From Nocardioidaceae bacterium (GTDB lineage: Bacteria; Actinomycetota; Actinomycetes; Propionibacteriales; Nocardioidaceae), in NCBI GenBank assembly GCA_030447865.1, contig JAUJOD010000004.1:1-64000 (forward strand): DNA of 64,000 nt, written 5' to 3'. Numbering within the stretch: position 1 is the stretch's first letter; the number at the start of each line of letters is the position of its first letter. The translations under genes and the position numbers were made by a program. The notes below the pieces were generated by a model, which was not told the DNA's origin, made no database searches, and saw only the letters and a program-made list of their open reading frames with translations. Shown here one piece after another: positions 1-64,000 of this stretch.

Positions 1-526
1 ATACACGGGTAGTCGCGGGGTTGGCGAAGAGGTCTCGAGGCGCGTCCCCTTGCCGTGGGCCGCGGAGAAGGCGGCCACGTGATCTGCTTGCCCGGGAGGG
101 CTGGAGGGTCACAGGCGCCGACTTCTCCGCCAACGGCCTGGCCCACGCCGATACGGTTAGGGTCGCCGACCGCACCGACTGGTGGCAGGTCGAGGCCCGC
201 ACTTTCGAGGCCGACGGCCGGTCCTACGACCTCGTTACCACCCACTTCCTGCACCTGCCGGCAGGGGGACTGGTGGAGGTCACTCGACGGCTGGCCGAGG
301 CCGAAGCGCCCGGCGGGCACCCTTCTCGTGGTGGGCACGCCCGTCCGAGGTGGTCAGCCAGTTGACCGCAAGCCGGCGCAGAGCGATGTGTTCCTCCGAC
401 GACTTGCTGCTGGCCTGCCCGATGGCTTCGTTACCTTGTAGTCGAGCAGCAGCCACGGAGGGTGCTCCGCGAAGCGCGATGGTCGACGTCCACAACTCCA
501 CGCTGCTCGCCCGCCGTACCAGGTAA
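1..526 (+). pseudogene. Broken class I SAM-dependent methyltransferase
   Basis: Pieces of one methyltransferase appear in successive frames. A motif-I-like GRGEGGHV stretch near 60-80 is followed, after a frame change, by GWRVTGADFSANGLAHAD near 105-150 and YDLVTTHFLHLP near 225-255. LLVVGTPVRGG follows near 320-350 in another frame, and the normal C-terminal pattern (VDVHNSTLLARRTR, stop at 524-526) in a third. At least three frameshifts are needed to join them, and the 5' end is cut by the window edge. Seen: the order and spacing fit small TehB-like methyltransferases. Inference: a dead gene unrelated to the cluster that starts near 5.2 kb. Confidence 0.6.
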
Positions 527-794
527 CGCAGCCAGCGCAGCCTGGCGCCGGCGTTCGGCTGCGCCGATAAGGTTCCCCCGTCGCCGTCCGCTCATGGCCA
601 TTTCCCTGCCAGTCAAGCGAGCGGCGTCATATCGCCGGTTCCGGGGCGGCAGGTGATCCGGATGCACGGGTAGGACAAACGGCTGAGCGCTGTTGGTCCT
701 GCCGGGCAAACGGGAACGAGGAACATTGAGCGGAGTGACCCCGCATGATTGAGTTTAGCGCGCGACCGCCGGTTTCTGCCCTACCGTTTCCCTC

Positions 795-1709
795 ATGCTC
801 GAAGACGCTCGGCGTACTCTCGCCCGTAGAATCGCTCCGCCGGGTCCAAGAAGTGCGCCGAAGGTGTCGCTGACCGCGCGCGGGACAATCGGCACCGTCG
901 CCGATGTCGGAAGCATCGTGGCAATCTTGGGCAATCTCGCGTTTGTGTTCGTCGGAGGCAATCCGCCCGCAACGCTCCTGGCGATCGCCCTGGCTGGGCT
1001 AGCGTATCTATTCATCGGTCTCAACTTTCGACTTCAGCATCGCTTGGCTGCAGAATCTCGCCGTGCGCGCTCCGGTCCGGTTCTCGTCAGAGTTCAGGCC
1101 AACCTGACCGCTGCGGATGTTTTTATGGAAGACGAAGACGTCACGGGGCTGGCGAAGAGTTTTCAACGGGCCGCTTCTGAGCTTGCACACGCGTTTGGGA
1201 TCGCCACTGGGCGGGCCTGCAGAGTCTCAGTGCAGGACCTTGTACTGCCGCGATCGGGAGACGCAGCGGAGGGCCACGTGACCACTCTCTGCAGAGACGT
1301 AGAGCCGTTGGCGAATTCCCGCGAAGACAACCTGCCCGACGTGGCGGAGATAAAGGGCAATACCGATTTCCTGAGGATCCTGAACGGTGCGCCGCACTTC
1401 TTCTGCAACGATCTGTCGGCGCTGGGCGGCTACAAGAACTCGCACTTTGAGTGGCCACTGGAGAAGGAGGACTACCCCTACCGGTCCACCATCGTATGGC
1501 CGATCGTCGGCCCGATGTCCGAGCGGCACCAAACCCCGGGGGCTCCAGTGAAGACGTCCATCATCGGGTTCCTATGCGTTGACTCGGCAACGCCAGGTAC
1601 ATTTGACGCCGCTCTCGACGTGTCGACTGGCGCTGCGGTCGCGAATGCGATGTACTCGCCACTTAGACGGTTCAGGACTTGGCGGGAGCAGCAGCCAAGC
1701 CCGTCATAG
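795..1709 (+). CDS. Membrane-anchored GAF-like domain protein
   Basis: This 304-residue protein has two closely spaced hydrophobic segments at about residues 37-55 and 58-77, a basic linker, then a soluble domain of roughly 200 residues. The soluble part ends in a pattern typical of GAF-like sensor domains (PYRSTIVWPIVG, then IIGFLCVDSATPGTF). It probably sits on the inner membrane face with the sensor in the cytoplasm. The ligand is unknown and there is no attached output domain. A small protein gene follows within 15 bases of its stop, suggesting an operon. No GTA-N8-GTA box precedes it, so it is probably outside the biosynthetic regulon. Confidence 0.6.
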   Translation: MLEDARRTLARRIAPPGPRSAPKVSLTARGTIGTVADVGSIVAILGNLAFVFVGGNPPATLLAIALAGLAYLFIGLNFRLQHRLAAESRRARSGPVLVRVQANLTAADVFMEDEDVTGLAKSFQRAASELAHAFGIATGRACRVSVQDLVLPRSGDAAEGHVTTLCRDVEPLANSREDNLPDVAEIKGNTDFLRILNGAPHFFCNDLSALGGYKNSHFEWPLEKEDYPYRSTIVWPIVGPMSERHQTPGAPVKTSIIGFLCVDSATPGTFDAALDVSTGAAVANAMYSPLRRFRTWREQQPSPS

Positions 1710-1723
1710 TTCAAGGGGTCACG

Positions 1724-2011
1724 GTGCCAGAGAAGCAGCCCTCGCTCCAGCGACGCGCGCGAGTCACTGATCTCACCTCTGATGGACGGTGGGCGACGGT
1801 CGAAGTCGTGAAGAGGAGCGGTGCCAAGATCATCTACAGCGCCCCCACCAAGCCCCTCGGCGTTCGCTTCACGGCGCAAGGCATCCAACTCCTCAATACT
1901 GGTCCCGACGTTAGTGACGTCACAGTCGCTCCGGAGCAGGGTATCGACCCCCCAAAGCACACCCAGCGCCTGATGAAGCGGAGCCTGCACTTCCTACGAC
2001 GTGAACACTAA
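1724..2011 (+). CDS. Small hypothetical protein
   Basis: A 95-residue basic protein not assignable to a family. The GTG at 1724 is chosen because AAGGGG lies 6 bases upstream and it falls just after the previous stop; an upstream in-frame TTG at 1679 would overlap the GAF-like gene. The middle (WATVEVVKRSGAKIIYSAPT) has an alternating beta pattern and the C-terminus is rich in Lys, Arg and His. Its tight spacing to the membrane GAF-like gene suggests the two act together. Real gene or not is moderately uncertain. Confidence 0.45.
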   Translation: MPEKQPSLQRRARVTDLTSDGRWATVEVVKRSGAKIIYSAPTKPLGVRFTAQGIQLLNTGPDVSDVTVAPEQGIDPPKHTQRLMKRSLHFLRREH

Positions 2012-2330
2012 GCGACCGGACGGTCTCGGCGAGCAATCGGACAGCCAACAGAGTGACCGATGCCGCGGTGCTTCCCTCGCCCTCGCTTGTAGCTGCGTCA
2101 TTTCGGCTCCCGTTACCTTCTTCATGCCCTCGAACACCGGGGTTCCGGCCGAGCGGTCCCGGAATGGCTCACGGCTCCTGTCGCGATGATCTCAGAGGTG
2201 GTGTCACCGGGACTGCTGGGCGATCGTGACCGCTGATAGGGACATGGCCGCAGGAATGTAGGCCCACTCGTAACGTGGCTGCGGCGCGTCGCTCGTGGTC
2301 GGCCGGTCGATCGAGCGAGAGGTGTCGTTG
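2012..2330. other. Non-coding stretch, nothing recognised
   Basis: About 320 bases between the small hypothetical gene and the first readable codons of the IS110 remnant. It probably includes the left end of that element, but no ends, promoter or hairpin could be made out. Confidence 0.4.
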
Positions 2331-3510
2331 GTGGAATCTGACAACGAGTTCTACGAGGTCTTCTGCGGCATCGATGTCGCCCGAGAAACCCATCACGCGG
2401 TTGCCCTTGATCGCGGTGGGCAGCGTCTCGTCGATTGACCACTGCCGAACGACCGGGCTCGGCTTCGCGAGATCTTCGATGAGCTAGCGACCCACGGCCG
2501 AGTGCTGGTGGTAGTCGATCAGCCGGCGTCAATTGGAGCGCTGGCGATCGCGGTGGCTCGTGTCTTCGGGGTCGCGATCGCCTATCTTCCCGGGCTGGCG
2601 ATGCGCCGAATCGCCGATCTGTATCCGGGAGAAGGCAAGACCGACATCCGTGATGCCTTCGTCATCGCCGACGCCGCTCGCACTCTGCCGCATGCGTTGC
2701 GCAGGGTCGGCAACGACGAGGAGACCCTGAGCGCGCTGGGGGTCCTCGCCGGCTACGACGCCGACCTCGCCGCCGAAGCCACCCCTTTGACTAACCGACT
2801 CCACGACGCCCTGCTGCACGTCCATCCAGCCCTTGAACGCCTGCTGGGCAAGCTGTTCCGGCGCCCCAGCGTGCTGCAGCTCCTGGCCGTGGCCGGCACC
2901 CCGGACCGGTTGAGCGCTCTCGGCCCCCACCGGCATCGCGGACGTCGTCGCAGTCCGGTCGCCACGCACCGCGCAGACCCTGCCAGCCGCGGTAATCGCC
3001 GCGTTGGATCAATAGCGTCGTCATTTCATTCCGGCCACCACCCAGTTCGGTCTCGTCATCCAAGGCGTCGCCCGACAGCTCCTCGACGTCCTGGATGAAC
3101 GAACTGGTCTCAAGCAGCAAATCGAACAACTCCTCGCGAGCCATCCCCTTGCCCCCCATCGTGACCAGCATGCCCGGTGTCGGTCCCCGCACCGCGATAG
3201 CCCTGCTCTTGGCTGTCCGGGACGGGACTAGGTTCCGACAGCAGGCCACCTCGCCGCCGACGCAGGCTGGCGCCGGTAACCCGGCAGTCCGGTCGCTCGA
3301 TCCGCGGGGAGCACCCGCCAAGGCGCGGGAACCGGCAGCTCCGCTCGCTGCTGTACTTGTCGTCTTTCGCCAGTCTCAAGAACCCGACCAGCCGCAAACT
3401 ACTACGACCGCAAACGCGCCGAGGGACGCAGTCACAGCGCCGCCCTGCTCTGCCTGGCACGTCGACGCACCGACGTCCTCTACGCGATGATTCGCGACCA
3501 GCAGCCCTAA
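2331..3510 (+). pseudogene. IS110-family transposase remnant (copy A)
   Basis: The N-terminal DEDD-type RuvC-like domain starts with FCGIDVARETHHAVALD, continues with VVVDQPASIGALAIAVA, and carries the DIRDAFVIADAAR segment. The C-terminal transposase_20 (HhH) part is visible as MPGVGPRTAIALL near 3165-3215, and the tail ends with a TAA at 3508-3510. An in-frame TGA at 2436-2438, a TAG near 3015 and at least two frame changes (around 2920 and 3150) make it dead. Copy A is not the same subtype as copies B and C, since the N-terminal sequences differ. Confidence 0.75.
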
Positions 3511-3605
3511 CGACCCACCGCCCAGGAACGCCCGTCGGTGACGCCTGCCAGCGTGCCGGCCCACGCGGCCGCGGCTTGACCAAAACGATAGGGACACCTC
3601 TGTTG

Positions 3606-4480
3606 TCAACTGGTGATTTGCAGTGGTCCAGGGAGTGAGGGCCTTTTGGGCGGGGTGTTGTGCGGCGTAGCGTCGGACGTGCGGGTCCGGGAAGTGGCTT
3701 ATCCGAAGTGTCCAGGACGCGAATCGGTGGCGGTCGGCGAAGCGGGTGACATCCCCGACGTCGGCCAGGATGCGTGCGGCGACGACGGGGGCCACGCCGG
3801 GGAGGTTCACAAGGTTGGAACCCCGCTCCTTGACGATGGCCTTGATCTCCTGGGTCAGTGCCTTGACCTTCGTCTCGATCGCGATCAGGTCGGCCAGCTC
3901 GTCAGCGGCGACTTGGCGGCGGGTCTTCCCGGCCACGTCGCGGGGACGAACGCTAGCGAGGATCGCCTTGGCCAGCAGGGCGGTGAGGTCCTTCTTCGCC
4001 TTGCCAGGCGTGAGCTCGGCGAGGAGACGGTGCAGCCGGTTCACGGTCTGCACTCGTCGACTCGACAGCTGGTCGCGGTGGTCGACGAGCATCCGCAGCG
4101 CCTCGAGCTGCCCATCGGGGCGAGGACGCGCAGGTTCTTGGCACGGACCGCGGCGACAGCGACCGAATGCGCGTCGTGGGCGTCGGTCTTGCGGCCATGC
4201 CCGGTGTCGAGGAGCCGGGCACGCGCAGCGTGCTTAGCCGGGACGTCGACCACGCGTTCGCCGGTCTCCAACAACCGCTGGGCCAGCGGACGGCCGACGC
4301 CCAAGCTGCCCTCGACGCCCACTCGCGATCTGGCCACTGGTTGAGGTACTCCCGCATCGCGGCGTAACCGGCCTTGTCGGTGGTGAACCGGCCCGAACCC
4401 AAGACGTTCTCTCGCTGGTCGACGACCTCAATCGTGGCCGACACCTTGTGAGGATCGACCCTGATGACGACGTTGTCCAT
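3606..4480 (-). pseudogene. IS110-family transposase, frameshifted and deleted (copy B)
   Basis: The start MDNVVIRVDPHKVSATIEVV at 4480 matches copy C (MEHVIIGVDPHKLSATIEVV). The frame shifts near 4330, continues as GRPLAQRLLETGERVVDVPA and TDAHDAHSVAVAAVR, shifts again near 4090, then runs through RLHRLLAELTPGKAKKDLTA and LPGVAPVVAARILADVGDVT. After FASW the sequence jumps directly to the extreme C-terminal tail (TLRISHFPDP), revealing the internal deletion. No functional transposase can be made. Confidence 0.75.
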
Positions 4481-4715
4481 GAATACACTCACCTCTCCCG
4501 TGGACCGATGGGGGACCGGCGAGGTGGGCATCGCTACCACGAGCCCAAGGCAGTCCCCTCTTGAGCCACACCTCGCCACGACGCCCGGCGGTCCGCAAAC
4601 CGAAATAGGGCCACACCCGATAACCCGGGTGGGCAGCCCAAAATTGAGCGTTCCGTCGAGCGCCTGGACCGAGTCTGTCCTGACACCGATCCTGACGGGA
4701 ATCTTCTAGTAGCCC
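4481..4715 (-). ncRNA. Candidate bridge-RNA region of IS110 copy B
   Basis: This non-coding leader, upstream of the transposase start, stays alignable with the leader of copy C over more than 150 bases. Shared blocks include GGGCTGCCCACCC, a GGGTGTGGC block, and TGGCTCAAGAGGGGACTGCC against TGGCTCAAGAAGGGACTGCC. Established knowledge: IS110-type elements encode a structured bridge RNA in the end flanking the recombinase. Inference: this is the relic of that RNA; the fold was not computed. Confidence 0.35.
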
Positions 4716-5176
4716 AGATTGACGCGGACCATCACCGGTCGTCGCCAAGGCTCGAGCCGCGTGTGGACAGTTACGATCACGCGGTGTCCGCGCATCCGCC
4801 TATTTGCCTCATGTCGCCGGTCTTCATGTAGATCTGGTCGAACTCGCGCAAGGGTCGAGGGCGATTCTGCACCACGTCGGAGACGGCGTTGACCGCAGCC
4901 TTCAGGTAACGCTGCTTCTACGTTCCGGAGACCCGGCCGGGGTCGACTTCGATCTGGTCAACGGGCACCAGACTGGGCGCTCGTACTAGGCGAGCAGCAA
5001 GCGGATCGCCTAGTACGTTGCGGTCCGAGCCGGTAGTCCGACGCGATGCTGGAGGCTGCCTACATTGGCTGGCCGGCCGACGTCGCCGCCGGCCGGACGT
5101 CGGCGCTGATAGCCGCCACCGGCACGGACGTAACCGCTTTGAAGGCCAAACCCCGGCGGGAGCGCGTCGGGCAAGG
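4716..5176. other. Intergenic region at the left cluster boundary
   Basis: No credible gene is seen between IS110 copy B and the first biosynthetic promoter. Short open frames here lack start signals and family features. The only clear structure is a perfect inverted repeat at 4982-5017, listed separately. Confidence 0.5.
4982..5017. repeat. Perfect 12-bp inverted repeat with 12-base loop
   Basis: CGTACTAGGCGA at 4982-4993 is the exact reverse complement of TCGCCTAGTACG at 5006-5017. No T-run follows, so a simple rho-independent terminator is not obvious. It lies about 160 bases before the first GTA-repeat promoter and could insulate the cluster, or be an operator or recombination site. Confidence 0.5.
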
Positions 5177-5207
5177 GTATGCATGATGTATGGCTCCTGG
5201 GCACGCT
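5177..5207 (+). promoter_or_regulatory. SARP-type box for the BtrH-like gene at 5244
   Basis: GTA at 5177-5179 and GTA at 5188-5190 are 8 bases apart; CACGCT at 5202-5207 is the -10-like element 11 bases further on. The predicted transcript starts near 5214, leaving a leader of about 30 bases that contains the AGGAGG at 5230-5235. Confidence 0.6.
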
Positions 5208-5243
5208 GCTGGATGGCGGACGCGAGGACGAGGAGGTATAGCG

Positions 5244-6275
5244 GTGGGCGCAAGCAAACCGGTGAAGCCTCGGATTGAGCTGGATCCCCGCGATGCGCTG
5301 GGCTGGCGTGACATTCCGCTGGACGGCCTGAACTGTTACCTGCGCTCGGTCGAGGCGATCCTGCGCAGCCACGGTCACCGCCGCGACGACGTCCTCGCGG
5401 CCATGTCCGGGCCGGTCACCGACGACATGCCGGCCGACGGCAGCCCGTGGTTCCGGCTGAACGGGTCGCGCGCGCAGCTGACGGCGGCGCTGGACGGCGG
5501 CTCCCTCTGGCCGAGCATCGAGAGCGATCTGCGCGCCGGCACCCCGGTGATCGTGTTCCCGGACTACTACTACTGGCCTGGCAGCCGCTTCCGGCATCGC
5601 CGCCATGTGCACGACCACGCCATCCTGCTGACCGAGATCCGGGGAAACTCGGTTGAGTACCTGGACATCGACGCAGAGCGGCGGGACGGGTTCCGGGCCA
5701 GCGTGTCGGTCGACGACGACGTCGCGCAGGCCTTCCGCCGCGTACTCGCCGTCGAACCGGCGCCGCCCGCGCCGAGGCAGTCGCCGGACGAGCTGCGACG
5801 GATCGTGGCCGCCTCGGTGGCGCCGCTGACGCGCTGGGTCCAGGGCGTCCGGGCGCTAGCGGCGTGGTGGCGCGACGACGCTTACCCGGGCCTCGCCCAC
5901 GCCGTCGAGTGGTGGATCTTCAGCGACCTTCAGTCTCAGCTCTTCCTGATGGCCGAGCAGTGCGCTGAGATCGACGACGGCCGGCTTGTCCCGGCTGCCC
6001 GGGCCGCGACCACGCAGGCGCAGAAAGCCGGTCTGTTTCTGATCGCGATGAATGAGTACAAGTCGGAGGCACCGTACCGGCTGGCGGGCGACGACATTGC
6101 GTTGCTGGGCGACCGCCTGGCCACGCTCGCGTACGCTGCGGCCGAGTACGTGGCCGGCACGGTGGAGTTCGGTGCCGACCGCAACGGCGAGAAGTTGTGG
6201 CGCCGGCTCGACGCGTTGTCGCGCTGGCATGTGGGGATCCAGCTCCGGCCGCTTCAGGAGCCGGCGCTTGGCTGA
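5244..6275 (+). CDS. BtrH-like cysteine acyltransferase
   Basis: The GTG at 5244 follows AGGAGG at 5230-5235 and gives 343 residues. The N-terminal half resembles the butirosin BtrH N-domain: a cysteine-protease-like fold with Cys31 in GLNCYLRS, a buried strand TPVIVFPDYYYWPGS (residues 100-114), His125 in DHAILL and an Asp at 141 or 143. Established knowledge: BtrH moves an acyl chain from an acyl carrier protein to an amine. The C-terminal half (AHAVEWWIFSD, FLIAMNEYKSEAPY) is helical and conserved in the decayed copy at 36 kb. Inference: it acylates an amino-cyclitol or similar acceptor. No glutamyl-cyclotransferase (BtrG) partner was seen. Confidence 0.6.
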   Translation: MGASKPVKPRIELDPRDALGWRDIPLDGLNCYLRSVEAILRSHGHRRDDVLAAMSGPVTDDMPADGSPWFRLNGSRAQLTAALDGGSLWPSIESDLRAGTPVIVFPDYYYWPGSRFRHRRHVHDHAILLTEIRGNSVEYLDIDAERRDGFRASVSVDDDVAQAFRRVLAVEPAPPAPRQSPDELRRIVAASVAPLTRWVQGVRALAAWWRDDAYPGLAHAVEWWIFSDLQSQLFLMAEQCAEIDDGRLVPAARAATTQAQKAGLFLIAMNEYKSEAPYRLAGDDIALLGDRLATLAYAAAEYVAGTVEFGADRNGEKLWRRLDALSRWHVGIQLRPLQEPALG

Positions 6276-6284
6276 CCGGCGGCC

Positions 6285-6315
6285 GTACGGGTCCTGTATC
6301 GCGCCACGACAGCAT
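6285..6315 (+). promoter_or_regulatory. SARP-type box for the PhyH-VOC pair
   Basis: GTA 6285-6287, N8, GTA 6296-6298, N11, CAGCAT 6310-6315. The stretch closely resembles the box before the DegT gene on the minus strand at 17996-18026 (shared TGTAT.GCGCC and CAGCATCGG). Confidence 0.6.
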
Positions 6316-6376
6316 CGGCTCCGTTGTGTCCGTGCGCCGGATGGCCGGGCACCCGACTCATCAGATGGGAGACGCG

Positions 6377-7192
6377 ATGCTGACAGCGGATCAGCTCAAG
6401 ACCTTCAACGAGCAGGGGTACGTGACGATCCCTGACCTGTTCTCGACGGAGGAGGTCGACGCGATGACGGCCGAGGTCGGCCGGTTGAAGGAGCTTGACC
6501 ACCCGCAACGGCTCCTGGAGACGGACAACGACCTGGTGCGCGCGATCTACGCAGTGGAGGACCGCAGCGAGGTCCTCCAGCTGCTGACCCGTGACCCGCG
6601 CCTGGTCGAAGCCACGCGGGCGATGTTGCGCGACGACGTCTACATCCACCAGACGCAGGTGAGCCCGAAGATGGCCTTCCGCAGCGCGGCCTGGGAGTGG
6701 CACCAGGACTTCCTGTACTGGTCGCGTGACGACGCCATGCCGACTTCCAACGTGCTCAGCGTGGGCATCTTCCTGGACGACGTAACGGAGTTCAACGGCC
6801 CGATGTTCGTGGTCAAAGGCTCGCACCGGCTCGACCTCGACCAGGTCACCTCGTGGAACGGCGAGGGCTGGGAGAAGACCGCCCGGGTCGGCGACAAATA
6901 CCAACTCTCTCCGGAGACGCTGTCCAAGGTGATCGACAAGTCCAACCTCACGTCGGTCAAGGGCACGCGCGGGACGGCGGTCTTCTTCCATGGCGGGCTG
7001 CTGCACTGCTCGTCGCCTAACCTGTCGCCGTGGCATCGCACCGTGCTGTTCGTGCGGTACAACGCGATGGGCAACGCACTGGGCCCGGTGGCCGACCCGC
7101 GTCCGGAGTGGCTGGCCAACCGCCATCCCGAGGTGGTTGAGCCGCTGGATGGGCCCTTCCTGGGCCGGCCGCACGCCCCGGCGGCGAGCTGA
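6377..7192 (+). CDS. PhyH/EctD-like non-heme iron dioxygenase
   Basis: A 271-residue member of the phytanoyl-CoA dioxygenase superfamily, which hydroxylates substrates using Fe(II) and 2-oxoglutarate. The iron ligands His109 and Asp111 lie in EWHQDFLYW, and the distal His lies in the HGGLLHCSSPN segment, followed by a downstream Arg in PWHRTVLFVRYN that could bind oxoglutarate. ATG 6377 was preferred to ATG 6365 because GGGAG at 6367-6371 sits at the right distance. The VOC gene follows after 3 bases, so the two are co-transcribed. Substrate unknown; a cyclitol, amino acid or carrier-bound acyl chain are all possible. Confidence 0.75.
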   Translation: MLTADQLKTFNEQGYVTIPDLFSTEEVDAMTAEVGRLKELDHPQRLLETDNDLVRAIYAVEDRSEVLQLLTRDPRLVEATRAMLRDDVYIHQTQVSPKMAFRSAAWEWHQDFLYWSRDDAMPTSNVLSVGIFLDDVTEFNGPMFVVKGSHRLDLDQVTSWNGEGWEKTARVGDKYQLSPETLSKVIDKSNLTSVKGTRGTAVFFHGGLLHCSSPNLSPWHRTVLFVRYNAMGNALGPVADPRPEWLANRHPEVVEPLDGPFLGRPHAPAAS

Positions 7193-7195
7193 CCC

Positions 7196-7684
7196 ATGAC
7201 CACCGCACCGTCCACGCCGCCGACCACCGTCCCGGTGTTCCACCACGTCGGCATTCAGACCACCGACCTGGACAACGCGGTCGCCTGGTACGAGGACTTC
7301 TTCGGTGGCCGGAGGTCATGGTCGCTCACCGAATTCACGCCGCTGACCGAGAGCCGGTTGCCCGGCATCCGGGCGCTCACGGAGGTGGTCGTCGGAAATC
7401 TTCGAATTCACCTTTTCGAGCGGGACGGTGATCCCGCGGTGCCCGAGCAGAGTCGCACGCAGTTTCAGCATGTCTGCGTCTCAGTCGGGGATCCGGCGGA
7501 GCTGGCCAGCCTGCGCCGCCGGTGGTTCGAGCTGTACGGCTCCGGCCGGTATGCGTTCGCGCTGTCCGAGCAGGCGACTGGGATCGTGAACGACCATGAC
7601 GGTGTGCAGAGCTTCTACGCGCTCGATGTTAACGGGCTGGAGTTCGAGTTCACGTACGTTCCGCGGACGGCACCGACCCGGTGA
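7196..7684 (+). CDS. VOC dioxygenase, LmbB1-like (possible L-DOPA 2,3-dioxygenase)
   Basis: This 162-residue vicinal-oxygen-chelate protein has two beta-alpha-beta-beta-beta modules. Candidate metal ligands are His in FHHVGIQTTDL (residues 15-16), His in FQHVCVSV and Glu in LEFEFTYVP near the C-terminus. The SRLPGI and QSFYALDVNGLEFEF stretches resemble the small extradiol dioxygenases that open L-DOPA in lincomycin, hormaomycin and anthramycin-type pathways. That is from family memory, not a search. The possible tyrosine hydroxylase at 12.9 kb would supply its substrate. A generic glyoxalase-fold protein is the alternative. Confidence 0.5.
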   Translation: MTTAPSTPPTTVPVFHHVGIQTTDLDNAVAWYEDFFGGRRSWSLTEFTPLTESRLPGIRALTEVVVGNLRIHLFERDGDPAVPEQSRTQFQHVCVSVGDPAELASLRRRWFELYGSGRYAFALSEQATGIVNDHDGVQSFYALDVNGLEFEFTYVPRTAPTR

Positions 7685-7689
7685 GCCAT

Positions 7690-8775
7690 CCATTCCGGTT
7701 GGTACCGACCCGCTCGCTACCGGACCGGTTCTCGCCGCCCCCACCGCGATGCGGTCCAGGGCCTTGCGGTCGATCTTCCCGTTGGCGGTGACCGGCAGCA
7801 CGACCTCGTGGTGGATCCGCCGCGGGATCATGTACGCCGGCAGCCGGCAGCTCAGCGGACCGGAGATCTCGGCCGCGGCCGACGCGTCGCCGGTGTAGAA
7901 CCCCACCAGGCCGGTGCCGGCACCCGCCGTTGTCGCCGGGATGACGACCGCGTCCCGCACACCCGGGTGCTTTCGCAGGACGGACTCGATCTCGCCGGGC
8001 TCCACCCGGTATCCGCCGATCTTCACCTGGTCGTCCAGGCGCCCGAGATGCACCAGCTCGCCGTCCTCGAACCGTACACGCTCGCCGGTCCGGTACCAGT
8101 CCCCAGGCCTGGCGTACCGGGCAGCGGCCGCAACCGTAGGGTGTCGCCGCGCCGAAAGCGGCCAGCGTTCTGGGCCTGATCCAGGTAGCCGTCGAAGCGC
8201 TGTACGCCACTCACGCAGAGCTCGCCCTCCGCGGCCGCCGCGCCGTCCTCCGCCACGACGGCCGCCTCCAGAAGTGCAGGCGGGCGGCCGACCGGCACCG
8301 TGCGGTTGGACGTCATCTGCCAGCCGGCCGGATCAGCCGGGAGCCGGTACCGTGTGCAGCTGATGGTCAGCTCGGTCGGCCCGTACAGGTTCTCGATGAC
8401 GGCGTTTGGTGCCGCCGCCGCCTGGTCCGCCGCCTGATCCAGAGCGAGCTGTTCGCCGGCGAACAGGCTCCATCGCAAATCGGGCATCGCGCCGGGCGGA
8501 AGGCCGCGGACCCGCCGGCAAGGGACACCACCGACGGAACCGACAACCAGTGCGTGATTCCGCGGCCGGTCACGAACGCCGCCGGGTCCGCACCTCATCG
8601 GGCCGCGGCACCACCGCGGTCGCGCCGGCGCTCCAGGCGACGAACAGGTCGAAAACCGACGGGTCGAAGGTCAGCTCAAAGGTCTGGGACACCCGGCAGC
8701 CCGGACCCACCTCGTACCGCCGCACGGCGTCGGCGAGGTAGGGCTCGAGGTGGCGGTGCCGGATCGGGACGCCCC
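7690..8775 (-). pseudogene. Adenylation-domain gene, truncated and frameshifted
   Basis: The remnant parallels the intact adenylation enzyme at 53.4 kb. It begins in mid-domain with GVPIRHRHLEPYLADAV, continues with FDPSVFDLFVAWSAGAT and GITHWLSVPSVVSLA, shifts frame, resumes with LRWSLFAGEQL and ENLYGPTELTISC, shifts again, then shows LGRLDDQVKIGGYRVEPGEI and the A10-type NGKIDRKALDR. The first 170 or so residues, including the P-loop, are gone. The C-terminal frame runs into the VOC gene without a proper stop. Confidence 0.75.
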
Positions 8776-8802
8776 AACGGCGACTCCTCCAGGGCCATCC
8801 GG

Positions 8803-8995
8803 TCCCGACTGTCACGGCGCGAGATGGAGGTGCTCCAGTTCGTCGCACGGGGCCTCGGGAACCAAGAGATCGCGGAGCACCTGTCGCTCAGCATCGCGAC
8901 CGTCAAGTCACACATCTAAAGCCTGTGCCGCAACCTCGGCCTCAAGGACGGCACCCAGATGATCGTGCTGGCATACGAGTCGGGTCCGGTCAATC
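8803..8995 (+). pseudogene. LuxR-type helix-turn-helix fragment
   Basis: RLSRREMEVLQFVARGLGNQ and the following EIAEHLSLSIATVKSHI form the C-terminal half of a LuxR/NarL DNA-binding domain. An in-frame TAA at 8917-8919 interrupts it; the same frame then continues as SLCRNLGLKDGTQMIVLAYE, the usual end of such regulators. The receiver domain is missing. It abuts the truncated adenylation pseudogene, so a deletion or recombination junction lies near 8775-8803. Confidence 0.7.
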
Positions 8996-9064
8996 CCAAC
9001 GGCGTCTGCATTGTTCCCACGCGGTCCCGGGCTCACCGGGCCGCCAACCGAGGGCTGAGGCCGA

Positions 9065-10645
9065 TCAGTGCAGCGCCGGGACGACCGCCTCGACAAGGTG
9101 CGGCCCGGGCTCGGCCATCGCACGGCACAGCAGCCCCCGCAGCTCCCCAGCGGTATGCGCACGACCAGCCGGCACGCCCATCCCGCGGGCCAGTGCGAGG
9201 AAGTCGATGGCCGGCGAGGACAGGTCGAACGAAGCCGAACCTACGACCGAACGCGTTGCGGCCTGCCGGCGCGCCTCCCGCCGCAGAATCGAGTAGCCGC
9301 CGTTGTTGAGGATCAGCGTAGTCACGTTCAGACTCTCCCGGGCCAGAGTCCACAGCGCGCTAATCGTGTACATAGCGCTGCCGTCCCCCTGGAGGCAGAG
9401 CACCGGACGGCCCGCCCCGAGCGCCGCGCCGACTGCGAGCGGCATTCCGTCACCGATGGCGAATCCGCTCACCGTCAGCAGATCGTGCGGCGCGGCGCCG
9501 GACAGGGCCGCGCCCAGGGGGCCGCCGTAGGTATTGGATTCGTCGACTACCACGGCGTCCGCTGGCAGGACTGTGGACACCACACCGGCCATTGATTCCG
9601 CATCGAGCGGCGCCACCGGGTCGATAATCACCCGTTCGGAGGCCCGGGGTGAGCTTTCCGGTGGTACGCCCGTGGCGAGCTCGTCCGCCAGGGTGTCCAG
9701 CGCCGCCACCGCCTCCGCACCAGATCCACCTAGTCGGTGGATCACCGCGGTCGGCGGCGTTAAGAGTGAACGCTCACCGGGGGACGGGAACGGGGCCACC
9801 GGCGGCTGCGCGTCGACCAGCACCACGTGGCAGGCTGCGGCCAGCCGGGCCCGGGCGGTGACCGGATCGCCACTCAGCCGGCCGATCGGCGGGCGTCCGG
9901 CCCCCTGCGCCAGTCGTCGGGGAAACGCCTCGGCGACCACGGTCGCCCCGGTGGCGCGAGCGATCCGGGAGGCTGCAGTGAGGCTCACCGGGCCGAGCGC
10001 CGCACCGCCGAGCAGCAGGGTCGTGTGCGGGCCCTCCTCGGTGAGCAGGTCTTCGACCCCTCCGCTGACCTCGCTTGGGGGCCAGGCCGCTCCGCTCACC
10101 TCGCCGGCCGGCGAGGTCGCTCCGGATTCCGCCGCCAGCGGGCCGCTGGGGCCGGCCGCGACGTCCGACGGCACGAGCAGCGTCGCCACCCCGCCCGGCG
10201 GACCGCTCGCGGCCGCTACGGCTGCGAGCGCGTCGGCGCTCAACCTGGTCGGATCACAACATCTGTGAACGAAGGTGGAAATAGGCCGCGCGAGCGATGC
10301 GACATCGCAGGACAACGGGCCTTCGACGCCGTCGTGTGCTGCCGCGCCGGTGCCGACCAGGACCACGACGGGCGTACCGGCTCGCCGCGCGTTGTGCAGG
10401 TTCGCGAGCCCGTTGGCCAGTCCCGCGCCCTGGTGCAGCAGCGCAGCGGCCGGGGCTGCGGCAAGCCTGCCGAAGCCGTCGGCCGCGCCGGTCGCCACGC
10501 CTTCGAAAAGGCACAGCACGCTGTGTAGTTCGGCGCGTTCCTCGACGGCCCCGAGCAGGTGCAGCTCGGACGTGCCGGGGTTGCTGAAGAATGCCCGGAC
10601 ACCTGCCCTGGTCAGCGACGCCACCAGGGCTTGGGCGCCGTTCAC
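9065..10645 (-). CDS. Thiamine-diphosphate-dependent enzyme (decarboxylase/ligase family)
   Basis: A 526-residue protein of the acetolactate synthase / benzoylformate decarboxylase superfamily. The N-terminal Pyr domain shows FFSNPGTSELHLLGAV and FEGVATGAADGFGR, with the cofactor-activating Glu in FEG. The C-terminal PP domain has the binding motif GDGSAMYTISALW followed by LNNGGYSILRRE. The central region is Ala/Pro-rich and looks degenerate as an FAD site, arguing against a true acetolactate synthase. The GTG start overlaps the upstream LLM stop (GTGA, 10642-10645), so the two are translationally coupled. Likely role: decarboxylation or C-C bond formation on a 2-oxo acid. Confidence 0.75.
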   Translation of the reverse strand: MNGAQALVASLTRAGVRAFFSNPGTSELHLLGAVEERAELHSVLCLFEGVATGAADGFGRLAAAPAAALLHQGAGLANGLANLHNARRAGTPVVVLVGTGAAAHDGVEGPLSCDVASLARPISTFVHRCCDPTRLSADALAAVAAASGPPGGVATLLVPSDVAAGPSGPLAAESGATSPAGEVSGAAWPPSEVSGGVEDLLTEEGPHTTLLLGGAALGPVSLTAASRIARATGATVVAEAFPRRLAQGAGRPPIGRLSGDPVTARARLAAACHVVLVDAQPPVAPFPSPGERSLLTPPTAVIHRLGGSGAEAVAALDTLADELATGVPPESSPRASERVIIDPVAPLDAESMAGVVSTVLPADAVVVDESNTYGGPLGAALSGAAPHDLLTVSGFAIGDGMPLAVGAALGAGRPVLCLQGDGSAMYTISALWTLARESLNVTTLILNNGGYSILRREARRQAATRSVVGSASFDLSSPAIDFLALARGMGVPAGRAHTAGELRGLLCRAMAEPGPHLVEAVVPALH

Positions 10646-11541
10646 GTGAGCCCCACCGGTACCGCGCCGCCCAGCATCGGGGCGATCCGCTCGAGAATCG
10701 CCGGATCGCCGGCGAAGGGTGAATCGGGACGCGGCCAGAACACCAGCATGTCGCTGAAGCCGAGCTCAGCGAACATGCCGCGGGCGTCAGCGAATGCCTG
10801 GGCCGACTCGAGCACGCCGCCGATCTGCGCGCCGGCTACCACCATGCGGTTCAGGCCGTCCGCGTCACGTCCCTCGGCGCGGCAGGCCTCGGCCAGTCTG
10901 CGCAGTTGGCCGGCGAGCATCGGTCGCGCGCGGTCGAAGCGGGTGGGGCTGGTGCAGCCCGGTATCCCGATCGTGAGCCACGTCTGCGCGTGCCGGGCGG
11001 CCAGTCGGAGGCCCCGCGGACCCGCGGCGGCGAGCGCGAACGGCACCCGCGGGCGCTGCAGGCAGCCGGGGTTCATCATCACCGCCTCGGACCGGTAGTG
11101 CTCGCCCCGGTAGGTGGTCTCGTCGTGGCGCAGCAGCGTGTCGAGCAGCGTCACGAATTCCTCGAACCGGTCCGCCAGCCGCGCCGGCCCGAGTTCCGGC
11201 AGGCCCAGCGCCGCGGCATCGTAGCCTGCGGCGCCGGCCCCGACGCCGCAGATGAACCGCCCGCCGGAGATGTCGTCGAGCGTCATCACCTCTTTGGCGA
11301 ACGTCACCGGATGCCGCAGGTACGGACTGGCGACCAAGGTGCCGATCCGGATCCGTCGGGTCACCCCGGCGGCCGCGGTCAGAGTTGGCAGTGCGGAGAA
11401 CCAGGGCGCCTGACGCAGCGAGCGCCACATCAGGTGGTCGAAGGTCCAGGCGTGGTCGAATCCGAGCTGCTCCGCGCGACGCCATCGTTCGGCCGCCTCG
11501 ATCCACCTGAGTTCCGGCAGCAACACGACGCCGTGGCGCAT
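10642..11541 (-). CDS. LLM-family (F420-type) oxidoreductase
   Basis: A 299-residue luciferase-like TIM-barrel protein, with EAAERWRRAEQLGFDHAWTF near the N-terminus, IRIGTLVASPYLRHPVTFAK, and LDDISGGRFICGVGAG for cofactor binding. GGGAGG lies 5 bases before ATG 11541. Related reductases use F420H2 (LmbY type) while others use FMNH2 for monooxygenation; sequence reading alone cannot decide. It leads the two-gene operon with the TPP enzyme, transcribed from the box at 11588-11618. Paralogues lie at 39.5 and 46.3 kb and a fragment at 18.9 kb. Confidence 0.75.
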   Translation of the reverse strand: MRHGVVLLPELRWIEAAERWRRAEQLGFDHAWTFDHLMWRSLRQAPWFSALPTLTAAAGVTRRIRIGTLVASPYLRHPVTFAKEVMTLDDISGGRFICGVGAGAAGYDAAALGLPELGPARLADRFEEFVTLLDTLLRHDETTYRGEHYRSEAVMMNPGCLQRPRVPFALAAAGPRGLRLAARHAQTWLTIGIPGCTSPTRFDRARPMLAGQLRRLAEACRAEGRDADGLNRMVVAGAQIGGVLESAQAFADARGMFAELGFSDMLVFWPRPDSPFAGDPAILERIAPMLGGAVPVGLT

Positions 11542-11587
11542 GGCACCTCCCGTTTGACGCGCGACCGTGAACGCGGACCCGACCGCG

Positions 11588-11618
11588 ACATTCGAGGAAG
11601 TCCATACGCGACCACTAC
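11588..11618 (-). promoter_or_regulatory. SARP-type box for the LLM-TPP operon
   Basis: On the minus strand, GTA (11618-11616), N8, GTA (11607-11605), N11, GAATGT (11593-11588). It sits back to back with the plus-strand box starting at 11621, only 2 bases between the outer triplets. Confidence 0.6.
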
Positions 11619-11620
11619 AT

Positions 11621-11651
11621 GTATCCGCGTTGTACCGCCGGCTCGGACGGT
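11621..11651 (+). promoter_or_regulatory. SARP-type box for the FAD oxidoreductase
   Basis: GTA 11621-11623, N8, GTA 11632-11634, N11, GACGGT 11646-11651. It is the divergent partner of the minus-strand box, making a compact two-way activator target. Confidence 0.6.
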
Positions 11652-11709
11652 GTCCGGGTTAGGACCGGCGCCGCGCATACGGGCCGGGTTACCGCAAAGG
11701 ACCGCTGCG

Positions 11710-12843
11710 ATGCCCGAGGTTGTGATCATCGGCGCCGGCGTCATTGGACTGTCCGTCGCCTGGTACCTCACCGAACGCGGTGTGCGCAGCGTGGTGGTGG
11801 AGCGGACCGCGATCGGCGCGGGGGCGACCGCGTGGCAGTCCGGCGGTGTGCGCGCGCAGTGGACAAGCGCAGAAAACTGCCGGATGGCGCTGGAATCGCA
11901 GGCGTTCTACAGGCAGCTCGACGACCGCCTCATGCCCCAGGTCAGCCCGCAGTTGGAGAGCTGTGGGTACGCGTTTGTCGCCCGCACGCCGGAGACGATG
12001 GAGTCCCTTCGCCGAGACGCCGCCGAGCAAAAGCGCCTCGGTGTACGGACCTCCGTGGTCGACGCCGGGCGGCTCGCCGAGCTGGTACCCGGTCTGAACA
12101 CTGATGCGGTCGTGGGCGGCGTCTACAACGGGCACGACGGATACTTCGCGCGACCGCAGGCGGTCGCCCCGGCATTCGCCCGAGCGGCACGGCGGGCCGG
12201 GGCGGAGATCCACTTTGGGACGGCCCGCCGGCTGCTACTGGACCGAGCGGGCTGGACCGTGGAGCTCGCGAACGGCGTCCGGATCGTCGCCTCCGACGTC
12301 GTGCTCGCGGCCGGGCTCGGCAATCCCGGTCTGCTCGACTCGCTGGGATCGCCACTCCCGATCGGCCGAGCGCCGAAGCGCATGTTCCTGAGCCGGCCGC
12401 GGGATCGTTGCCTGGTGCGGCCGCAGATGGTCTTCGTGGACGAGGGCTTCTCCGTTAAGCACCTAGCTGACGGCCGGTTGATCGCCGGGCACTCGCCGCC
12501 CGGGGGCATACCGACACCGGATCCCGACGTGGGCCGCGGTGCGGTCGAGACGGTCGGTCCACGGCTCATCGCGACGCTCGAGGGTACGGGCTACCCCTGG
12601 ACGATCGATGGTTACTACGACACCAGCCCCGATGCGCAGCTGGTCGTGGGCGCGGTCCCCGACCATCCCCGGCTGTGGATTGCCGGGGCAATGAACGGCC
12701 GCGGAATGATGCTGGCACCGAGCGTCGGCCGGATGGTCGCGGAATCGATCGCGACCGGTGATCCGGAACCCATTCCAACCGCCCTGCAACCAGACCGATT
12801 CGCCGGCCGGGAAAGCGTCACCGGTGAGACTCGGACAATCTGA
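11710..12843 (+). CDS. FAD-dependent oxidoreductase (D-amino acid/glycine oxidase family)
   Basis: A 377-residue DAO-family flavoprotein. The N-terminal Rossmann motif is VVIIGAGVIGLSVAWYLTER, ending in the acidic VVVER for FAD ribose binding. GAGATAWQSGGVRAQW is the usual FAD-proximal loop, and the C-terminus has WIAGAMNGRGMMLAPSVGR, the second FAD-binding strand. AAAGGA just upstream of ATG 11710 serves as ribosome binding site. Members oxidise C-N bonds of amines or amino acids. It is monocistronic under its own box; a broken relative lies at 61.8 kb. Substrate unknown, though an amine intermediate of this cluster is likely. Confidence 0.75.
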   Translation: MPEVVIIGAGVIGLSVAWYLTERGVRSVVVERTAIGAGATAWQSGGVRAQWTSAENCRMALESQAFYRQLDDRLMPQVSPQLESCGYAFVARTPETMESLRRDAAEQKRLGVRTSVVDAGRLAELVPGLNTDAVVGGVYNGHDGYFARPQAVAPAFARAARRAGAEIHFGTARRLLLDRAGWTVELANGVRIVASDVVLAAGLGNPGLLDSLGSPLPIGRAPKRMFLSRPRDRCLVRPQMVFVDEGFSVKHLADGRLIAGHSPPGGIPTPDPDVGRGAVETVGPRLIATLEGTGYPWTIDGYYDTSPDAQLVVGAVPDHPRLWIAGAMNGRGMMLAPSVGRMVAESIATGDPEPIPTALQPDRFAGRESVTGETRTI

Positions 12844-12862
12844 CGAGGGCAATTTTCGGCGT

Positions 12863-12893
12863 GTATCGAGCACATATTGGTCCCGTTCACCGT
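12863..12893 (+). promoter_or_regulatory. SARP-type box for the hydroxylase/flavoprotein operon
   Basis: GTA 12863-12865, N8, ATA 12874-12876, N11, CACCGT 12888-12893. The second triplet is ATA instead of GTA. Confidence 0.5.
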
Positions 12894-12916
12894 GAAGCTG
12901 GGTAAGCCGACAGTGA

Positions 12917-13864
12917 ATGGAAACCGACATGTTGAAAGGTGCGCGGGATACTGGAGCCGCCAACGGGGCCGTACCGGTTTTCGCCGATCCACCGTCCGAC
13001 CCGCAATGGCAGCTCGGCGGGACCGGCTACGGGTTGGAGCCACTAACGATGCCACCGCCGTACCCCTCGGCGCTGTCACCCGGCCCGGCTGGTGACTTCA
13101 GCGCAGAGCACCGGCGGCTGCGGCAGCTCTGCGACTTGCCGGTCGGCGGCACGGAGGACGACCCGGAGGACGACCGGGTGCCCTGGTTCCGGTGGATCAC
13201 CGGGCATCAGGTGAGTTTCATCGTGTGGCGGCTGATGGCCGAGACCCAGGATGCCGCGACCACCGGGCGTCTGCCTGTTCCCGAGGCGGTGAGGGGGCTG
13301 GTGGACTATGTCCGCGCATATGCGGCGATGGTGCTATACACGGGCTCCTGCTCCCGCGAGACCTATCACCGGGTGATCCGGCCCAGCCTGCGGTTGCACC
13401 ACCCCGCCTTCAGCGGAGCATGGGCGCCCGACTACGCCGCGGTCCGCGGACTGTTCCGCGGCGGGACGCCCGGGTTCGCCCGGGGTCATGACGCCGGTGA
13501 ACTGAACGGCGCCGTCCGCCTTTACCGGCTCTCCCATGCCGGGATCGCGACCCGCCTGGTGCCGGACGGCCGCTCGCTGCTGCAGCAGGCCGGCAGCAAC
13601 CCGACCGACATGCGGATGCTGCACTTAATCTACGACAGCTACTTCCTCACTTTCCGCGGGCCGGCATCTCACAGCGACCTGGTCGGCCAGCTGCTACGCC
13701 GGCTAACCGCGATCGTCGGCGACCTGCGCGCCAGCGGTATGCGGTTCGGTGACGAGGAAGTCCGGGAACTGCAGGTGCCCGAGGTGGCCGGCGCCATCAC
13801 CGGGATCGTGCCGATCCTGGCGCGGGTCGCGTCCCGCGCCACAGGGCCGGGCGGGCAGGGATGA
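12917..13864 (+). CDS. Putative heme-dependent aromatic amino acid hydroxylase (LmbB2/PrnB-like)
   Basis: A 315-residue mostly helical protein of uncertain family. TGSCSRETYHRVIRPSLRLH followed by HPAFSGAWAPDYAAVRGLF resembles histidine-bearing segments of the tryptophan-dioxygenase-like superfamily that includes PrnB and the heme tyrosine 3-hydroxylases of 4-alkylproline pathways. Two adjacent His in RLHHPAF could ligate heme. Its stop overlaps the next start by ATGA (13861-13864). If correct, it would turn tyrosine into DOPA for the VOC enzyme at 7.2 kb. The assignment rests on motif resemblance and may be wrong; hypothetical protein is the fallback. Confidence 0.45.
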   Translation: METDMLKGARDTGAANGAVPVFADPPSDPQWQLGGTGYGLEPLTMPPPYPSALSPGPAGDFSAEHRRLRQLCDLPVGGTEDDPEDDRVPWFRWITGHQVSFIVWRLMAETQDAATTGRLPVPEAVRGLVDYVRAYAAMVLYTGSCSRETYHRVIRPSLRLHHPAFSGAWAPDYAAVRGLFRGGTPGFARGHDAGELNGAVRLYRLSHAGIATRLVPDGRSLLQQAGSNPTDMRMLHLIYDSYFLTFRGPASHSDLVGQLLRRLTAIVGDLRASGMRFGDEEVRELQVPEVAGAITGIVPILARVASRATGPGGQG

Positions 13865-15672
13865 CCGGTGAGCCCAGCGTCGCCGTTATCGGGCTGGGCG
13901 CCCGCGGGCTTGGCGTGCTGGAACGGCTGGTCAGCCTCTGCCGGGATCTGGGGGCCGACCGCGGGCGTCTGTGCGTCGAGGTCATTGATCCGACCTGCTC
14001 CGGCCGCGGGATCCACGTCCGGGAGCAGCCGAACTATCTGCGGCTGCATTCGCCGGCCGGCAAGGTCACCATGTTCCCGGACGCCGCCACCCTGCCCGGG
14101 ACCGGCGCTGGCACCGGCCCCTCCCTGCTCGACTGGGCGGTGGACCGTGGCCTCACCGTTGGACCCGACGGGCTCCCCCCGCGGGCCGGCGGGCGGCCGG
14201 TCATGCCTAGCGACTTCCTACCGCGGTCGGTGCTAGGCGACTACCTGACCTGGGTGGGTGATCATCTTCGGAGGTCGGCGCCGCCGTACGTCAAGATCGT
14301 CGCGCACCGGACCGAAGCCGTCGACATCGACCGTGATGCAGACGGCCGGCTAATGGTCCGCTGCGCGGACGGGCGGACGCTCACGGTTGGTCGTGCTTTC
14401 CTCACTACCGGCTACGGGGGCGGCGGCCCACCGTTCCCGGACGGCGGCCGGGAACGGGTGCGCCACCCGTACCCGTTGCCCTTGGCAACCGCTGGGGTGC
14501 GGCCGGGTGAGACGCTGGCCGTCCTCGGCTTCGGCCTGTCCGCCTTGGACCTGGTGGCGAGCGTGACCGTGGGCCGGGGTGGCCGGTTCACCGAATACGG
14601 CGACCGGCTCGTTTACCTCCCTGGCGGGGCTGAGCCGACGGTGCTGCTGGCATCACGGTCCGGGGTACCCGCACGCTGCCGGCCGCCGCTGCCGGTCCGG
14701 CGTCCGAAGTTCCGGCCGCGTTTCCTCGACGTCGCCGCGATCGAGGAGTTGCGCGGCCGTCCCGGCGGTCAGGTGGACTTCGAACGGGATGCCCTCCCGC
14801 TGGTGTACGACGAGATGCGGCTCGCCTATCGCCGCGCGCAGCTGCGCGGCTACGGCCCAGATCCGGATGCCCTGCCGACGGCGGCGCTGCGCAAGCAGCT
14901 CGACGACTGGGATGAGGAGCTGGGCCGGTTCGACGCCGCGGCGTCGCTGGCCGGCTCGGCGAACATGTCCCTCGTGGACGGCAGCCGGTACCACGAGTGG
15001 GTGGCGGAGGCTATCCGGTCTGATCTGGCGGCTGCCCGGAAGCTCCCGAACGGAACCCCGCTTAAGTGCGCGACCGAGGCCCTGGTGGATCTGTTCCAGG
15101 CAATCCAGGCCGTGCTGGTGCCGGGTCTGATCACCGACCGTTCGCTGGAGACCTTCTCCGCGATCACCGGCCCAGCGATCCGGCGCGCCGCGGTCGGGCC
15201 CTACCACGATCGGCAGCGGGAACTCCTGGCGCTGCTCGACGCCGGTGTGGTCCGGGCTCCCTTCGGGCCTGAACCAGTCGTCCGGAAGCTGCCACGGGAC
15301 GGCTGGGAGATCGGCTCGACGCGCCTCGTGTCGCCGTTCTGTCAATCGGTGCGCTGGGTTTTCGCGGGCCACATGCCTACCCCGAGCCTGGACTCGGCGA
15401 CGAGCAGTCCGCTGGTGTCCTCGCTCTGGGAGAAGGGGTGGATCCGTCGTCATCGGCGGGGGTTGCCGCAGATCCGTGCGATTGACATCGATCACCGGAT
15501 GCACCCACTGGATGACCATGGGCGGCCCGATGAGCAGCTTTGGGTGCTGGGACCGCTGTGTGAAGACGCAACCTTCTATAACCACGTCCTGCCCGAGCCC
15601 GGATCGTACTCGCCCTGCGTCGCGGACGCGCATCGGTGTGTCTCGGAAATGCTCTCCGGCGGCGACGACTGA
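13861..15672 (+). CDS. FAD/NAD(P)-binding protein (PF13454-type)
   Basis: A 603-residue protein. It opens with a Rossmann loop SVAVIGLGARGLGVLERLVS, has a second nucleotide-binding site TLAVLGFGLSALDLVASVTV at about residues 218-237, and ends in WVLGPLCEDATFYNHVLPEP. This architecture matches large FAD/NAD(P)-binding proteins of unknown chemistry, distantly like N-hydroxylating monooxygenases. It is translationally coupled to the putative hydroxylase before it. A multiply deleted copy is found at 35.4-36.0 kb next to decayed DegT and Gfo/Idh copies, so the genes travelled as a set. Reaction unknown; oxidation of the cyclitol or of an amine is possible. Confidence 0.65.
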   Translation: MTGEPSVAVIGLGARGLGVLERLVSLCRDLGADRGRLCVEVIDPTCSGRGIHVREQPNYLRLHSPAGKVTMFPDAATLPGTGAGTGPSLLDWAVDRGLTVGPDGLPPRAGGRPVMPSDFLPRSVLGDYLTWVGDHLRRSAPPYVKIVAHRTEAVDIDRDADGRLMVRCADGRTLTVGRAFLTTGYGGGGPPFPDGGRERVRHPYPLPLATAGVRPGETLAVLGFGLSALDLVASVTVGRGGRFTEYGDRLVYLPGGAEPTVLLASRSGVPARCRPPLPVRRPKFRPRFLDVAAIEELRGRPGGQVDFERDALPLVYDEMRLAYRRAQLRGYGPDPDALPTAALRKQLDDWDEELGRFDAAASLAGSANMSLVDGSRYHEWVAEAIRSDLAAARKLPNGTPLKCATEALVDLFQAIQAVLVPGLITDRSLETFSAITGPAIRRAAVGPYHDRQRELLALLDAGVVRAPFGPEPVVRKLPRDGWEIGSTRLVSPFCQSVRWVFAGHMPTPSLDSATSSPLVSSLWEKGWIRRHRRGLPQIRAIDIDHRMHPLDDHGRPDEQLWVLGPLCEDATFYNHVLPEPGSYSPCVADAHRCVSEMLSGGDD

Positions 15673-15677
15673 ACGCG

Positions 15678-15721
15678 GATCACCGCGTCCGGCGGGCGAC
15701 GAACCCGGCGACGCGGTGATC
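15678..15721. terminator. Hairpin between convergent genes
   Basis: GATCACCGCGTC (15678-15689) and GACGCGGTGATC (15710-15721) are perfect reverse complements with a 20-base loop. The hairpin fills the 47-base gap between two convergent genes and touches the stop of the Gfo/Idh gene, as expected for a bidirectional terminator. There is no clear T-run on either side. Confidence 0.6.
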
Positions 15722-16721
15722 ATGCCACGGCGTGCGCCTTAAGGAGCCGGGTGGCGACCAGGCACCGATCCAGTGCCTGCGCGCTGGTCTCCGCTCCCGG
15801 CGCCTCGTCGTCCCCCAGCGCGAAAGCGGCAAGCTCCGCCCGTACGCCTGCTCGGAAGGCGCCTGGTTCGCCGTCGCGCTGCTTCCGGTGATGGACGACG
15901 CCACCGGCAAGCCGGGTGGTTACGCTCCAGGTCGGTTCCATCTGCAGGAACGCGGCGCCCAGGGTACCCAGCACCTCGGTGCGTACGTCGTCGGCGTAGC
16001 GGCAGTTGAGCGACAGGTCCACGGTGACCGTGGCGCCCTGCTCGGCGCGGCCGACGATTGTGACGTTGTCGACCTCCCCCATCGCGGCGATCGCCGGGTC
16101 GACCGCGAGCCCACGGACCACAACGGGGTCCCCGATCGGGCACCCCAGCCAGGCCGCTAGGTCGAACTCGTGGATGCCGCAGTCCACGACGAGCCCGCCG
16201 CTGACCGACGGGTCGTAGAAACCCGGCGGCGGAGGGTCGGCGTCCCACTGCACCGCCCGGACAGCGATGATCTGTCCGAGGTGCTCCTCGGCCGCCGCAC
16301 GCAGCAGTCGGAAGGGCGCGGCGTACCGCCGCCAGAAGCCCACCTGCAACCGCAGGCCACGGTCGCTTGCTAGCCGGCCGAGTGCCCGGCTCTCGTCGAC
16401 GTCAAGCGTGAGCGGCTTCTCGCAGAAGACATCCAGCCCGGCATCGAGTCCGGCCCGGACGTCGATCGCGTGCCGGTTGGAGGGGGTGGCGATCAGGGTG
16501 CAATCCGCGCCGACGGCCGAGGCCGCGTCCGCCAGATCGGCGAAGACGGGCACGTCTTCCGGCACCCGGGCGGCCGCCGCCTCGGCCGCCACGCGGTTCA
16601 CGTCGACGAGGGCGACCACGTGGATCAGGCCGGTCGCGAGCGCCTCGCCAAGCACGACCGATCCCATCCGACCCAGTCCGGCCACGATCGCGCGGCGCGG
16701 TTGAGCATCCGCCGGGCTCAT
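15720..16721 (-). CDS. Gfo/Idh/MocA-type NAD(P)-dependent dehydrogenase
   Basis: A 333-residue sugar or cyclitol dehydrogenase. The N-terminal Rossmann motif is AIVAGLGRMGSVVLGEALAT and the catalytic-Lys motif EKP is in FCEKPLTLDVDES. The C-terminal domain holds SGGLVVDCGIHEFDLAAWLG with the conserved Asp and His. The ATG at 16721 overlaps the DegT stop (ATGA). Established knowledge: this family paired with DegT enzymes converts an alcohol to a ketone for transamination, as in inositol to scyllo-inosose. Inference: with Ino1 at 59 kb it forms an amino-cyclitol. A remnant with the same C-terminal motifs lies at 34.8 kb. Confidence 0.8.
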   Translation of the reverse strand: MSPADAQPRRAIVAGLGRMGSVVLGEALATGLIHVVALVDVNRVAAEAAAARVPEDVPVFADLADAASAVGADCTLIATPSNRHAIDVRAGLDAGLDVFCEKPLTLDVDESRALGRLASDRGLRLQVGFWRRYAAPFRLLRAAAEEHLGQIIAVRAVQWDADPPPPGFYDPSVSGGLVVDCGIHEFDLAAWLGCPIGDPVVVRGLAVDPAIAAMGEVDNVTIVGRAEQGATVTVDLSLNCRYADDVRTEVLGTLGAAFLQMEPTWSVTTRLAGGVVHHRKQRDGEPGAFRAGVRAELAAFALGDDEAPGAETSAQALDRCLVATRLLKAHAVA

Positions 16722-17989
16722 CCCGCGATCACCTTGGCGACCGCCTCGGCGATGTCGTACATGTCGCGCTCCTCGGCGAGGAGGGTGCTGTGGTGCGTCA
16801 CGACGCTGTGGTCGGCGAAGAAGTCGGAGTTGGGGAAGCGGCGGCCCTGGTTCACCGCCATGAAGTCGTCGGTCAGCGGTCGCAGGGTCCGCTTGTTCCA
16901 CGGCCGCAACAGGCGGCTGGTGTGCAGCGGGGCGTCGGTCGGATAGAAAGCGGTGCCCAGCTCCGCGGTGAGCGCTTCGCCGAGCTGAACCACGTTCATG
17001 CCGCGGGGCAGCGGGTCGAAGATCAGCGGCAGCTCGTAGATGGACATCCGGCTCTGTTCCGGGGCGGGCTGCAGCACGGACACGCCGTCGACCTCCGCGA
17101 GCAGGCTGGTCAAGAGACGATGGTTGCCGTTGCGCCGCTCGTGCTGCTGCTGCAGGATGCCGAGCTGCGCACAGAGAACGGCCGAGTTGAACTCGCTGAT
17201 GCAGAAGTTGGAGCCCATCGTGGTCGCCGTCTCGATCACCTCGAGCTCGCCCCTACGGCCCCGGTCCTTCCGGTAGCTGCGCGAGTCGGCGCGAAGCTCC
17301 TGCAGGGTGTGTGCCCGGCTGTCGCTGTTGCTCACGACCGCGCCGCCCTCGCCGGCGCTGAGGACCTTCCCGTGCTGAAAGCTGAAACAGCCCAGCTGGC
17401 CCATCGTGCCCGCGCCTCGGCCGCCCCACTCGGCACCGTGCGCCTGCGCGCAGTCTTCAATCATCGCGATCCCGTGCGGGGCGCCGGCGGCGACGAGCGC
17501 CGGAACATCGGCCATGCAGCAGGACCAGTGCACCACGACCGCAGCCTTGGCGTTCACCGTGAGGTCGAGGTTGTCTGCGCCGAGACAGCCGGTCACCGGG
17601 TCGACGTCGACCAGCACCGGCACGAGGCCGGCGCGGAGCGCCGCTGAGGCGGAGGCGACCCAGGTGAGCCCGGGGACCAAAACCCGGTCGCCGAAGTCCA
17701 GCCCCAGCGACTCGAGCGCCACCACCAGCGCGCTGGACCCGTGATCGACCGGGATGCAGTGACGCACGCCGACGTAATTCGCGAAGCTCTGCGCGAAGGT
17801 ACGCTCAAACAGCTCGGTGGAACCGAGCGGGCTGCTGATCGCCCATCTCCCGCTATGCAGGACGGCCTCGAGGTTCTGCGCGGCGCCCGGGGCCGGCTCT
17901 GGCCAGACGGGCCAGCGCTGCTCCGCCGACCGGATCGGCTCGCCTCCGTCGATGGCCAGCGTTGCAATTTTCGCATCGGTTATGCTCAT
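16718..17989 (-). CDS. DegT/StrS aminotransferase, cyclitol type (BtrS/StsC-like)
   Basis: A 423-residue PLP enzyme. The Schiff-base Lys is K208 in CFSFQHGKVLSAGEGGAVV; MIEDCAQAHGAEW supplies the cofactor-binding Asp. SGRWAISSPLGS, VLVPGLTWVASASA, ELRADSRSY and GSNFCISEFNSAVL closely recall glutamine:2-deoxy-scyllo-inosose aminotransferase of butirosin (BtrS) and StsC of streptomycin. It would put an amine on an inosose using glutamine. The ATG lies 6 bases after the predicted -10, so the transcript may be leaderless. An N-terminal fragment of a paralogue is at 34.6 kb. AHBA-synthase-like activity is the main alternative. Confidence 0.7.
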   Translation of the reverse strand: MSITDAKIATLAIDGGEPIRSAEQRWPVWPEPAPGAAQNLEAVLHSGRWAISSPLGSTELFERTFAQSFANYVGVRHCIPVDHGSSALVVALESLGLDFGDRVLVPGLTWVASASAALRAGLVPVLVDVDPVTGCLGADNLDLTVNAKAAVVVHWSCCMADVPALVAAGAPHGIAMIEDCAQAHGAEWGGRGAGTMGQLGCFSFQHGKVLSAGEGGAVVSNSDSRAHTLQELRADSRSYRKDRGRRGELEVIETATTMGSNFCISEFNSAVLCAQLGILQQQHERRNGNHRLLTSLLAEVDGVSVLQPAPEQSRMSIYELPLIFDPLPRGMNVVQLGEALTAELGTAFYPTDAPLHTSRLLRPWNKRTLRPLTDDFMAVNQGRRFPNSDFFADHSVVTHHSTLLAEERDMYDIAEAVAKVIAG

Positions 17990-17995
17990 GCTCCG

Positions 17996-18026
17996 ATGCT
18001 GGGAAGGCGCAATACAGACGCCGTAT
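17996..18026 (-). promoter_or_regulatory. SARP-type box for the DegT-Gfo/Idh operon
   Basis: Minus strand: ATA (18026-18024), N8, GTA (18015-18013), N11, CAGCAT (18001-17996). The ATG at 17989 coincides with the expected transcription start. Confidence 0.55.
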
Positions 18027-18040
18027 AGCCTGCTGGGCGG

Positions 18041-18921
18041 TCAGGCCTGCTCCCAGCGCAGCTCGAGGGACGGCCGAGGTGGCCGGCGATGCGCTCAGCC
18101 TCCTCGGTGACCGCGGCGCAGCCCCGGCGCGGAATCGATCTGTATGGGTGGATGGCCAACTGGACGCAGTTCCGCTCCCGCCGATGCGTCCACCGCCCCG
18201 AGACGCGGCCGTCGCCGAGAACTACCGGTGCGATCCGCCCAGCGGGCCGAAAGACGTCGGACACGTGATGCGGGTCCACGAACGGGTCCTCCCGGGCCAT
18301 CCCGATGACCCACGGATCGAAGGCGGGCAGCAGCGGCCACGAGAAAGGGTCGTCCACCGCGCGCATCCCGGCCACATCCTCCGCGAGAACCCGGGCTTCC
18401 TGGCCGGCGAACGTCACTGGGACGACCTCGTCACCGAGCGAGGAAAGAAGGCCGCTGCCTACCGGTAGCGCCGGCGGACCGACCCACCAGCGGGCGATGC
18501 TCCCGGGCGTGGCCGGGGCGTATGCCCGTAGGAACGCCCGGGCCACCGCCTTCAGCCCCTCAGCTGGCGCCACCTGTTGGAGGCCGTCGATCCAGAACCA
18601 GGCGAAGTGAACCGGACCGTGGCCCCCGTCCGGTCCGGTGAAGCACAGCAGACCCCGGAACGAGCACGCCTTCAGATCCGAGCCCAGCTAGACCGCATCC
18701 AGTCGGCGAGCTTGGCGGAGCCGGTCGACCGGCCCAACCCCCGCGGCGAGCTCGTCGCGGCTGAGAACGCGGTTGCACAGCAGCGTCCCAACCGCCCGGC
18801 ACACCCTTTCGGTGTCCGAAGTGCCGTTGTTGCCGAACTTCTTCATGGTGCTCAGCGCGGCCAGCCACCAGCCCAACTGGGCAGTGGGCAGCACGTGCAG
18901 GCGATCGAAACCGAGCCGCTG
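18041..18921 (-). pseudogene. AlkZ-like (HTH_42) winged-helix protein, decayed copy
   Basis: The sequence parallels the intact AlkZ-like gene at 32.3 kb. HVLPTAQLGWWLAALSTMKK and FGNNGTSDTERVCRAVG correspond to its middle, and RAFLRAYAPATPGSIARWWV plus LLPAFDPWVIGM to its C-terminal half. A frameshift near 18690 separates the parts. Near the end the frame shifts again; the expected LELRWEQA and TGA at 18043-18041 remain in the other frame. The N-terminal 80 or so residues, where the catalytic QxQ would be, are replaced by the start of an LLM gene. Confidence 0.75.
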
Positions 18922-18939
18922 TCGCCGCCCGACCGTGCG

Positions 18940-19023
18940 GAAGCCCAGCTCCTCGACGGTGCGCCACTGCCGGCTCGCCTCGGCCCACCCCGAATCGGGA
19001 AGGATGTTCACTCCGACGCGCAT
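18940..19023 (-). pseudogene. N-terminal fragment of an LLM oxidoreductase
   Basis: Only 28 codons remain, reading RVGVNILPDSGWAEASRQWR and TVEELGF, the standard start of the LLM proteins found elsewhere in this window. The fragment then fuses in frame to the middle of the AlkZ-like pseudogene, giving a chimeric reading frame of no likely function. It marks a deletion that removed most of an LLM gene and the front of the neighbour. Confidence 0.65.
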
Positions 19024-19464
19024 CTCGTAGCTCCCGCGGTCATGCCGCCGCCCGGCCGGACCCGACCGAGTGGCGGTCATGACTTCCTCCCGTTCGTTTC
19101 CGTCGTTGCGGCCACGCCAGTGCGGACTCGGCAGATGACTCGACTGGTCAGCCACAGCCCGCCCATCTGGAGCGACGGCCAGCTGAGCACAGCGCCGTCA
19201 GCGCGCTTCCGGTCGTCGTGACCGAGTGCCACCTAGCCGGTGTGCTGGTGGTCGGTAGGTCTGCGTGTTTCGAATACTCGCACCTAACCCCCGATTCTCT
19301 AGGGCTTACCCCCTTCGGCAGTCGCCGTCTGGTTAGCACCCACCCAAGCTCATCTTGCAGTTCGACCTAGCGCGCACGTGACTCTGGATGGTTGCCAGTT
19401 CCGGAGCAGATGTGACCTCCAATCCGGGCATCCATCGATACCGCGGGCTGGGCACTTAGACGCC
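19024..19464. other. Non-coding stretch, nothing recognised
   Basis: Roughly 440 bases without a supportable gene, GTA-repeat box or hairpin. The AT content is higher between 19250 and 19400 than in the flanks. It lies between cluster pseudogenes and polyketide-synthase debris and probably represents eroded DNA. Confidence 0.4.
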
Positions 19465-19672
19465 AGGGTCACGGAATAACCGGGCCCGCTGTCCGCGCCC
19501 CTTCCATAACCTCAAGCAAACGGGCGACCAGACCGACCTGGCTCCTGCGGACAGGTCTCTCACTACCGGCACTGGGCTGACGCCGTGAGTCCAGTACCCC
19601 CGGTGGCACTGCTCCTCTCGGCCCGTCACCCCGGTCACAAGTAGGCAAGTCTGAATCTCCGGAAGGTGCTGG
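19465..19672 (-). pseudogene. Possible PKS acyltransferase C-terminal fragment
   Basis: On the minus strand one frame gives LLVTGVTGREE followed by RGYWTHGVSPV, and the next frame gives GLVARLLEVMEGARTAGPV. Together they mimic the acyltransferase end of a polyketide synthase (VTG motif, YWxxHVxxPV, then LEVGEGRT). A frameshift is required and there are no further domains. Weakly supported, but a dehydratase-domain piece lies 1.5 kb away in the same orientation. Confidence 0.35.
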
Positions 19673-19751
19673 CCCGAACAAGAACGCGCAGAAGGTGGGC
19701 TTCTCAGTGGATGAACACAGTGCAAAGCTCGGCGATGTCTAGTGTCCATTC

Positions 19752-20828
19752 CTATGTACGGGTCGAGTTCATCTCACTGAAGGAAATCCGGACTCGCTCG
19801 GTATCGTGGCTCGCGACCAGCTGACGGACTTCACCTGCGCGCAGCTCTCTGGGCGTCCGCAGAGTCTGGATGGCCTGTCGCCAATGCGTCGCCGGCTCCC
19901 ACGGATCACTGCTCAATGAGACGCCAGGCGCCAGGTCGAGGACGAACCAGAAGGCAATCGCGTGGCATCGGCCAGTACGGACCACCGGCACTTGCAGCTC
20001 GACCCGATCGCTCGCGGATGGTGCACCAAAGCAGAAGTCGAACATCCGGAACGGTTTGCTGAGAAGCTGGTGTGGATACCAATGCAGGTCACTGCGGAAG
20101 TATTCGCAGGACTCGACCAGGTTGAAGACGGAGACGTCGAATCCGGCGACCTCATGAACATGATTCAGTTCGTGCAGGCTCTGACTCTCGACCAGCTGCC
20201 CATAAACACTGCCACTTTCAGGAACCAGCACACCGTCCCCGGCCATCAACCGGCTCGATGCATCGGCGATGCTCACGAGGGCTGATTCTCCGAGCAGACC
20301 GCAGTCGAAGATCTCGGTGAGCAGCACATTGGCGGGGTCGGGCATCTGATCACCCACGACGATGTCCTGGGAGTGGCAGTTCAGTACTGTCACCCGATTA
20401 GACAATCCGTTGTTCGCGATGACCTCACGTGCCAGCGTGGCCAGTAGCGGATCACTCTCACAGCTGTAAACGTGACCTGCCCCAGCCCGGGCACTCATCA
20501 TGGCCGTAATGCCTGCTCCGGTGCCGATGTCGAGCACCACTGCCCCGGGGGACACCGTCGCCTCGATCGCCGCCTGATAGGCCTCGTTTCGGATCGTGTC
20601 GTTCATCATCCGGAAATGCCAACGCGGAATCTGCTTTTTGATTGACCGGTTGAGCAACAGCCGAAGGTCAGCGCGGTCGGGAGCCTGAGCCACGGCACTC
20701 GCCAGCAGTTGAGTGGCGCTGACATAGTCGCCGTCCGCGTAACTGCGCCGTCCGCTGCTCTCGACGAGCTCACTCGTTCGCAACAGCACGGCCAACGCCT
20801 CTGCTGACTCGATCATGTCGTTATCCAT
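19752..20828 (-). CDS. PRMT-like protein arginine methyltransferase
   Basis: A 358-residue SAM-dependent methyltransferase of the protein arginine methyltransferase fold. After an N-terminal helical, TPR-like stretch comes IPRWHFRMMND, motif I VVLDIGTGAGITAMMSA, post-I HVYSCESDPLL, the double-E-type loop LLTEIFDCGLLGE and, late in the barrel, the THW loop ATHWRQAIQTLRTP. All hallmark PRMT elements are present, closest in style to PRMT7/9. It has no GTA-repeat box and lies amid PKS debris, so it may predate or be independent of the cluster. The target could be a protein Arg or a guanidino metabolite; the latter is attractive because of the amidinotransferase at 45 kb. Confidence 0.7.
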   Translation of the reverse strand: MDNDMIESAEALAVLLRTSELVESSGRRSYADGDYVSATQLLASAVAQAPDRADLRLLLNRSIKKQIPRWHFRMMNDTIRNEAYQAAIEATVSPGAVVLDIGTGAGITAMMSARAGAGHVYSCESDPLLATLAREVIANNGLSNRVTVLNCHSQDIVVGDQMPDPANVLLTEIFDCGLLGESALVSIADASSRLMAGDGVLVPESGSVYGQLVESQSLHELNHVHEVAGFDVSVFNLVESCEYFRSDLHWYPHQLLSKPFRMFDFCFGAPSASDRVELQVPVVRTGRCHAIAFWFVLDLAPGVSLSSDPWEPATHWRQAIQTLRTPRELRAGEVRQLVASHDTERVRISFSEMNSTRT

Positions 20829-21109
20829 CGAATCCGCCGATCAGCCCTGCTGGTCCAGCGAAGACACCGCGCGGAAGTCCTCGGCCCGACGATGAGCCGG
20901 ACGATCTCCCGTTCCTCTGTCCCATGGTCGAAGAGAACGTCGTGCAGCAACCGGCGGTTGTCCCCAAGTCAGTACATCGTCCGGACTCCACTTCCAGCGG
21001 ACAGTGCACTCTAGATCTACGGCGAAGTTCAGCGACAGCTCGAGCAGGGTCGCGCTCTCCAGCGGGCTCGGCCCCTGGATGCCGAGAATGCAGTGGGGGT
21101 TTAGGACCA

Positions 21110-21375
21110 GCGACCGGCGCCCCGTCGGTAGATCCGCGTGAACCAGGCTGAGCGGAGCTGACTACCGTGAAGCTCCCCTGTCCGTGCGACTGCTCCCGGA
21201 GGATGGTGTGGACCACGGCGTGAGCCCCGTCCTCGACCAGCAGGGGAACCAGGAAACTGACGCCGGAGATCCGGCTCACGTCGGCACCGAAGTGCCGGCT
21301 CGCGGCCGCTCTGACCATCTCCAGATATGTCGTTCCGGGGACGATCGCTTCGCCCAGAAGCTTGTGCTCGGACTA
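21110..21375 (-). pseudogene. PKS dehydratase-domain fragment
   Basis: HKLLGEAIVPGTTYLEMVRA, continuing AASRHFG and SGVSFLVPLLVEDGAHAVVH, is the N-terminal hot-dog of a polyketide-synthase dehydratase domain, including the HxxxG-type region and the PGTTYLEM landmark. ILREQSHGQGSFTVVSSAQP continues the pattern before it dissolves. There is no start, no other domain in frame, and the downstream 270 bases to the PRMT gene are unreadable. It is a relic of a modular or iterative PKS once present here. Confidence 0.6.
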
Positions 21376-21404
21376 GGACCCATTGCCGGCATCGGCTCCC
21401 GCGG

Positions 21405-22655
21405 TCATGCGGCCGCCCGGCCGGACCCGACCGAGGGGCCGGCCAACAACGTCAGGCCCATCTCGTCGCAGAACATCTTCCCGGCGGCGCACACCTCGAA
21501 GTCGACCCGATCGGGGTCGTCGCCCCAGCCGAGCACGTAACCGGCCCGCCCCCCGTCGCTGATCGGCTCACGCACGCGTTGGCCGGGTCCAACCTGCTGG
21601 TGCACCAAGCGGACGTTGTCGAACTTCAAGACAACATGTGCCGGCGGCACGAATCGGAGGACCTGGCCGGTGGCGACGAGATAGAAGACCTGAGCGTACG
21701 CGGGCTGGTCGGCATCCGCGGCGCGCCGGAGGACCGGTTCGATCGCGGCCGCGTCGCCCAGCGCCAGCAGCGCCTGCACCTCGTAGAAGTCGACGCCCGT
21801 GACGCGGCGGGTGAGTTCGGCGGTCAACCCACCGCCGGGCCTCAGCGCTGTCTCCAGCACCACCCAACCGTCGCCGGTGATCTTAAACTCGGCGTGCATC
21901 AGCCCGTCGACGACACCCAATGCCGCGGCCAGCCGCCCGGCTGCGACAGTCGCCGCCTCCCGGTCTGGCTGGTACCGGGAGTAACGGCCCATCACGCAGA
22001 CGAAGCCCGGTCCGTTGAGGTGATCGGCACCGGTCACCGAGACGAAGATCGGCCGGCCCCCGACGACGATCGCCTCGACGCACACCTCCGGGCCGGGGAC
22101 GAACTGCTCGATGACCGCCTTCCGCGACGCCGAGAGTCTCCGCACCAACGGCCACTGCCGCATCGCGTCATCCCGATCGTGCACGAGCATCACGCCGGCG
22201 CCGCCGGTGGCGTCGACCGGTTTGAGCACGGCCTTGCCGCAAACGCCCGAATAGAAGGCGCGGAGGTCGCCAGGATCGTTGACCATCCGCCAGACCGGTG
22301 TCGGCAGGCCGGCGCGCTGGCACAGTTCCCGCTGTCTCGCCTTCGACCGGGACACAGCGCCGACCTCGGCACCCAGCCCCGGTCGGCCGAGCGCCTCCGC
22401 CACGGCCGCGGCGGTGGCCTGCGAGTCGTCGGCGAGGGTCGTCACCCCGTCGCAGGTGGCAGCCAGGGCGGTGATCGCCTCGAGGTCAGCCGAGCCGTCC
22501 CGCGGGTCGTACGCCCACACCTCGTCGGCCAGGTCGTCGTAGCGGGCCGACGAGAACCCGTCGGCCAGCACGATCTCGAGTCCCATCCGGTGCCAGGTGG
22601 CGAACGCGGCTGCCCGCAGGGTGCTGGCCCCGAGGACCAGAAGGCGTTTCGGCAT
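21405..22655 (-). CDS. ATP-grasp ligase
   Basis: A 416-residue carboxylate-amine/thiol ligase. The N-terminal domain opens MPKRLLVLGASTLRAAAFAT. The ATP-grasp core shows AVLKPVDATGGAGVMLV, VIEQFVPGPEVCVEAIVVGG and the Mg-binding LMHAEFKITGDGWVVLETAL followed by RPGGG. Such enzymes form acyl phosphates and then amides or thioesters. BtrJ of butirosin, which loads glutamate on an ACP, is an ATP-grasp enzyme, so a carrier-loading role is possible. A broken ACP gene lies divergently 125 bases away. ATG 22655 was chosen; an in-frame ATG upstream lacks support and would overlap the promoter box. Confidence 0.75.
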   Translation of the reverse strand: MPKRLLVLGASTLRAAAFATWHRMGLEIVLADGFSSARYDDLADEVWAYDPRDGSADLEAITALAATCDGVTTLADDSQATAAAVAEALGRPGLGAEVGAVSRSKARQRELCQRAGLPTPVWRMVNDPGDLRAFYSGVCGKAVLKPVDATGGAGVMLVHDRDDAMRQWPLVRRLSASRKAVIEQFVPGPEVCVEAIVVGGRPIFVSVTGADHLNGPGFVCVMGRYSRYQPDREAATVAAGRLAAALGVVDGLMHAEFKITGDGWVVLETALRPGGGLTAELTRRVTGVDFYEVQALLALGDAAAIEPVLRRAADADQPAYAQVFYLVATGQVLRFVPPAHVVLKFDNVRLVHQQVGPGQRVREPISDGGRAGYVLGWGDDPDRVDFEVCAAGKMFCDEMGLTLLAGPSVGSGRAAA

Positions 22656-22661
22656 GCCCTG

Positions 22662-22692
22662 ACGGTCGGCAGCGGGTCTACACCGGCGATAC
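22662..22692 (-). promoter_or_regulatory. SARP-type box for the ATP-grasp gene
   Basis: Minus strand: GTA (22692-22690), N8, GTA (22681-22679), N11, GACCGT (22667-22662). The ATG at 22655 lies 6 bases beyond the -10-like element, consistent with a leaderless start. Confidence 0.6.
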
Positions 22693-22715
22693 ATTTCAGC
22701 GCAAGGCCCATCCAT

Positions 22716-22746
22716 GTAGGGCCGTTGTATCGCGGCGAGCCAGGAT
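22716..22746 (+). promoter_or_regulatory. SARP-type box before the broken ACP gene
   Basis: GTA 22716-22718, N8, GTA 22727-22729, N11, CAGGAT 22741-22746. The box is intact although the gene it drives is frameshifted. It diverges from the ATP-grasp box, with 23 bases between them. Confidence 0.6.
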
Positions 22747-22779
22747 GACCCGATCAGGACGTGCGAAGGGAGCCAGCCA

Positions 22780-23025
22780 ATGATCACCGACACTGAGCTC
22801 TGCGAGACGATCAGCCGACTGCTCGTCGTGGACGATCACCCGAGCGCCGACCTGGAGGTCACACCCACGACCCCGCTGGCCGAAGGGCGGCCTCGAGCTG
22901 ACGTCGCTCGACCCTGTACGCATCCTGGTGGGCCTCGAGGAGTCCTTCGGCATCGAAATCGCCGACGAGGCGATCATGGACTTCTCGTTCGAGTCGGTCA
23001 CCGACATCACCCCTCCTTGTCCGCA
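22780..23025 (+). pseudogene. Acyl carrier protein, frameshifted
   Basis: The first 35 or so codons read MITDTELCETISRLLVV and then LEVTPTTPLAEG. A one-base frame change near 22885 is followed by GLELTSLDPVRILVGLEESF and GIEIADEAIMDFSFESVTDI, a normal carrier-protein body with the phosphopantetheine Ser in LTSLD. A second disturbance removes the stop. The spacing is otherwise that of an 80-85-residue ACP. A single-base sequencing error cannot be excluded for the first frameshift. Its position opposite an ATP-grasp ligase suggests a former ligase-ACP pair. Confidence 0.65.
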
Positions 23026-23077
23026 CCTCGCCCGAGTAACCACTCCTTGCGCCGCCGGGATCCTCACGCAGCCGCGT

Positions 23078-24265
23078 TCAGCTGCGGCGAAACCGCAGGG
23101 GCAGCGTCGCCAGCGCTCGCATCACGTTGTTGAGCTGCCGCGTCGGCGGCGCCAGCTCCTCGACGGCCTGGACGCGCCGGGTCAGCACCTCGAGCAGCGC
23201 CTCCGCCTCACTGCGGACGACGGCCGCGCCGATGCATGCGTGGATCCCCGACCCGAACGCGAGGTGGCTCGCCGGGCGCCGCAGCACGTCGAACCGCTCC
23301 GGCGCTACCCACTCCCGCGGATCCCGGTTCGCGCTCCCGATGTGGCAGAGCACCTTCGCGCCCGCCGGGATGCTCGCGCCGGCCAACCGGACTTCGCGGG
23401 TGCTGGTGCGGAACATGAGCTGGGTCGGCGACGAGTGCCGCAAGCCCTCCTCGAATGCGCCGCGCAGTAGAGAGGGGTTCTCCTTGACGAGACGCCACTG
23501 CGCCGGGTGGGTGGCCAACAGATGCAGCGTCCAGGCCAGACCCTGCGTGGTCGTCGCGATGCCGCCGGACAACATCGAGCGGACGAGGCGCTCACCCTGA
23601 GCCTCGGATATCTCATCATCGTCCACGGCGGCAAAGACCTTCTCACCTAGGCCGCCCGGCGCCACCGAACGGCGCCTGCACTGCTCGTCCACCCACGTCG
23701 TCGCCCGGGCACCGGCGGTCAGCGCCTTCGCGAACAACTCGTTCGCCGGGCCGAATCCATTGAACGCCAAGGACCCGTACGCGAGCAGATTCTGCCGGTC
23801 CAGCCCGGTGATCCCCACGGCGTCCGGGAACGTCCGCAACGGGAATGCTTCGGCGAGCTCCGTGACACCGTCGAATGCGGCCCGGCCGACGAGGTCGCCG
23901 ATCAGCCCCTCCGCCTGGTGCTCGAACTCGCGCCGCAGGTGCTCCATCCCGCGTGGTGACATCACACGCGCGGCGACCCTCCGGACGACCGAATGCTCCG
24001 GCGGATCGGTCTCGAGCAGCACGCTCGGCGTCCGCCAGGAGCCGGCGTCGCGGATGTTCGTGAGCCCGGCCCCGCCGGAGGAGCAGAACGACTCGTGGTG
24101 GCGAAGCACGGCGCGCACCTCGGCGAACCGCCCGACGGCCCACACGTTATAGCGAGCGAGATAGCAGACCGGACCTGCCTCGCGGAGCAGCCGATACGCC
24201 TCATCCGGGTCGTCCTCGTGGTGCAACGTGAACGGATCGATGTCCAGCACGGGAATGTCAGCCAT
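23078..24265 (-). CDS. Cytochrome P450
   Basis: A 395-residue bacterial P450. The heme-binding loop is HLAFGSGIHACIGAAVVR with Cys344 as ligand; the K-helix ExxR is EEGLR, and GGIATTTQGLAW is the I-helix. In the I-helix the usual acid before the conserved Thr is Ala (GGIATT instead of GGxDTT or AGxET), which may alter proton delivery. GAGGA precedes ATG 24265. It is monocistronic under its own box. Likely a hydroxylation or oxidative coupling during tailoring; the substrate cannot be inferred. Confidence 0.88.
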   Translation of the reverse strand: MADIPVLDIDPFTLHHEDDPDEAYRLLREAGPVCYLARYNVWAVGRFAEVRAVLRHHESFCSSGGAGLTNIRDAGSWRTPSVLLETDPPEHSVVRRVAARVMSPRGMEHLRREFEHQAEGLIGDLVGRAAFDGVTELAEAFPLRTFPDAVGITGLDRQNLLAYGSLAFNGFGPANELFAKALTAGARATTWVDEQCRRRSVAPGGLGEKVFAAVDDDEISEAQGERLVRSMLSGGIATTTQGLAWTLHLLATHPAQWRLVKENPSLLRGAFEEGLRHSSPTQLMFRTSTREVRLAGASIPAGAKVLCHIGSANRDPREWVAPERFDVLRRPASHLAFGSGIHACIGAAVVRSEAEALLEVLTRRVQAVEELAPPTRQLNNVMRALATLPLRFRRS

Positions 24266-24292
24266 GGCAGCGCGTCCTCAGTCGTAGCCCCC

Positions 24293-24323
24293 ACTGTCTC
24301 CTGACGTCATACGTCGTCGATAT
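24293..24323 (-). promoter_or_regulatory. SARP-type box for the P450 gene
   Basis: Minus strand: ATA (24323-24321), N8, GTA (24312-24310), N11, GACAGT (24298-24293). A leader of about 20 bases with GAGGA precedes the ATG. Confidence 0.55.
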
Positions 24324-24443
24324 CGCCTCCAGGTCGCGCGGCCGCACCGTCACTCGACGCGCCCTCGGAGAGGGCGGCGCCTGGTTTGCGCGTCCGCGGC
24401 CCCCCGTGGTCATTCACGACGTCGACGAGACCGTCGGCTTAAA

Positions 24444-24491
24444 CTCTTCGGTCGGCTGGGGCTCTTCGGTCGGCTTGCGCTCTCCGTCGGC
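24444..24491. repeat. Short 18-base tandem repeat
   Basis: CTCTTCGGTCGGCT starts at 24444 and again at 24462, an 18-base period, with a weaker third copy at 24480. Read on the minus strand it would encode a Pro-Thr-Glu-Glu repeat, so it may be the tail of a lost gene. It sits just before the left end of the IS110 element. Confidence 0.5.
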
Positions 24492-24549
24492 GGGTTCGTT
24501 GGCGTGAAAATCGTCTGTGGGCTGCCAGAGACGTCGCCCAATGTGGGCT

Positions 24550-24772
24550 ACTAGAGACTTCCTGCAGGGTCGGTGTCTGGCCAGACTCGATCCAGGTGCC
24601 CGGCGGGACGCTCTCTATTGGGCTGCCCACCCGTTGGCGGGTGTGGCTCACTTCCGGTCTGCAGCCCGCCGGGTGACGTGGCGAGGCGTGGCTCAAGAAG
24701 GGACTGCCCTGCTCGTAGTAGCACTGCCCACCTCGCCGTCCACTTCGGTCGAAGCACAGGCAGGAGCAGCGC
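24550..24772 (+). ncRNA. Candidate bridge-RNA region of IS110 copy C
   Basis: The non-coding leader between the element end and the transposase start is conserved with copy B, including GGGCTGCCCACCC, a GGGTGTGGC block and TGGCTCAAGAAGGGACTGCC. Differences cluster in stretches between the conserved blocks, as expected for guide loops in a conserved scaffold. The RNA assignment is inference from the family. Confidence 0.4.
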
Positions 24773-25985
24773 ATGGAGCATGTCATCATCGGGGTCGATC
24801 CCCACAAGCTGTCGGCGACGATCGAGGTCGTCGACCAGCACGAGAAGTTCCTCGGCTCTGGTCGGTTTGCCACCGACCGGGCCGGCTACAAAGCGATGCG
24901 CAGTTACGCCAAGACCTGGCCTGAGCGGGTCTGGGCGGTTGAAGGCGCCAACGGTGTCGAGCGGCCGCTGGCCCAGCGGCTGCTCGAGGCGGGCGAGCAG
25001 GTCGTCGATGTCCCGGCGAAGCTTGCCGCCCGGGTCCGGCTGTTCGACACCGGGCACAACCGCAAGAGCGACGCACGCGACGCGCACTCCATCGCGATCG
25101 TCGCGGTGCGCACAAACACTTTGCGGGTGCTGCAGGTCGATGGGGAGCTCGAAGCCCTGCGGATGCTCACCGACCGCCGCGAAGCGCTCACCAGGCGCCG
25201 AGTCCAGGCCGTCGACCGGCTCCAAGCGTTGCTGGCAGAACTGCTGCCTGGGCAGGCCAAACGTGACATCACTACCGGCCAAGCCAAGGCGATGCTGGCG
25301 ACCGTCCGCCCTCGCGACATCGCCGGGAAGACCCGCCGGCGAATCGCCGCCGATGAGCTGACCGAGCTGGTCGCGGTCGAGGCCAAGATCAAGAAGGCCA
25401 CCGCCTGAGCTCAACGCCATCGTCCTCGCCCGCGGCTCACGCCTGATGCACATCCACGGAGTCGGACCCGTCGTGGCCGCCCGAGTCTTGGCCGACGTCG
25501 GTGATTTCGCCCGCTTCGCCAACCGGAACGGATTCGCCTCCTTGACCGGCACCGCACCCCTCGACGCATCGTCGGGTGAACAGAACCGCCACCGCCTCTC
25601 ACGTGCCGGGAACCGGCGGATGAACCACATGATCCACATCGCCGCGGTCACCCAGCTCCGCCTCGACACCGACGGCCGGGCCTACTACCGGCGCAAGCGA
25701 GCCGACGGCAAGAAACCCATGGAGGCCATGAGGTGTCTCAAGCGCAGGATCTCCGACGTGATCTACCGGCAGCTGATCGCGGATGCACAGTTGGCCGCCG
25801 GCCGCGGCCCTGGCACAGGCCCGGGAGGGCACTGCGGGGCGTCTCATCAATCCAGCGCGGTCGACCTGCCCCCGCACATCAACACTCCGGATCAGCCACT
25901 GCCCGGACCCGCAAACCGAACGCTACGCCCGACACCAGCAACCCGGAAGATCAACCGGGACAGGACCCTCGAACCTGCCGGTTGA
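24773..25985 (+). pseudogene. IS110-family transposase with a single frameshift (copy C)
   Basis: The DEDD domain begins MEHVIIGVDPHKLSATIEVV and includes TGHNRKSDARDAHSIAIVAV. The frame stops at a TGA around 25406-25408, directly after KIKKATA. One base further, the other frame continues seamlessly as ELNAIVLARGSRLMHIHGVG, then the C-terminal Ser-nucleophile domain FASLTGTAPLDASSGEQNRH and RLSRAGNRRMNHMIHIAAVT. Removing one T restores a full-length protein of about 400 residues. It is either a recent inactivating mutation, a sequencing slip or, less likely, a recoding site. Confidence 0.75.
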
Positions 25986-26003
25986 CAACAGAAGGGAGCC
26001 GGA

Positions 26004-26304
26004 ATGGCGCATCGCGGACAGCAGGTCCCGGTCCTGAAAACCGCTTCGTGGGAATTGCGCGGGTCAACGCGGATAGCGCCCGCAGGCATCCCGCGAGACC
26101 CGGCCGGGAACGCCCGGGACCAAGACGTCTACCTAATCAGGGGATCCGTGGCCATCGGCAGCGTGGCCGCGCTTGCCTTGGATCCACTTCAGACCACCGG
26201 GGGAGCTCGGGTTGACTCACTCAACAGCTTGCCGCACTGGGTCAGCGCTCAGCTGCCGTTGAGCTACCCCTCACTGACACGCTCACCAAGTGGCTCACAC
26301 CCAC
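26004..26304. other. Non-coding stretch right of the IS110 element
   Basis: About 300 bases between the right end of IS110 copy C and a fragment of another transposase. No gene, box or hairpin was recognised. It may be the eroded front of that second element. Confidence 0.4.
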
Positions 26305-26620
26305 TCGGCGGGAGCCTTGCTCGCCTCGATGTCCTCCTGGAGATCCTCGGGCCAGAGTGGCAAACCGCGCTCGGTGCTCATCTGAGCAGCAAGACTTCCC
26401 TGCGGTTCCTCGCCGCCGGGTACGCCGATCCGCACACGGTTCGCCGTCTGGGCCGGGCCCCGGCTCGGCCGGTTCCTCTACCGCCATTCCCGGGGTGCTT
26501 TGGCGAAGCGTTGCCGAGCAGATCCTGGCCGCCGCGCGCGCAACCCACGAACGGATCGAGGTGATCGTCTGGGTGCCTCGCTGTGGCGGCGAGGACGGCG
26601 GGGCCTCACCGCTCTCCCGC
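26305..26620 (+). pseudogene. IS110-family transposase fragment (copy D)
   Basis: LLEILGPEWQTALGAHLSSK and FLAAGYADPHTVRRLGRA match the central linker region of IS110-type transposases of a different subtype from B and C. After a frameshift, VAEQILAAARATHERIEV continues the helical region. Both ends are missing. The dihydroxybenzoate promoter box begins immediately after it, so the insertion or its decay stopped just short of the operon. Confidence 0.55.
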
Positions 26621-26627
26621 GGTCCGT

Positions 26628-26658
26628 GTATCGCCGGTGTAGTCGGGCCGGCAATCGT
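26628..26658 (+). promoter_or_regulatory. SARP-type box for the dihydroxybenzoate operon
   Basis: GTA 26628-26630, N8, GTA 26639-26641, N11, AATCGT 26653-26658. It would drive seven genes from 26732 to 33433. The leader of about 70 bases carries AAGGAGG at 26721-26727. Confidence 0.55.
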
Positions 26659-26731
26659 CGCGTGCGTGGCCCAACCACGGCACGGTCCGTGGCCACAGCC
26701 GCAGTAGGCGCGAGCGGCCGAAGGAGGTCCG

Positions 26732-27397
26732 GTGTCACCAGTGTCGACGGTGCCGGGGCTGCAGCCCATTCCATCGTACGAGATGCCCTCCGGAACATGG
26801 GACGACGTCGATTGCCCGGTCGCGTGGCGAGCCGATCCGAACCGGATGGTGCTGCTGATCCATGACATGCAGCGGTACTTCATCCGTCCGTTCGTAGCCG
26901 ACCACGACGCGCTCGCCACGGCGATCGCGAACATGCGCCGGCTGCGCGTCGCCTGTACGCGGGCCGGCATACCCGTGCTCTTCACCGTACAGCCGGGCGG
27001 GCAGTCACCCCATCGACGCGGTTTGCTCTGCGATTTCTGGGGACCGGGGATGGCAACCGGCGGCGACGAGGAGGTCATTGACGAGCTACGGCCGGGCGAG
27101 CGCGATGAGGTCCTGCCCAAGCACCGGTACAGCGCGTTCGTCGACTCGGGACTGCAGGAGACGTTGCTCCGGGCCGGGCGCGACCAGCTGGCCGTGTGTG
27201 GCGTCTACGCCCACATCGGATGCCTCGTGACCTGTTGCGACGCGTTCATGCGCGATCTACAGGCCTTCCTCGTCGCCGACGCGGTGGCCGACTTCTCCCT
27301 GGCCCGCCACCGGTCGGCCGTCGATTGGGTCGCGGAGCAGTGCGCGCGAGTCGTCTCCAGCTCCACGTTGCTCGCCGAGCTGGGCGAACGGGAGTAG
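26732..27397 (+). CDS. Isochorismatase
   Basis: A 221-residue enzyme that hydrolyses isochorismate to 2,3-dihydro-2,3-dihydroxybenzoate and pyruvate. Catalytic Asp45 lies in MVLLIHDMQRYFIRPF and Lys130 in VLPKHRYSAF; GVYAHIGCLVTCCDAFMRD is the third signature. The GTG at 26732 has AAGGAGG 4 bases upstream. Unlike EntB or DhbB it stops after the hydrolase domain and has no aryl carrier domain, so the aryl unit must be carried elsewhere or used free. A PhzD-like reaction on 2-amino-2-deoxyisochorismate is the alternative, but no phenazine-type partner is seen. Confidence 0.85.
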   Translation: MSPVSTVPGLQPIPSYEMPSGTWDDVDCPVAWRADPNRMVLLIHDMQRYFIRPFVADHDALATAIANMRRLRVACTRAGIPVLFTVQPGGQSPHRRGLLCDFWGPGMATGGDEEVIDELRPGERDEVLPKHRYSAFVDSGLQETLLRAGRDQLAVCGVYAHIGCLVTCCDAFMRDLQAFLVADAVADFSLARHRSAVDWVAEQCARVVSSSTLLAELGERE

Positions 27398-27401
27398 CAC
27401 C

Positions 27402-28178
27402 ATGCCAGCGGTGAGCCGAGGCGGGCGTGGCCGCCTGGTTGTAATGACCGGGGCCGCCGGTGGTATCGGGACCGCTGTCGTTCGCGCGCTGCTCGCCGAG
27501 TCGTACCGTGTGGCGCTGGTCGACAACGACAAGTGCGGTCTGGACGCCATCCAGGCCGACGAGAGTGCCGCGCCGACGTTCGTCTGCGACGTGGCCAACG
27601 CCGACCAGGTCGACGGCACGATCGCACAGATCGAGGAACACGTCGGGGCGATCTACGGGCTGGTCAACGTGGCGGGCGTGCTGCGCACCGGGCCGGTCGT
27701 CCGATGTGGAGACGATGATTGGGAGGCGGTGTTCGCCGTCAACGCACTGGGCGTCTTCCACTGCTCCCGCGCGGTGGCGCGGCGACTCATCACGCGGCGC
27801 GACGGCGCGATCGTTACCGTCGCGTCGGACGCGGCCAGCGTCCCACGTGTCGGCATGGCCGCGTACGCCGCGTCCAAGGCGGCGGCGGTGGCGTTCACGA
27901 ACTGCCTCGGCCTCGAGCTCGCGGCCAGCGGCATCCGGTGCAACAGCGTCGCCCCCGGCTCGACTGACACGACGATGCTGCGCTCGATGGGAACCGGGGA
28001 CGTCGTGAGCGCCGCGGTGGAAGGCCGGTCCGATCTCTTCCGCGTCGGCATCCCGCTCGGTCGGGTCGCCGATCCGGACGACATCGCCACCGCAGTCGAG
28101 TTCCTGTTGTCGGAGCGGGCCCGGCACATCACCATGCAGAGCCTCTACGTCGACGGTGGTGCGGCGCTTCGTGGCTGA
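27402..28178 (+). CDS. 2,3-dihydro-2,3-dihydroxybenzoate dehydrogenase (EntA-like SDR)
   Basis: A 258-residue short-chain dehydrogenase. The cofactor loop is [20 protein letters not shown]; the active-site pair is in [14 protein letters not shown]; and [17 protein letters not shown] is the EntA/DhbA-type signature that follows. It oxidises the dihydrodiol to 2,3-dihydroxybenzoate with NAD. It starts 5 bases after the isochorismatase stop and runs into the synthase gene, so the three steps are co-translated. Other dihydrodiol or 3-hydroxyanthranilate-type substrates are possible. Confidence 0.82.
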
Positions 28179-29568
28179 CGGCAGCGCGCACAGCAAGAAG
28201 GCGACGTTGGACGATACGGACAGCCGCTACCGGGAATCGGTCCTTCCCGTCATGGCGGACCGCCTCGCGGGCGTCGTCGGCCTGGTGACCGACGTTGACG
28301 ACCGCGACTACGTGTGCTTCGAGGGCGACGACGGCTGGTGCGTGGGCGTTGGCCGGGCCGCCGAGCTGGTCGCCGATCGCCGGCGCGTCGTCCTGAAAGG
28401 GCGTCATGGCCGGGTGGAACTGCCGTGGGATCGCGGGTCCATCGGGGCGGTCCCGGCGCTGCTCGCGAGCGCTGGCCTCGCGGGCTGGCGCGCGTACGGG
28501 TGGTGCGGCTTCGATCTGGCGGCCGCGAAGGAAGGCCGGCTGGACCTCGTGGATGACCGACCGTTCCTCCACTTCATCATCCCCGAGGTCGAGGTCCGCT
28601 TGAGTCCGGCCGGTACCCTCCTCCGGGCCCTGCGGGCCAGCGACTTGGAGTGGGCCCAGGCGCTGCTGATGGCGCGCGCCACCCACGGACACGAAGGCCC
28701 GGTTACGGCCGCGGCGCCCGACATGCTCGATCAGCTCGACGCGAGTCGGCACGACTACGAGGTCGCCGTCGACAAGGCCCTGCACGCCATCCACCTGGGG
28801 CGCGTGCAGAAGGTGGTGCTCGCCCGGAAGATCCCGGTGCCGGCCGACGTGGACCTAATCGGTACGTACGAGGCGGGACGGCGGCGGACCACACCGGCCC
28901 GGTCGTTCCTGTTCGCGCTCGGCGGTCTGGAGGCCGCCGGCCTAAGCCCCGAGTCCGTGGTCCGGGTCGGCGACGACGGCACGGTGACGTCGCAGCTTCT
29001 CGCCGGCACGCGGCCCGCCGCCGGTTACCCGGCAGGCGACGCGGCCGTGCGCGAGGAGCTGCTGCGAGATCCCAAGGAGGTCTTCGAACACGCCGTCTCC
29101 GTGCGAGCGGCCCTGGACGAGATCGGCACCGTCTGTGATCCCGCCTCGGTCGTGGTCGAGGGTCTGCTGTCGGTGAAGAACTGTGGGAGCCTTCAGCACC
29201 TTGCCTCGACGGTGCGGGGGCGGATGGCCGACGGCTGCACGGCCTGGGACGTCTTCACCGCGCTGTTCCCGGCCGTGACCCTGACCGGTACGCCGAAGCT
29301 GGCGGCCTGCGAGCTGATCCGCGAGCTCGAGAAGGAGGGCCGGGCGGCCTACGGCGGCGCCGTCGTCACGTTCGGGGCGAGCGGCACCCTGGACACGGCC
29401 GCCGTCCTGCGAGCCGTGTTCCGCAGCGACGGGCAGGCGTGGATCCAGGCCGGCGCCGGCATCGTCGCACAGTCCCGCCCGGATCGCGAGTTCACCGAAA
29501 CCCGCGAGAAGGCTCTGGCGATCGGCCGGCATCTGGTGCCACGGCGACGCGAGGGGAACCCATCATGA
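28156..29568 (+). CDS. Isochorismate/salicylate synthase (MbtI/DhbC type)
   Basis: A chorismate-utilising enzyme of up to 470 residues. QKVVLARKIPVPADVDLI, VVVEGLLSVKNCGSLQHLAS, LFPAVTLTGTPKLAACELIR and WIQAGAGIVAQSRPDREFTE are the family's active-site blocks. The wording of these blocks is nearer to MbtI/Irp9 salicylate synthases than to EntC. Next to an isochorismatase and an EntA-like enzyme, isochorismate is the expected product. There is no glutaminase domain, so it is not an anthranilate or PhzE enzyme. The start is uncertain: GTG 28156, GTG 28171 (overlapping the SDR stop) or ATG 28252. Confidence 0.75.
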   Translation: MVRRFVADGSAHSKKATLDDTDSRYRESVLPVMADRLAGVVGLVTDVDDRDYVCFEGDDGWCVGVGRAAELVADRRRVVLKGRHGRVELPWDRGSIGAVPALLASAGLAGWRAYGWCGFDLAAAKEGRLDLVDDRPFLHFIIPEVEVRLSPAGTLLRALRASDLEWAQALLMARATHGHEGPVTAAAPDMLDQLDASRHDYEVAVDKALHAIHLGRVQKVVLARKIPVPADVDLIGTYEAGRRRTTPARSFLFALGGLEAAGLSPESVVRVGDDGTVTSQLLAGTRPAAGYPAGDAAVREELLRDPKEVFEHAVSVRAALDEIGTVCDPASVVVEGLLSVKNCGSLQHLASTVRGRMADGCTAWDVFTALFPAVTLTGTPKLAACELIRELEKEGRAAYGGAVVTFGASGTLDTAAVLRAVFRSDGQAWIQAGAGIVAQSRPDREFTETREKALAIGRHLVPRRREGNPS

Positions 29569-31220
29569 GCGCGGCCGAGGGTTTTGTGCCGTGGCCGGAC
29601 GACTACGCCGCCCGCTACGTCGCGCGCGGGTACTGGGACGGCGTCTGTCTCGACGAAAGAGTCTGGAGTGTGGCGGCGCGCCGACCCGACGCTCCGGCCA
29701 TCGTGGACGGCTCAACCCGCCTGGCGTACGGCGAGCTGACCGATCGGGCCGCCGCCGCCGCTGCCCGCCTGTCCGCCATCGGGCTCGCGGCCGGCGACCG
29801 GATCGTCGTCCAGCTGCCCAACCGCTGGGAGTTCGTGGCCCTTGTGCTCGCCTGCTTCCGGGCGGGCGTCGTACCCGTGCTCGTGCTGCCCGCCTTGCGG
29901 ATCCGCGAGATGAGGGCGATCGCCGAGCGGGCGGGGGCGCGAGCGGTCGCGGTGGCTCGCGAGTTTCGCGGGTACGACCACGAGCGCCTGGCGCACGCGG
30001 TGGCCGGCTCGGTCCCCAGCGTCGAAGTGGTACTGGTCGCCGACGCGGCCGACCAGCGCAGCCTCGACCTGAGCGCCCTGTGTGAACCGTCGCCGAAACC
30101 CACACGCCGGTACAGCGGCGACGCCCGAGGTGTGGCCCTCGTCCTGCTTTCCGGGGGGACCACCGGCCCGCCGAAGCTGATCGCGCGCACGCACGACGAC
30201 TACGGGTACCTTGTCCGCCGCAGTGCGGAGGTGTCGGGTTTCGACGAGCGGACCGTGTACCTGGCCGTCCTGCCGGTCGAGCACAACTTCGCGTTTGGGA
30301 CGCCGGGCGTGCTGGGGGCGCTTCTCAGCGGCGGCTGCGCGGTGCTCGCGGCGAGCCCGGCGCCCGAGACGGCCCTCGGACTCATCGAGGGCGAGCGTGT
30401 CACCCACGTATCCGTGGTACCGACGGTTCTGCAGCGGTGGATGGTCCAATGTGCCGACCACCCCGGGCGCGACCTCGGCTGTCTACGGGTCGTACAGGTC
30501 GGCGGCGCGCCGCTGCCCGTACACGTCGCGAGGAGGGTCCACACGGTATTGTCGGGCCGGCTGCAGCAGGTGTACGGAATGGGCGAAGGGTTGCTGTGCT
30601 TTACCGGGCTCACCGAGCCGGAGGAGGTGTTGCATGCCACCCAAGGGCGGCCGATCTGCCCCGACGACGAGCTCCTGGTCGTGGACGACAACGATCGTCC
30701 GGTAGGGCCGAACCGGCCGGGCGTCCTGCTCGTCCGTGGCCCGTACACGGTGCGGGGCTACTACCGGGCCGGGGACGACGATGCTCAGGCGTTCACCGCC
30801 GACGGGTGGTACCGGACAGGTGACGTCGTGCGCCGGCGCGACGATGGCAACCTCGTCGTCGAGGGTCGCGCGAAGGACGTGATCATCCGCGGTGGCGAGA
30901 ACATCGCGGCCGCGGAGATCGAGCAGTTCGCCTACCAGGTCGACGGTGTCCAGCGGGCCGCAGCCGTGGCGCGGCCGGACGAACGCCTGGGCGAGTCTAT
31001 CTGCCTGGTAGTGGTGGTCGCTCCGGGCGCGGTCGTGGAGTTGGCCGCCGTACACGCGGTGATGAAGCGCGCAGGGACTGCGAGGTTCAAGTATCCGGAC
31101 CACCTCGTGCGGGTCGACTCGATGCCGGTCACCGGAGTCGGCAAGGTGGACAAGCGCGCCCTGCGCGAGCTGGTGGCGGGATCGGCCGTGTCATCGGCGG
31201 GCGCTGGTGTCGGGCGGTGA
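29565..31220 (+). CDS. Aryl-AMP ligase (2,3-dihydroxybenzoate/salicylate activating)
   Basis: A 551-residue member of the EntE/DhbE family that makes aryl-adenylate and transfers it to a carrier thiol. Motifs are LLSGGTTGPPKLIARTHDDY (P-loop), VEHNFAFGTPGVLGALLSGG (with the Asn that contacts the aryl 2-hydroxyl), MGEGLLCFT, WYRTGDVV and VEGRAKDVIIRGGENIAAAE, and the C-terminal catalytic Lys in GVGKVDKRALRE. The ATG at 29565 overlaps the synthase stop (ATGA), with GAGGGGA ahead of it. No aryl carrier domain is in the operon; the free ACP at 50.0 kb or the fused ACP at 55.5 kb are candidate partners. Confidence 0.85.
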   Translation: MSAAEGFVPWPDDYAARYVARGYWDGVCLDERVWSVAARRPDAPAIVDGSTRLAYGELTDRAAAAAARLSAIGLAAGDRIVVQLPNRWEFVALVLACFRAGVVPVLVLPALRIREMRAIAERAGARAVAVAREFRGYDHERLAHAVAGSVPSVEVVLVADAADQRSLDLSALCEPSPKPTRRYSGDARGVALVLLSGGTTGPPKLIARTHDDYGYLVRRSAEVSGFDERTVYLAVLPVEHNFAFGTPGVLGALLSGGCAVLAASPAPETALGLIEGERVTHVSVVPTVLQRWMVQCADHPGRDLGCLRVVQVGGAPLPVHVARRVHTVLSGRLQQVYGMGEGLLCFTGLTEPEEVLHATQGRPICPDDELLVVDDNDRPVGPNRPGVLLVRGPYTVRGYYRAGDDDAQAFTADGWYRTGDVVRRRDDGNLVVEGRAKDVIIRGGENIAAAEIEQFAYQVDGVQRAAAVARPDERLGESICLVVVVAPGAVVELAAVHAVMKRAGTARFKYPDHLVRVDSMPVTGVGKVDKRALRELVAGSAVSSAGAGVGR

Positions 31221-31227
31221 GGCCGCG

Positions 31228-31938
31228 ATGCCGTTGGAGGTCATCGGGGCCGGTTGGGGACGGACGGGCACCTCGTCGACGAAGCAGGCCCTCGAACTGC
31301 TAGGCTACACCTGCCACCACATGAGCGAGGTCGACGATGACCCGAGTCAGCAGTCGCTGTTCCTGCAGGCCGCCGTCGATTCCTCGTTCGACTGGAACCG
31401 CATCTACGCGCGGTACACCGCCACAGTGGACTGGCCCGGATGCGCGTTCTGGCGGGAACTGCGGGCCGCGTACCCCGAGGCCAGGGTCTTATTGAACGTG
31501 CGGGACTTCGACGACTGGTATGGCAGCTGGCACGCGACGATTCGTAACGCCGTCACCGGACAGCGGGCCGATCACCCGGCGTCCTGGTTGGCTATGGCCG
31601 ACGCCGTGATCGTCGGGCGCAGTCTCCGCGGCACGCTGCACGGCCGGGAGCACGTGAGAGCCGCCTTCCATGAGCACGTCCGAGCGGTGACGACCGAGGT
31701 GCCGAGGGACCTCCTGCTTGTGTACGACGTCACGCAGGGCTGGGAACCGTTGTGTCGGTTTCTTGGAAAGACTTTACCCGATGTCGCGTTTCCCCACGTC
31801 AACGTTCGGGATGAGTGGTGTGCTGCCACTGCGGCCAGCGAGGGGAGCTTCCCGTCGGCTCGTCGAGCAGATCGCGCACTGGCCAGTTATGCTCGTAGGC
31901 GACGCCCAGCAGGGCCTGAAGTCGATGCTGGACAGTGA
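31228..31938 (+). CDS. Sulfotransferase-family protein
   Basis: A 236-residue protein of the Sulfotransfer_4 type. The 5'-PAPS-binding loop is visible at the N-terminus as EVIGAGWGRTGTSSTKQALE, and ARVLLNVRDFDDWYGSW is the second PAPS-contacting strand and helix. It would transfer sulfate from PAPS to a hydroxyl or amine of the product, though several members have no shown activity. ATG 31228 follows GGTGAGG and is preferred over GTG 31207, which overlaps the ligase. It belongs to the dihydroxybenzoate operon, so an aryl hydroxyl is one plausible target. Confidence 0.7.
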   Translation: MPLEVIGAGWGRTGTSSTKQALELLGYTCHHMSEVDDDPSQQSLFLQAAVDSSFDWNRIYARYTATVDWPGCAFWRELRAAYPEARVLLNVRDFDDWYGSWHATIRNAVTGQRADHPASWLAMADAVIVGRSLRGTLHGREHVRAAFHEHVRAVTTEVPRDLLLVYDVTQGWEPLCRFLGKTLPDVAFPHVNVRDEWCAATAASEGSFPSARRADRALASYARRRRPAGPEVDAGQ

Positions 31939-31949
31939 AAGGAGAACCG

Positions 31950-32330
31950 ATGGACCGGCCGAAGCTCCGAATCACGTCGGTGACCATTGGTGCCCCCGAC
32001 CCCGGTGAGTTGGCGCGTTTCTACGGCGAATTGCTGGGTTGGCCCGGCGAATTCGAAGAGAACTGGGCCCAGCTGCAGGGGCCGACGAACGGGGGCCTGT
32101 CCACATTGAATTTCGAGGTCGAGAAGGCCTACATCCGGCCGACCTGGCCGAGCGCAGCCGGCGAGCAGCAGATCATGGAGCACCTGGATATCGCGGTCGA
32201 CGATCTGGACAAGGCCGTCGCCTGGGCCGAGGGGCTTGGTGCCACGCTGGCCGAGCACCAGCCGCAGAAGACCGTGCGGGTCATGCTCGACCCAGCCGGT
32301 CATCCGTTTTGCCTGTTTGCTGACGAGTGA
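31950..32330 (+). CDS. VOC-family protein
   Basis: A 126-residue glyoxalase-fold protein. SVTIGAPDPGELARFYGELL is the typical first strand-helix, EHLDIAVDDLDKAVAWAEGL the second, and MLDPAGHPFCLFAD the final strand. AAAGGAG at 31937-31943 serves ATG 31950. Small VOC proteins of this sort are often drug-binding resistance proteins or lyase-like enzymes; metal ligands are incomplete, which favours binding. Its place immediately before the AlkZ-like gene, with an overlapping stop/start, fits a self-protection pair. Confidence 0.65.
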   Translation: MDRPKLRITSVTIGAPDPGELARFYGELLGWPGEFEENWAQLQGPTNGGLSTLNFEVEKAYIRPTWPSAAGEQQIMEHLDIAVDDLDKAVAWAEGLGATLAEHQPQKTVRVMLDPAGHPFCLFADE

Positions 32331-33433
32331 CTCGCGTCGCGTGGCGCCAGGCGCTGGCCTGGCGGGTCAACCGGCACTTCCTGAGCACGCGGACGACCGC
32401 CGCCGAGCTGAGCCGCGTCGCCGGCGCGTTGTGCGGACTTCACGCGCAGATACAGAGCTCGCCCGGACTCAGCCTGCTGGCCCGGATCCAGGAGCTGCCG
32501 CCCGAGGCCGTGGAGGACGCGCTCTGGCGCCGTCGGAGTCTGGTCAAGCTGTGGTCGGCGCGCGGCACGCTTCATCTGCTGCCCGCCGCCGACCTGGGGA
32601 TGTGGCTGGGCGCGCTCCGCACCCAGAAGAAGTTCGGCAACGCGGGTCATCCCAAGGTGGAGCAGATCTGCGCGGCGGTGGGCCGCGCGCTCGACGGTCA
32701 GGTCCTCACCCGCGCCGAACTGGCGGCCGAGGTGGGCCGGAGTACCGGCTCGGCCGAGCTAGCCACCTGGGTCGGCTCGAGTTGGGGCTCCGACCTCAAG
32801 GCCGCGTCCTTTCGAGGGCTCATCTGTTTCGCCTCACCGAAGGGGCGCGAGGTGCGTTTCACGTCGCCCGCGACCTGGACCAGAGCGGCCTGCCGGGTCC
32901 AGCCCGCCGAGTCGGCCATCCGCGAGGTCACGCGGCGGTTTCTCGCGGCCTACGCGCCGGCCACTCCCGAGTCCATCGCGCGCTGGTGGGTCGGCCCGCC
33001 GAAGACTACGGTGGGCATGCGTATGCTGGCGACGCTCGGCGACGAGGCCGTGCCGGTCGAGGTGGGTGGCCGGGCCGCGTGGGCCTTGGCCGAAGACGTG
33101 GCGGAGTTGCGGACGGCCACCGCGCCGGAGACCTGCCGGCTGCTGCCCGCGTTCGACCCGTGGATCATCGGCGCGTTCCGTGAGCCGCCGTTGATACCGA
33201 CCGACCGCGTGCGCGATGTCTTCCGACCGCAGGGCCGGTTCTCCCCCGTCGTGCTGGTCGACGGGCGGGTCGTCGGGCGGTGGGAGCACCGCCGGACCGG
33301 AGGATCGGTGGCGCTCGCCATCACACCGTACGGGCGGGTTGGGCGCCGCGTGCGGGCGGCGCTGGAGTCCGAGGCGCAGCGGGTCGCCGGCTATCTGGGC
33401 GGCGCGCTCGAACTGAGCTGGAGCTCCAGGTGA
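32327..33433 (+). CDS. AlkZ-like (HTH_42) DNA glycosylase, possible self-resistance
   Basis: A 368-residue protein of the HTH_42/YcaQ family with tandem winged-helix domains. Seen: Gln41-Ile-Gln43 in CGLHAQIQSSPGL, at the position of the catalytic QxQ or QxD motif; RGTLHLLPAADLGMWLGAL; FRGLICF; LLPAFDPWIIG; and an FRPQGRFSPVVLVDGRVVG beta-barrel-like segment. Established knowledge: AlkZ unhooks azinomycin crosslinks from DNA and depends on QxQ, while many actinobacterial relatives lack it. Inference: it protects the producer from a DNA-alkylating product. The GTG start overlaps the VOC stop (GTGA). A decayed copy lies at 18 kb. Confidence 0.7.
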   Translation: MTRVAWRQALAWRVNRHFLSTRTTAAELSRVAGALCGLHAQIQSSPGLSLLARIQELPPEAVEDALWRRRSLVKLWSARGTLHLLPAADLGMWLGALRTQKKFGNAGHPKVEQICAAVGRALDGQVLTRAELAAEVGRSTGSAELATWVGSSWGSDLKAASFRGLICFASPKGREVRFTSPATWTRAACRVQPAESAIREVTRRFLAAYAPATPESIARWWVGPPKTTVGMRMLATLGDEAVPVEVGGRAAWALAEDVAELRTATAPETCRLLPAFDPWIIGAFREPPLIPTDRVRDVFRPQGRFSPVVLVDGRVVGRWEHRRTGGSVALAITPYGRVGRRVRAALESEAQRVAGYLGGALELSWSSR

Positions 33434-33446
33434 GGGTCGGTCTGCT

Positions 33447-33477
33447 GTAGTCGAGATGTATCGGCCGTCGGCAGTGT
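33447..33477 (+). promoter_or_regulatory. SARP-type box for the DAHP synthase gene
   Basis: GTA 33447-33449, N8, GTA 33458-33460, N11, CAGTGT 33472-33477. The GTG at 33484 falls at the expected transcription start, so the message may be leaderless. Confidence 0.6.
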
Positions 33478-33483
33478 TGGCGG

Positions 33484-34581
33484 GTGACGATGGTCGTAGT
33501 GTTGGCCGGCGACAGCACGCCCGCGCATCGGGCCGAGGTCATCAGGCGGGTCCGGGCCACCGGGGCGACGGTGGCGGCACGCTCGCCGGAACTCCTGGTC
33601 GTCGGCGGTGGCCGGCCGGACGCCGGGGCGTACCTGGCCGAACTGCCTCAGGTCGTCAACGTGGCCACGCTCACCGCGGAGTATCCGTTGGTGGCGGCCG
33701 AATCCCGCTGCCAGGAGCCCAGCGTGGTAAGCATCGCCGGCTGCCGCATCGGACCGCACGGCTTCGCGGTCATCGCCGGGCCGTGCGCGGTGGAGTCCCG
33801 TGACCAGCTGGTCACGATCGCCCGGGCCGCCCGCGAGGCCGGCTGCCACGTGCTGCGCGGCGGCGCCTTCAAGCCCCGCACCAGCCCATACTCGTTCCAG
33901 GGGCTCGGGTTGGCCGGACTCGATCTGCTGGCCGAGGCCCGCGAACTCACCGGTCTACCGTTCGTCACCGAGGTGCTCGATGTGCGCATGGCCGAACGGG
34001 TGGCGGCCGTGGCCGACGCCGTTCAGGTAGGCGCCCGCAACATGCAGAACTATCCGCTGCTGCGCGAAGTGGGCCGGCTCGAACGGCCGGTCGTGCTCAA
34101 GCGAGGTCCGGCCGCCACCATCGACGAGACGCTCTTGGCCGCCGAGCACATCCTGGCCGCTGGCAACGACCGAGTCGTCATCTGCGAACGCGGCATCCGC
34201 ACGTTCGAGCCTGGATACCGTTTCACCCTCGATCTGGCCGCGGTCACGGTACTGCGCGAACGCACCCACCTGCCCGTCATCGTGGACCCCAGCCACGCGG
34301 CCGGGGCGACCCGCCGGGTGCCCCCGCTGGCCCTCGCCGCGGCCGCGGCGGGGGCCGACGGGGTGATGGTCGAGGTTCACCACGATCCGGCCACCGCCCG
34401 CTGCGACGGTCAGCAGGCTCTCTCGCCGTGCCAGCTGCAGGAGCTGACCAGGTCCCTGCGGCTGGCTGCGGGCGCGGCCGGTCGGACGCTCAACCCGACC
34501 CCCGCGGACACCCTGGTGGCCCCGGCCTTGGCGGCAAACCCGGTGCCCGTATCGGCGACGCCGGCTGTAGAACCGTTGTAG
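33484..34581 (+). CDS. 3-deoxy-7-phosphoheptulonate (DAHP) synthase, type I-beta
   Basis: A 365-residue enzyme condensing PEP and erythrose 4-phosphate, the first shikimate step. The N-terminal 75 residues resemble the ferredoxin-like regulatory domain of I-beta enzymes. The barrel shows FAVIAGPCAVESRDQLV (metal Cys), LRGGAFKPRTSPYSFQGLG, QVGARNMQNYPLL, VLKRGPAATIDETL, ICERGIRTFEP and VDPSHAAGATRRV (metal His). As a cluster-located copy it boosts chorismate for the dihydroxybenzoate branch, and possibly tyrosine for the putative hydroxylase. It is a single-gene unit with its own box. Confidence 0.92.
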   Translation: MTMVVVLAGDSTPAHRAEVIRRVRATGATVAARSPELLVVGGGRPDAGAYLAELPQVVNVATLTAEYPLVAAESRCQEPSVVSIAGCRIGPHGFAVIAGPCAVESRDQLVTIARAAREAGCHVLRGGAFKPRTSPYSFQGLGLAGLDLLAEARELTGLPFVTEVLDVRMAERVAAVADAVQVGARNMQNYPLLREVGRLERPVVLKRGPAATIDETLLAAEHILAAGNDRVVICERGIRTFEPGYRFTLDLAAVTVLRERTHLPVIVDPSHAAGATRRVPPLALAAAAAGADGVMVEVHHDPATARCDGQQALSPCQLQELTRSLRLAAGAAGRTLNPTPADTLVAPALAANPVPVSATPAVEPL

Positions 34582-34608
34582 GCCTGTTGTATCGCGTGGC
34601 CAGAGCTT
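34567..34608 (+). promoter_or_regulatory. Triple-repeat SARP-type box before the pseudogene block
   Basis: GTA occurs at 34567-34569, 34578-34580 and 34589-34591, each 11 bases apart, followed after N11 by GAGCTT at 34603-34608. The ATG of the DegT remnant is at 34614. A well-formed box in front of dead genes dates the decay as recent. Confidence 0.6.
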
Positions 34609-34613
34609 CAGGC

Positions 34614-34790
34614 ATGAACGTGACGCCGGTGCGAGACAGCCGGTTGGCCATCGACGGCGGAAAGCCGGTGCGGCCACCGGGCCGGACATGGCCGTTCTGG
34701 CCCCGGCTGGCGGCGAAGGCCGCCGGACCTGGACGCCGTGGTGAAGAGTGGGCGCTGGGCGATCGCGACCGTTTCGGCTCCTACGGGAGG
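34614..34790 (+). pseudogene. DegT aminotransferase, N-terminal remnant
   Basis: LAIDGGKPVRPPGRTWPFWP copies the N-terminus of the DegT enzyme at 17.99 kb (LAIDGGEPIRSAEQRWPVWP). GDRDRFGSYG follows in a disturbed frame where the intact gene has SGRWAIS. Everything beyond about 55 residues, including the PLP Lys, is deleted, and the sequence passes directly into the Gfo/Idh remnant. The upstream promoter region also matches that of the intact gene. Confidence 0.7.
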
Positions 34791-34793
34791 CCC

Positions 34794-35368
34794 CCGGGCG
34801 AGATCGTGTCTGTGCGCGCGGTCCCGTGGGACGCCAACCCGCCGCCGCCGAGCTTCTGCAACCCGGCGGTCAGCGGCGGGCTGATCATCGACTGCGGTAT
34901 CCACGAGTTCGACATGGCCGGGTGGCTCAGCTGCCCGCCGGAGGGCCAACACCACGTGTTCGCCGGACCGGCGGTGGACCCGGCCGTGGCGGCCGTCGGC
35001 GACGTGGACAACGTCGCCATCGTGCACACGGCGTCCGGCGGCGCCACCCTGACCATGGACCTTTCACTCAACTGCCGCTACGCCGACGACGTCCGCGTCG
35101 AGATCGTTGGTGCCCGCGGGGCGGCCTTTACTTCACACGATTCCGATGTGGAGCCTGTGCGTCCGGTTGGCCGACGGGTTGGTCCGGGAGGCGACCCAGC
35201 GGTCGGACGAGCCGGGACGCCTTCGCGTCGGGTGTGCGCAACGAACTCGCCGCGTTCGCCACGCGGCCGGCCGACCCCTTCGCTCCGGGCGCCGAGGCCA
35301 GCGCGGCCGCGCTGGAGCGGTGTCAGGAGGCGACCCGCGTTCTCCGGGCCAGTCCGGTGGCGCGGTGA
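34794..35368 (+). pseudogene. Gfo/Idh dehydrogenase, C-terminal remnant
   Basis: EIVSVRAVPWDANPPPPSFC, SGGLIIDCGIHEFDMAGWLS and MDLSLNCRYADDVRVEI track the intact enzyme at 15.7-16.7 kb (IIAVRAVQWDADPPPPGFYD and so on). The Rossmann domain and EKP motif are absent. A frameshift near 35130 leads to the last 50 codons (AFASGVRNELAAFATRPADP), ending in TGA at 35366-35368. Confidence 0.75.
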
Positions 35369-35397
35369 AAGGGGACGGCGCCGGGGAGGAAGCGCCG

Positions 35398-36003
35398 ATG
35401 AACGAGACGTCGGTCGCGGTGATCGGGCTCGGCCCTCGCGGGCTCGGCGTCGTGGAACGTCTGATCTCATTGGCCCGGTTCCGCGACGACGCCCTGCGCA
35501 TCGAGGTCGTCGACCCGAGTTGCTCGGGGCCGGAGAGAGCGTGGCCATCACCGGGTTCGGCCTGTCGGCGCTGGATGTCGTGAGCAGCTTGACCCTAGGC
35601 CGCGGCGGTCGATTCCGGCGCGACTGTTCCGGGGTACTGTACCTTTCCAGTGGTCGCGAGCCGACCATCCTGCTGGCCTCGCACTCCGGCGCACCCCAGT
35701 CCCCGCGGCTGGCCTGGTGCGAGGAGCCGGAACACTTGAGCGGGCTACCGGGCGGTTCGCGCGGAGTTTGACCCGCCGGTAGGCCAGCCGCATTCGTCGC
35801 CATCGACCGCGGGCCGCTCACGTCCGCGGAGTCGACGTCGATCAGCGGGCTTCATCCGCGGAGCCCCCACGGCGTCGACGAGCGGATGTGGGTGCTCGGT
35901 CCGCTCTGCGAAGGCACGACGTACTACAACCACGTCCTGCCCAAGCCGCACACGTACTCGCCGTGCGTTGCCGCCGGCGATCGGTGTGTTGTCGAGCTAC
36001 TCG
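35398..36003 (+). pseudogene. FAD/NAD(P)-binding protein, multiply deleted remnant
   Basis: Three islands of the 603-residue protein at 13.9 kb survive in order. They are TSVAVIGLGPRGLGVVERLI at the start, AITGFGLSALDVVSSLTLGR from the middle, and MWVLGPLCEGTTYYNHVLPK followed by PHTYSPCVAAGDRCVVEL from the C-terminus. Roughly two-thirds of the gene is missing at two internal deletions. Confidence 0.75.
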
Positions 36004-36033
36004 GACAGCGGGATCGAAAGAGGCTGGTGCGCG

Positions 36034-37079
36034 ATGTCCATCAGGGCGCTGTCCGGAGTTCGCCTCCGGCTCGAACAGACTGGGGCGCTCGACTGGCGCG
36101 ACATCCCGCTGGACGACCGGCCGAGGGATGAACTGGACTCAACTGCTACCTTCGCTCGATCGAGGCCATGCGGGGGTGTGGCTACACGCGCGACGAGGTT
36201 CTGTTCGAACTCGGGGGTGCGATCACCGACCGGATGCCGGCCGACGGCAGCCCCTGGCTGTCCCTGCGCGACTCGCGCGCACGCTGGGTGGTCAGGGACC
36301 CGGACGCCGATTTCTGGAGCGGGATCGAGAAGAGGCTGCGCGGCGGCGGATCGGCGCTGGTCTGGCCGGACCACCTCTACTGGCCGGGCAGCCGTTTCGA
36401 CGGTCGACGGCACGTCTATGACCACGCGGTCCTGCTCACCGAGATAGAGGGCGGCGACCGCCTCACACCTCTCGACATCGACGCCGACCGGCACAAGGCC
36501 TATGTGGACTCGATAGTGATCGATGAGCGGTCCCGTCGGGCGTTCACCCGGCTGCTCGACGTGCGGCCGGAAAGGCCGGTGCGACCGCCGACCGCGGATG
36601 ACGTCCAGGAGATGGTGGTGTCGTCGGTGCCGCCGCTGGTCCAGTGAGCCCCAGGGCGTACGCCACCTCGTGGAACGATGGCGGGTCGACCCGTACCCCC
36701 GTTTGGCGCATGCCGTCGAGTGGTGGATCTTCAGCGACCCTCAGCCGCAGTTGTGCCTCTTCGCGAACATCTGCCGGGCGTACGGCAAAGGCGACCTGGC
36801 GGACGAGGGCGAGGTCGCCGTCCGGAAGGCGAAGAAGACGGGCTGTTCCTCATCGCGTTGAACGAGTACAAGTCCGTGGCACCGTACGGCCAAGGCCCGG
36901 ACGACCTGGTGGCCCTCAGTGACCGTCTTCGCGACATTGCCTACGCCGGGCTGCAGTCGGCGCGACATGAGGTGCCGGCTGGTCGGGACCCCAACGGCGA
37001 GCGGCTGTGGCGGCGGCTGGACGGCCTGTGCCGCTGGCATCAGGGGCAGGGGATCGACGCCGGACTGCCTACGGTCTAG
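36034..37079 (+). pseudogene. BtrH-like acyltransferase, frameshifted copy
   Basis: Nearly full length but broken at three points. ALDWRDIPLDD copies ALGWRDIPLDG of the gene at 5.24 kb; the frame slips near 36125, where the expected Cys region (NCYLRSIEA) is readable only in another frame. MPADGSPWLSLRDSRA and DHAVLLTEI follow, a stop occurs at 36645-36647, and two more shifts precede ALNEYKSVAPYGQGPDDLVA and the TAG at 37077-37079. It keeps codon-level similarity throughout, so the decay is younger than the divergence of the two copies. Confidence 0.8.
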
Positions 37080-38221
37080 CGGTTGCGGGGACCGAACTCC
37101 CGGTACCTGGCCCCCAGCTCCTCGGCCTGGGCTGGCGCGTCGGCGAGGCTCATGGTCCGGCAGTCGTAGCCGAGCAGGCGCTTCATGACCGACATCTCGG
37201 CCTCGGTGAAGACCACGGTGCCATCGGGCTCGATGCGGTCGATGCCGTCGGCCCGCTGACCCTCCTCGTTGATCCTGACGGCGTCGGCCAACGACAGGGA
37301 CAGGTCAACGTCCACCGTGGCGCCGTCGCCGTCGACGCGCACGGGGTATCCGCCCGGCTGGCCGGCCGGCCCAGGAGCGTGCATGACCTCACCGCTGTCG
37401 GTCGCCATCGCGGCGAGCACGCGAAACGCGGACGACGCTGTCAGCAGTTGGCCCTCTACGCCTCCCAGCCGTCGCAGGCGTGTGGCCAGAAGGGCGAAGA
37501 CCTCGGCGTCCGCGTCGAGATCGTTGACCCGCTCGCCGTGTATCCGAACGGTCAGGTGGTAGGGCGCACCCGCCGCGTGCCCGAAACGCGGGACGCTGTG
37601 ACTGACATAGTGCTGGGCCACCAGGCGCACGCTCACCTCGTCGAGGCGGGCGTGGTGGAGCTGCGCGAAGCCGGCCGTCAGAGCGGGGATCATGTTGGCC
37701 ACGTTGCCGATCCCCACGGTAGGCGCGAGTCCCACTCGGGCCAGCACGGGGTTCACCGCGTCCGGGAAGGCGGCATTGACGACGCGGGGGGTGAGGCCCG
37801 AGCGGTCCACCGCGCGCATGAGGTCGTGCACGAGCGTCAGATGCATCGGGAGCCAGGGGCCGAGCTGCGCGGTGTCCAACTCCTCGAACATGGGCTTGGG
37901 CAGCTCGGTGATGACCCGCCACGACTGGAGCGAGGCGCCCATAAACACGATGTCCGGACGCACGGCCGCGAGCGTCTCCGCCGTCGCGTCGATGTCGCGC
38001 AGATCGACGGCACACGCGTTGACGTCGCCCCACAGCCCGAGGTTGCCCGCCGTGTACCGCGCAAGGTTGGCCCGCAGCCGCAACGCCTCTACGTCGCGGC
38101 CGGCCAGCACGACGCGATTCGTGGCCGCATTGGCCATGAGCATGGTGAGCAGACGGCCGGACAGATCGCCCACGCCGACGAGCATGATGAGCGGACGATC
38201 CGTGAGTTCCTGCGGGGCCAT
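37076..38221 (-). CDS. NAD(P)-binding Rossmann protein of unknown function
   Basis: A 381-residue protein with an N-terminal dinucleotide fold, LIMLVGVGDLSGRLLTMLMA, and VVLAGRDVEALRLRANLARY, in the style of saccharopine-dehydrogenase-like or malate/lactate-dehydrogenase-like oxidoreductases. VNAAFPDAVNPVLARVGLAP follows, and TVGIGNVANMIPALTAGFAQ is well formed. GGAGG lies 10 bases before ATG 38221. It is the last gene of a four-gene minus-strand operon behind transaldolase and its stop overlaps the convergent BtrH pseudogene stop. Substrate unknown; a sugar or cyclitol intermediate would suit the transaldolase neighbour. Confidence 0.55.
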   Translation of the reverse strand: MAPQELTDRPLIMLVGVGDLSGRLLTMLMANAATNRVVLAGRDVEALRLRANLARYTAGNLGLWGDVNACAVDLRDIDATAETLAAVRPDIVFMGASLQSWRVITELPKPMFEELDTAQLGPWLPMHLTLVHDLMRAVDRSGLTPRVVNAAFPDAVNPVLARVGLAPTVGIGNVANMIPALTAGFAQLHHARLDEVSVRLVAQHYVSHSVPRFGHAAGAPYHLTVRIHGERVNDLDADAEVFALLATRLRRLGGVEGQLLTASSAFRVLAAMATDSGEVMHAPGPAGQPGGYPVRVDGDGATVDVDLSLSLADAVRINEEGQRADGIDRIEPDGTVVFTEAEMSVMKRLLGYDCRTMSLADAPAQAEELGARYREFGPRNR

Positions 38222-38241
38222 GGTGAGCGACCTCCTCCCCA

Positions 38242-39516
38242 TTATCGATTGGCCTCGACGAGACCTGTCGCCGCAGGCGTGAGCCAACCGTTGTTTCGCG
38301 CCGACTCGACCTGTTGAGCCGCGAAGTCGACCAGACGTCGGGTGTTGCGCGACAACTCGGCAAACGTGGCGACGAACGCGCCGTACGAGCCGAACTGCTC
38401 CGGGCGAAGGCCATCCGGCTCGATCGCCTGGTTGAACGCCGGCAGTCGGCTGAGTCGCCGCAGCACCGGCTGCGGCACCTCGCGGTCGATGGCCGCCGGA
38501 TCGAAGTCCCGCAACTCGCCCCCGCGTCGCATCAGGTCCGCCACGAAGCGTGGCTTGCAGGTGTAGACGAATCGTCCGCCGGCCGTCTGCTCCAGGTGCA
38601 TGCTCAACGTGGTGGCACCCCGGTCCCGATTGTCAATCGACAGGCTCGAGACGAGAACCTTGACCGGCGATCGTTCCACGACGGCAAGCTGGTGTATGCG
38701 CTTGAGCACGGCGACCTCACCCCAGCGCAGGTCCGTATGACTGAGGTCCATGCACCGACTGCTCGCCTCCTCGCCGAGGTCGCCGTCGGAGCCGAGCCGA
38801 CCGATCATGTACGTGCTGACCGCCCGCCAGCGGGTCAGGTCGACCCGATGGCGTCGGGCCTGATCCAGGCCCTGCTCCACGGCTCGCGCGCACGCGAGAA
38901 ACTGCGCGACCGTGTAGTTCAGCGTGCCGTTCACCGAGATTCCCCGCGCGACGAGTTGGCGGACCACCTCGAAGCCCTGCAGCGTACCGGGAACCTTGAC
39001 CATGAGGTTGGGACTAAGGCGGGCGAGGCGCAAGCCCTGGTCCAGCATGCGGGCAGCGTCGAACGCGTGCCGCGGGTCGACCTGGCCGCACACCCAGCCG
39101 TACCGGCCGTGCGTCAGCTCCCACATCGGAATCATCGCCGCCGCGGCGCGTCGGACCGCCTCCTCGTAGAGGACCCTGAACGCCGCCTCGGCGTCGCCGT
39201 CCCAGCCCCGCGCCGACGCGAGGTGGCCACGGAGGAGCTCGCTCCACGGATGCGGGACCTGCAGGACGCTGCGAGCGATCAGCGACGGGTTGGTGGTCGC
39301 CCCGCGCACCAGTGACCTCAACGGGTCATCCAGACTGAGAAACCGGTCGAGTTGGCCTTGCCACCGCCGTCGCGTCGCAGGGTCGGGCGCGTCCTGGCAG
39401 AGCCGCTGCCGCCACGAGGCGAAGTCCAGCGGCGACGAGTCCCACCAGATCTCCACGTCGGTTCCCGCCCGCTGCAGCTTTTCCAGAACGCTGGGAGTCG
39501 AGTCGGCGTTGGCCAT
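38242..39516 (-). CDS. Transaldolase-family enzyme
   Basis: A protein of about 424 residues with the transaldolase barrel. SLVRGATTNPSLIARSVLQV carries the early Asn-Pro-Ser motif, SPNLMVKVPGTLQGFEVVRQ the Schiff-base Lys, and GISVNGTLNYTVAQFLACAR the following strand. It is longer than the housekeeping 320-residue type. It moves a dihydroxyacetone unit between sugar phosphates; LmbR does this for the lincomycin octose. Here it may build an unusual sugar or feed erythrose 4-phosphate to the DAHP synthase. ATG 39516 is chosen; ATG 39564 would overlap the LLM stop by 17 bases. Confidence 0.82.
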   Translation of the reverse strand: MANADSTPSVLEKLQRAGTDVEIWWDSSPLDFASWRQRLCQDAPDPATRRRWQGQLDRFLSLDDPLRSLVRGATTNPSLIARSVLQVPHPWSELLRGHLASARGWDGDAEAAFRVLYEEAVRRAAAAMIPMWELTHGRYGWVCGQVDPRHAFDAARMLDQGLRLARLSPNLMVKVPGTLQGFEVVRQLVARGISVNGTLNYTVAQFLACARAVEQGLDQARRHRVDLTRWRAVSTYMIGRLGSDGDLGEEASSRCMDLSHTDLRWGEVAVLKRIHQLAVVERSPVKVLVSSLSIDNRDRGATTLSMHLEQTAGGRFVYTCKPRFVADLMRRGGELRDFDPAAIDREVPQPVLRRLSRLPAFNQAIEPDGLRPEQFGSYGAFVATFAELSRNTRRLVDFAAQQVESARNNGWLTPAATGLVEANR

Positions 39517-39547
39517 CGTCGGTTTCGTTGTCCACACACCCCTTCGG

Positions 39548-40456
39548 CTACCCGGCTTCACCATGCGAACGGAGCTCGGGCAGTACCTTGGCGGCGATGT
39601 CCTCCAGCACTGCCGGGTCGCCCGCGTAGACGCCCTCCGCGCGTGGCCACTGAATGATCAGTTCGGAGACGCCGATCGCCACGTAGCGCTCCGCGTGGGC
39701 GGCGAACGCGTCGGCCGACCGCAGCAGCTCGCCCGTGAGATCCGTCGACACGACAATCCGATCCATAGTGGACAGATCGCGGCCAACGCGCTCCGCGGCC
39801 CGGGCCAGGCCATCGAGCTGCGCCCGCACCACCGACCGGAACTCCTCTTGGGTCCACGCCCGGGACACGTCGAGCGGTCCACAGGTGACCCAGGCGTCGC
39901 CAAACCGCGCGGCGATCTCCTGAGCGCGCCGGCCTGCGGCGGCGATCGCCAGCGGCACGCGCGGTCGTTGCACGCAGCCGGGCTGCAACCGGGTCTGTGA
40001 GGCCGAATAGAACCGCCCGCGATGGTCCACCAGGGGCTCGCGTAGCAGCTCGTCGACTAGCTCCACGAACTCCTGGAAGCGCGCTGAACGCTCCGTTGGG
40101 CCCAGGCGGGTGGTGTCCACGGCGTACGCGTCCCCGGCCCCGGTGGAACCGGCGCCGACCCCGAGGGTGAACCTACCGCGCGAGAGGTCATCGATGGCGA
40201 TGACATCCTTGGCCACGAGCACCGGGTGCCGGAAGTTCGGGGAGGTCACCAACGTCCCCAGCCGGATCCGTTCGGTCGCCGTCGCCGCTGCGGCCAGGAA
40301 CGGGAACGTCGAGTACCACGGCCCGTCGCTGAGGCTGCGCCACCACAGATGGTCTTGGATCCACCCGGAGTCAAATCCGAGTTCCTCGACGGTCTGCCAC
40401 CGTCGGCGGGCGACCGACCATGGCGAATCGGACATCATCATGACGCCGACGCGCAT
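39548..40456 (-). CDS. LLM-family oxidoreductase
   Basis: A 302-residue luciferase-like protein. MRVGVMMMSDSPWSVARRRW, TVEELGFDSGWIQDHLWWRS, IRLGTLVTSPNFRHPVLVAK and IDDLSRGRFTLGVGAGSTGA are family signatures. It starts 13 bases after the dioxygenase stop and overlaps or abuts the transaldolase, hence operonic. It could be an FMNH2 monooxygenase supplied by the flavin reductase at 54.9 kb (as BtrO with BtrV) or an F420 enzyme. The start ATG 40456 corresponds to the N-termini of its paralogues. Confidence 0.75.
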   Translation of the reverse strand: MRVGVMMMSDSPWSVARRRWQTVEELGFDSGWIQDHLWWRSLSDGPWYSTFPFLAAAATATERIRLGTLVTSPNFRHPVLVAKDVIAIDDLSRGRFTLGVGAGSTGAGDAYAVDTTRLGPTERSARFQEFVELVDELLREPLVDHRGRFYSASQTRLQPGCVQRPRVPLAIAAAGRRAQEIAARFGDAWVTCGPLDVSRAWTQEEFRSVVRAQLDGLARAAERVGRDLSTMDRIVVSTDLTGELLRSADAFAAHAERYVAIGVSELIIQWPRAEGVYAGDPAVLEDIAAKVLPELRSHGEAG

Positions 40457-40469
40457 CGGTCCGCCCCTG

Positions 40470-41441
40470 TTAAGCGACGACGCGGGCGGTCGCCGAGTCC
40501 CGGCGGTCACGCGATTTCGCGATGTCGCGGGTGATGTTGACGCGCTTCAACCAGCGATCAGCGCCGTTGTACGAGGCGTTGAACCCGCGCCGACCGTGGA
40601 CCATCCGATGGTTGTTGATGACGAGAAGGTCGCCCGGTTCCAGGACCACGTTCTCGATGCGCTTCTCCAGCGAGGTCGAGATCGCCTCGAAGGCTATCCG
40701 CGCATCCTTGTCCTCGGGCATGTCCATGACGTACGGGTCGATGCGTACGTAGGGATCGTTGCGGTCGCCGAACAGAATCGAGATGATCTCGGTGCCCCGC
40801 CGGAGATCCCCGTTGATGAACGGCGGCGGTGTGTGGATCGGGAAGGAGCGTTCGAAGAGTGTCTCGATCACGGACGGCGTGAGATCCTCCAGGCACGGTT
40901 CGGAGACCATTGTGGCCACACCGTCGGGGTTCCGCAGGCAGGCCAGGACGAGGTAGTCCGCCCGCAGCGGGTGAAAGGCCGCCTCAGTGTGCAGGGTGAG
41001 TAATTCCCTGCTCCCGATGCCCATCTGCTCGTGCTCGTGCTCCTTGACCGGGACCAGGTCGTGCACGAGCCGCCCCTCCTGCTCGAGCCGCCATCCGAAC
41101 GGCTCGCCCAGAAGCCCGGCGTACAGCAGCACGAGCAGCTCCTCGGGAAACTCGGGCCCGGGCAGGGCCCGGCCGCGCCAATGCGCCGGCGTCTGGCCGA
41201 TCCGGGTCTGATCCACGCGGTGTCCCCGGATGACGCAATAGCCCAGCGAGTCGTCGAACGCGAAGCTTCGCACGAAGGCGCGCTGCTCCGCCGGGATCTC
41301 CGCTGCGAGCATCGGCAGGTCCCGCAGCAGGTGGGGGTCTTGATGGGACTCGTATGTTTCGGCCAGTCGCAGGGTCAGCGCCTCCAGCTGATCCACCAAC
41401 TCCGGGTCGACCACAGACAGACGCGCGGGTGAAACAGTCAT
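40470..41441 (-). CDS. Fe(II)/2-oxoglutarate oxygenase (VioC/AsnO/clavaminate-synthase-like)
   Basis: A 323-residue TauD-superfamily enzyme. The facial triad begins at LLTLHTEAAFHP (His-x-Glu) and is completed by His in LLVINNHRMVHGRRGFNA; the downstream Arg of DRWLKRVNITRD can bind oxoglutarate. HxE rather than HxD, together with NNHRMVHGR, is characteristic of the group that beta-hydroxylates free Arg or Asn, such as VioC and AsnO. A guanidino amino acid substrate would suit the nearby arginine amidinotransferase. ATG 41441 lies at the expected transcription start of its box, so a leaderless message is likely. Confidence 0.8.
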   Translation of the reverse strand: MTVSPARLSVVDPELVDQLEALTLRLAETYESHQDPHLLRDLPMLAAEIPAEQRAFVRSFAFDDSLGYCVIRGHRVDQTRIGQTPAHWRGRALPGPEFPEELLVLLYAGLLGEPFGWRLEQEGRLVHDLVPVKEHEHEQMGIGSRELLTLHTEAAFHPLRADYLVLACLRNPDGVATMVSEPCLEDLTPSVIETLFERSFPIHTPPPFINGDLRRGTEIISILFGDRNDPYVRIDPYVMDMPEDKDARIAFEAISTSLEKRIENVVLEPGDLLVINNHRMVHGRRGFNASYNGADRWLKRVNITRDIAKSRDRRDSATARVVA

Positions 41442-41448
41442 GGCGTCG

Positions 41449-41490
41449 AATCTAGGCGCGCGAGATACACGCCGCCTACGATTCGGCTAC
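41449..41490 (-). promoter_or_regulatory. Triple-repeat SARP-type box for the dioxygenase operon
   Basis: Minus strand: GTA (41490-41488), GTA (41479-41477) and GTA (41468-41466), each 11 bases apart, then N11 and TAGATT (41454-41449), the best -10 of the set. The outermost triplet overlaps the stop codon region of the upstream LanB-like gene. Confidence 0.65.
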
Positions 41491-43790
41491 GGGGCCGTAT
41501 CGGTGACCTGAAGACGGAACTCTGCGAAATGGCGGTTGTCGTCAGCGTCGCCGAGCCAGGCCTGACCGATGTCGGGAATCATCTCCGTGATGCTGACCGT
41601 GACGGCCCTACCGGCCGGCCGGCCTTCCCGGACGGCCCGTCCGAGGGCGGAGATCGATAGCGGGTTGGTGAAGTCCACGAACACCGGCTTGCGACGCGTG
41701 GAGAGCCGCACGAAGCACCGCTCCGGCAGCCCGAGCCGGCCCACCAGTTGGCGGGCGGCCCGGTAGCCCTGGAGCAGGTCGATCTGATGCGCGGCGTCGA
41801 GCAGGTCGATCTCGTCCGGCCCGGGTCGCCAGGTCTCGCGCCACACCACGAGCCCATCGATGGCGATCCGTGGCGTGTGCCGGCCGCGCAGCGCGTCGCG
41901 CAGCGCATTGGCCGCGCACATCGACAGCAGTCCGCCGAAGATCTCCAGGAGCGGGATGGCAGAGCCGTCCGGCAGCCGGCCGACCAGATGCGTCCCGGAC
42001 TCGATGGAGACGGCCGCCGTGGGTATCACCCGGTCCGTGGCGACCCCGGCAGCCGGGGCGAAGCCGATGTAGCGGTCGGACGGCGTCTCGTCCAGCTGCA
42101 TCACGCGGCCGGCCACGCGCGACCACGTCTGCGGTATCAGCGGAATGATGCGCGCTCGCCCGTAGTCGGCCGTGGCCAGGTCGAAGGGGCGCAGCGGGTC
42201 TGGGAGAGGCCAGGTGAAGAACCGCCGGCAGCAGGTCGCGTGGGCGATGTGCAGCTCGCCCAGGACGGCGGCGATGGGCTGCGACGCCAGCTCGTCGGCG
42301 GAGGACGCGCAGACGAGGATGTCGGGACTGTGCACCCGGGCCATGGACCACCCCGGGGCGGCGGCGAACAGTTGCCGCGCGGGCTCGCCGATCCGGTCGG
42401 AGCGAAACGTCAGGTGGTGCGCGTCGTCGTCGAGGCAAAGCAGCGAGCGCCACCGTCGTTCGAACTCGTCGAGGACTCCCGTGTACAGGTCGGAGCCGTC
42501 CTTCGCCAGGAGGAGATCGGCGGCGCGGTTCCAGACGGTCGACAGCGTGACCGGGCCGCTCGTCGCCGCCTCCGCCGCGACGAGACGGGCGAGCACCGCC
42601 TCGAACCGGCGCGCCAATTCGGCCGTCGCCCACCGGGCCGCCTCCAGGCAGATGAGCAACGCCGGTGTGATGGTGCGTACGAGATCGCCACCGACGGTGA
42701 TGTCCACTCCGCGGATGGTGTCCTCGTAGCAGATCCCGATTCCCGGATAGGTCCAGCCGCGGCGGCGGGGTGGGCGGTCGACCAGGCTGGTGAACGTGCG
42801 GTCGATGTCATCGAGCGCGTCGGAGAGCGGGCCTGGGTCCCCGGCTGCCCTAGCCACCGCGTCGCGGGCCGACCGGAGCCGCTCCAGACCACCCTCCACC
42901 CGCTGGCGCACCGTGGGATCCTCGATGGCGGTGATCCGGTCGGCGAGGACTTCCTCGGTGTGCGGGGCGACCGGCAGGTTGGCGTTCCAGTCCAGCAGTC
43001 GCCGTTCCACCAGGGATTCCAACAGGCGGTACGCCGCCTCCTCGTCCGGCCCGACCACACCGGTCGAGACGAGCTCCGAGGCCACCCGCGCGGCCGGCCG
43101 GCGCCCGTCGCTGAGGCGGATCGCGGCGGCCTCGGGTCCGGTCAGCGTGACCGGCGGGTGTCCGGGGCGGAGCAGCCGCGAGGCGGCCACGAACCTGTGC
43201 GGTCCCGGGCTTGGCGGCAACCACCGCCGCACCTCGGGATCGGCCGCCAGCGCAGCACCGTACGCGGCGAGGGCCCACGGTTCGAGGAACACCTGTCGCC
43301 GCGACAACACCTGTGGTCCGACGGTCACCGCGGTCGCCGGCCGCTCGGGGTCGACGGTGATCCACGCGGTCGGGCCGAAGAAGCCAATCGATTCGTTGGC
43401 CGTGCAGTACCTCTGCCACCGGGCCAGGAGCCGCTCGGCCCGCTCCCGGCGGTCACCGGTCAACGGTCCGGCCGGCATCGTGGCCAGGTCGTCCAGCGCG
43501 TCGAGTTCGTCCGACCGCTCCCAGATCAACGCCTCCCGCAGCCGGTCGTCGCGAGCGATTCGGCCGAGCTCGACGGCGAGGCGGTCCATGGTGCGCCGGA
43601 AAAGCGCCGTGAGGGCAGCCGGATCGCTAGCGCCGGCGAGGTACTCGTCGACGCCGGTAGCCAGGTCCGGCGCCGAGAGCCGGGCCAGACCGCTGACGGG
43701 GAACCCGGTCGAGAGCAAAAGGGCGTCCCGCCACATCCACCACGCCGAGCGGTCCAGCCGGAAGCGGTGGCGAGCGGGCATCGTGACCAT
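41487..43790 (-). CDS. LanB-like protein (lantibiotic dehydratase/PEARL N-domain)
   Basis: A 767-residue protein resembling the tRNA-dependent glutamylation domain of LanB dehydratases and peptide aminoacyl-tRNA ligases. WRDALLLSTGFPVSGLARLS near the start, YCTANESIGFFGPTAWITVD (the usual SxRxTPFGLF region) and RRKPVFVDFTNPLSISALGR near the end match the general layout. No LanC, elimination domain or precursor-peptide gene was found nearby, which favours a PEARL-like or small-molecule amide-forming role using aminoacyl-tRNA. GGGGAGGG is just upstream of ATG 43790. It is monocistronic under its own box. Confidence 0.65.
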   Translation of the reverse strand: MVTMPARHRFRLDRSAWWMWRDALLLSTGFPVSGLARLSAPDLATGVDEYLAGASDPAALTALFRRTMDRLAVELGRIARDDRLREALIWERSDELDALDDLATMPAGPLTGDRRERAERLLARWQRYCTANESIGFFGPTAWITVDPERPATAVTVGPQVLSRRQVFLEPWALAAYGAALAADPEVRRWLPPSPGPHRFVAASRLLRPGHPPVTLTGPEAAAIRLSDGRRPAARVASELVSTGVVGPDEEAAYRLLESLVERRLLDWNANLPVAPHTEEVLADRITAIEDPTVRQRVEGGLERLRSARDAVARAAGDPGPLSDALDDIDRTFTSLVDRPPRRRGWTYPGIGICYEDTIRGVDITVGGDLVRTITPALLICLEAARWATAELARRFEAVLARLVAAEAATSGPVTLSTVWNRAADLLLAKDGSDLYTGVLDEFERRWRSLLCLDDDAHHLTFRSDRIGEPARQLFAAAPGWSMARVHSPDILVCASSADELASQPIAAVLGELHIAHATCCRRFFTWPLPDPLRPFDLATADYGRARIIPLIPQTWSRVAGRVMQLDETPSDRYIGFAPAAGVATDRVIPTAAVSIESGTHLVGRLPDGSAIPLLEIFGGLLSMCAANALRDALRGRHTPRIAIDGLVVWRETWRPGPDEIDLLDAAHQIDLLQGYRAARQLVGRLGLPERCFVRLSTRRKPVFVDFTNPLSISALGRAVREGRPAGRAVTVSITEMIPDIGQAWLGDADDNRHFAEFRLQVTDTAP

Positions 43791-43830
43791 GACCCTCCCC
43801 GACTTGTGCGTCGGGGCCGATCATGCGGCT

Positions 43831-43861
43831 CGGGTCTACGGCACCGATACAGGCCGCCTAC
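43831..43861 (-). promoter_or_regulatory. SARP-type box for the LanB-like gene
   Basis: Minus strand: GTA (43861-43859), N8, GTA (43850-43848). At the standard spacing the hexamer is GACCCG, a poor -10; TAGACC two bases closer is better. It overlaps the stop of the upstream ATP-grasp gene. Confidence 0.5.
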
Positions 43862-45096
43862 TCGTAGTCGATCCAGTCAAGACCCTCGATCGCGGCGATC
43901 GTCCGGGCCAGCTCCTCCACGTCGTCGGTCATACCCAGAACGGTGGCCACGGCGTTGGAGCCCCAGCGCCAGTCCAGCGGTACGCCGGGCCGCGCCCGCA
44001 CTTGAACGCTGTCGACATTCCTCAGCCGGCGCAGCGCCGGGACATTCCGCACGGCGCGCACCCGGCCGGCCGACGCCGGCGGGCTCACCAGGTAGTTGAA
44101 GGCGACGCGGCCATGGCCCTCCGGCCGAGGTGGCTCGGGGTCCCGACCGAGCGCGACCTTGATAGCGGTGTCGACGGGGTCCGCGACGCCCGCTCGCCGG
44201 GCGAGGTCGTCGACCCAGCCGCCGAGCCGCCCGTTCACCTCGATGACCCGTGGGCCCTGCGGCGTTAGCTTCAGCTCCACGTCGGCGATCCCCCGCCGGA
44301 CACCCACCGCCTGAACGGCCTGGCAGCCCAACCGCTCGGCTCGCGCGATGAGACTCCTCTCGACCGCCGAGGGGCCGCCGTAGCCGCCACGTTCGCGAAA
44401 CGGCGGGGCGAGCGCGAACTTGCTCGTGACGAACAACGGCGTCACGTCGCCATCGACCGCCACGCAGTCCACGGCGATATAGTCGCCCCACGGTGCTGCG
44501 GTCGGCCGACCCACGAGAAGCTCCTCGATGACGAGGGCCGACTCGACCGATCCGGCGGTGGACTCGAGCAGACAGGCCGCCGCCGCCCGGCAATGCGCCA
44601 GTGTCGTCACAGGGAACGTGTTGCGGCTGGCCACGCCGACGTCCGGCTTGACCACGGCCGGCAGCCCGACGCGGGAGATCGCCTCGTCCACCTGACACGC
44701 TCGCGTGATCCGGTACCGCCGGACGTCGTCGACACCGGCGGCGGCCAGGCGCGCGCGCTGCGCGTCTTTGCGCATGACGGCGTCCACCGTGGACATCTCG
44801 TGATAGGGCAGGTTCAGCGACGCGGCGAGCGTCGCCGTCGCGGCGAGTTGCATCTGGCTGAAGGTGACGATGGCCGATGGCCGGAGGGCCCGCAGGGCGT
44901 TCAGCGTCTCGGGCTCCACCGGCTCGGTCACCTCTACCACCGGTCCGAGGCGCGTCAGCACCGGCAGCACGGTCCGGGTGAAGGGTGTGTCCATGGCGGC
45001 GAAGGCGATGTCGCACCCGATCGCGCGCGCCGCTCGCGCGACGCGGCTCGGGGTGACGCTGGCCTCGTCGTAGACGACGAGTATCCGTGGGCTCAT
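43858..45096 (-). CDS. ATP-grasp ligase
   Basis: A 412-residue ATP-grasp enzyme, unlike the one at 21.4 kb in sequence. It opens SPRILVVYDEASVTPSRVAR. AVVKPDVGVASRNTFPV holds the ATP-phosphate Lys, SALVIEELLVGRPTAAPWGD the hinge, and DVELKLTPQGPRVIEVNGRL the Mg-binding Glu/Asn. GGAGG lies 5 bases before ATG 45096. It follows the amidinotransferase in one operon, so it probably activates the resulting guanidino acid, or couples an amino acid to the cyclitol or carrier. BtrJ-type carrier loading is a second option. Confidence 0.78.
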   Translation of the reverse strand: MSPRILVVYDEASVTPSRVARAARAIGCDIAFAAMDTPFTRTVLPVLTRLGPVVEVTEPVEPETLNALRALRPSAIVTFSQMQLAATATLAASLNLPYHEMSTVDAVMRKDAQRARLAAAGVDDVRRYRITRACQVDEAISRVGLPAVVKPDVGVASRNTFPVTTLAHCRAAAACLLESTAGSVESALVIEELLVGRPTAAPWGDYIAVDCVAVDGDVTPLFVTSKFALAPPFRERGGYGGPSAVERSLIARAERLGCQAVQAVGVRRGIADVELKLTPQGPRVIEVNGRLGGWVDDLARRAGVADPVDTAIKVALGRDPEPPRPEGHGRVAFNYLVSPPASAGRVRAVRNVPALRRLRNVDSVQVRARPGVPLDWRWGSNAVATVLGMTDDVEELARTIAAIEGLDWIDYE

Positions 45097-45114
45097 CACC
45101 ACCTCCGCGGGGCG

Positions 45115-46176
45115 TCAGACGTACGACTCGCGGCCGCCCTGGCGGCGGACGTCGAGCGTGGCGCAGTGGAAGGACCCTCCTATGGCGTTGACGTGCTCGA
45201 ACGGCACAAGCGTCACATCGAACCCGCGCCGATCCAGCCGACGCGCCAGGTCGGTGTCCCGAGGATCGACGATAACCCGTTCATAGTCGACGCTGAGCAC
45301 GTTCATGTTGATCCAGCCGCTGGTCATGTACCGCGGCACGCGCCCCGGCGGGCGGGGGTGAGGCACGACGATCCGCTCCCAGCGGGCCAGCGGCGAGCGG
45401 TCCAGGACGTGGTCGGGTGCGCGGGTGGGATTGACCAGGATCACGCCGGGTCGAAGTGGCATGACCGTCGCGTCGATGTGCATGGCGTGCGGGTCATCCA
45501 CGTCGAGCAGGCTGACCCGGTAGTCGGGACCGAGCACGTTCCGAAGCCAGGCGACGCCAGAGCGGTTCGTGACGTGGCTTAGTTGTCCGATGATGTCGCG
45601 TCCCACCCGAATGAAGTCGGCCGCGTCGAAGGCCGGCGCCGCATCGTTGATCGCCCATCGACCGGTGTTCGACTCCAGGCGTCGCGGGTCCGTCCGCGGC
45701 GCGGAGACCCACCGCGCGCCGCGCTCGGCGTAGTCGGCCAACAGCCCCCGGTACGCGGCCGTTTCGTTCTGCCGCGACCGCCAGACCATCGGGGCCTCGA
45801 TGACGCTTGTGCCGACGACGAGCAGGCAGTCCCGCGGCATGGCGCTCGTGTGGCCTCCCCGGGCCGACCAGTCCACGCGGTCCGGGCGCCGCACCACGAC
45901 CCCTATGCCCGCGAGTACGTTGGCCAAGTGGTCCAGCTCGGCCTGGGCGGCGTCGACGATGTCGGCTGGGAACGGCTCACCGCCCTTGGTCAAGAAGAGG
46001 TCGTGCCATTCCGCCGGTATCGTGGACCTGATCATGCGCTCCGACTCGCGTGGTATCGCCGTGCCCGACGCCACCCCCACAATCGCCTCCTCCAGGAGAT
46101 CCCATTCGGAGAAGCACCTGACCGGCGACAACCCCTCCAACGCGTCGAGCGCGGTCAGTTCGGCTCTGGTCACCAT
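45115..46176 (-). CDS. L-arginine amidinotransferase (StrB1/AGAT family)
   Basis: A 353-residue enzyme that moves the amidino group of arginine to an amine. The catalytic Cys338 is in AIGGSFHCATLDV, its His in DDPHAMHIDATVMPLRPG, with an Asp/Glu-bearing SEWDLLEEAIVGVASG at the N-terminus. Length and motifs match inosamine-phosphate amidinotransferase StrB1 and glycine amidinotransferase. With Ino1 and a BtrS-like aminotransferase in the cluster, an inosamine acceptor is attractive; glycine or lysine are alternatives that the sequence does not exclude. ATG 46176 was chosen by alignment of the N-terminus with the family. Confidence 0.85.
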   Translation of the reverse strand: MVTRAELTALDALEGLSPVRCFSEWDLLEEAIVGVASGTAIPRESERMIRSTIPAEWHDLFLTKGGEPFPADIVDAAQAELDHLANVLAGIGVVVRRPDRVDWSARGGHTSAMPRDCLLVVGTSVIEAPMVWRSRQNETAAYRGLLADYAERGARWVSAPRTDPRRLESNTGRWAINDAAPAFDAADFIRVGRDIIGQLSHVTNRSGVAWLRNVLGPDYRVSLLDVDDPHAMHIDATVMPLRPGVILVNPTRAPDHVLDRSPLARWERIVVPHPRPPGRVPRYMTSGWINMNVLSVDYERVIVDPRDTDLARRLDRRGFDVTLVPFEHVNAIGGSFHCATLDVRRQGGRESYV

Positions 46177-46210
46177 GTCTACCCCACATCCCGTGACGGC
46201 GGCACGTGCC

Positions 46211-46241
46211 AGGGTGGGGGGGTCGGATATGCCGCCGCTAC
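46211..46241 (-). promoter_or_regulatory. SARP-type box for the amidinotransferase operon
   Basis: Minus strand: GTA (46241-46239), N8, ATA (46230-46228), N11, CACCCT (46216-46211). The second triplet is ATA. Confidence 0.5.
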
Positions 46242-46258
46242 ACGAAGTATCCACGCCG

Positions 46259-46285
46259 TTCACCACGCGCTCTCCGGGCTAGAGT
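46259..46285 (+). promoter_or_regulatory. Possible housekeeping-type promoter, leaderless
   Basis: TTCACC at 46259-46264 and TAGAGT at 46280-46285 are 15 bases apart, and the ATG of the LLM gene is 6 bases beyond. No GTA repeat is present in this direction, so this gene may escape the regulon or be reached another way. Confidence 0.4.
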
Positions 46286-46291
46286 GGACCG

Positions 46292-47203
46292 ATGCCACGC
46301 CCATGCCGGATCGGTATCCAGTTGCCCGAAATCGAGCGTCGGGTCGACTGGCCAGAGCTGTTCTCGATGGCCCGCACGGCCGAGGCGGTCGGCTTTGACT
46401 CGCTGTGGCTTGGCGACCACCTGCTCCTCGACCGTCCCGGTGCCGCGCCGCGCGGACCGTGGGAGGTGTGGACCTCGCTCGCCGCGCTGGCCGCCGTGAC
46501 CGAGCGGGTCGAGCTCGGTCCACTGGTCGCATCGACGAACTTCCATGCGCCGGCGATGCTGGCCAAGCAGGCGGCGACGGTTGACGCCATCTCCGGCGGC
46601 CGGCTCATCGTCGGTCTCGGCGCGGGTTGGAACGAGCGGGAGTTCCGCGCCTTCGGCTTCCCATACGACCACCGGGTCTCCCGGTTCGAGGAGGCGTTCG
46701 CCATTATCCGGGGCCTGCTCCGAGACGGAAGCGTCGACTTCGACGGCCGGTACTACCACGTGGTCGACTGCGTGCTCGACCCGCCCACCGGGCGGCCCGG
46801 CGGCCCACCGTTGATGCTCGGCTCCGTCAGCCCCCGCATGCTTCGTATTGCACTGCCGCACGTGGACGCGTGGAACGTGTGGTTCAGCGACTACGGCAAC
46901 ACCCCCGAAGGATTTGCCCGCGTGTGTGACCGGGTCCACCGGGCGGCGGCCGGTGTCGGGCGGGCGCCGGAAGACGTCGCGGCGACCGCGGCGGCCTTCA
47001 TCCGCCTGCCTGGCGCGACCGGACGACCGGTGGTGGACCCCGGCCTTGCGTCGGTCGAGCCGGTCCGCGGGTCACCGGAGGACATCGCGGGCCACTGTGA
47101 CGCCATGGCCCGCGCGGGCGCCCGGCACCTGCAGCTCGTCGTGGACCCGATCAGCGAGACCTCGATCGAGTGGCTAGGCGAGTCGCTGGTCGCCCTCGGT
47201 TGA
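46292..47203 (+). CDS. LLM-family oxidoreductase, distinct subtype
   Basis: A 303-residue luciferase-like protein more distant from the other copies. CRIGIQLPEIERRVDWPELF starts it, followed by VGFDSLWLGDHLLLDRPG, VELGPLVASTNFHAPAMLAK, VDAISGGRLIVGLGAGWNER and RAFGFPYDHRVSRFEE. The GAGWNEREF motif is typical of F420-associated members. It precedes the carrier-protein operon and diverges from the amidinotransferase. In butirosin a flavin-dependent LLM enzyme, BtrO, hydroxylates the ACP-bound chain, so a similar role is possible. Confidence 0.75.
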   Translation: MPRPCRIGIQLPEIERRVDWPELFSMARTAEAVGFDSLWLGDHLLLDRPGAAPRGPWEVWTSLAALAAVTERVELGPLVASTNFHAPAMLAKQAATVDAISGGRLIVGLGAGWNEREFRAFGFPYDHRVSRFEEAFAIIRGLLRDGSVDFDGRYYHVVDCVLDPPTGRPGGPPLMLGSVSPRMLRIALPHVDAWNVWFSDYGNTPEGFARVCDRVHRAAAGVGRAPEDVAATAAAFIRLPGATGRPVVDPGLASVEPVRGSPEDIAGHCDAMARAGARHLQLVVDPISETSIEWLGESLVALG

Positions 47204-47215
47204 TCGCGCCGGACT

Positions 47216-47246
47216 GTATGGCCGGTGTAGCGGCACGGATCAGCGT
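47216..47246 (+). promoter_or_regulatory. SARP-type box for the carrier-protein operon
   Basis: GTA 47216-47218, N8, GTA 47227-47229, N11, CAGCGT 47241-47246. ATG 47254 lies 7 bases later, a probable leaderless start for an eight-gene operon. Confidence 0.6.
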
Positions 47247-47253
47247 TCGAACC

Positions 47254-48753
47254 ATGACCACGGCGCGTCTGCTGCACGATCTGCTGGACGTCGCAGCCGA
47301 GCGGTGGCCCGAGCGGGTGGCCTTGCGTCATGGCGCCGACAGTGCGACCTATGCCACCGTGCGGACCTGCAGTGAGCGGTTGGCGGCCTGGCTCATCGAG
47401 CTCGGTGTGCGCCCGGGCAACCGCGTCCTCATCGTTGTCCCGGGCGACGTGCTCGTTCCCGCGCTGCTGTTCGCCTGCTCCCGGGTCGGGGCGGTCCACG
47501 TGCTGCTGCACCCGGACGCACCGCCGGCCGCCGTGGCTCACGTTCTGGACGACGCGACTCCCGCCACGCTGGTCACCGGTCGCTCCGACCTGGTCCGGGT
47601 CGCCGAGGACCGCGGGATCCCCATTCACGGTCCGGACGCGGTGCGGACCGCCGCCGAGCGGCCGCGCCGGTTCGGCGGCGTCGGTGGCCCGACCGCCGTC
47701 GATCCGGCGTGTTTCATCTACACGTCCGGCTCCACGGCCATGCCGAAGGCCGTTGTGTGCACGCACCTTCAAATGACCTTCGCAGCGCAGGCCATCCAGT
47801 CGCGGCTGGAGTACCGCCCCGATGACGTCGTGTATTGCGCGCTGCCGATCTCGTTCGACTACGGGCTCTACCAGATCTTCCTCGCCACTATGGCCGGTGC
47901 GCAGCTAGTTCTGGCGTCAGCGGCGGGCGCCGGTCAACGACTCGCCGTCGAGCTGCGCGACGCCGGTGCCACCGTGCTGCCGGCGGTACCGTCACTGGCC
48001 GACAACCTGGCCCGGCTGCTGGTGCGGCGGCCCCTGCCGCTGCCCCGACTTGGCCTGCTGACCAACACGGGCGCGGCGATGCCGACGACCACGCTGGCCC
48101 TGCTTCGGGAGCGACTGCCGAACCTGCGGGTGCAGCTGATGTACGGCCTCACCGAGTGCAAGCGGGCCACCATCATGCCGAAGGACGAAGATCGGCGTCG
48201 GCCGGGCTCGTGCGGGCTGGGGCTGCCGGGCACCGCGATCTCCATTGTGGACGATGCCGGCCGTCCCCGCCCGGCCGGGTCCATGGGCGAGATCGTGGTG
48301 CGCGGGCCGAACGTCATGGCCGGGTACTGGCGGCGCCCCGACCTCACCCGCGAGCGATTCGTGCTCGACGACGGCATCCGTCCGTCCCTGCACACCGGTG
48401 ACTACGGCTGGCTCGACGATGAGGGGTACCTCTACCTCGTGGGTCGGCGCGACGACCTCTACAAGGAGCGCGGCTGCCGCGTCAGCGCGATCGAGGTGGA
48501 GGCCGCCGCGCGGGGAGTGCCAGGCGTGGACGCGGCGGTCGTGCTCGTGCCCGAACCTGGCAAGGACGGCGCGACGATCGTCGTGGCCGGACGCGTCTCG
48601 GCGGCCGAGGTGCTGGGCGGGATGCGTGACCGCATCGACGCGCTGAAGATTCCCCGCCGTTGCGTGGTCGTCCCCGATCTGCCGTTGACGGCCAGCGGCA
48701 AGGTGGCCCGGACGGAGCTGGCCGAGTTGGCCAGGGACCATGCGTTCGCGTGA
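47254..48753 (+). CDS. Acyl/aminoacyl-AMP ligase (carrier-protein loading)
   Basis: A 499-residue ANL-superfamily enzyme. ACFIYTSGSTAMPKAVVCTH is the P-loop, LPISFDYGLYQIFLATMAGA the substrate region, LMYGLTECKRATIMP the A5 motif, LHTGDYGWLDDEGYLYLVGR motif A7/A8, and ASGKVARTELAEL carries the catalytic Lys. It is followed in one operon by a PLP decarboxylase and an ACP, the order used to load an amino acid on an ACP and decarboxylate it. The substrate is probably an amino acid such as glutamate, aspartate or arginine; the specificity residues were not decoded. Confidence 0.82.
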   Translation: MTTARLLHDLLDVAAERWPERVALRHGADSATYATVRTCSERLAAWLIELGVRPGNRVLIVVPGDVLVPALLFACSRVGAVHVLLHPDAPPAAVAHVLDDATPATLVTGRSDLVRVAEDRGIPIHGPDAVRTAAERPRRFGGVGGPTAVDPACFIYTSGSTAMPKAVVCTHLQMTFAAQAIQSRLEYRPDDVVYCALPISFDYGLYQIFLATMAGAQLVLASAAGAGQRLAVELRDAGATVLPAVPSLADNLARLLVRRPLPLPRLGLLTNTGAAMPTTTLALLRERLPNLRVQLMYGLTECKRATIMPKDEDRRRPGSCGLGLPGTAISIVDDAGRPRPAGSMGEIVVRGPNVMAGYWRRPDLTRERFVLDDGIRPSLHTGDYGWLDDEGYLYLVGRRDDLYKERGCRVSAIEVEAAARGVPGVDAAVVLVPEPGKDGATIVVAGRVSAAEVLGGMRDRIDALKIPRRCVVVPDLPLTASGKVARTELAELARDHAFA

Positions 48754-49990
48754 GGCGGCCGGCGTCGACCTGGTCGAAACACCGGCCTATGTGTACTACC
48801 TGGACGAGTTGAGGGCCGCGCACGCGCGACTGCTCGCGGCCCTCCCCCAGCCGAGCACGCTGTTCTATTCACTCAAGGCCAACCCCCACCCGGCGATCGT
48901 CGGCACGCTGGGCCGGCTCGGCTGCTCGGCCGAGGTCAGTTCTCCCGGCGAGCTGGCGACCGCCCGAGCGGTCGGCATCGCGGCGGACCGGATTCTCGTC
49001 ACCGGCCCCGGCAAGCGGGACGCCGACGTTCGTGAGGCGGTCGAGGCCGGTGTCGACTGGTTCTCGGTCGACTCGCCGCACGGGCTGGACCAGGTCAACC
49101 GGATCGCGAACGCGGCCGGGCGTGACGCGCGGTGCCTGGTGCGCGTGAACGTGCCCGACGCCGTACCGGGTCAGGGTCTGGCGATGGCCGGCGGCGCCTC
49201 GCAGTTCGGCGCCGACGTGGAGTGGATAGCGGACCGTCCAGCCGATTTCCGCCGCGGACTCGCCGGACTCCATCTCTATCTGGGCACCAACCTGGCGTCC
49301 GAGCGGGACCTCCTGGCTCAGTTCGGCACGGCCATCGCCACGGCCGACCGGCTCACCGACGTGCTGGGCGTGCCACCCCAGCGACTCGACATCGGCGGCG
49401 GGTTCGGCGCGCCGTACGCCCGCACCGGCCCCGCCCCAGCCTTCGGGTCTCTGGCCGATGGCCTCGCCAACCTCCTCGACGCCCACTTCCCCGGCTGGAG
49501 GAACGGCCGGCCGAAGATCGCCTTCGAGTCTGGGCGCTACTTGGTGGCCACCAGCGGTGAGCTGCGCACCCGGGTGCTCGACGTCAAGGAGTCGTGCGGT
49601 CGGCCAGTGGTCGTGCTCGAGTCCGGGGTCAACCATCTGGGCGGCCTGTCCGGCCTGCGCCGGTTGCCGCTGATCGTCCCCGAACTGCAGCACGGGCGGG
49701 GCGACGGTGTGCTGCGGAACGCGATCATCACCGGACCGTTGTGTACTCCCGTCGATGCGTGGGCCCGGGGCGCCGACGCACCGGCCGTGCGCCCCGGTGA
49801 CGTCGTCCTCGTGTCCAATGTGGGCGCCTACGGGCTGTCCGCCAGTCTGCTGGCCTTTCTCGGCCACCCCGCGCCGCGCGAGGTCGTTGTCGATGGTGGC
49901 CGGATCGTCGATGTGACCCAGCTCGTGCTCGCGCGGCGGACCCCGCCCGGGGCTTGGTCGGATAGGGACGTGAACGACCATGAACGATGA
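48740..49990 (+). CDS. PLP-dependent decarboxylase, fold III (BtrK/VinO-like)
   Basis: A 416-residue enzyme of the ornithine/diaminopimelate decarboxylase family. PLP-binding Lys46 lies in STLFYSLKANPHPAIV; GLHLYLGTNL replaces the usual HxGS strand; RLDIGGGFGAPYA binds the PLP phosphate; and ITGPLCTPVD bears the catalytic Cys of the second protomer. It overlaps the ligase by 14 bases and the ACP start by 11, implying that it acts on aminoacyl-ACP, as BtrK does with glutamyl-ACP and VinO with methylaspartyl-ACP. Product would be an amine-ended acyl-ACP. Confidence 0.82.
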   Translation: MRSREAAGVDLVETPAYVYYLDELRAAHARLLAALPQPSTLFYSLKANPHPAIVGTLGRLGCSAEVSSPGELATARAVGIAADRILVTGPGKRDADVREAVEAGVDWFSVDSPHGLDQVNRIANAAGRDARCLVRVNVPDAVPGQGLAMAGGASQFGADVEWIADRPADFRRGLAGLHLYLGTNLASERDLLAQFGTAIATADRLTDVLGVPPQRLDIGGGFGAPYARTGPAPAFGSLADGLANLLDAHFPGWRNGRPKIAFESGRYLVATSGELRTRVLDVKESCGRPVVVLESGVNHLGGLSGLRRLPLIVPELQHGRGDGVLRNAIITGPLCTPVDAWARGADAPAVRPGDVVLVSNVGAYGLSASLLAFLGHPAPREVVVDGGRIVDVTQLVLARRTPPGAWSDRDVNDHER

Positions 49991-50237
49991 GTTCCTGTCG
50001 CTGCTGCGCCCGTTCCTCAGGTATGCCGGCGATCGGCCGATCCGGGCGGAGACGCCACTGCGCGATCTGGGCCTGGACTCGATGCGGACGATCGAGCTGC
50101 TGTTCGCGATCGAGGAGACCTACGAGGTCATCGTCCCCGATGGGATGCTGACCGACGCCACGTTTGAGACGACCGGCTCGCTCTGGGCCGCGCTCGAACA
50201 GCTGTGCGCCCCGACGCTCGACCGGAACGCCCGATGA
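49980..50237 (+). CDS. Acyl carrier protein
   Basis: An 85-residue carrier protein with the phosphopantetheine attachment Ser34 in LRDLGLDSMRTIELLFAIEE. It is wedged between the decarboxylase and an acyl-CoA-dehydrogenase-like gene and overlaps both, so it is almost certainly their shared carrier. The PPTase at 58.4 kb would activate it. It might also accept the dihydroxybenzoyl unit, since that operon has no carrier. Confidence 0.9.
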   Translation: MNDEFLSLLRPFLRYAGDRPIRAETPLRDLGLDSMRTIELLFAIEETYEVIVPDGMLTDATFETTGSLWAALEQLCAPTLDRNAR

Positions 50238-51388
50238 ACCGCCGGCTGACGGACGCGGTGGAGTCGGTCCGGTCCGCCGCCGAACGGCATGCGGACACGG
50301 GCGACCGCGCCGCAGAGTTTCCGGTGGAGGCAGTGTCCGCGATGCGGGCCACCGGCGTGCTGGGCTTGCCTGTGCCGACCGACCACGGCGGGCTGGGTGG
50401 CTCCGTGTCCGACGTCGTCGACGTCACGCTGGCCCTGGGCCGGGTTGACATGTCGGTCGCGATGATCTTTGGGATGCACTGCCAGCAGGTACTCGTCGTG
50501 GCCAAACACGGCGGGCAACGGCTGGTCGATCAGGTTTTGCCGGACATCGCCGCCGGCGAGGTGTACCTGGCCTCGGTGACGACCGAGCCGGGCACGGGCG
50601 GTCACCTGCTCACCAGTGACTCCACGACCACCCTGCTCGACGGTGGCGCGGTCCGGATCGACCGGGAGGCCCCGATCGTGACCGGCGGCCGCCACGCCGA
50701 CGCGTTCCTGGTCACCGTTCGCGCGCCCGACGCGCAGTCACCGGCGCAGGTGAGCCTCGTGTACGCCGCACGCGACCAGGTCCAGGCGGACGTCTGCGGC
50801 GGCTGGGATCCTCTCGGCATGCGGGCCACCGAGAGCGTGGCGATGCGCCTGACCGGCAGCGTCCCGGCCCACCAGGTGATCGGAGCGGACAGCTATCGCC
50901 GCATTGCGACGACGATGCTCGCGCCGGTGGCCCACATCGTCTGGTCCGCCGCCTGGCTGGGCACCGCCGTCGGTGCCTACGGTCGGGTCGTTCGGCATGT
51001 CCGCGACCCCGCCGGCCGCCGCCAGTTCGACCCCTCCTCCGACCTCCTGCTCCACCGGCTGGCGGCGACCAGGGCACGCCTGGACGTCGTACACGCGTTG
51101 CTGCGCCACACGGTTCGGGTGTTCGAGTCCGGGGTCGACGTGGCCGCGGGACCCGTGCAGATGCTGCTGAACACGCTTAAGACGCAGTCGGCCGACGACT
51201 GCTTCAGTGCCGCGCATGAGCTGGTCGAATTGACCGGCATGCGCCACGGCTACCTCCCCGACTCCTCACTGGGTCTGGAGCGTGCGTTCCGGGATCTCCG
51301 CTCGGCCTCGCTGAATTACGGCAACGACCGGCTGCGGCTTGCCAGCGGCGCGCTGGCGCTGATGGACGCTGGAGTCCACCTTGCCTGA
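50234..51388 (+). CDS. Acyl-CoA dehydrogenase-like enzyme, first of a pair
   Basis: A 384-residue flavoprotein-like member of the ACAD family. RATGVLGLPVPTDHGGLGGS opens the helical N-domain; YLASVTTEPGTGGHLLTSDS is the beta-domain segment that binds FAD; LELTGMRHG appears as LVELTGMRHGYLPDSSLGLE near the end, where the fold carries the FAD-contacting loop. The catalytic Glu could not be located with confidence. ATG 50234 overlaps the ACP stop (ATGA). It probably desaturates or oxidises the ACP-bound chain, as in aminomalonyl or hydroxylated extender pathways, perhaps as a heterodimer with the next protein. Confidence 0.75.
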   Translation: MNRRLTDAVESVRSAAERHADTGDRAAEFPVEAVSAMRATGVLGLPVPTDHGGLGGSVSDVVDVTLALGRVDMSVAMIFGMHCQQVLVVAKHGGQRLVDQVLPDIAAGEVYLASVTTEPGTGGHLLTSDSTTTLLDGGAVRIDREAPIVTGGRHADAFLVTVRAPDAQSPAQVSLVYAARDQVQADVCGGWDPLGMRATESVAMRLTGSVPAHQVIGADSYRRIATTMLAPVAHIVWSAAWLGTAVGAYGRVVRHVRDPAGRRQFDPSSDLLLHRLAATRARLDVVHALLRHTVRVFESGVDVAAGPVQMLLNTLKTQSADDCFSAAHELVELTGMRHGYLPDSSLGLERAFRDLRSASLNYGNDRLRLASGALALMDAGVHLA

Positions 51389-52484
51389 GCATGCGCCCTT
51401 GCGGGGTCTGGTGGCTGGCGCGGCCAACGGCGCCGAGGACGCCCGCTCGCTGTGGCGCGCCCTCGGCGAGGCGGGGGTCATCGAGCGTGTCGGGTGGACA
51501 TCCAAGGACCCCGACGACATCGCGCGCCTGGATGACCTATTGTCCGAACTGGACGGTCGGCTGCCCCTCGGACTGGTTCTCTCCGTGTGCGTGCAGGTCG
51601 CCCTCGCGGTGCCGCTGCTGGCGACCGCATCCGAAACGAGCGGGTTGGCCCGGGAGGTGCTGGCCGACGCTGTGGCGGGCCGGGCGGTCGTGGCGATCGC
51701 CGTCACGGAGGCCGGGCTGTCCGGTTCGGCCACCCTCGACGCCGCGACCGCCGTCCGCTCGGCCGACGGGTCGCTCCGCCTGACCGGAGGCAAGGAATGG
51801 ATCAGCAACGCCCGACACTGCGACCACGTGATGGTCCTCGCCCGCTGCCGCCCGGAGCGTCACATCACGAGCTTCTGTTGGGTCCTCATCCCGGCCGTCG
51901 CCCCCGGCGTGACGGTTGAGCCCGCGTCGAACCGGTACTTCGGCCAGGCCGGCGTGGGACATCTGCGCTTCGACGACGTGGCGCTGGCCGAGGATCGTGT
52001 CGTCGGCCAGCGCGGCCGGGCGCTAGCGGAGTTCGTCCGGGCCCTCCAGAGGGAGCGGCTGGCCGGCGCCCTGTGGGGCCGGGCGCTGTGTCGGAGGGTG
52101 CTCGTGGAGACCCTCGACCACCTGCGCCGGCGGCCGGCGGGCCCGACGACCCTCTGGGACAACGCCGCCATTCGCGATCGCTTCGCCCGGTGCCTGGTGG
52201 CGCAGGCCCGCTTGGACGCGCTGTGCTCGGTGTTCCCGGCCGGTTCGGCAGCACGTCCGGCGGCCGGTCCGGCGGCCATGGTGCTCAAGGCCGCGTGCGG
52301 TGAGACCGTCAATCGGATCCTCGACGAGTGCGTCGACCTCACCGGGGCCGACGCGTTCCGCGACGGCGGACTGGCCGGCCTGCGGGAGGAGGCGACGATG
52401 TTCGGCGTGGCCGGCGGTGCCACCGGGACGATGCTCGCCGGAATCGCCGAACACGCCGACGACCTGCTGCTGGTCGGGTCATGA
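51381..52484 (+). CDS. Acyl-CoA dehydrogenase-like enzyme, second of a pair
   Basis: A 367-residue ACAD homologue. VAIAVTEAGLSGSATLDAAT and LTGGKEWISNARHCDHVMVL are the FAD-binding and substrate-contacting strands; LQRERLAGALWGRAL begins the C-terminal helical domain. The TTG at 51381 is the only in-frame start that respects the GGAG at 51371-51374, and it overlaps the previous gene by 8 bases. It is shorter at the N-terminus than stand-alone ACADs, which favours a complex with its neighbour. Confidence 0.72.
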   Translation: MPEHAPLRGLVAGAANGAEDARSLWRALGEAGVIERVGWTSKDPDDIARLDDLLSELDGRLPLGLVLSVCVQVALAVPLLATASETSGLAREVLADAVAGRAVVAIAVTEAGLSGSATLDAATAVRSADGSLRLTGGKEWISNARHCDHVMVLARCRPERHITSFCWVLIPAVAPGVTVEPASNRYFGQAGVGHLRFDDVALAEDRVVGQRGRALAEFVRALQRERLAGALWGRALCRRVLVETLDHLRRRPAGPTTLWDNAAIRDRFARCLVAQARLDALCSVFPAGSAARPAAGPAAMVLKAACGETVNRILDECVDLTGADAFRDGGLAGLREEATMFGVAGGATGTMLAGIAEHADDLLLVGS

Positions 52485-53395
52485 TGGCCGCGCTCACCTG
52501 CTACACGACCGCCCTGCACGGCTACCTCGGGGTCGAGTGGGACGCCGACAGCATCATCGCGCGCTCGATCCGGCTCGCCGTGCGGGCCGACGAGCCGGAC
52601 GGGACGCTCGCGTTCTCGCATCATGATCCCCCGCTGGACCGACTGCCCGACGGGTCCACGCTGCGGTACGCTGGAGCGTCCAGCGCGACGGCCGCCCTGG
52701 ACGGCTTGCGCGAGGAGTGGGCCCGCCACCGACGGGCCGTCGTGGTCGTCGACCTGACACGGTTGGACTGGTCGGTGCGGCGTTCCGGGGACGCCCAGCC
52801 CCACTGGCTGCTGATCGACGGCCGGGTCGGCGGACGGTGGCACGTCGTCGACCGGTTCGCCGCCACGATGCCTGAGGGTGATCAGTACCCCTACGAGGGT
52901 TGGACGAGCGACGATCGGCTGACAGCGGCCATGAGGTTGCCCCGACGGTCTAGCCCCAGCCATCGGCTTCGCAACGCGCTCGCCTTCGGCGCTCCGGTTC
53001 CCGTGCCCTGCCAGAGCTGGCTCTGGCTCCGCCGCGGCAGCTCGGACGCGGCGACGGCGCCACCCGGTGACCGATGGTCCGATGATCCGGTTGAGGTCTT
53101 CGAGTTGTTGCGCACCTATGTGGAGGCCGGCCCGGAGCGCCTGGCCCGGGTGCAGGACGACCTGTGGGCCGCCGCGCGTCACCGGGCGTTCGCCTATCGC
53201 TGGTGGCTCGCCCGTCCCATCGACGACCGTCGCCGCGATGAGCTGCGGCGCGCCGTGGTCAGCTGGGAGTCGGTGCCACGAGCGGTCCGGTTCGCCGTGG
53301 AGTCGGCCCGGCGGGGCCGCTCGCGCCCCGCCCTAGTCGCCGCGGCACTGGACGCGGTGCGCCAGGCTGAGGGGAGGCTCGGGTGCTTGGTGTAG
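52481..53395 (+). CDS. BtrH-like cysteine acyltransferase, short form
   Basis: A 304-residue protein with the BtrH N-domain layout in compressed form. Cys7 sits in TCYTTALHGYLG, His108 in AQPHWLLIDGRVGG and Asp124 in WHVVDRF, the presumed triad. The C-terminal half is helical and Arg-rich. It overlaps the ACAD stop (ATGA) and the adenylation enzyme start, so it is made together with the ACP. Inference: it receives the chain from the ACP and passes it to an amine. It shares little sequence with the copy at 5.24 kb beyond the triad pattern, so a cysteine-peptidase-fold protein of other function is possible. Confidence 0.5.
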   Translation: MMAALTCYTTALHGYLGVEWDADSIIARSIRLAVRADEPDGTLAFSHHDPPLDRLPDGSTLRYAGASSATAALDGLREEWARHRRAVVVVDLTRLDWSVRRSGDAQPHWLLIDGRVGGRWHVVDRFAATMPEGDQYPYEGWTSDDRLTAAMRLPRRSSPSHRLRNALAFGAPVPVPCQSWLWLRRGSSDAATAPPGDRWSDDPVEVFELLRTYVEAGPERLARVQDDLWAAARHRAFAYRWWLARPIDDRRRDELRRAVVSWESVPRAVRFAVESARRGRSRPALVAAALDAVRQAEGRLGCLV

Positions 53396-54933
53396 GGTCC
53401 ACCGCTGACACGCTGTACGAACGGTTCGCGCGGACCGCGATCCGCTACCCGGACGTGCCGGCGCTTGAGGTCGACGGCGAGCGGTTGAGCTACGCACAGC
53501 TGAGCAACCTGGCCGAGGGGGTGTCGGCGGCGTTGCCCGCGGCCTGTGGGCCGGGATGGCGCGTCAGCGTGTACGGCGGACGGCACGCGGCGACGTACGC
53601 GGCCTATCTGGCCGTGCTCCGCCGCGGCGCCGCAGTGGTTCCGCTGCATCCGGGACTGCCGGCGGCGCGCGCGGCCGCGATCTGCCGGGCGGCCGGGGTG
53701 CGGGCGGTCATGGTCGATCCCGCGACGCCCGCGGACCCGGCCGTGGCCGCACTGCCGGACGTGGCCATCGTCCCCGCGGATGGTGACGCCTGTAATACCG
53801 CGGCGGCGACGACGCCTGCCGGGCCCGATGACCTCGCCTACGTCCTGTTCACTTCCGGATCGACGGGCCGCCCCAAGGGCGTTCCCATCCGACATCGCCA
53901 CGTGGCCCGCTACCTGTCGCACTGCGTGGACCGCTACTCGGTCGGTCCCGGCAGCCGGCTCTCGCAGGCCTTCGAGCTCAGCTTCGATCCCTCCGTACAT
54001 GACATGTTCGTGGCCTGGTCGGGCGGGGCGACCCTGATCGTGCCGTCCCAGCCGGAGCTGCTCACGGTCGCCCGCTTCGTGGCCGATCGGGGGATCACGC
54101 ACTGGTTCTCCACCCCATCAGTGATCTCCCTCGCCGACCGGCTGCGCGGTCTTGCGCCCGGGTCCATGCCGACACTGCGGTGGAGCCTGTTCGCCGGCGA
54201 ACAACTGACCCTGGCCCAGGCCCGGCTCTGGTCCGACGCGGCGCCGTCGTCGGCCGTCGAGAATCTCTACGGCCCCACGGAGTTGACCATCACCTGCCTT
54301 GGCTATCGGCTGCCGGACGCGTCTACGCCGTGGCCACGCACGGTTAACGGCACGGTCCCGATCGGCCGCCCGTACCCCCACGTCGAGGCCATCGTCCTGG
54401 GCGAGGACGGGACGCCAGCCGACGAGGGCGAGCTGTGTCTGCGCGGTCCCCAGCGCTTCGACGGTTACCTCGACGACGCGGACAACGACGGCCGGTTCCT
54501 CGGCGCGGGCGCCGCAGCGCCCCCGAACCGGCGACGGCCCGCCGCCGATGACTGGTACCGCACCGGCGACCGGGTGAGCCTGCAGGCCGGCGAGCTGGTC
54601 CATCTGGGACGGACGGACGACCAGGTGAAGGTGAACGGGTACCGGGTGGAGCTCAGCGAGATCGAGGGTGCTCTGCGGGATGCGCCGGGCGTACGGGACG
54701 CGGTCGTCGTCGCGGTCCCGTCGGATGCCGGGATACGGCTGCACGCGGCGTACACCGGCCACCCATGGGAGGCCGACACCCTGGCCGACTACCTGAGGAC
54801 GCGGCTGCCCGCATACATGGTGCCGGTCTCGTTCCGGCCGCTCGAGCGGGTGCCGGCCGGCGAGACGGGCAAGGTCGACCGGCGCCGGGTGCAGGATCTC
54901 TTCCGTCCGGTCGACGCGCACAGCCCGACGTGA
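53383..54933 (+). CDS. Stand-alone adenylation enzyme
   Basis: A 516-residue NRPS-type adenylation domain with no carrier attached. LAYVLFTSGSTGRPKGVPIR is A3, FELSFDPSVHDMFVAWSGGA covers A4 with its Asp, WSLFAGEQLTL precedes ENLYGPTELTITCLG (A5), DWYRTGDRVSL is A7, LGRTDDQVKVNGYRVELSEI is A8, and ETGKVDRRRVQ carries the A10 Lys. The FDPS Asp suggests an alpha-amino acid. It would load either the free ACP or the ACP fused to the BtrH-like protein that follows convergently. The truncated copy at 7.7-8.8 kb is its closest relative in the window. Confidence 0.85.
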   Translation: MLGVGSTADTLYERFARTAIRYPDVPALEVDGERLSYAQLSNLAEGVSAALPAACGPGWRVSVYGGRHAATYAAYLAVLRRGAAVVPLHPGLPAARAAAICRAAGVRAVMVDPATPADPAVAALPDVAIVPADGDACNTAAATTPAGPDDLAYVLFTSGSTGRPKGVPIRHRHVARYLSHCVDRYSVGPGSRLSQAFELSFDPSVHDMFVAWSGGATLIVPSQPELLTVARFVADRGITHWFSTPSVISLADRLRGLAPGSMPTLRWSLFAGEQLTLAQARLWSDAAPSSAVENLYGPTELTITCLGYRLPDASTPWPRTVNGTVPIGRPYPHVEAIVLGEDGTPADEGELCLRGPQRFDGYLDDADNDGRFLGAGAAAPPNRRRPAADDWYRTGDRVSLQAGELVHLGRTDDQVKVNGYRVELSEIEGALRDAPGVRDAVVVAVPSDAGIRLHAAYTGHPWEADTLADYLRTRLPAYMVPVSFRPLERVPAGETGKVDRRRVQDLFRPVDAHSPT

Positions 54934-55481
54934 AGAGCGACATGGCATCGTCCGTGACCGCCACCCGCACTGTGACACCGGCCAGATTACGCTCGGTCGC
55001 TCGTCGCTTCGCCACCGGCGTGACCGTGGTGACGTCGCGGGCCGACGGCGCTCCGGTGGGCATGACCGTCAACTCGTTCGCCACCGTGTCGCTGGAGCCG
55101 GCCACCGTCGTCGTTGCGGTACGCGTCGGCAGCCGGCTCGCCTGCGCCGTCCGGCGATCGGGCGTCTTCGCGATCACGGTGCTCGCCGCCGGCCAGACGG
55201 CCTGCGCACGCCGGTTCGCCGACCCGAAACGGCCGTTCGGGGCCGCGTGCTTTGCCGAGTTCGCCACGCACCCTGAGCCGTCCACCGGATGCCTCGTCCT
55301 CAGCGACGGGATCGCGTACTTCGCGTGCTCCGCCCACGCCGCTCACCGGTACGGTGACCACATAGTGCTGATCGGAGGGGTGACGGCGTGCGGGCCGCTG
55401 CGGGCCGCGCCGGCCCTGGCCTTCGCGGATGGAGTGTTCACCCACCTGGACACGGCCGCGTCGGACGATCCGGTCCGCTGA
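54930..55481 (+). CDS. Flavin reductase (NAD(P)H:FMN, BtrV-like)
   Basis: A 183-residue flavin-reductase-domain protein. FATGVTVVTSRADGAPVGMT and VNSFATVSLEPATVVVAV are the FMN-binding strands, and a His near HRYGDHIVLIGGVTACG ends the barrel. It provides reduced FMN for two-component monooxygenases, most likely one or more of the LLM proteins (compare BtrV with BtrO). GTG 54930 overlaps the adenylation stop (GTGA); ATG 54942 is the alternative start. It is the last gene of the carrier operon and ends 5 bases before the convergent BtrH-ACP gene. Confidence 0.85.
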   Translation: MKSDMASSVTATRTVTPARLRSVARRFATGVTVVTSRADGAPVGMTVNSFATVSLEPATVVVAVRVGSRLACAVRRSGVFAITVLAAGQTACARRFADPKRPFGAACFAEFATHPEPSTGCLVLSDGIAYFACSAHAAHRYGDHIVLIGGVTACGPLRAAPALAFADGVFTHLDTAASDDPVR

Positions 55482-55486
55482 GCGCC

Positions 55487-56668
55487 TCACGCTGACGCCG
55501 GCGACCCGCGGGCGAACGCGCGGCACAGGCCATCGATGTCGGTCAGCTCATCCGCGGCCACGTCGGACGGCAGCAGCACGCCGAGCGTGCGCTCGACCCG
55601 GTCGATCAGGCGGACGAGTTGGAACGAGTCGAAGCCCGACAGCGACCGCAGCGGCAGTTGGGGGTTGACGTCGCGGTCGTCGAGCCCGAGCGTGGCGCCG
55701 AGGGCTCCTCGTACGGCGGCGGCCAGGGCGGGATCCGGACCGCCGATCGACCGGTCCAGGCACTCCTGGGCGAAGCGGATGTCCGCCCGCAACTGCTCGG
55801 CGATGTCGTCGATGAGACCATTCTGGACGCTTCCCCCGCGCTCCAACCGCCGGAGCGCGAGGAAGCTGTGCGCGGCCAGCTGCTCCCAGGCGCCGGCCCG
55901 CTCGATCGCCGCGGCGGCCACGGGATGGTCCGGGCCCAGCCACGCGGTGTGGAGGCGCCGCTCCCGGCCCAGCAGCCAGACGTCCAGCACCAGACCCCTG
56001 ATCACCTCGGGGTCGACCAGGCGCTCGCGGCGCTCCGCGACGTAGCGCTCGACGCCGGGCGCCGCCGCGCGTGCCCGCTGTGCGTTGTCGGCGAGCGCGG
56101 CGGTGGTGTCCAGGGCCGGCGGGCCGTTATCGAGCTCGACCGACGCCACTAACGCGTTCTCACCCACCGCAGAACGCAGGGCACGAGCGCTCAACGCCCA
56201 GGCGCCGGGCCGGGCCGGGCCCCATGGGGTGTCGTTGTGGTAGGGGTCGACGACGAGAATGTCATCCACGCGCGACTCGACCAGGAAACCGTGGTCCATG
56301 TGACTACGACGGTGGTATGGCAGCCAGGGCAGCGCGAACGCATCGGCGACGACGTACACGGGTCCGGCCGCGCAGAGGCGGGCGAGGTCACACGGATCGT
56401 GACGCTGGCCGATCCGCAGCCCCAGCAGATCGCGGGCCTGGGCCAGCCGCTGCTCCGGGCCGGGCTGGACGCCGGTCGTCGCGTCGGCCTGCCGGCCCGG
56501 CATGCTCCAGCGCGAGCCGAGACGGAGGTGGGTTCCGCGGCCATGCGCGTCGTCGGCGATGAGCGCGAGCGTGGTCTGCAGGCAGTCCAGGGCATCTGCC
56601 CGGAGGCCAGCCAGTGCCGCGCACCACCGATGTCGATGGACCGGCCGCGGTCCGGCGTTGGCGGTCAC
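55487..56668 (-). CDS. BtrH-like acyltransferase fused to an acyl carrier protein
   Basis: A 393-residue two-domain protein. The N-terminal part has a BtrH-type triad: Cys29 in ADALDCLQTTL, His126 in SHMDHGFLV and Asp141 in ILVVDPYHND, with the buried strand GPVYVVADAFALPWLPYH between. The middle (residues 150-310) is helical. The C-terminal 80 residues form a carrier domain with Ser348 in LRSLSGFDSFQLVRLID. GTG 56668 has GGGAGG upstream and lies at the predicted transcription start. Such a fusion would let the enzyme keep its own acyl donor. I know of no described protein with this pairing, but could not search. Confidence 0.65.
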   Translation of the reverse strand: MTANAGPRPVHRHRWCAALAGLRADALDCLQTTLALIADDAHGRGTHLRLGSRWSMPGRQADATTGVQPGPEQRLAQARDLLGLRIGQRHDPCDLARLCAAGPVYVVADAFALPWLPYHRRSHMDHGFLVESRVDDILVVDPYHNDTPWGPARPGAWALSARALRSAVGENALVASVELDNGPPALDTTAALADNAQRARAAAPGVERYVAERRERLVDPEVIRGLVLDVWLLGRERRLHTAWLGPDHPVAAAAIERAGAWEQLAAHSFLALRRLERGGSVQNGLIDDIAEQLRADIRFAQECLDRSIGGPDPALAAAVRGALGATLGLDDRDVNPQLPLRSLSGFDSFQLVRLIDRVERTLGVLLPSDVAADELTDIDGLCRAFARGSPASA

Positions 56669-56675
56669 ACCGCCC

Positions 56676-56706
56676 AGCCTCCCGCGTACCCGTACAGGCG
56701 TCGTAC
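56676..56706 (-). promoter_or_regulatory. SARP-type box for the BtrH-ACP fusion gene
   Basis: Minus strand: GTA (56706-56704), N8, GTA (56695-56693), N11, GAGGCT (56681-56676), then GTG at 56668. Confidence 0.55.
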
Positions 56707-56747
56707 ACCGCCCCGTCCCGCCATCTGATCTCGCTCGGGCAGGTGCC

Positions 56748-58370
56748 TTAATGCTTGGCCCGCAGGTGCAGCACGTCGTCACCGAGGACGAGAACCTCCA
56801 CGCCGAGCCGCAGGGCGCAGTCAACCGCGTGCGCGGCCGTCTCCACGAGCGGCTCGCCCGGCCCGTTGAAGGACGTGTTGATGAGCACCGGCGGGTGACC
56901 CGCCCGACCGAGGCCATCGAGCACGGCGCTGACGAAGTCCTCGTCGCCGGGGCGAAGACGCTGCGGTCGCGTCGTGTTGTCCACATGACGGACGGCGGGA
57001 ATCGCCTCGATTCCCCGGTCGGTGAGCGCTGCCGCACCGACCATGTATCGTTCCAGTTCTCCAGCGGACGACCACAGGTCAAGGTCGGCGTTGGTGACCG
57101 GGCCGAATGGCCGCCACGGCTCCCGACCCTTGAGGCGGTTCAGCCGGTCGCGCATCGCCGCCGTTACCGGTGAGGCTAGGAGCGACCGGTGGCACAGCGC
57201 CCGCGGGCCAACCTCGCTTCGCCCCCGGCACACTGCGACGATCTGCCCATCGGCGAGCAAGCCCGCCACGCGATCCACACTTAGCGCCTCCGTTGCCACC
57301 ACACGCGTCGAGTCCAGCCCGTCGGGTGCCGGGCCGGGTAGTCCTCCCGCGTAGGCGGAAAGTAACTGCCGTTCGCGCGGTGGTATCACTGACCAGGCCG
57401 CCCCGAGCGCCACGCCAGCATCGTGCGGCACCGGCGGCACATAGACCGGCCCGGCGAGCCGGCCGTTGGCCGCGCAGTTGAGACCGACACCGCCCGCAAT
57501 GCACAGGTCATCGAGGCCGGTTGCCTTGCGGGCCAGACCTGCGAGCCACGTGACGGCGGACTCGACGGTCGTCTGCGCCGCCCAGGCAACCCGAACCGCC
57601 ACCGGGTCGTTCGCAAGGCCGTCCGCCGATGTCGCGGCCTGGTCCACACCAGCGAATCGCACGATCTCCGCCCGCCACAGCTTCATCAGCTCGTGATAGT
57701 TGAGCATCGGGTCGGAGCCGAGGAGGGACACGAGATCTTCGTTGATGATGCTAATCCAGCCCGGGTCTGGGATATCAATGCCCCGGCCGTAGGCGGCGAG
57801 CCCCATCGTCTTGCCCGCAGCCAGAATGCCCAGGCCGAGCCAGTCACTGACGGCTTCGTAGAGGTAGCCGAGGCTGCACACGCGAGGCCAGCTCATCAGG
57901 CGAATCAATGGCTCACCGCGGCGGGCCCGAAAGATCGACACAGACTCGTCCTCGCCGTTTCCGTCGGTCACTAGGACGGCGGCCGCGTCGTATGGGCTCG
58001 CATAGAACACCGACGCAGCGTGGGCACGGTGGTGCGGGATGAAGTAGATGTCGGGATTGTGCGGGCCAACGAAGCCAAGTCCCGCGAGAAATTCGCGAGG
58101 TGTCTCGAACTCCCATCCAGGACCGTGCCGGGCCCGAACTCGCGGCTCGTCCCAGCCCACCGCCACGGCGTCAACGTCATGCGGGGCGATGCCACCAAGG
58201 TTCAGACAGTGCCGCACGGCGCGGGAAGGCATGGCCCGTGGGGCGTGGCGGACCCGGGTCAGACGTTCCTCCTCTATGGACGCGACGATGGCGCCTCGTC
58301 CGTCGATCAGGCAGGCACTGGGGTCGTGGGAGGCCGCCGTACCACAGTTGACCCCTACGACGTACGTCAC
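56748..58370 (-). CDS. O-carbamoyltransferase (TobZ/NodU/CmcH family)
   Basis: A 540-residue enzyme that makes carbamoyl-adenylate from carbamoyl phosphate and ATP and transfers it to a hydroxyl. The N-terminal Kae1-like domain has VVGVNCGTAASHDPSACLID, metal-binding HHRAHAASVFYASPYDAA and LVTDGNGEDES; the C-terminal YrdC-type domain has GRSEVGPRALCHRSLLASP and PPVLINTSFNGPGEPLVET. The acceptor is probably a cyclitol or sugar hydroxyl. The GTG start overlaps the PPTase stop (GTGA), making it the third gene of the Ino1 operon. Confidence 0.9.
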   Translation of the reverse strand: MTYVVGVNCGTAASHDPSACLIDGRGAIVASIEEERLTRVRHAPRAMPSRAVRHCLNLGGIAPHDVDAVAVGWDEPRVRARHGPGWEFETPREFLAGLGFVGPHNPDIYFIPHHRAHAASVFYASPYDAAAVLVTDGNGEDESVSIFRARRGEPLIRLMSWPRVCSLGYLYEAVSDWLGLGILAAGKTMGLAAYGRGIDIPDPGWISIINEDLVSLLGSDPMLNYHELMKLWRAEIVRFAGVDQAATSADGLANDPVAVRVAWAAQTTVESAVTWLAGLARKATGLDDLCIAGGVGLNCAANGRLAGPVYVPPVPHDAGVALGAAWSVIPPRERQLLSAYAGGLPGPAPDGLDSTRVVATEALSVDRVAGLLADGQIVAVCRGRSEVGPRALCHRSLLASPVTAAMRDRLNRLKGREPWRPFGPVTNADLDLWSSAGELERYMVGAAALTDRGIEAIPAVRHVDNTTRPQRLRPGDEDFVSAVLDGLGRAGHPPVLINTSFNGPGEPLVETAAHAVDCALRLGVEVLVLGDDVLHLRAKH

Positions 58371-59047
58371 AGCTCATCCACTGCGGCGACGAGGATAGGG
58401 CTGGCCGAGAGCACGGCGACGGCGGCAGCGTAACCGTCGGGGACCGTGAGATCGGACATGCTGGCGCGCAGGTTGGGGCGCGGGCCGTACCGCAGCAGCC
58501 CGGCCGGTTCGGCGGCCGGCGTGACGGTCAAATCGGACATCGGCGCCCGCAGGCCGTCCCCGGTGGCCTTGACCATCGCCTCCTTGCGAACCCAGTACCG
58601 GAAGAACTCGGCTGCACTGCGGGCCGCCTCGCCCGGTGCGAGCACGCGCTGGGCGAGGCCGGCCGGATCGATGTCGGCGCGCACGCGTTCGACATCGACA
58701 CCGACCGGTACGCCCTCGGTCAGGGCGAACAGAACCCGGTCGGCGGAGTGCGAGATCGATAGCGCCAGGCTGCATCCCGGCAGCGTCGGCCGGCCGTGCT
58801 GTCGTCCACAATGGTCGCAGGTCCGGTCTATGACGACCCGTTCGGGAGCGAAGCCGAGCCGACGCCCGACCGCCACCTTCGCCAGTACCGAGCCGAGGGT
58901 GAACCGAGTCCGGTCGGCCTCCCGCCGGAGCCCGGCGCGGCGCTTGCGTTCCGAGGCGCTGAGCAGGCGCACGTGTTCCGGCCGCTCCCGGCCGAGGTCG
59001 ACGGACCACACCTCGACCTCGACCTGGTGTACCTCAACGTCGATCAC
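58367..59047 (-). CDS. 4'-phosphopantetheinyl transferase (Sfp type)
   Basis: A 226-residue enzyme that arms carrier proteins with phosphopantetheine from CoA. SLALSISHSADRVLFAL, VPVGVDVERVRADID (Mg-binding Asp and Glu) and YWVRKEAMVKATGDGL (WxxKEA) are the family signatures. It should activate the free ACP and the BtrH-fused ACP. GTG 59047 overlaps the Ino1 stop (GTGA). An imperfect repeat of PMSDLTV near residues 180-206 gives two nearly identical short segments, an unusual local duplication. Confidence 0.88.
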   Translation of the reverse strand: MIDVEVHQVEVEVWSVDLGRERPEHVRLLSASERKRRAGLRREADRTRFTLGSVLAKVAVGRRLGFAPERVVIDRTCDHCGRQHGRPTLPGCSLALSISHSADRVLFALTEGVPVGVDVERVRADIDPAGLAQRVLAPGEAARSAAEFFRYWVRKEAMVKATGDGLRAPMSDLTVTPAAEPAGLLRYGPRPNLRASMSDLTVPDGYAAAVAVLSASPILVAAVDEL

Positions 59048-60228
59048 AGACCCGGCGGCCGATCGAGGGCGTTCGCCCACGCGGTGAGCATCCGGAACTG
59101 CGCCGCCAGGGAGTGTTCGGAAGTGCCTATCGGGTCCTTGAAGAAGAACGCCAGCTGGGTGATCGGGCCGCGCTGCCCGGCGGCATGCCCGGCCGCGACG
59201 AGGCGGGTCAGGTCGAGAACCAGCGGCGCCGCCAGCGTCGAGTCCACGCCGCACCAGGTCACCTGCATCGACATCCGCACGCCCAGAAAACCCTCGAACG
59301 AGACGTGGTCCCAGGCCGTCTTGTGGTCCCCGAGGTCCGGCACGTTGTCTATGTGCAGCGGCGCCTTCACATCCTCGCCGAGCAGCGACTGGAGCACGCT
59401 CGACTTGGAGGTGAGTTTGCTGCTGGCGATGTGCGGATCCTCCAGCGTGGCACCGTCGCCCCCGCCGAGCAGGTTGATGCCGGCCCACGACAACACGCGC
59501 AGCTGCCGTACCGCGAACATCGGGGCCAGGACCGTCCGTAGCAGGGTCTCGCCGGTCTTGCCGTCGGAGCCGGCGAACGGAACGCCCCGCCGCTGAGCCA
59601 GCGCAGTCAGCGCCGGCAGCCGGGCGCCGGTCGACGGGGTGAAGTCGACGAACGGGCAGCCGGCCTGGAATGCGGCATACGCTACGACCGAACTGGGTGG
59701 CAGGACGAGCCGGTCCGGCTGCGACAGGGCAGCCGCCATCGCGTCGGGGTCGCCGTGCTCGGGCTGGCCCGGGAACGGCGCCTCGGTCGAGGCGATGTTC
59801 ACGACGACCACGCGCTCCAGGCCGTGCCGGCTGCGGAAGTCGCCGATGTCAGACGCGAGCCGGTCCACGGCGTCCGCCTGCGTGCCCGGGTGAGTCGCCG
59901 GGTCGTACCCGGTCCGTACCTCCCGCTCGATGGCCGCGAGCCCGCGCCGTACCGGCGACAGCACCGGCCGTGGGATCACCCCGTTGTCGACGAGCATCTC
60001 GGCGCGCTTCTCCAGCGGCGTGCCGAGGATGTCGTGGCCACCGACCACGATCTCCGACCACGGGACCAGCGGGGCGCGGTCCAGCGCAGGGGAGTCGGTC
60101 ACGCAACCAGTGCTCGGCATCAGGTTGTCCCTCACCGCGAGCAGGCCGGTGATGGCAGTCGTCGCCACCGAGCCCCGCGCGCCGTTGAGCCAGAGCCCGA
60201 TGGGCGAGGCATGACTGCTAGCGGTCAC
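59044..60228 (-). CDS. ino1: myo-Inositol-1-phosphate synthase
   Basis: A 394-residue enzyme that cyclises glucose 6-phosphate to inositol phosphate with NAD. LWLNGARGSVATTAITGLLA is the dinucleotide loop, VVVNIASTEAPFPGQPEHGD the next block, VPFAGSDGKTGETLLRTVLA carries the catalytic Lys, and LGDHKTAWDHVSFEGFLGVR the second catalytic Lys. A dedicated copy in a cluster normally feeds a cyclitol pathway, as in hygromycin A. It heads an operon with PPTase and carbamoyltransferase. GTG 60228 has GAAGGGGA upstream. Confidence 0.88.
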   Translation of the reverse strand: MTASSHASPIGLWLNGARGSVATTAITGLLAVRDNLMPSTGCVTDSPALDRAPLVPWSEIVVGGHDILGTPLEKRAEMLVDNGVIPRPVLSPVRRGLAAIEREVRTGYDPATHPGTQADAVDRLASDIGDFRSRHGLERVVVVNIASTEAPFPGQPEHGDPDAMAAALSQPDRLVLPPSSVVAYAAFQAGCPFVDFTPSTGARLPALTALAQRRGVPFAGSDGKTGETLLRTVLAPMFAVRQLRVLSWAGINLLGGGDGATLEDPHIASSKLTSKSSVLQSLLGEDVKAPLHIDNVPDLGDHKTAWDHVSFEGFLGVRMSMQVTWCGVDSTLAAPLVLDLTRLVAAGHAAGQRGPITQLAFFFKDPIGTSEHSLAAQFRMLTAWANALDRPPGL

Positions 60229-60267
60229 GGATTCCCCTTCGACGCAGCGTTGTTAGCTCCTTCAGCC

Positions 60268-60298
60268 AGGTTCGCCCGGCCGGATACAGCACGGCTAC
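60268..60298 (-). promoter_or_regulatory. SARP-type box for the Ino1-PPTase-carbamoyltransferase operon
   Basis: Minus strand: GTA (60298-60296), N8, GTA (60287-60285), N11, GAACCT (60273-60268). It diverges from the box for the condensation enzyme, 30 bases away. Confidence 0.55.
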
Positions 60299-60328
60299 GG
60301 CCGTACTGGCCGGCGCGTCGGCCACCGT

Positions 60329-60359
60329 GTACCGACGATGTACTCGGACCGGCGAGGGT
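60329..60359 (+). promoter_or_regulatory. SARP-type box for the condensation enzyme
   Basis: GTA 60329-60331, N8, GTA 60340-60342, N11, GAGGGT 60354-60359. The in-frame GTG at 60366 lies 6 bases later and decided the start of the gene. Confidence 0.55.
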
Positions 60360-60365
60360 CACCTC

Positions 60366-61823
60366 GTGTACTCGGGTGAACCGGCTGTGCTGGAGGGCAT
60401 GGTGGCGGATTCGCTGCCGCTGGCGCCCAGCCAGGAGGTCCATTGGGAGTCGATGTGCGCGACGTCGCCCGCGGATCCCGGGGCCTCCCGCATCATCGTC
60501 GGCGAGACACGGCGGGCCGACGGCCCGCTCGACCGTGACCTCCTCGACCAAGCCCTCGCCTGGGTGGTGCGCCGCCACGACGCCCTGCGCCTGACCTTCG
60601 AGACCGTGTCGCTCGACCCGAGGCTGCAGGTGCGGCCGGAGATGGCGCACGCTCTGGACTACGTCGACGTGTCCTCCGATGACGCCGGGACGGTTGGCCG
60701 GACGCTCTTTCTGCACAGCCGCCGCCCGTACGATCTCCCGAATGGTCCACTGTGGAGGGCCTTGCTCCTGCGCCTGAGTGACAACCGCCACCTGCTGCGG
60801 GTCGGGATGTCGCACCTCATCGCGGACGGGTACTCCACCGAGGTGTTCTTTACCGACCTGTTCCGCGCCTACGCGGCGCTGCGCGACCAAGGCCGGCCAA
60901 CCGGGCCGCGCGCGCCCACAGTGCCGGAGATCCACGCCGTGCAGCGTGCCACGTACCGGCCCGCCAGCGAGCGCCCGGAGTACTGGCGGCGCCTGATCCC
61001 CACGCACTCCTTTCCGCCCGCCTTCACGCTGTGCCCGGTCCCCGGTGAGATCGACTACTTGCATGACCGGCTCATCGAACTGAGTTTGTCGCAATCCACG
61101 GCCCGGGCGCTCGCGCGCACCGCGTGGCGGGTGCGGGCGACGCCCTTCGCCGCGCTGATGGCGGCGTACCACATCGTGCTCCAGGCGATGACCGGCAAAG
61201 GGCGCACCGTCGTGGCGACCGTGGCCCTCGGCCGGGATCGGGCCGCCGACCGGTTGGCCATCTTCCAGTACGCCGCCTACCCGTACGTCTCCATGGCCGC
61301 CAGCGACCACGACACCCTTGCCCAGGTCGTCGGCGCCACCGGGCAGGCCTTGTCGGACGCCCTGCGCCAGCGCGTGCCGTACGTCGGCCTGGCCCGCACC
61401 ATCAACCCGGACTTCGACCGGGTGCGGCCATGGCCGGCGGCCAACTTCATCGACGGGGGAATGTACTCGTGGGCGCCGGACGGGCGCGACATCCACCTGG
61501 ACGGGCTCACCGTGCGGCCGGTCGAGGTGGCGCCGGTTGCACCGCCCGGGTACGCGTCGGAGTTCACCAGCAGCTCGTTTCCGCAGGGCCACCCGCCGGC
61601 CTGGGTCGCCCACGCGGCACCAAGTTACGCGGTGAGCACCGACCGGCGACAGGTCATCGCGAGGTACAACGATCTGCTCGTCTCGACGTTGGAGGTGGAG
61701 GCGTTCTGCGAGGGCCTGCGATGGGTGGTGGAGCAGACCGCGCACCGATGTGGCCTGCCCCTCTCCGAAGCGCGGCGTTCTCTGATGTCGATACTCTCGG
61801 TCGGGCGGGACGGTGGACGGTGA
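60366..61823 (+). CDS. Stand-alone NRPS condensation-domain enzyme
   Basis: A 485-residue protein of the condensation/PapA acyltransferase fold. LPLAPSQEVHWESM is the C1-like start, LRLTFETVS and LWRALLLRLSD precede the active-site loop GMSHLIADGYSTEVFF, which reads SHxxxDG rather than HHxxxDG; the second, catalytic His is kept. ATPFAALMAAYHIVL and the late ANFIDGGMYSW follow the usual pattern. It would join an acyl thioester to an amine or hydroxyl. The start GTG 60366 fits a leaderless message; ATG 60399 is the alternative. Confidence 0.75.
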   Translation: MYSGEPAVLEGMVADSLPLAPSQEVHWESMCATSPADPGASRIIVGETRRADGPLDRDLLDQALAWVVRRHDALRLTFETVSLDPRLQVRPEMAHALDYVDVSSDDAGTVGRTLFLHSRRPYDLPNGPLWRALLLRLSDNRHLLRVGMSHLIADGYSTEVFFTDLFRAYAALRDQGRPTGPRAPTVPEIHAVQRATYRPASERPEYWRRLIPTHSFPPAFTLCPVPGEIDYLHDRLIELSLSQSTARALARTAWRVRATPFAALMAAYHIVLQAMTGKGRTVVATVALGRDRAADRLAIFQYAAYPYVSMAASDHDTLAQVVGATGQALSDALRQRVPYVGLARTINPDFDRVRPWPAANFIDGGMYSWAPDGRDIHLDGLTVRPVEVAPVAPPGYASEFTSSSFPQGHPPAWVAHAAPSYAVSTDRRQVIARYNDLLVSTLEVEAFCEGLRWVVEQTAHRCGLPLSEARRSLMSILSVGRDGGR

Positions 61824-61824
61824 C

Positions 61825-61965
61825 CATGAATGGCCCGCGCGGTGTCGATGTTGTCGTGGGTCGGGGCGGGCGTCGTCGGCGCCTCGATCGCGTGGCATGT
61901 CAGCAAGGCGGGAGCGCGATGCGTGCTCGTCGAGCGGACGGCCATCTGGAGTTCCTGGTTCACAT
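61825..61965 (+). pseudogene. FAD-dependent oxidoreductase, N-terminal remnant
   Basis: MNGPRGVDVVV is followed, after a one-base slip near 61857, by VGAGVVGASIAWHVSKAGAR and CVLVERTAI, the FAD-binding start of a DAO-family protein like that at 11.7 kb. Nothing recognisable continues beyond about 45 residues. It begins directly behind the condensation enzyme and was probably once in its operon. The following 320 bases (61966-62285) show no supportable gene. Confidence 0.6.
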
Positions 61966-62285
61966 GGAGACGCGCCTCCCGACGATATGGCTCCCGAGCG
62001 CCGGGCCGAGTTGCCGAGAACCGAGCGCACCACGTCGATCGGCTGGCCGACCAGGGCAGCCTGGTGAGAAGGTGGCGGGTGCCCGGGACGACCAGCAATT
62101 GGGGTTTGTGGGCTGCTGAGGACGCCACGTCGCTGCACCACGCGTTGGCCGGGTTGCCACTGTTCCCGTGGCTGCGCATCACCGTGCACGCGCTCGCGAA
62201 ACACGACCTCGATCCGGGGCCGCCCACACGGGCCATGGTCGGCTCGGGACCCGGTCGGCGGGCTGAGACGTCGACCTGGCATGGG

Positions 62286-63137
62286 CTACCGAGCGGCGGC
62301 GTAGGCCTGTCGGCCGCGAGGGCCGGCGGCGGCGCGCAGGAACCCCCGCTCGCCTCCGGCCGCCACGATGCATACCTTGCTGCCGAGCGATTGCGGCGCG
62401 ACGACCTGCACAGTGTGACCGCGGGCCTGCAGGTCGACGACTGCGGCGTCGTCATCCTCCGCCTCGACGACCACGAGACCGGGCCGGCTGGCCCGCGGCG
62501 TGAACGACGAGGGGAAGTGGTTGGCGTGGAAGGCGGTGGCCTCCGTCGCCCGCTGAAGGTCCAGACCGAACTCGATGACCCCGAGGAACGTCTCCAGCGT
62601 CCGCTGGTCCTGCCGGTCGCCGCTGGGGTTCCGAAGGCGAGATACGGTTCACCGTCCCGCAGCACCACCGTCGGGCTCAGCGTGGTGCGCGGACGCTTGC
62701 GAGGCGCCAGGGAGTTGGGATGGCGTCCACCAGCCACATCGTCTGCGCGCGCGTGCCGAGCTGGAAACCGAGGCCGGGTGTGACGTGCGAGCTTTTGAGC
62801 CAGCCCCCGCTCGGCACGGCGGACGCCAGGTTGCCGTGGCGGTCCACGACCGTGATGGTTGGTGCAGGTGTCGCCGGGTCGGGCCGTCGCCGCCAGCGCG
62901 ACGCTCGGGAGCCCGCTCTGCAACTCGACCATCCAGGTCTCGCCATCGTCGGCCGGGTCCGGCGGCGCCGGCCCGGGCATCCAGGGTGACCCGCCATCCG
63001 CCGAGCCCGGCCGCGGGCCGATCAGTGCCCGGCGTTGCTCCCTGCTCGAGAACCCGCATCCCGGGCACGGTGGCCAACCACTGGGTCGACGCGACCGCAC
63101 CGAACGTACCGGCGAGCTCCGGCCGGCTGACGGTCAC
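62286..63137 (-). pseudogene. Gamma-glutamyltransferase-like gene, internally deleted
   Basis: The N-terminus reads VSRPELAGTFGAVASTQWLA and MRVLEQG, the normal start of the family, from a GTG overlapping the upstream stop. Most of the heavy subunit is missing. ITVVDRHGNLASAVPSGGWL and TPGLGFQLGTRAQTMWLVD appear in another frame, then TTLSPTVVLRDGEPYLAFGT, and finally QARGHTVQVVAPQSLG, ending at 62286. At least two frameshifts and one large deletion are needed. LmbA-like proteins of this family cleave a C-C bond in 4-alkylproline pathways, which would suit the DOPA-type genes on the left arm. Confidence 0.65.
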
Positions 63138-64000
63138 GTTACCCTCCCGAGCACCGGCTGCCCAGGCAGGTGGGCCAGCGCCGCCTCGATCTGGTGGTCG
63201 GTGGCCTCGGCGTCGACCATGGTGCCGTCCATATAGGACTCGTAGGCGGCCATGTCGAGCAGCCCGTGCCCGCTGACGCCCACGAGGATCACCGGCCGGG
63301 ATCCGGAGCGTTCGGCCCGCCGCGCCTCGATGGTCGCGCCATGGATCGCGTAGGCACTCTCCGGGGCCGGCAGTATTCCCTCGCTCTTGGCGAACGCGAG
63401 GGAAGTGGCGAATACTTCGCGCTGTCCACAGGCCAATGCGTAAATGAGCTTGCGGTCGTACAGCGCGCTGATCAGCTTGGCGGTGGCATGATACCGGAGG
63501 CCGCCCGCGTGGACCTCGGGCGGCACGAACCTGTGCCCCAGCGTGTACATCTTCTGCAACGGTGTCAGGCCAGACGCGTCGGTGAAGTCGTAGGCGTACG
63601 TTCCGCGCGTCAACTTCGGGCACGCGGCCGGCTCGACCGAGACGCACCTCACCCGATCGTCGTCGCGCACCACGAACTCCAAGAACGGCAGCGCCAGACC
63701 GCCGAAATTGCTGCCACCACCGATGGCGCCGATGACGACGTCGGCCGAACAACCCACCTCGGCCAACTGTTCGCGGGCCTCCAAGCCGATGACGGTCTGG
63801 TGCAGGAGCGCATACGTTTCCCCGCTACCAGTGCAGAACCGGGTCTCCGGCTCCTGCGCGTCGGCGAACGCCTCAGCGAGCGCGACCGCGAGGCTGCCCG
63901 GATTCGTGTCGCCGCCTGCCCGACGGCCGGGGTCGGTGTGCCCGCTCGGGCTCGGCACCACCGTGGCGCCCAGCATCTCCATGATGGTCTTCCGGTACGG
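63134..64000 (-). CDS. TrpB2-like PLP enzyme, 5' end outside the window
   Basis: The visible 288 residues are the C-terminal part of a tryptophan-synthase-beta-like enzyme. YRKTIMEMLGATVVPSPSGH, GSGETYALLHQTVIGLEARE, VVIGAIGGGSNFGGLALPFL (PLP phosphate loop), PPEVHAGGLRYHATAKLISA and LVGVSGHGLLDMAAYE follow in order. The pattern fits the stand-alone TrpB2 group, which performs beta-replacement on serine-like amino acids. The catalytic Lys lies in the missing part. Its stop overlaps the GTG of the broken gamma-glutamyltransferase (GTGA). The reading frame is open to base 64000. Confidence 0.8.
   Translation of the reverse strand, partial: PYRKTIMEMLGATVVPSPSGHTDPGRRAGGDTNPGSLAVALAEAFADAQEPETRFCTGSGETYALLHQTVIGLEAREQLAEVGCSADVVIGAIGGGSNFGGLALPFLEFVVRDDDRVRCVSVEPAACPKLTRGTYAYDFTDASGLTPLQKMYTLGHRFVPPEVHAGGLRYHATAKLISALYDRKLIYALACGQREVFATSLAFAKSEGILPAPESAYAIHGATIEARRAERSGSRPVILVGVSGHGLLDMAAYESYMDGTMVDAEATDHQIEAALAHLPGQPVLGRVT

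Follow-up and report, generated by a model that had tools for sequence, protein, structure and literature searches.

A conserved fusion of a predicted papain-fold acyltransferase with a carrier domain in actinomycete gene clusters

We analyzed a stretch of 64,000 nucleotides (the window) from a Nocardioidaceae bacterium, contig JAUJOD010000004.1. Between positions 55487 and 56668 the plus strand is interrupted by stop codons, and the minus strand is open from a GTG at 56668 to a stop at 55487. The product of this gene, here called BtrH1-car, has 393 amino acids. We take the gene to be real because its codon-position GC is of the coding type (0.80/0.53/0.88) and the sequence GGGAGG lies 9 nt before the GTG. 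Its features are the following:

55487-56668 (minus): fused gene BtrH1-car, 393 aa, GTG start, stop codon 55487-55489 (translation; codon-position GC; ribosome-binding site)
56678-56683 (minus): GGGAGG, ribosome-binding-site-like, 9 nt 5' of the GTG (read from the sequence)
56129-56632 (minus): predicted papain-fold catalytic part, residues 13-180 (AlphaFold [AF2] model; PDB matches)
56582-56584 (minus): codon of Cys29, predicted nucleophile, N-terminus of helix 29-42 (invariant in 38/38; model)
56291-56293 (minus): codon of His126, within strand 125-132 (invariant in 38/38)
56246-56248 (minus): codon of Asp141, end of strand 137-141 (invariant in 38/38)
55745-56116 (minus): predicted helical second part of the transferase, residues 185-308 (model; conservation; CcbD, CtaG and AziU3 matches to residue 309)
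55490-55738 (minus): carrier domain "car", residues 311-393 (PF00550, E 1.3e-8; ACP structures, Z about 10-11.6)
55625-55627 (minus): codon of Ser348, predicted phosphopantetheine site (serine in 30/30 fused homologues)

The only Pfam domain in the window protein was PP-binding (PF00550; residues 318-384, E 1.3e-8, 35.4 bits, cut-off 20.8). In the car domain, F or L directly follows the attachment serine. The N-terminal half matched no Pfam or NCBIfam family, and NCBIfam gave no match to the window protein at all. Pfam found no condensation domain (PF00668) in the fusion protein, whose predicted fold is of the papain type instead; a true condensation-domain protein is encoded separately at 60327-61823.

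The neighboring genes that bear on the interpretation are the following:

47170-48753 (plus): VinN-like adenylation enzyme, predicted to charge the free ACP with Asp or a similar acid through the side-chain carboxyl (3wvn, E 1e-111)
48740-49990 (plus): BtrK-like PLP decarboxylase (2j66/7ru7 BtrK, E 9e-51; Pfam)
49980-50237 (plus): free ACP, acp (PF00550; tree group apart from the fused carrier)
50204-51388 (plus): ACAD1, acyl-CoA-dehydrogenase-like flavoprotein, dehydrogenase or monooxygenase (structure and family matches)
51381-52484 (plus): ACAD2, acyl-CoA-dehydrogenase-like flavoprotein (Pfam)
52481-53395 (plus): BtrH2, unfused enzyme of the same superfamily, C7/H108/D124 invariant (hhalign to the fused family; model; CcbD match)
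53383-54933 (plus): A2, free-standing adenylation enzyme for amino acids that may load the fused carrier (TIGR01733 above cut-off; order BtrH1-A'-car in L056-L058)
54951-55481 (plus): flavin reductase, between A2 and the fusion gene (PF01613)
56748-58370 (minus): carbamoyltransferase, upstream in the same minus-strand gene run (annotation)
58367-59047 (minus): 4'-phosphopantetheinyl transferase (PPTase), overlapping the carbamoyltransferase gene (PF01648)

The PPTase gene lies two genes upstream of the fusion gene in the same run, and a gene resembling myo-inositol-1-phosphate synthase (MIPS-like; 59044-60228, minus) overlaps it. Since the run of overlapping MIPS-like, PPTase and carbamoyltransferase genes continues into the fusion gene, the PPTase is probably co-expressed with the fused carrier.

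Other genes of the region were also recorded. Pieces 53-64% identical to A2 lie in different frames at 7697-8773 (minus), as if from a decayed second copy or assembly frameshifts. The region 41487-43790 (minus) encodes a protein of 767 aa with no Pfam match; its start (WWMWRDALLLSTGFPVSGL) recalls, in our judgment, lantibiotic-dehydratase-like or PEARL proteins. A chorismate-binding enzyme and a DAHP synthase (28156-29568 and 33484-34581, plus) suggest a supply of aromatic acid to the same or a neighboring cluster. A TrpB-like PLP enzyme (63134-64000, minus) continues across the window edge into L083, where a sulfotransferase (6742-7749) and a ppb-like carrier (7753-8112) are encoded.

An AlphaFold model of the window protein was built with an alignment of 38 proteins and had a mean pLDDT of 93.1 and a pTM of 0.85. 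Cys29 is at the start of a helix, and His126 and Asp141 are on consecutive strands. Foldseek returned five matches with E under 0.001, all of them to CtaG or AziU3. With VIA-align, residues 13-309 matched AziU3 (Z 20.0), CtaG (Z 19.4) and CcbD (Z 18.7) over 270-277 residues at 3.2-3.4 Å. Among structures from outside this group, none fitted the papain part better than Z 11.0 (133 residues). Residues 310-393 matched carrier proteins (Z about 10-11.6). The traits of the CcbD/CtaG/AziU3 fold group, namely a papain part plus a helical part (about 290 residues) and a Cys-His-Asp/Glu triad, are present in the model. The first 150 residues, which the original prediction had taken as the enzyme domain, were dropped as a candidate for the whole enzyme: the structural matches extend to residue 309, and the modeled catalytic unit has ~300 residues, made up of the papain-fold part and the helical part.

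The original prediction had called the enzyme BtrH-like. The structural match of the N-terminal half to this superfamily bears the name out, and two divergent relatives of the window protein, L058 (34.1 bits) and L056 (29.7 bits), reach the Pfam profile BtrH_N (PF14399; cut-off 29.7). L052 matches it weakly, and the window protein does not match it up to E 1. When the fused family was compared by hhalign with 14 BtrH_N proteins, the two aligned with an E of 1.6e-5 and a probability of 79%, with Cys and His in register. The literature places BtrH_N among the papain-like enzymes (PMC10318531). Because only relatives reach the profile and the family profiles align, the name is right at the level of the superfamily; the window protein itself is outside Pfam BtrH_N, and its closest characterized relatives are CcbD, CtaG and AziU3. 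When PDB sequences were searched with the family profile (hmmsearch), each of the best 60 of 108 rows owed its match to the carrier region, and none of these linked the N-domain to CcbD, CtaG or AziU3. Profiles of BtrH2 and BtrH_N found no clear relative among PDB chains.

The fold alone leaves the reaction unsettled, because AziU3, the top match within a tie, is an enzyme of another kind: AziU3/U2 of the azinomycin pathway has been described as an aziridine synthase that acts by sulfate displacement (PMC12559475). A similar role, in which the window protein would cyclize a substrate on its own carrier with no acyl transfer, agrees with this match and with the sulfotransferase gene beyond the window edge. 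We consider it very improbable: CtaG and CcbD are nearly tied with AziU3, some 13 kb separate the sulfotransferase gene from the fusion gene, and no such gene is annotated beside the Streptomyces fusions L012-L014.

A search of genome contigs with the single window protein as the query found no relatives. The first homologues came from three Streptomyces plasmid records and two genomes of the same class, and their alignment, used as the query, revealed 45 loci in public actinomycete genomes. The carrier was in the same reading frame in 35 of them and was split off in nine; the remaining contig ended too early. This database search for the same fusion shows that it is conserved in at least 35 loci and is no oddity of the source genome. 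The nearest relative, from Kibdelosporangium persicum (L052), is fused and 49% identical. In the three plasmid records examined, the fusion was labeled "acyl carrier protein" or "hypothetical protein." The literature searched, a partial coverage of the field, yielded no description of the fusion or of its split forms.

C29, H126 and D141 were invariant in all 38 aligned homologues, and each of the 30 with a carrier domain has the serine. The arrangement first proposed, an acyltransferase with Cys29, His126 and Asp141 followed by a carrier domain with Ser348, was exact to the residue number. Other invariant columns among the 38 proteins include D28, Y143, W231, R235, W261 and R274; the residues conserved in the helical part are W231, R235, W261, R273, R274 and R277. 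A degenerate or chance fusion with no joint function, as the lone PP-binding match in Pfam might suggest, is refuted in practice. The invariant triad and serine, the recurrence of the fusion in 35 of the 45 loci, a dedicated group of carriers and conserved neighbors all show more than chance.

The split loci were informative about the carrier. Eight of the nine encode, within the sequence available, a separate protein of the same carrier type (car), and the ninth contig stops just past the gene. A tree built from 87 carriers showed three kinds: the free ACP (acp), a ppb type and car. Free and fused car carriers form one group (SH-aLRT 95, in a tree with few columns and many unresolved forks). 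The tree of the catalytic part indicates about four changes between fused and split forms, of which the starred branches force at least three, and with a midpoint root the split loci L056-L058 are basal. In these three loci the genes for the transferase, an adenylation enzyme and the carrier are closely packed in that order, which is the C-A-T order of an NRPS module. In L031, L034, L035 and L037 the free car gene is in line with ACAD1 and A2. Since the split loci keep the car type and show these gene orders, car is very probably the dedicated partner of the papain-fold transferase. The linker from the last helix to the carrier has about 5-15 residues in half of the members, and up to 34 in some.

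The genes at 47170-51388 resemble known routes to acyl thioesters. In the VinN-like enzyme, D230, K330 and R331 of VinN are conserved and S299 is a Thr (residue numbers assume an offset of 16, deduced from the chain). The VinN-like enzyme, the BtrK-like decarboxylase and the free ACP together predict a β-alanyl-type ACP thioester. ACAD1 resembles DnmZ and DszC no less closely than it does dehydrogenases; for this reason, and because a flavin reductase gene is present, the ACAD-type proteins could alternatively be flavin monooxygenases. The same set of a VinN-like loader, a BtrK/VinO-like decarboxylase, a free ACP and an ACAD occurs in the bolagladin (BolO, BolC, BolN, BolQ) and vicenistatin (VinN, VinO, VinL, VinM) pathways. 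For bolagladin, BolO, BolN, BolC and BolQ are proposed to convert aspartate to a dehydro-β-alanyl thioester (PMC7756342), and the match of the VinN-like, BtrK-like and ACAD genes to this set is one of the points in favor of our reading of the fusion as an amide synthase. In the parts of the bolagladin and vicenistatin accounts available to us, transfer is by VinK or other enzymes, and no fusion of a papain-fold transferase with a carrier is described.

The original prediction had pointed to a stand-alone adenylation enzyme encoded convergently with the fusion. The enzyme (A2) exists on the opposite strand; the flavin reductase gene intervenes between the two. The gene order in L056-L058 supports the pairing of A2 with the fused carrier. 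The pocket motifs of A2 are strongly conserved across the loci, so one amino acid is likely to be shared by them. The best solved relative of A2 is 8k4r (named "Non-ribosomal peptide synthetase"), which we take to be VinM, and A2 is about equally close to LgrA and ordinary NRPS adenylation domains. In S. californicus-type loci (L012, 18176-18736 and 29406-30665; L014, L036, L048 and L051), EctA-like and EctB-like genes stand in place of the TrpB-like and GSALDH genes, a hint at the use of 2,4-diaminobutyrate in this branch.

The vicenistatin pathway opens with VinN, VinO and VinL, and its VinK moves a dipeptide between carriers (PMC11284099). The window protein might likewise only carry the finished acyl or aminoacyl group over from the free ACP to the fused-carrier thiol, without forming an amide, and A2 would then, like VinM, aminoacylate the β-amino group while it is bound to the free ACP. 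Counterparts of VinN, VinO/BtrK and the ACP are encoded in the cluster, no VinK-like gene is among the annotated neighbors, and 8k4r is the best solved relative of A2. Such a shuttle is nevertheless unlikely: the characterized acyl transfer in this fold, that of CcbD, is amide formation, and besides its similar closeness to LgrA domains, A2 has a counterpart that adjoins the carrier in L056-L058.

BtrH2 has no carrier domain. It is homologous to the fused family over its whole length (hhalign, E 2.4e-15), and the kinship is visible by profile comparison only, as BLAST of the fusion against BtrH2 gave nothing. Its model (pLDDT 93.9) matched CcbD with a Z of 18.8 over 263 residues. The BtrH2 family alone compared with BtrH_N gave an E of 0.049 (hhalign) and no convincing alignment. 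The BtrH2 gene adjoins the GSALDH and ppb carrier genes in L056, L058 and L059, and neither BtrH2 nor the ppb carrier was found in loci such as L024, L028, L029, L033, L038-L040, L042 and L046. Because the two adjoin in the former loci and are jointly missing from the latter, one enzyme per carrier is suggested: the fusion with car, and BtrH2 with ppb. In L038, L040, L042 and L046, among others, a single papain-type enzyme was found together with two carriers, acp and car.

To our knowledge, the papain-fold amide synthases CcbD, CtaG and BtrH have been studied as single proteins that meet their carriers in solution. BtrH works with BtrI as the acyl carrier and has a soluble amine, an aminoglycoside, as its acceptor; CcbD works with the carrier domain of CcbZ. 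Like the window protein, BtrH has a Cys-His-Asp triad, and a BtrK homologue is encoded nearby in the window as well. It is described as a papain-fold acyltransferase that acts on an ACP-bound acyl group (PMC10318531); it differs in being a separate protein with an aminoglycoside acceptor. CcbD and LmbD (lincosamide) share with the window protein the two-part fold of ~270 residues, a Cys-His-acid triad and, as we propose, carrier-dependent amide formation. In CcbD, carrier-tethered proline is loaded on the Cys and the amide is then formed, in a ping-pong reaction with the cognate carrier as the donor (PMC12945683). Unlike the window protein, CcbD and LmbD are separate from their carriers, which are on CcbZ and LmbN, have Glu as the third residue and use a soluble amino sugar as the acceptor; no sequence-profile match between them and the window family is among the best 60 of 108 rows. 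CtaG (closthioamide) has the same fold and a Cys-His-Asp triad (C11, H128 and D144 variants, from PDB titles). Its pathway is NRPS-independent and based on β-alanine, and CtaG is proposed to transfer 4-hydroxybenzoyl from the carrier CtaH to the amine of tri-β-alanine on the carrier CtaE (PMC6772006). It differs from the window protein in being unfused, with CtaE and CtaH as separate carriers, and in being clostridial, with 12-13% identity.

Two roles of the fused carrier have to be weighed. In the model of the original prediction, the main rival to ours, the donor is in cis: A2 would load the phosphopantetheine of Ser348, and Cys29 would pass the group from its own carrier to a soluble or carrier-bound amine. 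The ping-pong reaction of CcbD, with its cognate carrier as the donor, speaks for this model, as do the A2-like enzyme that adjoins the carrier in L056-L058 and lies near it, with ACAD1, in L031, L034, L035 and L037, and the short linkers of half of the members, which suit delivery in cis. Some linkers are long, and where a single papain-type enzyme occurs with both acp and car, an enzyme must link the groups on these two carriers, unless the one on acp is used elsewhere. We regard a donor in cis as somewhat less likely than an acceptor in cis.

Our best explanation, which we hold tentatively, is that the protein belongs to the CcbD/CtaG/AziU3/BtrH superfamily, acts as a carrier-dependent amide synthase and is joined to its dedicated carrier, forming a condensation-carrier unit without a condensation domain in which its own carrier would be the acceptor. 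The group loaded on the fused carrier is somewhat more likely to be the acceptor than the donor because of the carrier-to-carrier precedent of CtaG, the C-A-T order in L056-L058 and the loci that have a single papain-type enzyme and two carriers. Against the acceptor role counts that CcbD and BtrH transfer to a soluble amine and that the cognate carrier of CcbD is the donor. Three more points count against this explanation: A2 might aminoacylate the ACP-bound β-amino group directly, AziU3 makes aziridines, and the family's sequence profile links the N-domain to none of CcbD, CtaG and AziU3 among the best 60 of 108 PDB rows.

The gene, domains, predicted fold, triad and serine, conservation of the fusion, split forms and neighbors were computed, and from them we infer the chemistry, the direction of transfer and the substrates, as follows. 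The PPTase would arm Ser348 and the free ACP with phosphopantetheine. The VinN-like enzyme would attach Asp or a similar acid to the free ACP through its side-chain carboxyl, the BtrK-like enzyme would strip the α-carboxyl, and the ACAD-type flavoproteins may oxidize the β-aminoacyl group. A2 would put an amino acid on the phosphopantetheine of Ser348. Cys29, activated by His126 and Asp141, would form a thioester with the acyl group delivered by the free ACP and then acylate the amine of the amino acid bound to the fused carrier. The resulting dipeptidyl thioester would go to the next enzyme, that is, BtrH2 and the third carrier, where present.

Both the enzyme type and the carrier are of known kinds; no account of their conserved fusion or of its split forms turned up in the literature searched. 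The fusion may be a self-contained NRPS-like elongation module, in which a papain-fold amide synthase replaces the condensation domain and is joined to the acceptor carrier, with adenylation in trans. If so, dozens of uncharacterized actinomycete clusters would have another way of making amide bonds between carrier-bound units. The conserved fusion and its split forms name the cognate carrier of one family of papain-fold enzymes. The fusion is also a compact system for studying the choice of donor and acceptor in papain-fold amide synthases, and a handle for the genome mining of clusters that are easily missed given current annotations.
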